From positions 1 through 33,284 of the forward strand of contig PEAN01000044.1 of NCBI GenBank assembly GCA_002753735.1: a stretch of 33,284 nt of DNA. The letters are read 5' to 3'. Source of the DNA: Magnetococcales bacterium DCbin4. GTDB taxonomy: Bacteria > Pseudomonadota > Magnetococcia > Magnetococcales > UBA8363. The notes beneath the pieces are model-generated. The model saw nothing but the letters and a program-made list of their open reading frames with translations. It made no database searches and was not told the origin of the DNA. Of the stretch, positions 1 through 33,284 are shown piece by piece. The position numbers and the translations under genes are program-made. Each line of letters opens with the position of its first letter. Position 1 is the first letter of the stretch.

Positions 1-83
1 GCGTAATATCACACAGATGCTTGCAGATACACCGAGAGCAAGAAAACGACAGGACATTCGCTTTCTTTGCGAAATTTAACGCA

Positions 84-121
84 TATGGGGGCAATCCCCC
101 AGCCCCCTTTTTTTTCTTGAT
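84..121. repeat. Dispersed GGGGGCAATCCCCC repeat, copy A (half element)
   Basis: A G5-CAAT-C5 hairpin at 87-100 is followed by AGCCCCC and a run of eight T (108-115). This is the same half-element seen at 7777-7948, 19472-19535, 24320-24540 and 33187-33284. It lies directly beyond the gspG stop codon. Read on the plus strand it has the form of a Rho-independent terminator (GC stem then T-run). The matching AT-rich outer arm seen in other copies is weak here, so this is a partial or degenerate copy. Confidence 0.6.
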
Positions 122-124
122 CAT

Positions 125-586
125 TTATTTGGATGGATTCAGATTCCAGGATTCGACATCCGCCGCATTGCCTTCCCCACCCAATTCCGCATCCGCCCCC
201 ATCGACACCAGGTCATATTCCCCATGCACCCCGGGAGACATGTAAACATAAGACCCATCCCATGGATCCTTGGGCAACTTGGCCAGGTAACCATTCTGCC
301 GCCATTGTTTCGGAATCGGTTCGACCGTCGGCTTCTTCACCAAGGCATCCAAGCCCTGATCGGTCGACGGATAACGATGGTTGTCCAGGCGATACAGATC
401 CAACGCCTGACCAATGGCCTGAATGTCCAAAGCCGCCTTGGTCCTTCTCGCCTCGTCGGGACGATCCATGACCCGCGGAATGATCAACGTCGCCAAAATT
501 CCAAGAATCACAATCACCACCATGATTTCAATCAAGGTGAAACCACCCGCCTCCTTCGGCGGGAATTGAGTCGCTTCCATTGTCAT
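125..586 (-). CDS. gspG: Type II secretion system major pseudopilin GspG
   Basis: The product is about 153 aa. It has a short leader ending in Gly-Gly, then the prepilin motif FTLIE with Glu at mature position 5, and a hydrophobic helix (IMVVIVILGILATLIIP), the classic type IV pilin-like N-terminus cut by prepilin peptidase. The C-terminal part carries GspG hallmarks: the alpha-helix with ALDLYRLDN.RYPSTDQGL, then LPKDPWDGSYVY and a GEYDLVSMGAD calcium-site region. It forms the periplasmic pseudopilus that drives secretion. I chose the ATG at 586 because GAGGAGAGGGG lies just upstream; the longer open frame to 676 lacks such a site. It starts only 11 nt after the DUF420 gene, so it is probably co-transcribed with the copper genes, which is odd. 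Other gsp genes, if any, lie outside the window. Confidence 0.93.
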   Translation of the reverse strand: MTMEATQFPPKEAGGFTLIEIMVVIVILGILATLIIPRVMDRPDEARRTKAALDIQAIGQALDLYRLDNHRYPSTDQGLDALVKKPTVEPIPKQWRQNGYLAKLPKDPWDGSYVYMSPGVHGEYDLVSMGADAELGGEGNAADVESWNLNPSK

Positions 587-597
587 GTCCCCTCTCC

Positions 598-1026
598 TCA
601 CACTGCGGCAGATATCGCCATGCCATAGACCACAAGACCCGATACACACACGAACAACCAGATTGGAAGGGTCCAACGGGCAATTTTGACATGTTTGTCA
701 AACCGGCCACGAATCGCCCAGACCACCGTGATCGGAACCATGATCGCAATGACCAACGCCATGCACACATGCGTCGCCAATATGGAAAAATAAACCACAC
801 GCATCCATCCCTGACCCGGGAAAGGAACATGCCCCACCACGGCATGATAAACCAGATAAACGACCAGAAAAACCACACCAACCACCAATCCCCCAATCAT
901 CAACCTGCGATGCCGATCCCTCCGACCGGAACGGATGGCCAGATAAGCGGGAACCAAAAACAGGATCCCGGCCAGATTCAAAAACGCCAAAAGATGTGGC
1001 AGCAATGCCACGGTGTCATGATTCAT
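598..1026 (-). CDS. DUF420 family membrane protein (cytochrome oxidase-linked)
   Basis: This 142-aa hydrophobic protein has about four transmembrane segments (near residues 8-28, 43-63, 77-101 and 116-138). Conserved histidines sit in the helices (HLLAFLN, YHAVVGH, ATHVCMAL), with a basic loop RSGRRDRHRR after helix 1. The pattern matches the DUF420 (YozB-like) family, commonly found beside Sco, CtaG and cytochrome oxidase genes; a haem- or copper-related assembly role is suspected but unproven. It lies 36 nt downstream of the PCu(A)C gene and 11 nt upstream of gspG. The start is the first ATG of the frame; no strong ribosome-binding site is evident. Confidence 0.82.
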   Translation of the reverse strand: MNHDTVALLPHLLAFLNLAGILFLVPAYLAIRSGRRDRHRRLMIGGLVVGVVFLVVYLVYHAVVGHVPFPGQGWMRVVYFSILATHVCMALVIAIMVPITVVWAIRGRFDKHVKIARWTLPIWLFVCVSGLVVYGMAISAAV

Positions 1027-1062
1027 GACGCAACGAAACCCCTTTCACCCTCCCATCCATGA

Positions 1063-1551
1063 TCAATGCATGTCATGTCCCGGGGCATGACCGGCAGGAT
1101 GCCCTGACGAATCCTGCCCTTGCGCATCCTTGCGGACCACCGCTTCAACCTCCACCCGGCTGCCATCGCCGAACACCAACGTCAACGGCACGCGCCCCCC
1201 CTCCCGGATCGGCGTCTGGGGCGTCAGCAACATCAGGTGATAACTGCCCGGCTTCAGTTCCACCCGGGCACCCGGATCAATCACCATGTTCTTCTGCGGC
1301 ACCATGCCCGCCAAACCATTGACCATGGTGGTCTGGTGCAGTTCAATCTTGAGAAACGACGGACTGCGTACTTCCACCAACGTCATGGGGGCGGAACCCG
1401 AATTTTCAATGGCCATATAGGCCGCCATCGATTGAACCGTCGGCGGCGCAGCCCGGACCCAGGGATCAACGACGTTGATTCCCGCACCCGCCCATGCATG
1501 CAAACTGAAAAACAGTCCCAACAACAATGAAACAATGGAAATTTTCTTCAT
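1063..1551 (-). CDS. Periplasmic copper chaperone PCu(A)C
   Basis: The 162-aa precursor has a signal peptide (MKK, hydrophobic stretch, cleavage after AWA near residue 21). The mature domain shows the exact PCu(A)C copper(I) motif H-X10-M-X21-H-X-M: His72, Met83, His105, Met107. The C-terminus is a His-rich tail (GHPAGHAPGHDMH) that may add weak metal binding. Family members hand Cu(I) to the CuA site of cytochrome oxidase subunit II, working with Sco. The ATG at 1551 was chosen because AGGA lies 8-10 nt upstream and gives a proper signal peptide; two earlier in-frame ATG codons exist (1572, 1599), the latter overlapping the SCO1 end. It sits between SCO1 and DUF420 in the same orientation, a typical CuA assembly operon. 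Confidence 0.93.
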   Translation of the reverse strand: MKKISIVSLLLGLFFSLHAWAGAGINVVDPWVRAAPPTVQSMAAYMAIENSGSAPMTLVEVRSPSFLKIELHQTTMVNGLAGMVPQKNMVIDPGARVELKPGSYHLMLLTPQTPIREGGRVPLTLVFGDGSRVEVEAVVRKDAQGQDSSGHPAGHAPGHDMH

Positions 1552-1595
1552 GATCTCAATCCTGTCCATAAAGAAGCAGTGGGCCGGGAACCGGT

Positions 1596-2255
1596 TCAAG
1601 AAAACAACTTGATCATCATATCAAATAATTTTGCAATTTTTTCCGCATTGTGGAACTGCGTTTGAAACAAGGCATGAAACTTCCCCTGGGGATTGATCAG
1701 ATAGATCGCAGAGGTATGGGCGATCTGGTAGGAACCGTCCGCTTCGGGCGGGGAAACCCGGACGCCAACCCCCAACTCCGTAGAAAACCGGTCCACCTCC
1801 CCCACCCCACCCGTAACCCCGATGAATTCCTTGTTGAAATAAGGAACATATTCCTTGAGCATCTTTTCGGTATCACGTTTGGGATCAATACTGACAAAAA
1901 CTCCCTGAGTTTGATCAAGAAGGTCAGGCCGATCCTTGAAGCGGGAAAAAACATCCGCCATCAGCCCCATGGTCACAGGACAGACATCGGGACAATGGGT
2001 GTAGCCAAAAAACATGAAGGTCCATTTCCCCTTCAAACGGGCCATCGTGAACGGTTTGCCCATGTGATCCACCAACTCGAAGGCACCAATCCCCCTGGGT
2101 TTCGGGAGGACCACACCCACCAGTTCATCGGGCAGCTTATGCTGATCCAGATACCACTGATACCCGATTTGTACCGCCAGGGTGAACAGCCCCCCGATCA
2201 GCATTGCCATCAGCGCGGTTTTCCGCCCGGGTGGAAGATTCTTCGCCAGTTGCAT
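1596..2255 (-). CDS. SCO1/SenC family copper-delivery thioredoxin-fold protein
   Basis: This 219-aa protein has one N-terminal membrane anchor (about residues 13-33) and a periplasmic thioredoxin-like domain. It contains the Sco copper site: CPDVC (Cys88, Cys92) and the distant His180 (QIAHTSAIYLINP). The fold landmarks FFGYTHCPDVCP and VFVSIDPKRDT are present. Sco proteins reduce and metallate the CuA centre of cytochrome c oxidase. It is the first gene of a minus-strand operon SCO1-PCu(A)C-DUF420-gspG and is divergent from the nuoE-like gene. The gap 2256-2410 must hold both promoters; I see no convincing hexamer pair there. Confidence 0.95.
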   Translation of the reverse strand: MQLAKNLPPGRKTALMAMLIGGLFTLAVQIGYQWYLDQHKLPDELVGVVLPKPRGIGAFELVDHMGKPFTMARLKGKWTFMFFGYTHCPDVCPVTMGLMADVFSRFKDRPDLLDQTQGVFVSIDPKRDTEKMLKEYVPYFNKEFIGVTGGVGEVDRFSTELGVGVRVSPPEADGSYQIAHTSAIYLINPQGKFHALFQTQFHNAEKIAKLFDMMIKLFS

Positions 2256-2410
2256 GGGATCTTAAGTCCTGTTGGGAAATTACGACTTGTCATCGCTCTA
2301 TAAATATTTTAGATTCGGCGTTCATGCAAGCCGTCGCGTGTAAGGGTCGCCACACCAGCAACCCTACAGAACCCCCGTTTTGTCCTCCAGACTTTGTGCA
2401 GGAGAAAGCC

Positions 2411-2968
2411 GTGAGTAAAGCTTCCCTGGAAGCCACCGTGGATCCAGAAAAGGTCCAGGGCTGGATCACCAAAATCGGCTCGGATACGTCCGCGGCCGTC
2501 CCCCTGTTGCAAGCCATTCAGAGCGAATATGGCTATCTGCCCAGAAAAGCCATGAATCTGGTGCTTGAAGGAACAGAAATCAATGCCAGCCAACTCTTTG
2601 GCGTGGCAACCTTCTATGCCCAGTTCCGTCTGGATCCCGTAGGCCGGCACATGATCAAGGTGTGCCACGGCACCGCCTGCCATGTGCAAGGTGCAGACCG
2701 TCTGAACACCTCCCTGAGACATGCATTGGGCATCGAAAATCCCAAGGAAGATACGGCATCCAACGGCAGCTACACGATTGAAAACGTCGCGTGCATCGGT
2801 TGTTGCAGCCTGGCCCCGGTCATGCTCATCGACGGCGAAGCCTTCCCCAACCTCAAGGGAGCAGACGCCCAGCGACACCTGGTCAAGCACGCCAAATCCA
2901 AAGGTGAAATCCTCCCTGGTCAGACCGGCGAAGGCGATGACCAATCCGCCGACGAGAAGGAGAAGTGA
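2411..2968 (+). CDS. NuoE/HoxE-like [2Fe-2S] subunit of a soluble NAD(P) oxidoreductase (StnC-like)
   Basis: The 185-aa product is a thioredoxin-like ferredoxin subunit. Its N-terminal helical part (WITKIGSDTSAAVPLLQAIQSEYGYLP) and the [2Fe-2S] ligand set Cys85, Cys90, Cys128 and Cys132 (CHGTAC, CIGCC) match NuoE/HoxE/HydC. I chose the GTG at 2411 because AGGAGAAAGCC sits immediately before it; the frame is open further upstream (ATG at 2324) without a good site. The next gene begins two nt after its stop. NuoE subunits pass electrons to or from the FMN subunit NuoF. With no membrane complex I genes here, this belongs to a soluble complex. Confidence 0.9.
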   Translation: MSKASLEATVDPEKVQGWITKIGSDTSAAVPLLQAIQSEYGYLPRKAMNLVLEGTEINASQLFGVATFYAQFRLDPVGRHMIKVCHGTACHVQGADRLNTSLRHALGIENPKEDTASNGSYTIENVACIGCCSLAPVMLIDGEAFPNLKGADAQRHLVKHAKSKGEILPGQTGEGDDQSADEKEK

Positions 2969-2970
2969 AC

Positions 2971-4746
2971 ATGAGCGGTGATATGGTCATTACAATGGGT
3001 GAAGGAACCTGCGGCATCGCCGCCGGTGCACCGGAAGTCACCAAACTGCTGAAAGAACGTTTTCCCGAAGCCACCTTCAAGGCGGTGGGCTGCATCGGCA
3101 TGTGCCACCTGGAAGTCATGGTGGAAATCGCCACCGGTGGCAAATCGTGGCTCTGGGGTAACGTCAATAAGAAAAATCTCCCCAAGATCGTCCGGTTCCA
3201 TCGGGGCCAGGGTGACCTGCCCGAAGCCATGCTCATCCGCTCCAGCGATACCCGGGAAACGGAACGCTCCCAGTATCTGACCCGGCAAACCCGTATCGCC
3301 CTGCGCAATGTCGGCGAACTCAATCCCACCTCGATGGAACAGTTTCGCGCCCGTGACGGTTACAGCGCCATCGAAAAGGTCATCAAGGGGGGGATGACCC
3401 CGGAACAGGTGATCGATGAGGTTCGCATCGCCGCCATCCGTGGTCGTGGTGGTGCCGGCTTCCCCACCGCCGTCAAATGGGGTTTTGCCCGCGGTGCCCA
3501 GGGAGAACCCAAATACCTCGTCTGCAATGGTGACGAAGGGGATCCGGGTGCCTTCATGGACCGTTCGCTGCTCGAAGGCGATCCCCACAGCGTCATCGAA
3601 GGGATGCTCATCGCCGCCTACGCCATCGGAGCCTCCAAGGGCTATGCCTACATCCGTGCCGAATATCCCCTGGCCCTGAAGCACTTCGCCATTGCCATGG
3701 ACGATGCCCGGAAGGCCGGTTTTCTCGGCCACAACATTCTCGGCTCAAATTTTTCCTTCGATATCAAAATCAAAGAAGGGGCTGGCGCCTTCGTGTGCGG
3801 TGAGGAAACCGCCCTGCTGGCCTCCATCGAGGGACAACGGGGCATGCCCAGAATACGCCCCCCCTTCCCCGCCATTCAGGGGGTGTTCAGCAAACCCACC
3901 ATCATCAACAATGTCGAAACCTTGGCCAACATCCCCTGGATCCTCAAGAACGGGGGTGCCGCCTATGCCAGGATCGGTACTGAAAAAAGCCGGGGGACCA
4001 AGGTATTTGCCCTGGCAGGTGCCATCAAACGTGGTGGTCTGGTCGAAGTCCCCATGGGGATGACCATCCGCCAAGTCCTGGAAGAAATCGGTGGCGGATC
4101 GGCCTCGGGACGGCCTTTGAAGGCGGTCCAACTGGGGGGCCCCTCGGGCGGTTGCATCCCCGAATCGCTGTTCGATACCATCATCGACTATGATGCCATC
4201 AACGCCACCGGGGCCATCATGGGTTCGGGCGGCATGGTCGTCATGGACAGCAAATCGTGCATGGTGGATCTGGCCCGGTTTTTCCTGGAATTCACCCAGA
4301 TCGAATCCTGCGGCAAATGCACCTTCTGCCGCATCGGTACCCTGCGGATGAAGGAACTGTTGACCAAAATATGCGATGGTTCCGGCACCCTGGAGGATAT
4401 CGCGACCCTTGAGGAACTGGCAGAACGGGTCAAGGATGCCAGCCTTTGCGGCCTGGGACAAACCGCTCCCAACCCGGTACTCACCACCCTGAAATATTTC
4501 CGGGAGGAATACCTCGCCCATGTCACCGACAAACGGTGTCCGGGTGGCGTCTGCAAAGGATTGATCACCCACACCATCCTGCAAGACAAATGTACCGGTT
4601 GTTCCATCTGTGACCGTTATTGCCCGGTCAATGCCATCACCGGCGAATTGAAAAAACCCAATACCTGGGTCATCGACCAGAAAATCTGCATCAATTGCGG
4701 GATGTGTGTCGAAGTCTGCAACCCTGACGCCATCCTGGCGGCTTGA
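2971..4746 (+). CDS. NuoF/HoxF-like NAD(H)-FMN subunit with C-terminal 2[4Fe-4S] ferredoxin (StnB/HydB-like)
   Basis: The product is 591 aa. An N-terminal thioredoxin-like domain (1-100) shows only three of the usual four cysteines (GEGTCGIAAGA, CIGMC). The NuoF core follows, with the glycine-rich NADH/FMN motifs RGRGGAGFPT (near 157), CNGDEGDPGAF and GAGAFVCGEETALL (near 270), then the [4Fe-4S] N3-type site SCGKCTFC plus a later Cys (near 446-490). The C-terminus holds two ferredoxin clusters, CTGCSICDRYC and CINCGMCVEVC (near 541 and 573). This N-extended, ferredoxin-tailed form is typical of HydB, HndC and StnB in soluble bifurcating enzymes, not of complex I NuoF. The ATG at 2971 is preceded by AAGGAGAA. 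Confidence 0.92.
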   Translation: MSGDMVITMGEGTCGIAAGAPEVTKLLKERFPEATFKAVGCIGMCHLEVMVEIATGGKSWLWGNVNKKNLPKIVRFHRGQGDLPEAMLIRSSDTRETERSQYLTRQTRIALRNVGELNPTSMEQFRARDGYSAIEKVIKGGMTPEQVIDEVRIAAIRGRGGAGFPTAVKWGFARGAQGEPKYLVCNGDEGDPGAFMDRSLLEGDPHSVIEGMLIAAYAIGASKGYAYIRAEYPLALKHFAIAMDDARKAGFLGHNILGSNFSFDIKIKEGAGAFVCGEETALLASIEGQRGMPRIRPPFPAIQGVFSKPTIINNVETLANIPWILKNGGAAYARIGTEKSRGTKVFALAGAIKRGGLVEVPMGMTIRQVLEEIGGGSASGRPLKAVQLGGPSGGCIPESLFDTIIDYDAINATGAIMGSGGMVVMDSKSCMVDLARFFLEFTQIESCGKCTFCRIGTLRMKELLTKICDGSGTLEDIATLEELAERVKDASLCGLGQTAPNPVLTTLKYFREEYLAHVTDKRCPGGVCKGLITHTILQDKCTGCSICDRYCPVNAITGELKKPNTWVIDQKICINCGMCVEVCNPDAILAA

Positions 4747-4763
4747 ACCGGGGAGATATCCTT

Positions 4764-7724
4764 ATGGAAAATACCGTTTCCATCATCTTGAATGGACGCA
4801 CCCTGGAAGCCAAAGCCGGGGCGACCATACGAGAGGTCGCAGAACTGGAGGGAATCAAGATTCCCACCTTCTGTCACGACGACCGCTTGAAACCGTTCGC
4901 ATCCTGTTTTCTGTGTGTGGTCGAGGTCAAAGGGGCCAGAACCCTGTTGCCCGCCTGCTCGACCCGGATTGCGCCAAAGATGGAGATCCAGACCAACAGC
5001 GAAAAGGTCATGACCTCCCGCAAAATGGCCCTGGACCTCCTGTTGTCCGACCATGCCGGCGACTGTATCGCCCCATGCGAAGCAACCTGTCCCGCCAACA
5101 TCGACATTCAGGGATACATTGCCCATATCGCCAACGGTGATTTTGCCGGAGCGGTCCATCTGATCAAAAAACGCAATCCACTTCCCGTGGTTTGCGGTCG
5201 TATCTGCCCGCATCCCTGCGAATCCCAATGTCGGCGGGCGCTGGTGGATGAACCCATCGCCATCAATCCGCTCAAACGGTTTTCTTCGGAATACGAGTTG
5301 GAACATGGCCCCTTCGTCCCCCAGGCGGGTGCCGATACCGGCAAAAAGGTTGCCATCGTCGGGGGTGGACCGGCGGGACTGTCGGCCGCTTATTTCCTGC
5401 GCCAGGCGGGACATGCGGTCGAGATTTTCGAGGCACTCCCCGAACTGGGTGGCATGGCCCGTTACGGAATTCCCCGGTTTCGTCTGCCGTGGGAATTGAT
5501 GGACAATGAAATCAAGGCCATTCTTGACCTGGGGGTCAAGGTGCATCTCAACACCCGGCTGGGCGATCAGTTCACCATCTCTGATCTGAAGCGGCAGGGA
5601 TTCGACGCCGTGCTGCTGGCCATTGGCGCCCATAAATCCAAACCGATGCGGATCGATAACGAAGAGGCCCCCGGCGTCATGGGTGGCATCGATTTTCTGC
5701 GCAAGGTCGTCCTCAAGGAACCGGTTCATGTCGGCTCCAGGGTTGCGGTGCTTGGCGGTGGTGACACGGCCATGGACTGTGCGCGCGTCGCACGGCGGAT
5801 GGGTGCCCATGTCACCCTCCTTTATCGCCGCACCCAGGCGGAAATGCCCTCTTCACCCTGGGAGCAGGAAGAGACGCATGAGGAAGGGGTCGAATTTCGT
5901 TTTCTGACCGCCCCGTCCGCCGTGGTTCTGGATGAAAATGGCCGCGCCAAGGCATTGCGTGTCATCACCATGGAATTGGGTGAACCCGATTCATCGGGCC
6001 GCCGCCGTCCCGTTCCCATCGAAAACAGCGAAGAAGATTTGGAGTTCGACCTGATCATTCCCGCCATCGGTCAGGATCCCGATCTTTCTTTTCTGGATCG
6101 CGAAGAGGTCAAGCCGCAAACGACCAAATGGAGCACCCTGGTTTACGACGAAAAAACTCAGGTCACGAGCATGCCGGGGATCTTCGCCGCAGGGGACTGT
6201 GCCTTTGGTCCCGACATTCTCATCCGCGCCATTGGGGAAGGAAGACGGGCCGCCGAAGCCATCAACCTCTACCTCCATGGTACCGAAGTCAAACTGGTCC
6301 GCCCCTATGCCATTTCCCGGGGACGGTTGAAGGATTTGGATTCGGCGGACTTCGCCCCCCGCTTTGTTCATAAACGGCGGGCGTTGGAAACCACCCTCCC
6401 CGCAGATGCACGTTTGAAAAACAACAACGGCTGGGCACCGATCAACGTCGGCCTCGACCAGATTCAAGCCATGGCCGAAGCGACGCGGTGTATCGAATGT
6501 GGATGTAATGCCCGTTTCGATTGTGATTTGCGCAATTATTCCACTGACTACAATGCAACTGAAAAACGGCTTTCGGGTGCCAAACGTTCCTATGATGAGG
6601 ATAAACGCCATCCGTTGATCCGTATCGAAGCGGACAAATGCATCACCTGCGCCTCGTGTGTTCGCATTTGCAGCGAGGTGCGCAACATCAATGCCCTGAC
6701 CTTCGTCAATCGTGGATTTGTGACGCGTATCGGTCCCAACTTCAACGATCCCCTGCCTGAGACGGGTTGTGACTCCTGCGGCATGTGTACCGATGTCTGT
6801 CCCACCGGCACCCTTGCCCCCAATACGGGCAAAGAGTGTGGACCCTGGATTTGGAATGAAACCATCAGTACCTGCGTTGATTGTTCCAGGGGGTGTGGTA
6901 TCAAGGTCGCCAGCAATCGCAACCGCATCGTCAAGGTGCAGTCGGTCAATTCCGATCCGGTCAACGGTGCCGTCATTTGTGCCGAAGGTCGTTTCGGCTA
7001 TCAATTGTTGCCCAAGCGTGCCACCCGGGACAACGATCAGGCGATTCAGAAGGGACGCGAACTGTTGGCACAGGGTGGAAAAGTTGCCGTCCTGGTCTCT
7101 CCCAAGGTGACGGTGGAAGAAGCCTACGCCGCCTCGCGTCTGGCGAAGCGGACCGGAGGGACCCTTTATTGGGTTGGGGGCGACACGATTCAGGGTGCCG
7201 CCAAAACGGCTGGCAAAATGCGTGGCGAGGCCAACGTCGCCCTGCTCAATCTTCTGGGCGCCAAAGGATGGAACGGTGAGCAGGCGGACATCATGGTCAC
7301 GGTCAACCTGGCCAAAATGCCACAAAAAGCCCCGACATCACGGATCATCGCCTTGAGTTCCCATGGTATTCAAGAAGAAGTCGGTGTTTTGATCACGGTG
7401 GCCGATCCTTTGGAGACCAGTGGAACATTCTTGAACCGTGATGGTGACCTTTGCGTGTTGAACGGTGCCTTGGTGACCCAGGGGGTTCCGAAAGGATTCA
7501 GTGCCCTCATGCGTTTGAGTGGCGAGGATGGCTTGGCTGAACTGGCCGCCCTGCGCAAGGCGTTGGCGGGAGAGATCAAAGAACTGTCGATCCTGACCCA
7601 ACTCAATGGCCAACGGGTCGTCAAAACGGGGGTTGCCCCTGTCCTGGTTGCCACACTCCCTGACAGTCGGGAGATGGCGTTTGCCCAGCATATGAAACAG
7701 ATGGATCTGTCCTGGCCCGGTTAA
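4764..7724 (+). CDS. Fusion of [2Fe-2S] ferredoxin, GltD/NfnB-type FAD-NAD(P) reductase and NuoG-like Fe-S region (StnA-like)
   Basis: The product is 986 aa. Domains in order: plant-type [2Fe-2S] ferredoxin (1-75, CH..., SCFLC, AC); a GltD N-terminal Cys cluster (near 100, CIAPCEATC) and Fe-S helix (CGRICPHPCESQC); FAD Rossmann GGGPAGLSAAYF (near 199); NAD(P) Rossmann GGGDTAMDCAR (near 331); FAD-closing AAGDCAFGPD (near 476); an extra CIECGC; a two-cluster ferredoxin (CITCASCVRIC near 626, CDSCGMCTDVC near 669); a molybdopterin-oxidoreductase-like Fe-S domain (CVDCSRGCG near 704); and a degenerate NuoG-like tail that lacks a recognisable catalytic module. The ATG at 4764 follows GGGGAGA. The NfnB-like reductase beside NuoEF matches the Sporomusa-type Nfn transhydrogenase. 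A role as an NADPH oxidase feeding another acceptor is an alternative. Confidence 0.88.
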   Translation: MENTVSIILNGRTLEAKAGATIREVAELEGIKIPTFCHDDRLKPFASCFLCVVEVKGARTLLPACSTRIAPKMEIQTNSEKVMTSRKMALDLLLSDHAGDCIAPCEATCPANIDIQGYIAHIANGDFAGAVHLIKKRNPLPVVCGRICPHPCESQCRRALVDEPIAINPLKRFSSEYELEHGPFVPQAGADTGKKVAIVGGGPAGLSAAYFLRQAGHAVEIFEALPELGGMARYGIPRFRLPWELMDNEIKAILDLGVKVHLNTRLGDQFTISDLKRQGFDAVLLAIGAHKSKPMRIDNEEAPGVMGGIDFLRKVVLKEPVHVGSRVAVLGGGDTAMDCARVARRMGAHVTLLYRRTQAEMPSSPWEQEETHEEGVEFRFLTAPSAVVLDENGRAKALRVITMELGEPDSSGRRRPVPIENSEEDLEFDLIIPAIGQDPDLSFLDREEVKPQTTKWSTLVYDEKTQVTSMPGIFAAGDCAFGPDILIRAIGEGRRAAEAINLYLHGTEVKLVRPYAISRGRLKDLDSADFAPRFVHKRRALETTLPADARLKNNNGWAPINVGLDQIQAMAEATRCIECGCNARFDCDLRNYSTDYNATEKRLSGAKRSYDEDKRHPLIRIEADKCITCASCVRICSEVRNINALTFVNRGFVTRIGPNFNDPLPETGCDSCGMCTDVCPTGTLAPNTGKECGPWIWNETISTCVDCSRGCGIKVASNRNRIVKVQSVNSDPVNGAVICAEGRFGYQLLPKRATRDNDQAIQKGRELLAQGGKVAVLVSPKVTVEEAYAASRLAKRTGGTLYWVGGDTIQGAAKTAGKMRGEANVALLNLLGAKGWNGEQADIMVTVNLAKMPQKAPTSRIIALSSHGIQEEVGVLITVADPLETSGTFLNRDGDLCVLNGALVTQGVPKGFSALMRLSGEDGLAELAALRKALAGEIKELSILTQLNGQRVVKTGVAPVLVATLPDSREMAFAQHMKQMDLSWPG

Positions 7725-7729
7725 TTCCC

Positions 7730-7762
7730 AACTCCGGGAAGGGGATTCCCCTTCCCGGAGTT
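7730..7762 (+). terminator. Hairpin terminator after the NuoEF/GltD operon
   Basis: A perfect 15-bp stem (7730-7744 with 7748-7762) has an ATT loop, begins 5 nt after the stop codon, and is followed by only a short T-run. It is very GC-rich (CCGGGAAGGGG core), so it should stop or pause transcription and protect the 3' end of the long operon mRNA. Confidence 0.75.
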
Positions 7763-7776
7763 TAGAGCCTGTTTAC

Positions 7777-7948
7777 ATTCAATAAATTATTGAAAGAAAA
7801 AAGGGGTCTGGGGGATTGCCCCCAGGGTGTTGACTTTGATTTTGACTTTAAACAAAAAGGTTTCCATGCTTTAGCTTTTGACTTTGTTTCTAAAATCAAC
7901 ACCCTGGGGGCAATTCCTCAAGCCCCCTTTTTTTCAATAATTATTGAA
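7777..7948. repeat. Dispersed palindromic repeat, copy B (complete element)
   Basis: Two arms of nearly 60 bp face each other: 7777-7840 and about 7893-7948. The outer ends read ATTCAATAAATTATTGA and TCAATAATTATTGAAT, then a run of A or T, then GGGG..CTGGGGGATTGCCCCC and its complement, then GTGTTGA/TCAACAC, around an AT-rich centre of about 50 bp. No open reading frame lies inside, so it resembles a non-autonomous MITE-like element or an extragenic palindrome. Each half read outward is a GC stem followed by T-run, so the whole may serve as a bidirectional terminator. Confidence 0.8.
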
Positions 7949-8007
7949 TGATCCATAAAAGGTTCCCGCCCTCGCGGGAATCATGGAAGACCTGCCCAAA
8001 AGGGATC

Positions 8008-8361
8008 ATGCTCATTAAAAACCAAACCGATATCACAAAGATTTGGCATCAATTGAACGATGCCAATCGCGACACATTGCTCAAATTTGCCCAGTTTCTA
8101 TTGGAGCAGGGAAAAGAGACTCAGGTTGCCCCACCCTCTCAACCCCTGAACATTCCACCGCCCCCGAATGAAAACGTCGTTCAAGCATTGAAACGACTCA
8201 AAAAGAACTATCCCATGATCGATGCCGACATTCCATTGCTGGATGCCGCCTCGCAGCTCATCCTGCAAAAGGTACTCGGTGGTTCCGATGCCGACTTGAT
8301 TCTTAAAATGGAACGGCTCTTTCTGGACAGCTACCACGCTTGGCTTCAGAAGCATTCTTGA
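8008..8361 (+). CDS. Small conserved-looking protein of unknown function
   Basis: I do not recognise the family. The 117-aa product is mostly helical. An N-terminal helix pair (ITKIWHQLNDANRDTLLKFAQFLL) is followed by a proline-rich linker (about residues 37-50), then VVQALKRLKKNYPMIDADIPLLDAASQ and a C-terminal helix ending HAWLQKH. No signal peptide or membrane segment is present, so it is probably cytoplasmic. I chose the ATG at 8008, preceded by AAAGGGATC; the frame opens further upstream into the dispersed repeat. Its stop codon directly abuts the stop of the convergent gene at 8362, leaving no intergenic base and no terminator. Confidence 0.72.
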   Translation: MLIKNQTDITKIWHQLNDANRDTLLKFAQFLLEQGKETQVAPPSQPLNIPPPPNENVVQALKRLKKNYPMIDADIPLLDAASQLILQKVLGGSDADLILKMERLFLDSYHAWLQKHS

Positions 8362-8628
8362 TTATTTTCTTGCGGCACGCGAAGGTGGGTGCTCAAGATT
8401 ATTGGGTGGATTTTGAACCGAACCCAATCGATACACGAAGATCATCACAAATATCACGACCAACAGGACCATGAACACACGTCCATTCCTGGCGTCCAAC
8501 CAGGAACTGATCGGTTTTGCATCAACGATCTCGGTGACAGGATGATAATATCGCCAGATCATCCGACCACCAACAATGATGGCTGACAATACCAAAGCCC
8601 CGAAGATGGCCATGAGAAACAACCTCAT
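8362..8628 (-). CDS. Small two-helix membrane protein, unknown function
   Basis: The 88-aa product has two predicted transmembrane segments: an N-terminal one (FLMAIFGALVLSAIIVGGRMIW) and a second near residues 52-68 (VFMVLLVVIFVMIFVYRLG). The loop between them contains YHPVTEIVDAKPISSWLD. The C-terminal tail is basic and polar. The start ATG at 8628 overlaps the NUDIX stop codon as ATGA, so it is probably translationally coupled to that gene. I cannot assign a function. The earlier frame opening to 8730 lies inside the NUDIX gene and is rejected. Confidence 0.7.
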   Translation of the reverse strand: MRLFLMAIFGALVLSAIIVGGRMIWRYYHPVTEIVDAKPISSWLDARNGRVFMVLLVVIFVMIFVYRLGSVQNPPNNLEHPPSRAARK

Positions 8629-9194
8629 GCGCAGTGCCCCCTCTGCATGAATGCAACCAGTTGATTGATGATCCGAGCCGTCGCCCCCCAGATGACATTG
8701 GAGCCATAATGATAACGCTCCGGGGCACATCGTCCTTCTGCCAGGAAAAAATTGAACGGGACCGTCAAGACACCATCCACCTCGCGGGGTTCAGGTTGAA
8801 CCTCCATGGAGTCTGGCATCATCCCGACAAAGGGATAAATGATGAACCCTGTCACCACGGTAGCCACGGGCGGCAACATTCCCAAAACTCGTAATGGCCG
8901 TGCCTGTGGTCCCAATTCTTCCACGGTTTCACGCAAGGCGGTATGTAAAATCGTCGTATCCTCATGGTCACGACGTCCCCCGGGAAACGCGATCTGACCT
9001 TTATGATGGCGAACCTGATTGGATCTGCGGATAAAAAGAATTCGACACCCTTCATCGGCCTGTGCCTGAGAAGGAAAAATCATAGGGACCAATACCGATG
9101 AAACAATTCCGCGCTCATCGTTGGTATCCCCAACGATTTGTTCCAATCCATGCAAGGGCGGAATACACTGTACAACCGTATCGGGGGTAACCAT
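8625..9194 (-). CDS. NUDIX hydrolase, CoA pyrophosphatase type (NudL/YeaB-like)
   Basis: The 189-aa product carries the NuCoA signature before the NUDIX box (RRSNQVRHHKGQIAFPGG) and then a NUDIX helix with ALRETVEELG supplying the metal-binding glutamates. Together these define the CoA-diphosphatase subgroup, which cleaves CoA or its oxidised forms to 4'-phosphopantetheine and adenosine 3',5'-bisphosphate. The position equivalent to the first NUDIX Glu is Asp, as often seen in this subgroup. It is cytoplasmic. It overlaps the small membrane protein gene by 4 nt. The ATG at 9194 gives a full-length protein, though the ribosome-binding site is weak. Confidence 0.88.
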   Translation of the reverse strand: MVTPDTVVQCIPPLHGLEQIVGDTNDERGIVSSVLVPMIFPSQAQADEGCRILFIRRSNQVRHHKGQIAFPGGRRDHEDTTILHTALRETVEELGPQARPLRVLGMLPPVATVVTGFIIYPFVGMMPDSMEVQPEPREVDGVLTVPFNFFLAEGRCAPERYHYGSNVIWGATARIINQLVAFMQRGHCA

Positions 9195-9239
9195 TCATTG
9201 ACCTGTCGTATCATTGATGGCCCATGCTTGCGTACACTC

Positions 9240-9276
9240 GGCGGATCGATCCAGAGGGTAGATGGATCGATCCGCC
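9240..9276 (-). terminator. Intergenic hairpin after the lytic transglycosylase gene
   Basis: A perfect 13-bp inverted repeat (GGCGGATCGATCC at 9240-9252 and its complement at 9264-9276) has an 11-nt loop. It lies between the transglycosylase stop and the NUDIX start on the minus strand. There is no T-run on either side, so it may be an mRNA-end stabiliser, a Rho-assisted stop or a protein-binding palindrome, not a classic intrinsic terminator. Confidence 0.5.
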
Positions 9277-9298
9277 CACTCGTCGAAGAGAACCTGAA

Positions 9299-10114
9299 TC
9301 AGTTGGAAACCAGACGAATGATCGGAACCTCGGTCGTCCCTGTCGTTGCCTCAGCATGATCATTCACGGTCAACAGTTCACGATCCAACATTTCCGACAC
9401 GACGGCATGTCGCGCAGCAAGATACGAGGAGCGATGAAGGAAGCCATAGACTTCCGGGGCCTGGGGATGGGTCACAGTCGTGGTCGTTGTGGTACGAATG
9501 ACTTTAGATTCATCAATGGAATTCGTTCTGAGCGCGGCCACTTTCTTCTGTGCCGCCTTGTCCTTATCCTTGATCTTTAAATTGGCCTTCAAGCGGGGGG
9601 AACGTAGCGGGACTGCTTTTTTACTTTTATTCTCCTTTGCATATTTTGCCATGACGCGCCGAACATAGCTTTTGGTCTCGGGAAAGGGAGGCATTCCCCC
9701 GAATTTATCGACATTGCCCGGTCCCGCATTGTAGGCGGCAAGCGCCAGCGGCAGACTGGGATACATGTTGATCAATCTTTTGATATAGCGGGCACCGCCA
9801 CGCAAACTTTGTTCGGCATTGAACCGATTGGTCACACCCAGGGCCCGTGCCGTTGCGGGCATGAGTTGCATCAACCCACCCGCCCCCTTGTCGGAAACCA
9901 ACCCCACCCTGAAATCGGATTCGACATCGACAATGGCACGCAACAGACTGGCATCCACATTCTCTTCACCCGCGACCCGATGGATGAGGCGATGGAGATC
10001 ACCTGATGATGCATGGAGCTGTTCCGGAGTGACTGCCGATGCGCCCAATACCAGAAAGGACAGGGCCGTTGCCAAGACGATCTTTTGTTTCAGGATGCGA
10101 AACGCTCCTGACAC
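9299..10114 (-). CDS. Lytic murein transglycosylase (SLT/GH23 domain), periplasmic
   Basis: The product is about 271 aa when started at GTG 10114. A signal peptide (about residues 6-27, ILKQKIVLATALSFLVLGASA) precedes the SLT domain. Catalytic Glu65 lies in AIVDVESDF, followed by GGLMQLMPATARALGV, then NAEQSLRGGARYIKRL and AAYNAGPGNVDKFGG, all hallmark GH23 motifs. A basic, Lys-rich linker and a C-terminal region of unknown role follow. It would cut peptidoglycan to 1,6-anhydro-muropeptides. The frame is open to an ATG at 10249, but that start overlaps PgeF by 113 nt and spoils the signal peptide; GTG 10114 lies 22 nt past the PgeF stop. The start is uncertain because the ribosome-binding site is distant. 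The PgeF neighbour supports a cell-wall theme. Confidence 0.88.
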   Translation of the reverse strand: MSGAFRILKQKIVLATALSFLVLGASAVTPEQLHASSGDLHRLIHRVAGEENVDASLLRAIVDVESDFRVGLVSDKGAGGLMQLMPATARALGVTNRFNAEQSLRGGARYIKRLINMYPSLPLALAAYNAGPGNVDKFGGMPPFPETKSYVRRVMAKYAKENKSKKAVPLRSPRLKANLKIKDKDKAAQKKVAALRTNSIDESKVIRTTTTTTVTHPQAPEVYGFLHRSSYLAARHAVVSEMLDRELLTVNDHAEATTGTTEVPIIRLVSN

Positions 10115-10136
10115 TGGTTGAGTGTTGATCCCCCGA

Positions 10137-10952
10137 TCAAAGCAGAACGATCCCCCCGATCTGCCTGCCACACGCCCTGTTTCCCGAACTTGTTGACCTT
10201 CGATAACTGAAAAACAAATTTTCGTTTTGGAAAGTGCACATTTGAACATCTTTTATGCCTTCCTGGGGAACCCCCCGTTCCTGTAATCGCTCATTAATGT
10301 AGTTAGCGAGATTAAACTGGAAGCGGCCATTGATTGCAAGGGATAAAAAAAATTTTTCTACATTAGAAACGCGCCCCGTTAGCTTGTGATAATTATGGAA
10401 TGCAAGAAAAAATTGTTCATCGACTTCGTAGTGCGGAGGGCGTATGACTGGACCGATGATGGCGTGCATGTGCCGTGCATCACCGCCCAAGGATTCCATG
10501 GCGTCGATGCAGGATTCAACAATGCCATTCAGGGCACCTCGCCATCCCGCATGTGCTGCACCGACGACGCGGGCCACCGGGTCATACAACAAAACAGGGG
10601 CGCAATCGGCGGTCATGATCCCCAGTGCCACCCCTGTTTCGCGCGTGACCAGGGCATCCGCTTCTGGAATGGCGCTTCCCGGGTTTGCAACCACCGTTCG
10701 GGTTCCATGGACCTGATCCAGCAGACACAGAGCACGGGCAGCCGGCTGTAGCTGTTCCAGCAATAACGCCCTGTTTTCGTGAACGACCGCCGCTTCATCA
10801 CCGACATGAAGCCCCAGGTTGAAACTTTCATAATCACCCCGGCTCCGCCCTCCCGTACGTGTCGTAAAAAAGGGAAGCACCCCGCTGGGAATGAAGGTAT
10901 GCGGTAATGACAGGAAAACTGGTTTTCCTTGACCTTGAGTGGGACGATCCAT
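10137..10952 (-). CDS. pgeF: Peptidoglycan editing factor PgeF (YfiH/DUF152 family)
   Basis: The 271-aa product has the DUF152 fold with the metal/catalytic triad His82 (LDQVHGT), Cys117 (TADCAPVLLYDP) and His134 (AAHAGWRG). These motifs define the purine-nucleoside/laccase-like family whose bacterial members (PgeF) remove mis-incorporated L-Ser from UDP-MurNAc and keep peptidoglycan composition correct. It was formerly annotated as a polyphenol oxidase. The ATG at 10952 is chosen with GGAAAA upstream; the longer frame runs antisense into rpsF. Its promoter region overlaps that of rpsF, which is transcribed the other way. The lytic transglycosylase follows in the same direction. Confidence 0.92.
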   Translation of the reverse strand: MDRPTQGQGKPVFLSLPHTFIPSGVLPFFTTRTGGRSRGDYESFNLGLHVGDEAAVVHENRALLLEQLQPAARALCLLDQVHGTRTVVANPGSAIPEADALVTRETGVALGIMTADCAPVLLYDPVARVVGAAHAGWRGALNGIVESCIDAMESLGGDARHMHAIIGPVIRPPHYEVDEQFFLAFHNYHKLTGRVSNVEKFFLSLAINGRFQFNLANYINERLQERGVPQEGIKDVQMCTFQNENLFFSYRRSTSSGNRACGRQIGGIVLL

Positions 10953-10958
10953 TATATT
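10929..10958 (+). promoter_or_regulatory. Sigma70-type promoter for the rpsF operon
   Basis: TTGACC (10929-10934) and TATATT (10953-10958) are separated by 18 nt. The inferred start of transcription, near 10965, leaves a leader of about 70 nt before rpsF. The promoter overlaps the first codons of the divergent pgeF gene, so the two may interfere. Confidence 0.55.
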
Positions 10959-10994
10959 TTCCGTTTCTGTTAAATTTGATCCTTGCTCCGAATC

Positions 10995-11033
10995 TGATGG
11001 ACAGACCGGGGCGGAACACCGAAAGGAGAGGCC
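10995..11033 (+). promoter_or_regulatory. Possible S6:S18 autoregulatory leader of rpsF
   Basis: The leader just before rpsF contains ACACCGAAAGGAG, combining a CACCG element with the ribosome-binding site. A CCG-containing bulge like that of 16S rRNA is the known recognition feature of the S6:S18 complex in rpsF leaders of many bacteria. The flanking GC-rich segment (GACCGGGGCGG) could form the needed stem. I could not establish the fold by eye, so this is a tentative call. Confidence 0.3.
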
Positions 11034-11474
11034 GTGGCCTTCTACGAATCCATCTACATCGTGCGACCCGATCTTACCACCGAACAACTCGAACAGGTCA
11101 ACAAGCGCATCACCGCCATCATCACTGACAACGGTGGCCAAATCCTTCAGACCGAGCTCTGGGGGCGTCGTCAACTGGCCTACCAGGTCAAGAAAAACTC
11201 CAAAGGGTATTATGTATTCAATCTGCTCGAAGGTGGTGGTGCCCTCATCGCCACCCTGGAAGCCAGACTGAAGATCGACGAAGATATCCTTAAATTTCTC
11301 AATGTACGCGTCGAAAAACCGGTCCGTACCCCATCCCCCCTTTCCAGCAGCATGGATGAACGTTCACCCCGACCCACGGGTGATGCGGGCGGATCCGCAA
11401 TGGATGGCGATGACATGGACGACCTGGATACCGACTTGTCAGATGACGACCAGGATGATGATGGTCGGAATTGA
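11034..11474 (+). CDS. rpsF: 30S ribosomal protein S6
   Basis: The 146-aa product is bS6: FYESIYIVRPDLTTEQ at the start, WGRRQLAYQVKKNSKGYYVFNL in the middle, and LKIDEDILKFLNVRV closing the globular domain near residue 98. The remaining tail of about 45 residues is strongly acidic (DGDDMDDLDTDLSDDDQDDD), longer and more acidic than the short Glu-rich tail of E. coli S6. The start is GTG at 11034 with AAGGAGAG immediately before it. S6 pairs with S18 in the 30S platform, and both are encoded in this operon. Confidence 0.96.
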   Translation: MAFYESIYIVRPDLTTEQLEQVNKRITAIITDNGGQILQTELWGRRQLAYQVKKNSKGYYVFNLLEGGGALIATLEARLKIDEDILKFLNVRVEKPVRTPSPLSSSMDERSPRPTGDAGGSAMDGDDMDDLDTDLSDDDQDDDGRN

Positions 11475-11477
11475 CCG

Positions 11478-11918
11478 GTGTCGCAAGACCCCATGCACCG
11501 CAAAGATAAGGTCATCGACGTGAACCCGTCAGGCCACTTCCTCAATGAACTCCATCTTGAAGGAACCCTGGCTAAAAGTTGTGAACTTCGTCATACGCCC
11601 ACGGGTCTGGCAGTAGCGACGGTTGAACTGGAGCATACATCGGGTTATTCCGATATTGCGCCACTCCAACGGCTGGAATTGAACATCCCCGTGGTCTTGT
11701 TCGATACTTTGGCGGATCTGTACGGTGATCTTGCGGCGGGAACCCGTATCAGTGTAATCGGAAGGTTGAATCAAAAACGGTGGATACGCGATGATCGTAT
11801 ACGCTGGGGCCAGGTGGAAGTGATTGCCACCTCCTTGAAGGTCATTCCGAATGACCCCCCTGCAAATGATTGCGCACCCCAGACGAAGCAACCTGCCTCA
11901 CAGCAACGTTTGACTTGA
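11478..11918 (+). CDS. priB: Primosomal replication protein PriB-like OB-fold protein
   Basis: The 146-aa product is related to single-strand binding proteins: [21 protein letters not shown] opens the OB fold, followed by [30 protein letters not shown] and [11 protein letters not shown]. PriB binds ssDNA and joins PriA to restart stalled forks. The location between rpsF and rpsR is the standard place for priB in beta- and gammaproteobacteria. It begins at GTG 11478, 3 nt after the S6 stop, with little ribosome-binding site, suggesting coupling; an ATG at 11493 is the alternative start. It has a Pro/Gln-rich C-terminal tail of about 20 residues. A generic SSB annotation is the main alternative. 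Confidence 0.82.
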
Positions 11919-11937
11919 TAAAGAGATGGATATCGAC

Positions 11938-12234
11938 ATGTCTGAACATGATCACAATTCGTTTGGCCACAGCGAAGGACACAAATCAAAAACGGCCCGT
12001 CCCGTAGGCTTCAGGCGACCCTTTTTCCGGCGGCGGAAAGTCTGCATGTTTTGCGCCGACAAAGCCATCCGGATTGATTACAAGGATCCCAAGCTGTTAC
12101 TCCGTTTCATCACCGAACGGGGCAAAATGGTTCCCAGCCGGATTACCGGAGTTTGTGCGCCCCATCAACGCCATCTGAGCAAGGCCATCAAACGGGCCAG
12201 GAACATCGCCTTACTGCCCAATCTGGTCAAATAA
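11938..12234 (+). CDS. rpsR: 30S ribosomal protein S18 (zinc-type)
   Basis: The 98-aa product is bS18: [38 protein letters not shown] and [20 protein letters not shown] are diagnostic. Cys36, Cys39, Cys73 and His76 or His79 make a zinc-binding form (C+ paralog) where many bacteria have lost the ligands. An N-terminal His/Gly-rich extension of about 18 residues ([14 protein letters not shown]) is unusual. I chose ATG 11938 with AAGAGATGGA upstream; an ATG at 11926 would leave no spacing. It follows priB by 19 nt. Confidence 0.94.
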
Positions 12235-12284
12235 ACCCGGATTGGCCTGTTTCTCCCCTGGTTCACCCCCCCTTGCGGAATGCT

Positions 12285-12313
12285 CAGGTTGCCATGGCAT
12301 GACAAGCAACCTG
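12285..12313. other. Intergenic inverted repeat between rpsR and DUF2232
   Basis: CAGGTTGC (12285-12292) pairs with GCAACCTG (12306-12313) across a 13-nt loop. The surrounding 170-nt gap also has C-rich and G-rich blocks (CACCCCCCC near 12270, GGGAGGG near 12330) that could pair. There is no T-run. It may be a processing or attenuation site within the ribosomal operon; nothing else is visible in this gap. Confidence 0.35.
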
Positions 12314-12407
12314 GTCATCACTGTGAAGGGAGGGTTTTCCCAGGGATGGGGGTGTCATTCTCGTTGCACCTCACGATCATTCTGATTCAACCCCCGAAGC
12401 TCTGGTC

Positions 12408-13409
12408 ATGGTACTCAAACTTGTAACCAATCATTCGGTTGTTGCTGGCCTGTTTGCGATCATACTACTGGCGCTTCCAACGCTTGTGGCCATTTTCTCC
12501 CCTTCACACCCGGGTGGCGGATTGGCCATGGTCCTCGCCATGCCATTTCAAGCCATCACCCCGTTACCCATCTTTCTGGTCAGTCTGAAACAGGGACTGA
12601 AATCGGGACTCCAGGCAGCGTTGGTATTGGTGGGAGGCGCTTATCTCATTTCGCAAGACGTGCAATTCGCCCTGTTGATTTTTGCCCTGCTCGCCGCTTT
12701 CCCCCTGTTGGCCACCTGGATGTTGCACACGGGATGGAACTTTTCCCAAAGTGCCGGTTCGGGATTCGCTCTGGGTGTCTTGATCCTGGTCATCATCCTG
12801 GGGATCTCTGCCAATACCCCCTTGGAGATGGAACACAATCTGACCACCTCGCTTGGAGCCATCCAGGAACGTTTTGTCACCATGGCCCAAAATCAGAGTG
12901 CCGACGCCAAAACCATTCTGGAATACCAACAATCTTTGGAACAGTTCTTCAACCTCCTGACCTTTCTGTTCCCCGCCATGTTGGTCTCGGGATGGTTCAT
13001 GCTGCAACTGGCCAATCTGATTCTGACCCGATACCTGTTCGCCAAACGGTTTGGTTACCACCTCCCCGGAGAAAATTTCGTCGGCTTCCGGGTTCCGTTT
13101 TTTATGGTCTGGCCTGTCATCGCATCTGCCATTATCATGATGTTGGCCGATGGTGTTCTACTTCGTTTCAGTGCCAATATCGGTCTGTTCCTGGCCATCC
13201 CCTATTTTTTTCAAGGATGGGCCATCATTCAAAAATATTTTCAACACATGAAGGTTCCCCCCTTCTGGTGCAATCTGTTTTATATCTTTATATTCTGGTC
13301 CTCAAAGATCGCCTTGGTCGTTGCTTTGTTCGGGTTCTTTGATACTTGGTTGGATTTTCGCAGCCGCCTTGAAAAAACAGAGGAAGATCAACTTCCTCCA
13401 GGGAGATAG
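12408..13409 (+). CDS. DUF2232 (YybS-like) multi-pass membrane protein
   Basis: The 333-aa product is very hydrophobic with about eight transmembrane segments (starts near residues 12, 35, 68, 85, 118, 180, 222 and 250-310). The family feature is the arrangement of MPFQAITPLPIFLVSLKQGLKSGLQAALV near the N-terminus and the paired helices around LLTFLFPAMLVSGWFMLQLANLILTRYLF. DUF2232 proteins are often encoded between rpsR and rplI in alpha- and deltaproteobacteria; their role is unknown, possibly transport-related. It ends 4 nt before the L9 start. The ATG at 12408 lacks a clear ribosome-binding site, and an upstream hairpin may shape expression. Confidence 0.82.
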   Translation: MVLKLVTNHSVVAGLFAIILLALPTLVAIFSPSHPGGGLAMVLAMPFQAITPLPIFLVSLKQGLKSGLQAALVLVGGAYLISQDVQFALLIFALLAAFPLLATWMLHTGWNFSQSAGSGFALGVLILVIILGISANTPLEMEHNLTTSLGAIQERFVTMAQNQSADAKTILEYQQSLEQFFNLLTFLFPAMLVSGWFMLQLANLILTRYLFAKRFGYHLPGENFVGFRVPFFMVWPVIASAIIMMLADGVLLRFSANIGLFLAIPYFFQGWAIIQKYFQHMKVPPFWCNLFYIFIFWSSKIALVVALFGFFDTWLDFRSRLEKTEEDQLPPGR

Positions 13410-13413
13410 TCGC

Positions 13414-13866
13414 ATGGAAGTCATACTTCTTGAAAAAATCGGTCGTGTCGGTAACCTGGGTGAACAGGTCAAGGTTCGCGGGGGATATGGGCGAAATTAT
13501 TTGATTCCCCAAGGAAAAGCATTGCCTGCAACCCGGGAGAACATGCAGCGCTTTGAACAACAGAAAGCTGAGTTTCAAAAACGTCAGGAAGAAATTCTGG
13601 CCACCGCCAAAGAACTGGCCACACAAATCGAAGGGATTGCCGTGGTGCTTGATCGTCCGGCGGGAACCACCGAAAAATTGTTCGGATCGGTCACAAATGC
13701 GGATATTTCAAGCTTTTACAAAGAAAAAGGATTGGATATCCCCCGTAGCCAAATCGATGTCCCCCACCCCATCCGGGTGTTGGGAGAACACACCGTCCGT
13801 ATCCGTCTGCATCCCGATGTCATCCCGGTCGTCAAAGTGGTCGTGGAACGCCGGGTCAACAGTTGA
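13414..13866 (+). CDS. rplI: 50S ribosomal protein L9
   Basis: The 150-aa product is bL9: MEVILLEKIGRVGNLGEQVKVRGGYGRNYLIPQGKA is the canonical N-domain and EKLFGSVTNADIS opens the C-domain, joined by a long helix (about residues 45-75). It binds 23S rRNA at the L1-stalk base and helps maintain reading frame. The ATG at 13414 is preceded by CAGGGAGATAG, which overlaps the stop region of the DUF2232 gene. Its length matches the family. Confidence 0.96.
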   Translation: MEVILLEKIGRVGNLGEQVKVRGGYGRNYLIPQGKALPATRENMQRFEQQKAEFQKRQEEILATAKELATQIEGIAVVLDRPAGTTEKLFGSVTNADISSFYKEKGLDIPRSQIDVPHPIRVLGEHTVRIRLHPDVIPVVKVVVERRVNS

Positions 13867-13901
13867 ACATCCGTTCTGCGCAACCCTGAGGGGAAAATAC
13901 C

Positions 13902-14132
13902 ATGCCTTTGTATGATTATAAATGTGATGCCTGTCACACACAATTTGAACAGGACCATCCCATGTCAGCCCCCCCCGTCAAAATCTGCCCGCATTGTGGT
14001 CAGGACAAGGTCCGCAAAATCCTTTCGACGGGTGGCGTCATGAGCAGCGGGATGTCCCGTTCACCTGCGGGTCCCCCACCTTCTTCCCCGTGTGGCATGG
14101 GCGGGTGTGGCTCCGGAATGTGTGGCATGTAA
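13902..14132 (+). CDS. FmdB family zinc-ribbon protein
   Basis: The 76-aa product begins PLYDYKCDACHTQFE, the FmdB/putative regulatory zinc-ribbon signature, with two CXXC pairs (Cys8-Cys11, Cys29-Cys32). After the ribbon comes a Ser/Gly/Pro-rich stretch and a Cys-Gly-Met-rich end (CGMGGCGSGMCGM), common in this family. Its function is not established; the family was once proposed as transcriptional regulators of formamidase. ATG 13902 follows GAGGGGAA. It is the last gene before a strong terminator, 35 nt after rplI. Confidence 0.9.
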   Translation: MPLYDYKCDACHTQFEQDHPMSAPPVKICPHCGQDKVRKILSTGGVMSSGMSRSPAGPPPSSPCGMGGCGSGMCGM

Positions 14133-14138
14133 TCACAC

Positions 14139-14174
14139 ATCCCATGGCAACGTCTGACAACGTTGCCATGGGAT
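14139..14174 (+). terminator. Terminator of the rpsF-fmdB operon
   Basis: A perfect 14-bp stem (14139-14152 with 14161-14174) and an 8-nt loop TCTGACAA sits 7 nt after the fmdB stop and ends in GGGATTTG. The T-run is short, but the stem is strong. Confidence 0.7.
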
Positions 14175-14523
14175 TTGTAAATTTTATCCGGGAATATATT
14201 GAAACGCGAAATATAGTCAAAGACATTGAGCGACTGACTGATTTTTGTTTTCATGTTTTTGATCTTTAACAAAAGGTCTACAATGATATCACTTTAATCA
14301 TAAGCTATCAGCGTCAGACCATTTCAATCTCCGCGCCGCCCCCATATTTTTTTTTCACCCATATACATCGTGTTTTATAAAAGGTCCGTGACTCCATTCC
14401 ATCACTCGATGTAGTCTTAGGCAAGGATTGTATATTGCTCGGTTTCGGTTATAGACGAACAATAATACATGTAAATATTGTTTTTATTCCATATAAGGAA
14501 CCCTCGGTCAAAACGGAGATCCC
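14175..14523 (+). promoter_or_regulatory. AT-rich leader region with a candidate promoter for the sensory operon
   Basis: These 349 nt carry no supportable gene and are clearly more AT-rich than their surroundings. A candidate promoter is TTGTAT (14428-14433), 16 nt, TATAGA (14450-14455), leaving about 60 nt to the ATG at 14524. CGGAG (14513-14517) is the ribosome-binding site. I looked for Pho-box-like direct repeats because the first gene is PstS-like and found none. Confidence 0.35.
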
Positions 14524-15537
14524 ATGAACTCATCATTCATTCGCTTTGGGCTGTGTTCACTCCTCCTACTTTTTCCCGCCATGAACCGAGCCATGGCGGA
14601 GCATCCCGTGCCCAACATTCTGAAAGGCACAGCATTTTCCAATCCTGAAGAAATTACAAAACAAAGTGAAGAATGGCTTCAGCAACCCATACGCTACCAA
14701 GCACGTGATCAGGGGGTCGATGTCGCGCTGTTATTGGACCAAAACATCTACCCTGGACTACTTCCACTGGTGGAAAATTTTGCCAAGGAAAATAATATCA
14801 AAGTCTCTGTCCGTGAGGGGACATGCGGACCAGCTGCGGAAGGAGTGATGCGCAAGGAAGTGGATATCGGAGGTTCCTGTTGTCCTGCGGCGAAAATTGA
14901 TCGTCCTCCTGGTTTACAGTGGCATACCGTCGGTATTTCACCCATGGCCATCCTGGTCAATGGATCTGATCCGGTTGATCGACTGACCTCTGAACAGGTC
15001 CGGGATATATTCCGTGGCAAGTTAACCCGTTGGTCGCAGATTCCAAAGGTTGGAAACAAATTTTCCGAAGAACTTCTCATTCGGCCCATTACCCGATTAC
15101 ATTGCAAAACCCGGCCCGGTCATTGGCGTCTGATTCTGGATAACGAAGAATTATTTGGACCACGTATCAACGAAGTGGGCACCATTCTGGACATGGTCAT
15201 CAGTGTCGCCCGAAATCGAGGGAGCCTGGGCTACCTGGAGAACTGGAAGATATTAAACGACCCAAAATATAAAGATTCAGTCATAATAATCAATATCGAT
15301 GGTTATGCCCCCAACGATGCCAATGCCGTCGCCTCGGGACATTACCCCTTTTACTGGGTCTATAATGTGTCCACATGGACTTCACCGAATACACAGAATC
15401 CCAAGGCGCAACAACTGGTCAGTTACCTCATGGATCATGCCGACCGTATCGATCCTGCACTCAATCTGGTGCCGTCCACTGAATTAAGAAAACATGGTTG
15501 GAAATTCAAGGATGATGAACTGGTCGGAGAGCCTTGA
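14524..15537 (+). CDS. Periplasmic PstS-like (PBP superfamily) binding protein of a sensory operon
   Basis: The 337-aa precursor has a signal peptide (about residues 1-25, ending AMA before EHP). The mature region fits the phosphate-type periplasmic binding fold: PMAILVNGSDPVDRLTSEQVRDIFRGKLTRWSQIP is the classic PstS-like segment, followed by ITRLHCKTRPGHW and a SLGYLEN segment. It contains an unusual cysteine group (Cys101 in GTCGPAAEG, Cys119-Cys120 in GGSCCPAAK, Cys194) where PstS proteins lack cysteines, so the ligand is probably not simple phosphate. No ABC permease or ATPase follows; instead its stop overlaps the histidine kinase start (TGATG). I infer that it presents a periplasmic ligand to that kinase. 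Confidence 0.82.
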   Translation: MNSSFIRFGLCSLLLLFPAMNRAMAEHPVPNILKGTAFSNPEEITKQSEEWLQQPIRYQARDQGVDVALLLDQNIYPGLLPLVENFAKENNIKVSVREGTCGPAAEGVMRKEVDIGGSCCPAAKIDRPPGLQWHTVGISPMAILVNGSDPVDRLTSEQVRDIFRGKLTRWSQIPKVGNKFSEELLIRPITRLHCKTRPGHWRLILDNEELFGPRINEVGTILDMVISVARNRGSLGYLENWKILNDPKYKDSVIIINIDGYAPNDANAVASGHYPFYWVYNVSTWTSPNTQNPKAQQLVSYLMDHADRIDPALNLVPSTELRKHGWKFKDDELVGEP

Positions 15538-17504
15538 TGTCATCAAGATTGGATTCGCCACGCCAGCTTTGGGAAAGGATATGGCGGCGCACAACATTGA
15601 CGGTCAAAGCGCTATTCGTGTCGGTTACCATGGGATGGGCTTTCTGGTTGCTGACCGACCTGTGGCAATCATCCCAGATTCATGCCATTTTTCGTCAAGA
15701 ACAACTGGACAAACTTGAAATTCAGGCATTGCATGACCGCCTGCTCTTTGATGAGTACATTCGAAAGCAGGAACAGTCGGTCAGGTTAATCTCCTTTCTG
15801 ACCCCACTGATTCAATGGATTGAGGCGAACATACAAAACGAACTCCCGACGCTTCGGCAGTGGAATGCAGAAAACCGCCCCCCCTGGCTTCCGCCCCCAT
15901 CGATCATGCGTAATCTGGTTGCAGCTTCCCATATCCTTCTATTAGATGAAAATAGAAAATTACGCGAGTCTTATGCTCAGGAAGATGCATCACATCAACT
16001 TTCATCCAGTTTGACCAACCAGGTTCTTCCCCATCTACTGGCATCGGATGAATACAGCCATATCGCTTCAGACGCCCAAGGAACGATTTATTTGATCAAT
16101 GTCAGTGGTATCATGGGCAAAAAATCTTCAGAGCAACCCAAGGCATTTCTGGTTCTGGTGGTCGCCCTGAATGCCGATTTTCTTTCTCTATTTCATACCC
16201 GTTCCAATTCAGATGGAATTGTAGTTTTATTCAATGGCGATACCAACCTTGTGATTGCAAGCAATCAACCCGATAAGATCAAAGAAGGAACTTCACTGGA
16301 CGAATTGAATAATAGATACGATATTATTGGAAAACGCTTTCTGGATTACAATTTTTCAATCGATATTCCCATTCATTTTGCATCCTTGGTGTCCAAGGAC
16401 GAGACCTTTCGTATCATCTCTTCCATCCAACATGAAGAGCGCAGGCACCGTGCGATTGGCTATACCGCGTTGGCGGCGATATTTTTCGCCTTGGTGTTTT
16501 TTTTGACAAGAAAGTTAAAAATATTCACCGAGGGGATGATTGGAACTGCGATCCATCAATTGGGATTGAAAAAACAGAATGTCGCTTCAGGTGATCAGCT
16601 ATTGATCATGGGAGAGCAGTTTCAATGGATGATCGATGAAATTCTCCGCTCTCGACGACGTGAACAGGCACGTCAGGAAGAGCTGGAACAGACCAACCAA
16701 GCATTGCAGCAATCCCTTGTGGTGGTCAAACGGACGCAGGCACAGTTGGTAGAAGCGGAAAAGATGGCCTCTTTGGGAAACCTGGTGGCGGGAGTGGCCC
16801 ATGAAATCAATACCCCCGTCGGATCGAGCGTTACCGCGGCCTCATTCTTGAAGCAGGAAAGCCAGAAATGTGCTGCACACTTTGCAGATGGAACGTTGCG
16901 CAAATCAGAATTGGAAAGTTACTTTCAGGATGTCACCGAATCAACCCAGATGATTTTGCAAAATTTGCACCGGGCGGCAGACCTGGTACGCAGCTTCAAA
17001 CAGGTAGCGGTTGACCGTACCAGCGAAACCCGTCGCAATTTTCGTCTCCATGAATGTATTCAACATACCTTACTGAGCCTACGCCCACATTTAAAGCAAA
17101 CCCGACACAAAGTAACCGTACACTGCCCGGAATCCTTGGAAATCAACAGTTACCCGGGTGTCTTTTCCCAAATTATCAGCAATTTTGTCATTAATTCCCT
17201 AATCCACGGTTTCCATGAAATCAATGATGGAGAAATCAACTTTGATGTATCCCATCGGGATGACCGCTTGGTCTTTCGTTATTCCGACAATGGTCACGGC
17301 ATGCCGGAGGAGGTACGGAAAAGGATCTATGAACCTTTCTTCACCACGGCCCGGAACCGGGGAGGAAGTGGTCTTGGAATGCATATTGTCTTCAATCTTG
17401 TCACCCAAACCCTGAAAGGGACCCTCCAATGTGTCAGCAGTCCCGGTCAAGGAACCCTGTATGAACTATGTATTCCCATGGAACCAGGAACCACGGGGGA
17501 ATGA
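15537..17504 (+). CDS. Membrane sensor histidine kinase with large periplasmic domain
   Basis: The product is 655 aa. A first transmembrane helix (about residues 23-43) and a second (about 306-323, YTALAAIFFALVFFLT) enclose a periplasmic domain of about 260 residues, probably double-Cache-like. A coiled coil (QEELEQTNQALQQSLVVVKRTQAQLVEAEKM) leads to the dimerisation/H-box LGNLVAGVAHEINTPVGSS with phospho-acceptor His422. The ATPase domain has the N box (NFVINSLIHGF, near 549), G1 DNGHGMPE (near 585) and G2 GGSGLGMHIV (near 609). The kinase class resembles HisKA-less, two-helix AHEINTPVG kinases. The start ATG at 15537 overlaps the binding-protein stop by 1 nt, with GGAGAG before it. The next gene encodes its likely regulator. 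Confidence 0.93.
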   Translation: MSSRLDSPRQLWERIWRRTTLTVKALFVSVTMGWAFWLLTDLWQSSQIHAIFRQEQLDKLEIQALHDRLLFDEYIRKQEQSVRLISFLTPLIQWIEANIQNELPTLRQWNAENRPPWLPPPSIMRNLVAASHILLLDENRKLRESYAQEDASHQLSSSLTNQVLPHLLASDEYSHIASDAQGTIYLINVSGIMGKKSSEQPKAFLVLVVALNADFLSLFHTRSNSDGIVVLFNGDTNLVIASNQPDKIKEGTSLDELNNRYDIIGKRFLDYNFSIDIPIHFASLVSKDETFRIISSIQHEERRHRAIGYTALAAIFFALVFFLTRKLKIFTEGMIGTAIHQLGLKKQNVASGDQLLIMGEQFQWMIDEILRSRRREQARQEELEQTNQALQQSLVVVKRTQAQLVEAEKMASLGNLVAGVAHEINTPVGSSVTAASFLKQESQKCAAHFADGTLRKSELESYFQDVTESTQMILQNLHRAADLVRSFKQVAVDRTSETRRNFRLHECIQHTLLSLRPHLKQTRHKVTVHCPESLEINSYPGVFSQIISNFVINSLIHGFHEINDGEINFDVSHRDDRLVFRYSDNGHGMPEEVRKRIYEPFFTTARNRGGSGLGMHIVFNLVTQTLKGTLQCVSSPGQGTLYELCIPMEPGTTGE

Positions 17505-17509
17505 TCACC

Positions 17510-19081
17510 ATGACCTCTGACGATCCCCTGTTATTTACGCATCACGCGCCCAAGGATGACCTCAACGAGGTCATCCATACACGCATCACGCCCGATACAC
17601 CCAATGCCCAAAAATGGAAAATCATCGTTGTTGACGATGATGAAGAAGTGCTTTCAATCACAAGGCTGGTCTTGCGCAGATTCACCTTTGAGGAACGGCC
17701 GGTTGAACTTTATTGCGGGACCTCGGGTGTTGAAGCCATACGCCTGCTCCAGGAACACCCTGACGCCGCCATACTGTTGCTGGACGTGGTCATGGAGGAT
17801 GAGCGGACAGGTTTGAATGTCGTACGACATGTCCGGGACGAAATGCAAAATTATTTCATCCGCATTATTTTGCGCACCGGACAGCCGGGTCGTGCCCCGG
17901 AAGAACATGTGTTTGCGGAATATGAAATCAACGACTACAAGGAAAAGTCATTTCTCACGGGTCAAGGATTGATCACCTCGATTCTTTCGGCATTGCGTTC
18001 ATATCGTGACCTGCGCGCCCTGGAGAACATGCGCAAAGGACTGACCCGCATCATCGATGCGACTGAAGACCTGTTCAAACCCAATTCCATTAAAACCCTG
18101 GCATCGGGAATATTGACCCAACTGGCTTCCATCATCGGGCTGGAACACAATGGCATGAAAAGCCACGTCTCCTGCCTGGCCTGTTCCAACCGACGCGGCA
18201 CCCTGCTGGTGTATGCTGGGACAGGACGATACGAAAAAGCGGTGGGATTGCCGGTCAGGGAGGTTGTATCGGACAAGGTATTCCATCACATCGAAGAAGG
18301 GATCACCAGCGGACGATCCCTCTTTTTCGATCATTGCTATTTGGGATATTTCAAATCGGCACTTGGCATCAATTTGATTTTCATCGAAGGTCATCAACCC
18401 ATCAGCAATCTTGAAAGAAAATTGCTTGAAGTATTTTCCGCCAATATCACGTTTGCGTTCGACAATCTTTTTCTGAACCGGGAAGTGATCGAAACCCAAA
18501 GAGAGGTCACATTCACCCTGGGAGAAGTCATCGAAATCCGCTCCCAGGAAACGGGACAACATGTTCGCCGTGTTGCCCTGTTTTCCAGGTTCCTGGCATC
18601 CAAATCAGGTTTGGATGAGGCCCAGGCGGAACTGCTCTTCATGGCTTCACCCCTACATGATTTGGGCAAGATTGGCATTCCCGACCCGATACTGAACAAA
18701 CCGGGACCCTTGGACCCAAAAGAACGACTGATCATGCAAGGTCATACCACCATCGGTCACAACATATTGAAGAATTCGACCCGATCCATCCTCAAGGCAG
18801 GATCCATCATTTCCCTGCAACATCATGAACGATGGGACGGGACGGGGTACCCCAACGCCCTGCGCATGGAAGAGATTCACATCTTTGCCCGCATCACCGC
18901 AGTTTCCGATGTATTCGATGCCCTTTCTTCGGACCGCTGCTACAGGAAGGCATGGGATATGGATCGGGTATTGGCATTCTTCAAGGAAGAAAGGGGACGG
19001 CAGTTCGATCCAGAGCTGGTCGATCTGCTGTTTGAGCATCAGGAAGTTCTATTCAGCATCAAACAAAATTTAAAAGATTAA
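17510..19081 (+). CDS. Response regulator with REC, DUF3369 and HD-GYP domains (predicted c-di-GMP phosphodiesterase)
   Basis: The product is 523 aa. The receiver domain (about 45-170) has acidic VVDDDEE, phospho-acceptor Asp92 (LLLDVVME), LRTG and DYKEKS with the conserved Lys. A middle DUF3369 sensor-like domain (about 185-330) follows. The C-terminal HD-GYP domain (about 335-515) has an intact HDLGKIGIPD (His383-Asp384), HHERWDGTGYP and ARITAVSDVFDAL, so it should hydrolyse c-di-GMP. The open frame begins at 17468, and ATG 17501 overlaps the kinase stop as ATGA; I prefer ATG 17510, 10 nt after GGGGG. The gene order kinase then regulator indicates a cognate pair. DUF3369-HD-GYP regulators are common in proteobacteria with sensor kinases. 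Confidence 0.93.
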   Translation: MTSDDPLLFTHHAPKDDLNEVIHTRITPDTPNAQKWKIIVVDDDEEVLSITRLVLRRFTFEERPVELYCGTSGVEAIRLLQEHPDAAILLLDVVMEDERTGLNVVRHVRDEMQNYFIRIILRTGQPGRAPEEHVFAEYEINDYKEKSFLTGQGLITSILSALRSYRDLRALENMRKGLTRIIDATEDLFKPNSIKTLASGILTQLASIIGLEHNGMKSHVSCLACSNRRGTLLVYAGTGRYEKAVGLPVREVVSDKVFHHIEEGITSGRSLFFDHCYLGYFKSALGINLIFIEGHQPISNLERKLLEVFSANITFAFDNLFLNREVIETQREVTFTLGEVIEIRSQETGQHVRRVALFSRFLASKSGLDEAQAELLFMASPLHDLGKIGIPDPILNKPGPLDPKERLIMQGHTTIGHNILKNSTRSILKAGSIISLQHHERWDGTGYPNALRMEEIHIFARITAVSDVFDALSSDRCYRKAWDMDRVLAFFKEERGRQFDPELVDLLFEHQEVLFSIKQNLKD

Positions 19082-19194
19082 CTCTATTCCATCACATTCG
19101 TTAACTTAAAAGGGTGACGGACAGTTCACTGATTCCATGGAAATATTGAATGTCGCTGTCCCTCGATCACCGCTGCGTTCCCAAAAAGGCCCCC

Positions 19195-19377
19195 ATGTCC
19201 AACAAGACACGCGCCCAAACGACCCACGATATCCTTGATCAGGTTGCCAAGGCCCAGAAGATACTCAATGATTTGAACGAAACCACCTGTCAGGAAGGGG
19301 CAACCGTCCGTAGCCGTTTGAATGCCGCAAAAGCCCACATCATGCGCGCCATCGAAAAGGCACAAACCATGAAATAG
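19195..19377 (+). CDS. Small helical protein, unknown
   Basis: The product is 60 aa and hydrophilic, with heptad-like helices (THDILDQVAKAQKILNDLNE and RSRLNAAKAHIMRAIEKAQ). No signal peptide or known motif is seen, and I do not recognise it. ATG 19195 is preceded by AAAAAGG. Its stop codon touches the GGCTCTTC element at 19377, so the element may have inserted at, or formed, the gene end. Base use resembles neighbouring coding DNA, which supports reality, but evidence is limited. Confidence 0.5.
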   Translation: MSNKTRAQTTHDILDQVAKAQKILNDLNETTCQEGATVRSRLNAAKAHIMRAIEKAQTMK

Positions 19378-19399
19378 GCTCTTCCAGCGTTAGATGTGG
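19377..19399. repeat. GGCTCTTC-type 23-bp element, copy 1
   Basis: GGCTCTTCCAGCGTTAGATG and the following TGG match the copy at 33129-33151 with 21 of 23 positions. Both copies stand just upstream of a dispersed-repeat copy (19472 and 33187). The GGCTCTTC start resembles terminal inverted repeats of ISL3-family insertion sequences, but no transposase is present, so it may be a relic or part of a larger dispersed element. Confidence 0.5.
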
Positions 19400-19471
19400 T
19401 TGAATTGTGGAACCATTGCAAAACAGTAACTATTACTACTTTATCACATTCATTGATCAGGGATTGTTGAC

Positions 19472-19535
19472 ACTCAAAAAATTATTGAAAGAAAAAAGGG
19501 GGCTTAAGGGATCGCCCCCAATTTTCTTTCAATCA
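19472..19535. repeat. Dispersed palindromic repeat, copy C (half element)
   Basis: AAAATTATTGAAAGAAAAAA is followed by GGGGGCTTAAGGGATCGCCCCC and TTTCTTTC. It is the left half of the element seen whole at 7777-7948, with diverged stem bases. It lies in the 19378-19650 gap between the small protein gene and the convergent haem-binding protein gene. The rest of that gap (19536-19650) shows nothing coding that I can support. Confidence 0.65.
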
Positions 19536-19650
19536 GCCCGACCCGGGAAGATACCCGGGCAGTTACATAAAACCTTTGAAGATCCTCCATCAAAGCCATT
19601 TTTCCTGATCATACCCGTACGGCAACCAGCGGAAAAACACACCCAGTCCG

Positions 19651-20601
19651 TCAGGGGGGAAAGACCAGATTGAGGGTATCGGAAACGCTCTTATGCTCAC
19701 TCACAGCATGATTGAAGACTGCAATCGCAGCCGGAATGGTCTTCCCCTGGCCCAGGACCGTATCATCATCATGCCCCGTGCTCAACAGGCGCGACATCTC
19801 AAGGTGCCAATACCCATCCTTCCACACCCCCCGTGCACTGACATCGGCAATGCTGCCCGATGCCTTCCCCGTCAACATCGTGCTCGGCTCCAAATCTTGC
19901 AAATGTTCCTTCGGGGCCTTGCGACTGGTGAAAATGGCTTCGCCCGCATCACTTCGATTCAGAATATTGACAACGCCATAGGGACTCTCATGTTCGGCAG
20001 CCCCCTCAATGGGATTACGGGTAATCACATGATAACGATCTTCAGCAAAACCCGCATCATTGCTCCGTCCGGCGGACCAATGCCACAGATCAACCCGATA
20101 ATCCTTGTTGCTCAACATGCAGGAATCATAGTCACCGTCCAAATAAAAACGGATGGCAAACCCGTCATCGAACTGTTTTTTGTTTTGCTGATAGCCGGTA
20201 TCGACCCAACGCCAGGGGCGATGCAGGATATCGGGCGCATTGTCCGGCCAACGGGCGGCCAGATAGAACCGATCACCAAAAACCCCAAACCGTATTTCAA
20301 CATCGTGTGTCCCCGTTTTGTTCTCGGGGTCATGTTCCAGGGCAGGATGGACCACAGCCAAAAACGTCTGTTTCGTCAGACCAGGCCATTCATCCAATTG
20401 TCCATCCACAACGGGTGCGGTATCCAGAACAGGAACGTTCACGGTGTGCGGTTGTCCCATGGGCGCCGGTTTCATGACAGGAGCACCCTCCTTTGCCATG
20501 GCAACGGAGGACCACACGGACACTGGCAGCAGCAGGGAAACAACGGCCACACCCCAATCCTGAACCCGTCGCCCCCGAAAAAAAGAACGCCTCGGAGCCA
20601 T
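19651..20601 (-). CDS. Ethylbenzene-dehydrogenase-type haem-binding domain protein, secreted
   Basis: The 316-aa precursor has a twin-arginine-containing N-terminus (MAPRRSFFRGRR) and a hydrophobic segment ending SVAMAKE. The rest fits the DMSO-reductase/ethylbenzene dehydrogenase gamma-type haem-b domain: VNVPVLDTAPVVDGQLDEWPG, VEIRFGVFGDRFYLAARWPD, DDGFAIRFYLDGDYDSCMLS, and a late GVWKDGYWHLEMSRLL. Such subunits accept electrons into a b-haem in the periplasm. No molybdenum catalytic subunit is nearby, which is unusual. A beta-sandwich sugar-binding fold of similar shape is an alternative. The ATG at 20601 lies 13 nt beyond the cupredoxin stop codon, so the two genes form an operon. The RRSFFRGRR start may be a Tat signal, though the consensus is imperfect. 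Confidence 0.78.
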   Translation of the reverse strand: MAPRRSFFRGRRVQDWGVAVVSLLLPVSVWSSVAMAKEGAPVMKPAPMGQPHTVNVPVLDTAPVVDGQLDEWPGLTKQTFLAVVHPALEHDPENKTGTHDVEIRFGVFGDRFYLAARWPDNAPDILHRPWRWVDTGYQQNKKQFDDGFAIRFYLDGDYDSCMLSNKDYRVDLWHWSAGRSNDAGFAEDRYHVITRNPIEGAAEHESPYGVVNILNRSDAGEAIFTSRKAPKEHLQDLEPSTMLTGKASGSIADVSARGVWKDGYWHLEMSRLLSTGHDDDTVLGQGKTIPAAIAVFNHAVSEHKSVSDTLNLVFPP

Positions 20602-20614
20602 CGATATTGCCGTA

Positions 20615-21082
20615 CTATTCAATTTGCAATACCCCTTCCATTCCCTGTTTGCGATGGTCCTCAATGGTACAATAGGACGTATAGCTCCCTTTCGTGACCG
20701 GCACGAAAAACAGTTCCAACATTCCATTGGGCATGATCTCCAGGGCAATCACATGCGGAGCCTTGATCTCCCCCTGGTTGGGCGCTTCGATCTTACGGGT
20801 ACTGATGGCCATGTAAAATTCCGGAGCGGTGAAATAATGCTTCTTCTCACCTACATTTTTCAGGACCAGCTTATATGCCTTGCCTGCTTTAAAGGTGGCT
20901 TTGTTGGGGGAATAGCTGTGTTCATCAAGCGTGATGGTAACGGTCTCCATTTCTTTCCAATTGGCATCGGCGACAATCTTTTCCCGTTGCGCGATGGGAT
21001 CCAAGGTTTCGGCAATCGCGGCCAAACTGCTGACCATCATCAGCGCAGAGATGGCCCATGAAGCAATCCTGGTCATGTTCAC
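20615..21082 (-). CDS. Periplasmic cupredoxin (type-1 copper protein)
   Basis: The product is about 155 aa with a signal peptide (ISALMMVSSLAAIA, cut before ETLDP). The C-terminal cupredoxin domain carries a full type-1 copper set: His82 (KKHYFTAPEFY) and Cys138, His143, Met148 (SYCTIEDHRKQGM). This supports a blue-copper electron carrier or a copper-binding domain. The start is GTG 21082, 9 nt after AGGAG; ATG 21076 is the alternative. The frame also opens to 21136 without a signal. It lies between a small membrane protein gene and the haem-binding protein gene, in the same direction. Confidence 0.85.
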   Translation of the reverse strand: MNMTRIASWAISALMMVSSLAAIAETLDPIAQREKIVADANWKEMETVTITLDEHSYSPNKATFKAGKAYKLVLKNVGEKKHYFTAPEFYMAISTRKIEAPNQGEIKAPHVIALEIMPNGMLELFFVPVTKGSYTSYCTIEDHRKQGMEGVLQIE

Positions 21083-21160
21083 GTCATGTTTCTCCTGAGT
21101 AACTTGCAGTGGTCCCAATAAAGCCTTCAGCCACAAGCCTCGTCCACTGAGGCTGAAAAG

Positions 21161-21793
21161 TCAAGAATGATCGCTCATTGAATGCGTCCTGCCCACAAAA
21201 CGACTGCTGTAGGGGGGAAGAAGTGACTGGATGGTGGTCAGTTGCTTCACAATCTGTTCCCGTCCATGCGGATCATCAACGGCGTCGGGATCAATGGCAT
21301 GGATGGCAGCGCGAATCGCCAAAGCACGTTGCCGTTCACCCTGCTGCCACATCTGAATCATATCCAATGATTCATGTTTGGGTGCATGATTGGAATGCTG
21401 GTCACGAAAATCAAGATCGGCGATCTGGTCGGCATGCAGACCAAATGCCATCAAAATGGAATGGACGTAGTTGACCCATAGGCGATCCGCGATGAACAAT
21501 GCTGCCAAATTGACCAGGAGTGACACACCAATCACCCATCCGGTTTCGTAAAGCAGCAGGGTAAACATATCCGAAGAAGCTTGTCTGTGAATGCGGTACA
21601 GATTGGCATCGATCAAGGTACTGAAACGATGGTACAGGTAGAACAGACCAACCGAAATGATGCCAAGTTCCATGACCACCAGGGCCAATAACATGCGCAT
21701 CTGGATTTTGTAATCAACATAGCGCATCCCCAACTGGCTGAACGAAAAAGTGAGTATCGGTCGCTTCGCTGTATGGAGATCCGGGTGGTCCAT
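21161..21793 (-). CDS. Two-helix membrane protein, receptor-stub-like
   Basis: The 210-aa product has a short basic N-terminus (YVDYKIQMRM) followed by two membrane helices (about residues 34-54 and 80-104). The region between them is about 25 residues and helical, and a soluble cytoplasmic tail of about 105 residues contains a His-rich stretch (DQHSNHAPKHES). The tail lacks a recognisable HAMP, MCP, kinase or GGDEF domain. The N-terminal layout resembles membrane parts of some chemoreceptor-like proteins encoded beside multihaem cytochromes. I cannot name a function. ATG 21793 has AAGGA 10 nt upstream. It begins 12 nt after the seven-haem cytochrome gene and is therefore co-transcribed. Confidence 0.72.
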   Translation of the reverse strand: MDHPDLHTAKRPILTFSFSQLGMRYVDYKIQMRMLLALVVMELGIISVGLFYLYHRFSTLIDANLYRIHRQASSDMFTLLLYETGWVIGVSLLVNLAALFIADRLWVNYVHSILMAFGLHADQIADLDFRDQHSNHAPKHESLDMIQMWQQGERQRALAIRAAIHAIDPDAVDDPHGREQIVKQLTTIQSLLPPYSSRFVGRTHSMSDHS

Positions 21794-21805
21794 CAGGTCG
21801 TATCC

Positions 21806-22588
21806 TTACAAATCGTGGCAGATCAGACAGAGTTCCGAACCCGCTTTCGAGGCAACCAAGCCACCATGCTCCTTGCTGTAGCCGACATGACAGGAAATAC
21901 ATCCAATCCTGCCATTGGGAAGAATGACGACCGTGGGTAATTGATCGATGGGACGATATCCCCCATAGGCAGAGGCCGCCTGGTAGGATTTTCCGATGGG
22001 ATGATTCATGGAACTCGATTTATGGCGCATCAGACCAGATGTGTCGATGCCGACCTGATTCATATCCGCCTGCTCGTCATGACAAGTCATGCATTGAAGG
22101 GAGAATGAATCAAGATCGAGCGATGGAAGGGTCCCCCTGGCCTCCAGATGACCGAAACTTTGGAGCGATGCACCATGGTCAGGCATCTTATCAAAGAAGC
22201 CTTTGTCATGGCAGGCAAGACAAAATGCCTCTCCGGAACTCCCGGTCCGCATCAAACCAATACCGGTTCCATGGATGTTGTGACAGGAACTACAGGTCAA
22301 ATCGCCTTTCCAGTCGAGGGGATATTCCTTGGCCAGGGGGCGTTTGGGTGCAAAGCCGCTGGGATGACTCATAAGGATCGCCTGGGCATGACAGGTCGCA
22401 CATAATCGTTCCTGGCTGGCGACCAGCATCGAAGCATTGACCGGCGTCACATCCTTGGCCAGATGGCACTGGGCACATGGTGTCGTTGCCATATGGGGTC
22501 CGGTGGTATGCGCCATGCCCCACAGCAAAAACGTGACCAGAGCGCAGCCCAGAACCAAGCCCCATTTTTTATAATTTGACAAGTTCAT
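21806..22588 (-). CDS. Membrane-anchored seven-haem c-type cytochrome (doubled-CXXCH type)
   Basis: The 260-aa product has an N-terminal membrane anchor or uncleaved signal (about residues 7-27, WGLVLGCALVTFLLW). Seven CXXCH motifs follow: CAQCH, CATCH, CSSCH, CLACH, CMTCH, CISCH, CLICH. Pairing of motifs and SHPSGF/NHPIGK segments place it in the doubled-CXXCH/cytochrome c3-like group, and extra histidines (HNIHG, GHLEARG) can serve as distal ligands. It is therefore a periplasmic electron wire. The ATG at 22588 has AAGGA 6 nt upstream and overlaps the preceding gene by 20 nt, so translation is probably coupled. It is flanked on both sides by two-helix membrane proteins. Confidence 0.9.
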   Translation of the reverse strand: MNLSNYKKWGLVLGCALVTFLLWGMAHTTGPHMATTPCAQCHLAKDVTPVNASMLVASQERLCATCHAQAILMSHPSGFAPKRPLAKEYPLDWKGDLTCSSCHNIHGTGIGLMRTGSSGEAFCLACHDKGFFDKMPDHGASLQSFGHLEARGTLPSLDLDSFSLQCMTCHDEQADMNQVGIDTSGLMRHKSSSMNHPIGKSYQAASAYGGYRPIDQLPTVVILPNGRIGCISCHVGYSKEHGGLVASKAGSELCLICHDL

Positions 22589-23123
22589 CCAGTTCCTTGA
22601 ACTTTTGCATGTGATGCTTGAACTCATCGCCAAGGTCAGGTTTCCCTGAATTTAACAGCACCAGTGCCGAATCCACCCGTTCGCTGAGACTGTCATAGTG
22701 GAATTGCAGACGGTTGGCGGCTCCAGCCAATCGAAGATGTTCGTTTTTAAGTTCGCCGGTTCCAGTCAATTGGCCAACAGAACAAGGACCATTTTTGATC
22801 TGACGGATCAAGGTTTGAGTAAACTGATGCAGGGGACCGGCAATCCGGTAGGTGCTGTAGAGGGCAATCATCCAAGTGACCAGGCCAGTCATGGCCAACA
22901 AGATGGTTCCAGATGTCATGAGGGCGGGTTCAAGTTGTTTCCGGGTCATCATCAAGGAATTGAACATGCTGGCATAATTGCCACCAGGATCATGGTCGAG
23001 ATAGAACAGGATGGCGGTGAACAGGAGACCGGAAGAAATCCCCGCCCACAGGCCCAGCTTGGCGACCAGGTGAAGACGGGCGACCACCTTGGAAGGTGGC
23101 AGGCGATTGGAGGAATCGGGCAT
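22569..23123 (-). CDS. Two-helix membrane protein with HAMP-like segment
   Basis: The 184-aa product has two membrane helices (about residues 22-44 and 70-92) enclosing a periplasmic loop of about 25 residues. The second helix leads directly into STYRIAGPLHQFTQTLIRQIKNG, a HAMP-like signature. A helical cytoplasmic tail follows, but no kinase, MCP or GGDEF output is present. It may be a truncated receptor, a partner subunit, or a membrane anchor for the seven-haem cytochrome whose gene it overlaps. The ATG at 23123 has a weak GAAAGAAATG upstream. Confidence 0.75.
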   Translation of the reverse strand: MPDSSNRLPPSKVVARLHLVAKLGLWAGISSGLLFTAILFYLDHDPGGNYASMFNSLMMTRKQLEPALMTSGTILLAMTGLVTWMIALYSTYRIAGPLHQFTQTLIRQIKNGPCSVGQLTGTGELKNEHLRLAGAANRLQFHYDSLSERVDSALVLLNSGKPDLGDEFKHHMQKFKELDELVKL

Positions 23124-23174
23124 GACGCATTTCTTTCGGGATCAAACGCCACATCATTCGGTATCGTGGCAGAT

Positions 23175-23204
23175 ATTTTGGCAGACTGAACCATCAAATG
23201 TCAA
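23175..23204 (-). promoter_or_regulatory. Candidate sigma70 promoter before the HAMP-like/seven-haem genes
   Basis: On the minus strand TTGACA (23204-23199) and CAAAAT (23180-23175) are 18 nt apart, about 50 nt upstream of the ATG at 23123. The -35 is perfect and the -10 is 4/6. It lies in the 114-nt gap after the three-haem gene, so the downstream genes could be transcribed independently of it. Confidence 0.42.
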
Positions 23205-23237
23205 TATGCAGATGAACATCTGAAGAAATGATCAAGT

Positions 23238-24326
23238 TTACCGATCCATGCGGTCCAACCTGGCGACCCGATGAAAAACCCGATTGATATAATGGAGAAT
23301 CGAGACCAGTTCCTCATCGGACAAGACCGATTTCCATGCCGGCATGGAGGTGCCGACAATCCCTTCCCGCAAGGTCGTCAATAAGGTCGCGACCGTCTGA
23401 CCCTCCATGAACGCATCCGAGGTCAAATCACGCGGATGAGGTTCAAGGAACTGGCCAATCCAATTTTTACCCGTACCATCGGCGGCATGGCAAAAAGCAC
23501 AATTTTTCTGAAACAACGTCTCCCCCAACCGTTCACGCGGCGTCAGATCGGGCACAGCCACGGGCCGGTCATGAACAGCATAGACCGACGCCCCATTGAC
23601 CGCATCAAACCTGCCAACGGTTTCCGGAGTCACCCCATTGCGTGGAAAAGAGACGGGACGTGCATCCCAAATGGGTCCCTCATCTTCAACCCGTCCTCGA
23701 TCATGACAGGTAATGCAGGCCGAAAGGAACAATTTCTTTCCCTCCCGTTGATCATCGGTCAGTCTTTCATCGGGGGTATCGAGCGCCAGCTCCCCTGTGG
23801 CAAACGGGAACGCCACCGCATAACGATCATGATGGTCCCATCCATTTTCCTTGATATGATAGCGCGTATTGGTGTCATGCCGGATCATGAATTCCAGACG
23901 GATGAAATCGGCCACCTCTTCGATTTCATCCTGACTCAAAATGGTGCCGAACCCCTTCATGGCCGTCTCACCGACGCCCGAGGTGATCGCCCGCACCATC
24001 CGTTCCCGTGGAAGGTCATCAGGGGAAGTCGTAACGAAATTCCGCGGTTTCGGCATGATATAGCTGCTGGCCAAAGTCCGGGCATCGCCGGAATAACCAT
24101 GACAAAAATAACAGCGGAAATTGTAGATCCTTCGCCCACGTTCATGGCGATCAGAATTTGACCCATCCATCACCGCTGCCGCAGACAGGGGTTCATCCCC
24201 CGATACCACAACCGGGTGGACCACCAACCCCAGCCCCACCATCGCACCCGCCAGCCATGCAATCATCGCAAGTTGATCATCTTTGTTCAGTATCCCCGAG
24301 ACCTGGGGCGTGTTGTTGACATTCAA
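23238..24326 (-). CDS. Three-haem c-type cytochrome (periplasmic)
   Basis: The 362-aa precursor has a hydrophobic segment (about residues 21-42, MIAWLAGAMVGLGLVVHPVVV) as a signal or anchor, and three class-I type CXXCH sites: CYFCH (72-76), CITCH (about 204-208) and CAFCH (about 275). The first and third domains repeat the same pattern: CXXCH, then PKPRNF or PHPRDL, then a distal Met in TAMKGF or TSMPAW. The middle domain has diverged. It likely shuttles electrons in the periplasm. The start is uncertain: ATG 24326 abuts the dispersed repeat and has no ribosome-binding site; ATG 24266 (residue 21) is an alternative. It lies upstream of the HAMP-like gene by 114 nt. Confidence 0.87.
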   Translation of the reverse strand: MNVNNTPQVSGILNKDDQLAMIAWLAGAMVGLGLVVHPVVVSGDEPLSAAAVMDGSNSDRHERGRRIYNFRCYFCHGYSGDARTLASSYIMPKPRNFVTTSPDDLPRERMVRAITSGVGETAMKGFGTILSQDEIEEVADFIRLEFMIRHDTNTRYHIKENGWDHHDRYAVAFPFATGELALDTPDERLTDDQREGKKLFLSACITCHDRGRVEDEGPIWDARPVSFPRNGVTPETVGRFDAVNGASVYAVHDRPVAVPDLTPRERLGETLFQKNCAFCHAADGTGKNWIGQFLEPHPRDLTSDAFMEGQTVATLLTTLREGIVGTSMPAWKSVLSDEELVSILHYINRVFHRVARLDRMDR

Positions 24327-24540
24327 AAGAATTATTGAAAAAAGAAAGGGGTCCAGGGGATTGCCCCCAGGATTTTGACTTTAGATCTTGATGTTGACCT
24401 TGCAATGGCATCCCCCACAGGGGGTTTGGGGGAAGATGTCCCCCAAAGTGCATCTTCAATGATTATGATCGATCACCAAAATCAAAACCCCGGGGACCAT
24501 CCCCCGGACCCATTGTTCTTGATTATTTTATTAAAATAAA
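24320..24540. repeat. Dispersed palindromic repeat, copy D (complex, extended)
   Basis: The element has outer arms TTCAAAAGAATTATTGA (left) and CTTGATTATTTTATTA (right), with GGGG..AGGGGATTGCCCCC next to the left arm and CCCCGGGGACCATCCCCCGG next to the right one. Between them are two further G/C palindromes (CCCCCACAGGGGG and GGGGGAAGATGTCCCCC). This looks like a whole copy with internal nested copies. It fills the gap between two cytochrome genes and touches the start of the downstream one. No open frame is inside. Confidence 0.7.
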
Positions 24541-24546
24541 CACACC

Positions 24547-25635
24547 TTAGGGTTTACTGTCGTTCTTCAGCCGATCCAATTCTTCCCTGTGACCCGGGCT
24601 GATAAAGGAAAGGAAAACATATTCACCGACATTGGCGATCTCTTGTGGCGTCAAAACCTTATCCCAAGCCGGCATTTCACTTCGAACCACCCCCTTGGCG
24701 ATCACGTCAAACAGACGTGGCCGGTTATACTTGTGCTGCGACGCCGGATGGCGGAAATTGCGCGGCTTGGGATCGATGAATTCCGACCGTGGACCACGAC
24801 CATCTCCCGCCTTTCCATGACAGACGGAGCAATTGGCCAGATAGAAACGCATCCCCCAATCCGGATCTCCCTGCAAACCTTGAGGCATGGGTTCCCGCAT
24901 GGCCGCCAAATCCAGGGAATCCACCACGCCCGCTTCCGCCACTGCCCCCGTAACCGGAGTTCCCGCCACAGGTGCTCCCTTGGGTTCCAACGTTTCAGCG
25001 ACTTCCCCCCCCCCCTTGAAGATAATTGCATCGCGAACATAATTCACGACTGCCAGAATTTCTTCCTCGGTCAAACGGCCCGACCATGCAGGCATGGCGG
25101 TTTCGGGACGGCCATATCGCACCGAGAACAACATGCGTTCAAGGGAAAGTTCCCGACGTGCCCGCTCACTGGTGAAGTCGCGTGGCGCCGGATTGAGTCC
25201 ACTCTGCGCCCACACCGCAGTGTCACCACGATCCCCATGACAAACGGAACAATTCTGGGCATACAATCGCCGACCGGGGCTCGCCTTCTCCGAACGGACC
25301 GAAGGCATGAGCCGATCCTGGATATAATCGACGACACCTTCGATCTGGGCATCGGTCAAAACCCGACTCCAACCGGACATTGCAGTCCCGGGACGCCCCT
25401 CCCGCACCGATTTGATCATCCGCTCCCGGGTCAGGTCCACCAACCCTGCCGGATCGGTAAACACCCGAGGTGGCGGATTCATCCCCCCCGACATGGTGGA
25501 ACTTCCTTCACCCTTTCGCCCATGACATGATGCACAATATTTTTGGTATAAATCGTGGGACACATTTTCGGTCGCGGAAGCCGGCAAGGCCAACAGAAAG
25601 AAAACGACCGCGACAAAGCGTGAAAATCGTAACAT
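24547..25635 (-). CDS. Three-haem c-type cytochrome made of tandem domains
   Basis: The 362-aa precursor has a signal peptide (residues 1-22, ALPASA/TE). Three tandem class-I cytochrome domains each carry CXXCH (Cys34-His38; about 128; about 268), a downstream P-x-P-R-x-F (PPPRVF, PAPRDF, PKPRNF) and a distal Met (TAMSGW, TAMPAW, SEMPAW). An Ala/Val/Gly-rich linker separates domains two and three. The repetition indicates internal duplication of one unit. It is probably a soluble periplasmic electron carrier. AAGGGATG lies about 8 nt before ATG 25635. It is divergent from the NHL lipoprotein gene. Confidence 0.92.
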   Translation of the reverse strand: MLRFSRFVAVVFFLLALPASATENVSHDLYQKYCASCHGRKGEGSSTMSGGMNPPPRVFTDPAGLVDLTRERMIKSVREGRPGTAMSGWSRVLTDAQIEGVVDYIQDRLMPSVRSEKASPGRRLYAQNCSVCHGDRGDTAVWAQSGLNPAPRDFTSERARRELSLERMLFSVRYGRPETAMPAWSGRLTEEEILAVVNYVRDAIIFKGGGEVAETLEPKGAPVAGTPVTGAVAEAGVVDSLDLAAMREPMPQGLQGDPDWGMRFYLANCSVCHGKAGDGRGPRSEFIDPKPRNFRHPASQHKYNRPRLFDVIAKGVVRSEMPAWDKVLTPQEIANVGEYVFLSFISPGHREELDRLKNDSKP

Positions 25636-25706
25636 GAAGTGTCATCCCTTGTTCGGTATTCCCCGGAATCTTCACCCTCCGAAGCAACTTTTCCTGGCAA
25701 ATTTAC

Positions 25707-25736
25707 TTGAACATGAATCGAAGGCTCGACTATAAC
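25707..25736 (+). promoter_or_regulatory. Sigma70-type promoter of the NHL lipoprotein gene
   Basis: TTGAAC (25707-25712) and TATAAC (25731-25736) are 18 nt apart. The predicted start near 25743 leaves about 55 nt before ATG 25798. This is the best promoter match in the window. Confidence 0.62.
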
Positions 25737-25797
25737 ACACACACTGGATGAAATTCCATCGGCAATTCCATGCCCAGCAATGAACGGGAGGTTATTC

Positions 25798-27300
25798 ATG
25801 TACACGTCGGTCACATTGAGGATCATGCTTGCATGCCTGGCCCTGCTGCCCCTCATGTCCGGGTGCGTCACCACACCCAAGGAGGCGGAAACCCTGCCCG
25901 AACTGGTATATCCCGTCCCTCCCGATCAAGCCCGTTTCGCCTACGAACGGACCATTCTCAGCAGTGCCGACTCCATGCCCAAGGAAAGCTCCGCATCGGC
26001 GGAACTCAGATCCATGCTTTCCGGTGAAGTGGAAACTTCCGGAAAAGCCTTCGGCAAACCCTACGGCATCGTAGCCCGCAAAGGTGTGGTTTTCGTCTCC
26101 GACACCATCCACCGAACGGTTCTGAGATTTGACCCCGCCCGGGGTTCATTTACCGAAATCGGAAAAAAAGATCCCGGCACCCTGTCCAAACCCATGGGTC
26201 TGTCCCTTGACGCCAATGGCAACCTGTACGTCATGGATGCAACCAATAAACAGGTCATGGTCTACGACAACCAAGGCACCTATCTGCGTTCCATCGGCAA
26301 CAAAGATGATTTCAACCACCCCTCCTCCGTTGCCGTCAACCCCGAAGGGACACGCATCTTCACCGTCGATACCGCCGGCCCCCGCAGTGAACCTGAATTC
26401 CACCGCATCCGCGTTTATGATGCGGTCAAAGGAACATTTCTCTACAATATTGGCCGCCGCGGCAGCGGTGATGGTGAATTCAACCTCCTGCGCGATGCCG
26501 CCATTGGCAAGGATGGTCTGCTCTACGTCGTCGATGGCGGCAACTTCCGGATTCAAGTCTTCAACCAGGATGGCACCTTTGTCCGCAAATTTGGTGAGGT
26601 CGGACGACATCTCGGGCAGTTCGCCCGTCCCAAAGGGATTGCCACGGACCATGAAAATAATCTTTATGTCTCCGATGCCTCCCACGGCAATTTCCAAATC
26701 TTCAATAAAGATGGACAACTCCTTCTCTTTGTCGGCGACCGTGGCAAGGAAACCGAACGCGCAAAATATCTCCTTCCCGCCATGATCTCCGTGGACGAAG
26801 ATGGCCGCGTCTACATTGTTGACCAGGGGTATCGCAAGGTCGATATCTTCCGGCCCGTATCCCTTGACACAACGGACGGTTTCCTGGGCAAAGCCTATGA
26901 AACACTCAAGAAAATGCGGCCAAATAAAAACTCCACAGATGCTGCCACCCCAGGAAAAACCCCTGCTGCCAAACCTGAAGCCGCCGCTGCCAAACCTGAA
27001 GCCGCCGCTGCCAAACCTGAAGCCGCCGCTGCCAAACCTGAAGCCGCCGCTGCCAAACCTGAAGCCGCCGCTGCACAAACTCCCGCCGCTTCTGTAACCC
27101 AACCACCTCAAGCAGCCTCACCTTCGGCCCCAACCGCACCTCAAGCGACGGCCAAACCTCCCGAACCTTCAAAACCTGTAGCAACAACCACTCCCAATGC
27201 GTCAACCCCGAGCGCTCAGGAGTCCGCACCTGCGGCAAAACCATCCGATGCTGTTCAGCTTAAAAAAGACGCCAAGATGAAAAGGCTCGGTGGCCTTTGA
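25798..27300 (+). CDS. NHL-repeat beta-propeller lipoprotein with PEAAAAK tail
   Basis: The 500-aa precursor is a lipoprotein (lipobox LMSGC near residue 19). Residues about 75-345 form roughly six NHL blades (GIVARKGVVFVSDTIHRTVLRF, GLSLDANGNLYVMDATNKQV and similar, ending YIVDQGYRKVDIFRP). The C-terminal region, about residues 375-490, is Ala/Pro/Lys-rich with five exact KPEAAAA units and ends with basic KKDAKMKRLGGL, probably a periplasm-spanning or wall-binding tail. NHL propellers are usually protein-interaction scaffolds, and in some bacteria they accompany multihaem cytochromes. ATG 25798 follows GGGAGG; ATG 25780 is in frame but lacks a site. It runs convergently to the diguanylate cyclase gene. 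Confidence 0.9.
   Translation: MYTSVTLRIMLACLALLPLMSGCVTTPKEAETLPELVYPVPPDQARFAYERTILSSADSMPKESSASAELRSMLSGEVETSGKAFGKPYGIVARKGVVFVSDTIHRTVLRFDPARGSFTEIGKKDPGTLSKPMGLSLDANGNLYVMDATNKQVMVYDNQGTYLRSIGNKDDFNHPSSVAVNPEGTRIFTVDTAGPRSEPEFHRIRVYDAVKGTFLYNIGRRGSGDGEFNLLRDAAIGKDGLLYVVDGGNFRIQVFNQDGTFVRKFGEVGRHLGQFARPKGIATDHENNLYVSDASHGNFQIFNKDGQLLLFVGDRGKETERAKYLLPAMISVDEDGRVYIVDQGYRKVDIFRPVSLDTTDGFLGKAYETLKKMRPNKNSTDAATPGKTPAAKPEAAAAKPEAAAAKPEAAAAKPEAAAAKPEAAAAQTPAASVTQPPQAASPSAPTAPQATAKPPEPSKPVATTTPNASTPSAQESAPAAKPSDAVQLKKDAKMKRLGGL
26971..27075 (+). repeat. Five tandem 21-bp repeats encoding KPEAAAA
   Basis: Five exact 21-bp units (only the last base of the fifth differs) encode the KPEAAAA heptads in the lipoprotein tail. 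Such near-identity at DNA level implies recent copy-number change by slippage. Copy number probably varies between strains and changes the tail length. Confidence 0.92.
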
Positions 27301-27307
27301 TTTTTGA
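27281..27307 (+). terminator. Short hairpin at the end of the NHL lipoprotein gene
   Basis: A six-base-pair stem AAAGGC/GCCTTT (27281-27286, 27293-27298) overlaps the last codons and stop, followed by GATTTTTG (27299-27306). It is a weak intrinsic terminator candidate. The remaining 27308-27463 gap before the convergent gene shows only small palindromes (GGGTCATGATGACCC near 27410) and no supportable gene. Confidence 0.4.
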
Positions 27308-27463
27308 ACAGATATCCAGCAGATACTACTGCGCATCATGGTCTCATTGAGGGGAGCACACGTTGGCATCGGGCAGTCCTTGACGGAAGTGTCCGTTGCC
27401 AACGGTTGGGTCATGATGACCCCTTCCCAAGGAACGCATGTTCGATTCCTTTGATTTTGTTGA

Positions 27464-29188
27464 TCATCCCTCCAACGGCACCACACTCACTTCAGGGAGT
27501 GGAACAGCGGAACACACTTGGTTGCGCCCTTTGTGTTTGGCTTCATACAAGGCTTCATCCGCTTTTTTCACCAACTCTTCGGGCTTGTCGATCTCACACG
27601 CAGGCATGGTGACAACCCCCGTGCTGATGGTCACCTTCAACCCATCCACCTCCATCTGTTCGACGCGACGCCGAAAACGTTCCGCCACCACATAAGTTCC
27701 TGTAGCACTGGTATCGGGCAGGAGGACACAAAACTCCTCCCCACCGAAACGACAGGGGATATCAACTTTGCGAAAATGCTCCTTCATCGCCTTGCCAATG
27801 GCCTGCAAAACCCGATCACCCTGATCGTGACCATAAGTGTCGTTGAATTTCTTGAAATGATCGACATCGAACAAAATAAATCCAAGAAAGTGGTTATAGC
27901 GTTGCGACCTTTTCACCTCATTGGTCAACGATTCATCCAGAAAACGGCGGTTATAAACTTGTGTCAGTGCATCGGTAATGGCATGACGCCTCAGCTTGTC
28001 TTCCAGAAGTTTTTCTTCAGTCACATCCCGCAGCATGAACGTCGAACCCACTTCACGCTGCTGTTCATCAAACAAGGTTGCCGCATGAATTTTGATGGCC
28101 CGACTGTTATAGACCACGAGATCCGGAATATTCCGACCACGACGATACAACATGGCCCTCATATACTCTTGATCATCAATAATGTTTTCCCAACCTTCAT
28201 CCATGATCTGCTGTGAACTCTTGCCAAGCATCTGCTCCGCCGAAGGATTGACCAATACCACCTTTTGTCGCCCATCGGTCACGATGATACCGTCCAGCGC
28301 CCCAAGGATGATGGTTGACAGCTTGTCTTGCTCCCGACGCAATCCCTCATAGGTTTCTCGTAGCTCGAAAACCATTTTATTGAAGGACTTGGCAATCGCG
28401 CTGATCTCATCCCTTCCAGGCGCCTTGATCGTCAAATCCAAACGTCCACCAGCCACCGTCTCCATGGCCGCCATGACATTCCCCAAAGGACGCACCAACG
28501 AATAGCGGATCATCAGATGAAGCAAAACCAACATGAACAGAAGCGCCCCCAAGGCCATGATCGACGCCTGAACCCGCGTCTGAGCAATATCCAACTCGGC
28601 CTGAGTCAACGAAGTGGTAATCTGGACCAGGCCCCGCAACAGGTGTTCCTGGCCATGACAGCGAAAACATTTTTCGCCATTCATCACCGGAGCCAGATAG
28701 ACCAGGCGTTCATGCATCCCATTAACCGTCACATAGCGTGGGAGGAGACGCAAATTTTCGCTCACCCACAACAGGTCGGGATCCTTGGGATCCAGCAATG
28801 GTTTCACCGTCTCACGGTCTCGCGGAAAGAACTCCTCCCGCCCCAGGCGACGATTGACATCTTCAATGGTCTTATTATCGAGAAAGGCTTCCTGGCCATC
28901 GACACGCAAAATTCTGAATTCGATGATGTTACGATCCTGGCGGACGTTTTCGACAAAATCATGGGCGATATTGGCATAACCCGCCGTCATGATCGTCTGA
29001 AGAGAACTGATCACATGGGTCACCATCAACGTCATGGTCCGTTCATTCTGGGCCATGATCGTCTTTTCCTGGCGTTCCACGGAGAAAAGGATCATCCAGA
29101 GCAACATCAGTCCCACGGCGCTGGCAATGGAAATCATGACCCGGGTACTGATGCTGAAAGACTGCATGATTGAGCGCATGGAAAACAT
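27464..29188 (-). CDS. Membrane diguanylate cyclase with periplasmic c-haem motif, HAMP, PAS and GGEEF
   Basis: The product is 574 aa. Membrane helix 1 (about 17-37) and helix 2 (about 205-225) enclose a periplasmic domain of about 165 residues with one CXXCH (CFRCH, near 174) in the context NGEKCFRCHGQEHLLRGLVQI, resembling Tll0287/DUF3365-type haem-c sensors. HAMP (about 226-285), PAS (about 295-410) and GGDEF (about 420-560) domains follow. The active-site loop is GGEEF, predicted active, and RKVD lies five residues before it, a complete product-inhibition I-site. The enzyme should make c-di-GMP from two GTP in response to a haem-sensed signal. ATG 29188 is used; no strong ribosome-binding site is visible. 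It lies downstream of the propeller operon terminator. Confidence 0.93.
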   Translation of the reverse strand: MFSMRSIMQSFSISTRVMISIASAVGLMLLWMILFSVERQEKTIMAQNERTMTLMVTHVISSLQTIMTAGYANIAHDFVENVRQDRNIIEFRILRVDGQEAFLDNKTIEDVNRRLGREEFFPRDRETVKPLLDPKDPDLLWVSENLRLLPRYVTVNGMHERLVYLAPVMNGEKCFRCHGQEHLLRGLVQITTSLTQAELDIAQTRVQASIMALGALLFMLVLLHLMIRYSLVRPLGNVMAAMETVAGGRLDLTIKAPGRDEISAIAKSFNKMVFELRETYEGLRREQDKLSTIILGALDGIIVTDGRQKVVLVNPSAEQMLGKSSQQIMDEGWENIIDDQEYMRAMLYRRGRNIPDLVVYNSRAIKIHAATLFDEQQREVGSTFMLRDVTEEKLLEDKLRRHAITDALTQVYNRRFLDESLTNEVKRSQRYNHFLGFILFDVDHFKKFNDTYGHDQGDRVLQAIGKAMKEHFRKVDIPCRFGGEEFCVLLPDTSATGTYVVAERFRRRVEQMEVDGLKVTISTGVVTMPACEIDKPEELVKKADEALYEAKHKGRNQVCSAVPLPEVSVVPLEG

Positions 29189-29220
29189 GGTTCGACGATC
29201 CGATCAGGAACCCAAAAACA

Positions 29221-29258
29221 CAGCCCCCCGGAACTGCACCCACAGTGCCGGAGGGCTG
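29221..29258 (-). terminator. Terminator of the Sel1-cytochrome-propeller operon
   Basis: On the minus strand a 16-bp stem (29258-29243 with 29236-29221, one G-T pair and one mismatch) has a six-base loop and is followed by TGTGTTTTTGG. It is about 60 nt after the second propeller gene's stop and upstream of the diguanylate cyclase start. The T-run supports intrinsic termination of minus-strand transcripts. Confidence 0.75.
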
Positions 29259-29319
29259 CCCATCAAGAACAATCCTTCAAAATTTTATTTCCCAACCCCA
29301 TCGACAGACCGTCACACCC

Positions 29320-30690
29320 TCATTTCTTCGGATAGATCCGAGCGACGCCACCATAGCTGCCAACCCACTGAGAACCATCCTGAGAAAAGGTCATGGAAAA
29401 GACGTTGTTGGAAAACAGGCCATCGGCCGTGGTAATCACAGAGAAGGAACCATCATCTTTTCTCAGCGCCAAACCCGCGCTGGTCCCGACCCACAAACGT
29501 CCCTTTTCATCCTTGTGCAACATGAAGATGTGGTTGGAAGGCAACCCATTGTCCTTGGTCAGGTTGGTCCACTTTTCACCATCGAAATGCGCCAAGCCGG
29601 CCCCCCAGGTGCCACACCACACCCCACCTTTGCCATCAGCGACCAGGGAAATGATGTAATTGGGATTATAGGCCGTTTTGACGTGCCCCAATCCCTGCTC
29701 CTCCTTTTGACGGGCATGATGGCTGGAAACCGCCCCCGGATCGCTGTCGAAGGTGTTTTGCCCTTTCACCAGATCATAGGGGGCACCCACCCCGTCGGTG
29801 TGTGTCCAATGTTTCCATTGACCGTCGCGAAACAGGGCCACGCCCCCTTCGGTCGCCAGCCACACATCACCATTCAACCCTTCAGCAAGCCCGTAAATCC
29901 AATCGTTGGGCAGACCACCCTTGGTATTCTCAACCGTATAGGTACGCCACTTGGAAGAATCCTGGAGGGCACCACCCACGATATGATTGACCCCGGACCA
30001 GGTTGCAATCCACACATCACCATTGGACACCTTCATGACCCCATAGACAAAGGCATCCGCCAGCCCTTGAGGAATATTGAAGGAGGTCCATTTTTCCTTT
30101 TCCTGGTCAAACACCGACAACCCACCGCCATAAGTACCCACAGCGATGGAATTGCCCATCGGACCGACATGAAACACCCCATTGGCCAACAGACTGCCAT
30201 TGCGTACATCGAACAAGCGATAATCATCCTTGTTGACATCGTACCGGATCACCCCGCTCGACGTTCCCACCCACACATAGCCCCCTTGGGCATACATCGA
30301 CTTAACGTTACGGTTGCCCACGCGAAAGTGGGTAAACTTACCCTTGGCCGCATCCCCTTTGGGAACACCTGTCAACGTCAGCTGCTCCTGGCCAGAAGGC
30401 GCTTGTGCGGTTCCAGGAGCGGTCACACCCCCGGTTGGATGGGCCATACCGGGAGAGGAGACACCCCCGGTTGGATGGGCCATACCTGCCGCCCCCTCCG
30501 GTGAGAGTGGATTTCTCCCTTTGATGAGGGGGGAAAGCGGCTTTGCCCCGGCCTCGATTCCTTTGGCGATCCCTTTTTCTTCCTGGACGACCGGGGAGTG
30601 TGACCCATCTTGACGCCCCAATTGGTAGGAAATCACTGCAATACCCAGGGCAGCTCCAACGAACACCATGTTTTTCGAGAAAATTTCCAC
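29320..30690 (-). CDS. Free-standing regulator-type beta-propeller, N-terminally anchored
   Basis: The 456-aa product has an N-terminal membrane helix (about 8-24) and a Pro/Gly-rich linker (25-115) with two copies of GMAHPTGGV. A propeller of six or seven blades (about 116-456) follows, with WVGTSSGV, VWIATWSGVN, LWVGTSAGLAL and similar 'two-component regulator propeller' motifs. One blade carries an insertion before YNPNYIISL. No kinase, GGDEF or DNA-binding domain is attached, unlike typical Reg_prop proteins. The start is GTG 30690 with AAGGAG 7 nt upstream, just after the preceding gene's stop. It is a paralog of the neighbouring lipoprotein and probably works with it in the periplasm. 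Confidence 0.87.
   Translation of the reverse strand: MEIFSKNMVFVGAALGIAVISYQLGRQDGSHSPVVQEEKGIAKGIEAGAKPLSPLIKGRNPLSPEGAAGMAHPTGGVSSPGMAHPTGGVTAPGTAQAPSGQEQLTLTGVPKGDAAKGKFTHFRVGNRNVKSMYAQGGYVWVGTSSGVIRYDVNKDDYRLFDVRNGSLLANGVFHVGPMGNSIAVGTYGGGLSVFDQEKEKWTSFNIPQGLADAFVYGVMKVSNGDVWIATWSGVNHIVGGALQDSSKWRTYTVENTKGGLPNDWIYGLAEGLNGDVWLATEGGVALFRDGQWKHWTHTDGVGAPYDLVKGQNTFDSDPGAVSSHHARQKEEQGLGHVKTAYNPNYIISLVADGKGGVWCGTWGAGLAHFDGEKWTNLTKDNGLPSNHIFMLHKDEKGRLWVGTSAGLALRKDDGSFSVITTADGLFSNNVFSMTFSQDGSQWVGSYGGVARIYPKK
30425..30486. repeat. Two 26-bp direct repeats (36-bp period) in the propeller linker
   Basis: Two identical 26-bp units at 30425-30450 and 30461-30486 (ACACCCCCGGTTGGATGGGC and the following CATACC) encode the doubled GMAHPTGGV of the protein linker. 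A shorter relative is not seen elsewhere in the window. Slippage between the copies could lengthen or shorten the linker in steps of 12 residues. Confidence 0.85.
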
Positions 30691-30694
30691 TCAA

Positions 30695-31870
30695 TTACTC
30701 CTTGTCCGCGTTCGCACGACCAATCCTGATCACCTTGCCCCTGGTCCCTGCCCAGATTTCCCCTTTTGGCGTTACGGTGATGGAATAAAAATGCTGATTC
30801 ATAAAAACGTTTTCTTCAGGAAACACCTTCCATCCCCCCCCCTCGAACACCCCGATGCCGTTATCGGTACCGGCCCAGATCCGTCCTTTTTGATCGATCA
30901 CCAGACTGTAAACGACATTGCCCGGCAAGCCATCCTTTTTAAGATAATTGGTCCACTTTTTCCCATCGAAACGACTGACCCCACCGCCCCAGGTCCCGGC
31001 CCAAATCACGTCTGCCTGTTCCAGCGCCAGAGAAAACACATAGTTTGGATTATAGGTCGGCTCCCCCGCATTGAAGATTCCCAAATCGTGTCTCCGCCGG
31101 GTGCCCAAACCGGTATTGGTGCTGGGCTGGAGATTGCTCATGTTTTCCCCACCCAAACCATCCTTGTGGGTCCAGGACTGCCACACGGTCCCATCCAGAC
31201 GGCTGATCCCCCCCTCGGTGCCGAACCAGATACGATTTTTCGAGTCAATCACCATGGCATACACCCATTCGTTCACCAGCTCGTTGACGAATGTTTCCAT
31301 GTGACCGCTCTTCAGGTCCATCCGGTTGACCCCTGCCCAGGTACCGATCCAGAAATCACCCTTGGGATGTTGCGCAAACGAATAGACCCAATAATCGGCC
31401 AAGCCATGCATGGGAAAATAGGTCTTCCACTTGCCATCCTTGTAGCGCGAAGCACCACCGGCATTGGTTCCGAACCACAGATACCCTTCCTGATCCTGAC
31501 CAATGGCAAACACGTATTCATTGGCCAGCCCCTGTGCCCGGGTAAAGGTGTTACGGACCTCATGTTTGTTAAGACCGATCTCCAACACCCCGACTGAAGT
31601 GCCCACCCACAGGGCGTTGCCCCCTTTGTCCACCATCAGGGCGCGTACATAGACATCGGTGCCGACCTCGAAGGAATCGAGGATCACTTCCCCTTCCGGA
31701 ACTTTTGCAGCAGCCACGGAGGAAGTACCAGGCGCAGGTGCGGTTGTTTTCGGCCCCGACGTTGTCACAGCCGAATTGGTTGGCTTTCCGCCCTTCCCAC
31801 CATCCTCGGAGGAGGGGGAACAACCTGTGAAAAATCCAGAAATCAGGATAAGAATAAAAAGATATTTCAA
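30695..31870 (-). CDS. Free-standing regulator-type beta-propeller lipoprotein
   Basis: The product is 391 aa if started at TTG 31870. It has a lipoprotein signal (LFILILISGFFTGC) with Cys near residue 17, a Ser/Gly/Thr/Pro-rich linker (18-55), and a six- or seven-blade propeller (about 60-390) with ALWVGTSVGV, LWFGTNAGG, DFWIGTWAGVN, IWFGTEGGIS, VIWAGTWGGG and RIWAGTDNGIG motifs. A blade insertion ends in YNPNYVFSL, matching its paralog. The TTG overlaps the cytochrome stop as TTGA and has AAGG 9-10 nt upstream; the longer frame to 31945 lacks a lipoprotein signal at its start. It is periplasmic, anchored in the outer or inner membrane. Confidence 0.88.
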   Translation of the reverse strand: MKYLFILILISGFFTGCSPSSEDGGKGGKPTNSAVTTSGPKTTAPAPGTSSVAAAKVPEGEVILDSFEVGTDVYVRALMVDKGGNALWVGTSVGVLEIGLNKHEVRNTFTRAQGLANEYVFAIGQDQEGYLWFGTNAGGASRYKDGKWKTYFPMHGLADYWVYSFAQHPKGDFWIGTWAGVNRMDLKSGHMETFVNELVNEWVYAMVIDSKNRIWFGTEGGISRLDGTVWQSWTHKDGLGGENMSNLQPSTNTGLGTRRRHDLGIFNAGEPTYNPNYVFSLALEQADVIWAGTWGGGVSRFDGKKWTNYLKKDGLPGNVVYSLVIDQKGRIWAGTDNGIGVFEGGGWKVFPEENVFMNQHFYSITVTPKGEIWAGTRGKVIRIGRANADKE

Positions 31871-32211
31871 TGTTGCAGCCTTCTGATGTGAGCAATGATG
31901 TTCATGATTTGACCGTCGGAATAGACTGGACGAAAAGCTGGACATGTCGTACCCCCCCTTCGAATGCGATTCAACAGGAGCTTATCGCCCTGTATGAGAC
32001 CATTGGCAGGATCTGCCGGACGTGAAAAATCAGGGGCACCAGGCATCGAACCTCTCCCGGTCGCACCATGACAATGAACACAGGATTCGGCATAGAGTTT
32101 CGCTCCATCAAAGGGATCCGCCGCTTCCAGTGGAAATGCCACCATCAGGAACAACAGCAATCCCCCTCCCGCCAAAACATTCCGGGCACGAACGCCCGAG
32201 CCAGGATTCAT
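31867..32211 (-). CDS. Monohaem c-type cytochrome, periplasmic
   Basis: The 114-aa precursor has a signal or anchor (about residues 10-31, NVLAGGGLLLFLMVAFPLEA), a CVHCH haem site (near residues 44-48), a GAPDFSRPA segment corresponding to the P-x-P-R-x-F of the other cytochromes, and a downstream PAFRP instead of the usual Met-Pro-Ala-Trp, so the sixth ligand is uncertain (a Cys is at TTCPAF). Its start overlaps the Sel1 stop (ATGA) and its stop overlaps the propeller's TTG, so it is translated in a coupled chain. Confidence 0.88.
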   Translation of the reverse strand: MNPGSGVRARNVLAGGGLLLFLMVAFPLEAADPFDGAKLYAESCVHCHGATGRGSMPGAPDFSRPADPANGLIQGDKLLLNRIRRGGTTCPAFRPVYSDGQIMNIIAHIRRLQH

Positions 32212-32990
32212 GGTTTGGCTCCGGTCGCCACAACCGCTTTCTGGATCTTGCTTTCCAACGTACGTACCATAACGGGATCGACTTTTTGCCCCAGGGCGCC
32301 GTTACTGTACACCTTGACCAGTTCCTTCATGGCGGGGAGATACCCCATGTCAGCGGCATCATTCAACAATTTGAGCGCTGCCCCCTGATCGGGTTGATCG
32401 ACGAAGCGCTTCGACGAAATCACTCCGGACAAGATGACCATCGCCGGCCCAAACCGCTGATCCGCCGCTTTGCGGATCCAGTCGACCCCCTCCTTGACCC
32501 GCTCTGAACCATAACCGCCGGAAATCAACAACTGCCCCAATCCCAACGCCCCTTCAGGATTGCCTGCCTTGGCCGCTTTCTCAAACCATTCCAACGCCGA
32601 CTCGTTCTCGCCGGAACGATCCAGGGCCTCCGCCAGCTTGACCATGGAAGGGACATGCCCAGCCACGGCCGCACTGCGAAACAAACCCACAGATGCCACC
32701 AAATCATTCACCTTGATTGCCTCAAGCCCCTCACGATAAAGGACTTCCGGCTTTGGAGGTTCCTGTTTTGCCGCCTCAGAGCCAGCCGATGCCGCATTGG
32801 CCGCTCCCGCCGGTTCTGTCGTTGCCGCCGCAGCTCCCGCAGTTGCCGGCCCCGCCGCCCCGGCATTGGCCGCTGCCGGCTCCTGGTCAGCCGCCATCAG
32901 CGGCAGTGCCAACAGCGTCATACATCCCAAGGCCAGTCCCAAACCGACCCAACTTTTTCCGGTCCTTGCATCCTTTCGATCAATCTTCAC
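32208..32990 (-). CDS. Sel1-like repeat protein with signal peptide
   Basis: The 260-aa precursor has a signal peptide (about residues 13-34, LGLALGCMTLLALPLMAA). An Ala/Gly/Pro-rich segment (35-80) precedes Sel1/TPR-like helical repeats (HVPSMVKLAEALDRSGENESALEWFEKAAKAGNPEGALGLGQLL, GVDWIRKAADQRFGPAMVIL and GAALKLLNDAADMGYLPAMKELVKVY, each matched in part). These usually make protein-binding solenoids. The start is GTG 32990 after GGAGGA; the frame opens to 33020 without a proper signal. It leads the operon Sel1-cytochrome-propeller-propeller. Confidence 0.85.
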   Translation of the reverse strand: MKIDRKDARTGKSWVGLGLALGCMTLLALPLMAADQEPAAANAGAAGPATAGAAAATTEPAGAANAASAGSEAAKQEPPKPEVLYREGLEAIKVNDLVASVGLFRSAAVAGHVPSMVKLAEALDRSGENESALEWFEKAAKAGNPEGALGLGQLLISGGYGSERVKEGVDWIRKAADQRFGPAMVILSGVISSKRFVDQPDQGAALKLLNDAADMGYLPAMKELVKVYSNGALGQKVDPVMVRTLESKIQKAVVATGAKP

Positions 32991-33128
32991 TGATGGTTCC
33001 TCCGTCCATTTCGACACCAACCGAACCTATCCAGACACGATTCCGACCTTTATAGGGTGAATCATACCGCCACTTCATCGGGTAAACCACCCCTTCCCAT
33101 CCAACTTCGGCTCAAGATCGATGAAAAA

Positions 33129-33151
33129 GGCTCTTCTAGCGTTAAATGTGG
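33129..33151. repeat. GGCTCTTC-type 23-bp element, copy 2
   Basis: GGCTCTTCTAGCGTTAAATG plus TGG differs from the copy at 19377 at two positions only. It is followed 35 nt later by another dispersed-repeat copy, the same order as at 19.4 kb. Confidence 0.5.
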
Positions 33152-33186
33152 GTAAATACATCGTTTCACTGCAATATAATGATCTT

Positions 33187-33284
33187 AAATAAATATTAAA
33201 AGAAAAAAGGGGTCTGGGGGATTGCCCCCAGGGTGTTGATTTTGGTGTTGATTTTGATTTTGTTTTTTACGCGCCCCATTACCC
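33187..33284. repeat. Dispersed palindromic repeat, copy E (left half, cut by the window edge)
   Basis: AATAAATATTAAAAGAAAAA leads into GGGGTCTGGGGGATTGCCCC and GGTGTTGATTTTG, the closest match to the left arm at 7777-7840. The right arm would lie beyond the window. The rest of the 33021-33186 gap holds a TATAAA on the minus strand (near 33055) that might belong to the Sel1 operon promoter, but no convincing -35. Confidence 0.7.

Follow-up and report, generated by a model that had tools for sequence, protein, structure and literature searches.

The haem- and copper-protein genes on the minus strand at positions 19651 to 25635 of the window (the whole 33,284-nucleotide stretch of DNA that was analysed, belonging to an uncultured Magnetococcales bacterium) probably constitute the inner-membrane, periplasmic, and regulatory half of a Uet-type porin–cytochrome conduit pathway. 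That the window genes take part in such a pathway is very probable. Uet is the undecahaem electron transfer pathway of Tenderiales and Gallionella, with components UetA to UetJ; we apply "Uet-type" by gene content as described for that pathway, and on this basis a second contig of the same genome, C46, appears to carry a matching set (PMC10734462). A core trio in the cluster, a seven-haem cytochrome between two small membrane proteins, nearly always accompanies an undecahaem (Uet-type) conduit.

The window genes and their arrangement

The preliminary description had proposed a set of seven haem- and copper-related genes read in one direction, with no catalytic subunit recognised. An ORF and Pfam check confirmed all seven on the minus strand, and no catalytic subunit was found in the cluster. 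The genes are:

24547..25635, minus strand: tri1, a class I three-haem c-type cytochrome with three Cytochrome_CBB3 matches and a signal peptide
23238..24326, minus strand: tri2, a second class I three-haem c-type cytochrome
22569..23123, minus strand: 184-aa membrane protein with two TM helices, first of the core trio
21806..22588, minus strand: seven-haem c-type cytochrome with an N-terminal TM anchor, centre of the trio
21161..21793, minus strand: two-TM membrane protein of 210 aa, weakly HAMP-like, third member of the trio
20615..21076, minus strand: exported cupredoxin with a likely type-1 Cu site (Cupredoxin_1, E 1e-7)
19651..20601, minus strand: orphan exported protein of the EB_dh type, like the gamma subunit of DMSO reductase type II enzymes (EB_dh, E 1e-20)

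The seven-haem protein contained seven CXXCH motifs, tri1 and tri2 three each. The seven-haem protein matched Paired_CXXCH, Cytochrom_c3_2, and Cytochrome_C7 above the cut-off; the 184-aa and 210-aa membrane proteins matched no family in the Pfam scan. Likely true starts were the ATG at 20601 for the EB_dh gene, 21076 for the cupredoxin gene, and, for the seven-haem gene, whose ORF opens at 22633, a conserved ATG at 22588. Scans for promoter- and terminator-like sequences gave no signal above that of shuffled sequences.

A search for the same neighbourhood in other genomes, as the preliminary description had proposed, recovered the gene set in relatives at 62–77% identity, but as separately placed modules. 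Because the set recurs at this level of identity, we conclude that the cluster is not a product of chance. In genomes G003 and G004 an NHL gene separates a block with the order 2TM–heptahaem–2TM–cupredoxin–EB_dh from a block of the two three-haem genes; thus, the window juxtaposes at least two modules, and its seven genes are no fixed unit. A single seven-gene operon was unsupported, because relatives place the modules separately. Relatives of tri1 were 50–75% identical and adjoined tri2/NHL genes in G003, G004, G017, and G020.

The system reaches beyond the cluster, up to 33020 in the window and then onto C46. The neighbouring features in the window are:

25780..27300, plus strand: NHL beta-propeller lipoprotein (lipobox LMSGC)
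27464..29188, minus strand: diguanylate cyclase (GGDEF) with a periplasmic CXXCH c-haem sensor domain, HAMP, and PAS
29320..30690, minus strand: Reg_prop beta-propeller protein 1
30695..31945, minus strand: Reg_prop beta-propeller protein 2
32208..33020, minus strand: Sel1-like repeat protein
33129..33151, plus strand: end of a multi-copy insertion sequence, at which the window contig (C29) stops

Several of these genes have relatives beside the trio or the conduit. The closest relatives of the NHL lipoprotein abut conduit genes in G017, G020, G023, and G028; homologues of the c-haem GGDEF protein flank the trio in several genomes; and Reg_prop protein 1 adjoins the tetrahaem (UetA-type) gene in G013 and lies near the trio in several loci, including L061, L062, L080, L082, L084, L086, L092, L099, and L101. 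Among relatives, either window-type NHL/three-haem genes or propellers plus Sel1 directly adjoin the tetrahaem gene. The Sel1-like gene is followed at once in relatives by genes for a sigma-54 response regulator and a PAS kinase, the same genes that open C46, and a facing copy of the insertion sequence end lies at C46:59-81. This synteny, together with the repeat at both contig edges, suggests that C46 adjoins the right end of the window; the ends of C29 and C46 showed no sequence overlap, and other contigs also end in the same repeat.

The outer-membrane half and its co-occurrence with the window genes

The outer-membrane half of the conduit is encoded on contig C46, which contains tetrahaem, PPIase, porin-like, NHL, and undecahaem genes, four trihaem genes, and cytochrome c assembly genes. 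Those with assigned positions are:

C46:9310-11880: undecahaem cytochrome (UetJ-type) with 11 CXXCH motifs
C46:11883-12974: NHL repeat protein (UetHI-type)
C46:18542-19645: PPIase (UetB-type; Rotamase)
across C46 20000: tetrahaem (UetA-type) homologue

The undecahaem protein scored 832 bits against an alignment of 15 undecahaem proteins that included its own sequence. The UetHI component is represented both by the NHL protein of C46 and by the NHL lipoprotein of the window (25780..27300). Three of the four small trihaem cytochromes were scanned, and all three matched TIGR04257. A porin-like protein of 679 aa sits where the UetC porin is expected. By simple criteria (location among the conduit genes, absence of internal TM helices, Phe at the C terminus, and weak amphipathicity) the Magnetococcales porin-like protein is barrel-like; profile comparison detected no relatedness to other porins.

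Within Magnetococcales, the conduit was found in 14 of 15 genomes with the trio vs. 5 of 33 without it (Fisher p 3e-7, a value that overstates independence because the genomes are related). Genes for the orphan EB_dh protein and tri2 occurred in an identical 20 of the 48 Magnetococcales genomes, comprising all 19 that were Uet-positive plus the incomplete G003. In a phylum sample of 397 genomes, the conduit was present in 11 of 11 carriers of the seven-haem gene, compared with 6 of the 386 non-carriers. Trio genomes outside Magnetococcales had an undecahaem match of >390 bits in 40 of 46 cases. The trio is not indispensable, since it was missing from five or six of the Uet-positive Magnetococcales and from one other genome.

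Synteny and co-occurrence with the undecahaem porin–cytochrome conduit thus support well one of the roles offered in the preliminary description, that of an extracellular electron-transfer line. Its statement that no named pathway has this gene set needs revision, in that Uet is named (PMC10734462), and stands in that our searches turned up no account placing the trio or the cupredoxin–EB_dh pair in Uet. It had also named, as a finding that would count against its reading, that the set is a fragment of a known complex with catalytic genes elsewhere. To a large extent the cluster proved to be such a fragment, but what it lacks is an outer-membrane conduit rather than a molybdenum catalytic subunit.

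Roles of the trio and of the cupredoxin–EB_dh pair

The order of the trio was intact in 64 of 71 loci, which came from Magnetococcales and from Alpha-, Beta-, Gamma-, and Deltaproteobacteria. The seven-haem protein has a single N-terminal hydrophobic helix, and its seven CXXCH motifs were invariant across 49 homologues. No NapC/NirT domain was found in it (NrfH appeared at E 1e-4, far under its cut-off), and a fold search with its model gave no significant PDB match. The 184-aa and 210-aa proteins are paralogues (hhalign probability 96.6, E 7e-10) with HAMP-like rather than quinone-enzyme features; HAMP was matched in 4 of 41 relatives of the 210-aa protein (best E 5e-5) and in 1 of 39 relatives of the 184-aa protein. 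In five loci of the Deltaproteobacterial type the genes run in series as porin–2TM–heptahaem–2TM–NHL–undecahaem–octahaem, and some Deltaproteobacteria have the trio between the porin and undecahaem genes. Modelling of the porin from those operons gave an all-beta barrel, and MtrB (6r2q_B, E 2.4e-8) was one of its highest-ranking matches. The trio was found in no named pathway, and literature searches for a heptahaem cytochrome with HAMP, for the exact gene set EB_dh + cupredoxin + NHL, and for extracellular electron transfer in Magnetococcales returned nothing relevant.

We lean slightly toward the trio being the inner-membrane hub of the pathway, and the preliminary term "periplasmic electron hub" is a fair description of it. 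Electrons would be shuttled between the cell exterior and the respiratory chain. The tetrahaem and undecahaem proteins, together with the porin, would pass electrons through the barrel in the outer membrane, and the small trihaem cytochromes would carry them across the periplasm. The seven-haem cytochrome, presumably tethered to the inner membrane through its own TM helix together with the two paralogous two-TM proteins, would be the docking point through which the inner-membrane chain receives or releases electrons. Its connection to a high-potential partner, for instance a haem–copper oxidase, may be made by the three-haem class I cytochromes and perhaps also by the cupredoxin; the genome encodes two full oxidases of this kind. 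Inward flow, from Fe(II) or another external donor, is mildly favoured over outward flow. More tentatively, the trio may represent an undescribed class of inner-membrane electron-transfer complex linking Uet-type conduits to oxidases or the quinone pool, in which a pair of degenerate HAMP-like proteins has been recruited as membrane scaffold and takes the place of a NapC-type or cytochrome-b anchor.

The mutual relatedness and weak HAMP-likeness of the small proteins, in a neighbourhood rich in kinases, a sigma-54 regulator, c-haem GGDEF proteins, and propellers, would also fit a redox-sensing complex of the conduit, in which the seven-haem protein reports the periplasmic redox state and the HAMP-like proteins relay it to kinases or diguanylate cyclases. 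We consider this unlikely, since a search for output domains found none in either small protein or in the relatives scanned, seven invariant haem motifs exceed the needs of sensing, and in the Deltaproteobacterial loci the trio is flanked by structural genes of the conduit and not by regulators. Still less probable is a free-standing periplasmic pathway that merely lies near conduit genes, such as delivery of electrons by cytochromes and cupredoxin to a terminal oxidase, or copper or haem handling. Cupredoxins and class I cytochromes typically donate electrons to oxidases, and many Betaproteobacteria have an isolated trio surrounded by unrelated genes; however, an undecahaem gene was present in the genome even where the trio was not adjacent to it (the 40 of 46 above), and no genome of the phylum sample had the seven-haem gene without the conduit.

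The candidate Cu ligands of the cupredoxin are the H in KKHYFTAPEF and the C, H, and M in YCTIEDHRKQGM, all kept in Sedimenticola. The EB_dh sequence alone gave no match in the PDB, but its profile matched NXR subunit C (7b04_C, E 4.5e-14) and EBDH gamma (2ivf_C, E 1.1e-7). For the haem-b ligands, the Lys position is kept and the Met lies one residue off, with Leu/Ile at the canonical place. These resemblances, and a type II Mo enzyme on contig C11 of the same genome, could indicate that the cluster serves a DMSO reductase type II enzyme encoded elsewhere, with the EB_dh protein as its haem-b electron-transfer subunit. We regard this as very improbable. The C11 enzyme comes with an EB_dh gamma gene of its own and was rejected as the catalytic partner on that ground; molybdopterin catalytic and FeS subunits are absent from the window cluster; the orphan EB_dh gene travels with cupredoxin and Uet genes, with no Mo subunit beside it at any of 13 loci inspected in relatives; and its distribution among genomes matches that of the conduit almost exactly. 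The cupredoxin–EB_dh pair here is very probably not a molybdenum-enzyme subunit. Because in most genomes it lies beside GGDEF/EAL (c-di-GMP), histidine-kinase, or chemoreceptor genes, its most plausible interpretation is a haem/copper redox pair connected with control of the pathway, and it would act as a signalling-linked accessory. A sensing or accessory role for the pair is about as likely as not, and the redox sensor suggested earlier may apply to this pair.

The described parts of Uet-type systems cover the outer membrane and periplasm, and the trio is a candidate for the step that carries electrons to the inner membrane. It may also serve as a genomic marker for Uet-type extracellular electron transfer in many uncultured Proteobacteria, and its distribution points to cultured carriers suited to knock-out, such as Noviherbaspirillum denitrificans TSA40 and Sedimenticola hydrogenitrophicus. 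For some Magnetococcales, electron exchange with metals, minerals, or partners outside the cell is predicted; the prediction does not extend to G018, a one-contig genome that we take to be Magnetococcus marinus MC-1.

Comparison with known systems

Like Uet, the genome described here has tetrahaem, PPIase, porin-like, trihaem, NHL, and undecahaem genes, on C46. Unlike Uet, it adds the trio, two three-haem class I cytochromes, the cupredoxin–EB_dh pair, propellers, and sigma-54/PAS and c-haem GGDEF regulators; four small trihaem cytochromes accompany the conduit instead of three, and the porin has no detectable homology to the other porins examined. With MtrCAB, OetABI, and PCC3 the system shares multihaem cytochromes and a putative outer-membrane barrel (PMC10553843, PMC10734462), whereas undecahaem and tetrahaem proteins here replace decahaem MtrA/MtrC, and NHL proteins and a PPIase are present. 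The modelled porin of the trio operons is predicted to be structurally similar to MtrB.

Inner-membrane quinol dehydrogenases of the ImcH, CymA, and CbcL types place a membrane-anchored multihaem cytochrome between the inner membrane and the periplasm. As a working analogy, the seven-haem cytochrome would occupy the same position in the chain; the trio differs in that no NapC/NirT domain and no solved structural homologue were found, and in an anchor made of one helix and two HAMP-like 2-TM proteins. The EB_dh protein resembles the gamma subunits of DMSO reductase type II enzymes (EBDH gamma and NXR-C) in its domain and in the retained Lys haem-ligand position, but differs from them in being an orphan paired with a cupredoxin and in the one-residue offset of its Met ligand position.

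Gene content of the cluster and conservation of the trio

The window's genome comprises 4.5 Mb in 148 contigs, of which the window is C29 (33,284 bp), and named Magnetococcales MAGs are its closest relatives. The preliminary description had reported a haem- and copper-rich cluster of seven genes. That observation was correct; all seven were found on the minus strand with the expected domains:

19651..20601 (−), orphan ethylbenzene-dehydrogenase-type haem protein (EB_dh)
20615..21076 (−), cupredoxin
21161..21793 (−), 210-aa two-TM protein
21806..22588 (−), seven-haem cytochrome
22569..23123 (−), 184-aa two-TM protein
23238..24326 (−), three-haem cytochrome, tri2
24547..25635 (−), three-haem cytochrome, tri1

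The seven-haem protein has a single, N-terminal hydrophobic helix and seven CXXCH motifs, unchanged across 49 homologues. Both three-haem proteins belong to the class I (CcoP-like) cytochromes; the cupredoxin retains a His / Cys-His-Met pattern, and the two small membrane proteins gave no family match. Genes for a PstS-like periplasmic binding protein, a sensor kinase and a DUF3369/HD-GYP response regulator (14524-19081) converge with the cluster at its EB_dh end. The genes at 2204-7724 (NuoE-like, NuoF-like and a 993-aa GltD/NuoG-like flavin-FeS protein with a Molybdop_Fe4S4 domain) constitute an NAD-linked soluble module unconnected to the cytochrome cluster.

The unit that is invariant across relatives is the trio of 184-aa two-TM protein, seven-haem cytochrome and 210-aa two-TM protein. 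Across about 85,000 species genomes, a scan located 71 loci in Magnetococcales and Alpha-, Beta-, Gamma- and Deltaproteobacteria. With the window counted, the trio was intact and co-directional in 64 of the 71 loci with a clear seven-haem match; two of the remaining seven are contigs shorter than 4 kb. The 184-aa and 210-aa proteins are themselves homologous to one another (hhalign 96.6%, E 7e-10). HAMP was scored in just a few of their relatives, and an output domain was absent from all of them. At least 90% of the 210-aa family, including some deltaproteobacterial members, keep Asp and Gln ahead of the first helix and Tyr-x-x-His behind it.

Three Oxalobacteraceae loci (L078, L080, L111) have a gene for a CcoG/FixG-like membrane polyferredoxin, a possible further electron partner, directly after the trio, and hemerythrin-like genes directly adjoin it in L101, L102 and L104 (Sedimenticola, Rhodocyclaceae). 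L105, on a contig labelled Acidobacteriota (Polarisedimenticolaceae), shares a near-identical trio and its gene order with a Sedimenticola MAG; this contig is probably mis-binned.

Association of the trio with conduit genes

In loci L114, L115, L117, L118 and L124 the trio sits within a run of porin, 2TM, heptahaem, 2TM, NHL, undecahaem and octahaem genes. In the gammaproteobacterial loci L069, L098 and L113 it adjoins tetrahaem, NHL, porin, NHL, undecahaem and octahaem genes, the tetrahaem and undecahaem genes of L113 not being called. The porins of these two types of locus are homologous. The predicted structure of the L114 porin is all-beta, with about 26 or more long strands, and retrieves outer-membrane barrels, among which MtrB (6r2q_B) ranks fourth.

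Among 48 Magnetococcales genomes, 15 contained the trio, 19 the undecahaem gene and 14 both (Fisher p 3e-7), and high-scoring orphan EB_dh and tri2 genes were each found in the same 20. These 20 are all 19 undecahaem-positive genomes plus G003, which is 78% complete and has the trio (p 1.7e-12 for the association with the undecahaem gene). Shared ancestry of the genomes inflates both p-values. One genome, G041, gave a partial undecahaem match with a more sensitive profile, and had no EB_dh. Across a sample of 397 Pseudomonadota genomes of at least 80% completeness, the undecahaem gene was present in all 11 with the seven-haem gene versus 6 of the 386 without it. An undecahaem match above 390 bits was also found in 40 of 46 non-Magnetococcales genomes picked for the seven-haem gene. 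The pattern spans several classes and extends to G395, which has both genes far apart on one contig.

Contig C46 and the probable break in the locus

The outer half of such a conduit is encoded on another contig of the window's genome, C46 (30,198 bp), which carries the following genes in order:

First stretch: sigma-54 response regulator, PAS kinase, trihaem cytochrome, TPR membrane protein, CcsA, ResB (the last two for cytochrome c assembly)
After ResB: 857-aa undecahaem cytochrome, NHL protein, two trihaem cytochromes, unknown 323-aa protein
Last stretch: two more trihaem cytochromes, 679-aa porin-like protein, PPIC-type PPIase, tetrahaem cytochrome

The 679-aa protein is a candidate porin from its gene position and simple barrel criteria; profile comparison found no tie between the Magnetococcales porin-like protein and the other porins.

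Relatives join genes of the window type to C46-type clusters. The NHL gene (window 25780..27300, +) directly adjoins the tetrahaem end in G020, G023 and G028, accompanied in G020 and G023 by one or both three-haem genes. Sel1, propeller 2 and propeller 1 (window 32208..33020, 30695..31945 and 29320..30690, all −) adjoin that end in G013, and the order in G017 is EB_dh, cupredoxin, 271-aa protein, tri2, tri1, NHL, tetrahaem. Sel1 is followed in relatives by a response regulator, a kinase and a divergent trihaem gene, exactly the order at the start of C46.

At 33129 the right end of the window enters GGCTCTTCTAGCGTTAAATGTGG, and a facing copy lies at the start of C46 (C46:59-81). This motif has 35 copies in the genome (at most 2 mismatches) versus 0 in the control. 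It belongs to a multi-copy inverted-repeat end, GGCTCTTCYAGCGTTARATGTGG, found at window 33129-33151 and 19377-19399, C46:59-81 and about 30 other sites. The octamers flanking the repeat, ATGAAAAA and ATGAATAA, are alike at 7 of 8 bases, as for a target duplication. We infer that the locus was divided between C29 and C46 in the assembly by one insertion sequence; adjacency falls short of proof, because the contigs share no sequence overlap and other contigs also end in the same repeat. Several pairs of repeat ends lie about 150-230 bp apart and look like small non-autonomous (MITE-like) elements. Other copies sit where contigs stop, as for a larger insertion sequence, perhaps an ISL3-like one.

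The cupredoxin-EB_dh pair and the proposed pathway

With its profile, the orphan EB_dh retrieved NXR subunit C (E 4.5e-14) and EBDH gamma. The Lys ligand position is retained, whereas the Met is one residue off its canonical place; binding of haem b is therefore plausible, though not established. The cupredoxin and EB_dh genes adjoin in Magnetococcales, Sedimenticola, Motiliproteus and Rhodocyclaceae, with no catalytic subunit beside them in these loci. The genome does encode a type II molybdenum enzyme on contig C11, of which the pair could be a subunit; this is unlikely, because the pair never accompanies a catalytic subunit in those loci and the C11 enzyme has its own gamma subunit. The better guess is a sensing role or a side branch of the electron chain; in most inspected loci the pair adjoins a diguanylate cyclase/phosphodiesterase, histidine kinase or chemoreceptor gene. 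A different EB_dh protein, a 505-521-aa fusion with a class I cytochrome c, is encoded at L003 (contig C97 of the window's genome) and L064 (G023), and in G023 the fusion gene adjoins the trio.

The cluster is best classed as the inner half of a Uet-type locus for extracellular electron transfer. The electron path would link, in order, the outer-membrane conduit, small trihaem carriers, the seven-haem trio at the inner membrane and the respiratory chain; we infer where the trio sits, that it transfers electrons and contacts quinone, and the direction of flow. The three-haem class I cytochromes would serve a high-potential partner, and the genome encodes two full haem-copper oxidases.

This kind of conduit is itself already known; in a limited search of the available literature, neither the trio nor the cupredoxin-EB_dh pair was found described as belonging to one of Uet type. 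As described in PMC10734462, the Uet set comprises UetA (tetrahaem), UetB (PPIase), UetC (porin), UetDEG (trihaem), UetHI (NHL) and UetJ (undecahaem). The gene content of the trio loci with adjoining conduit genes matches this pathway, a likeness judged from that description.
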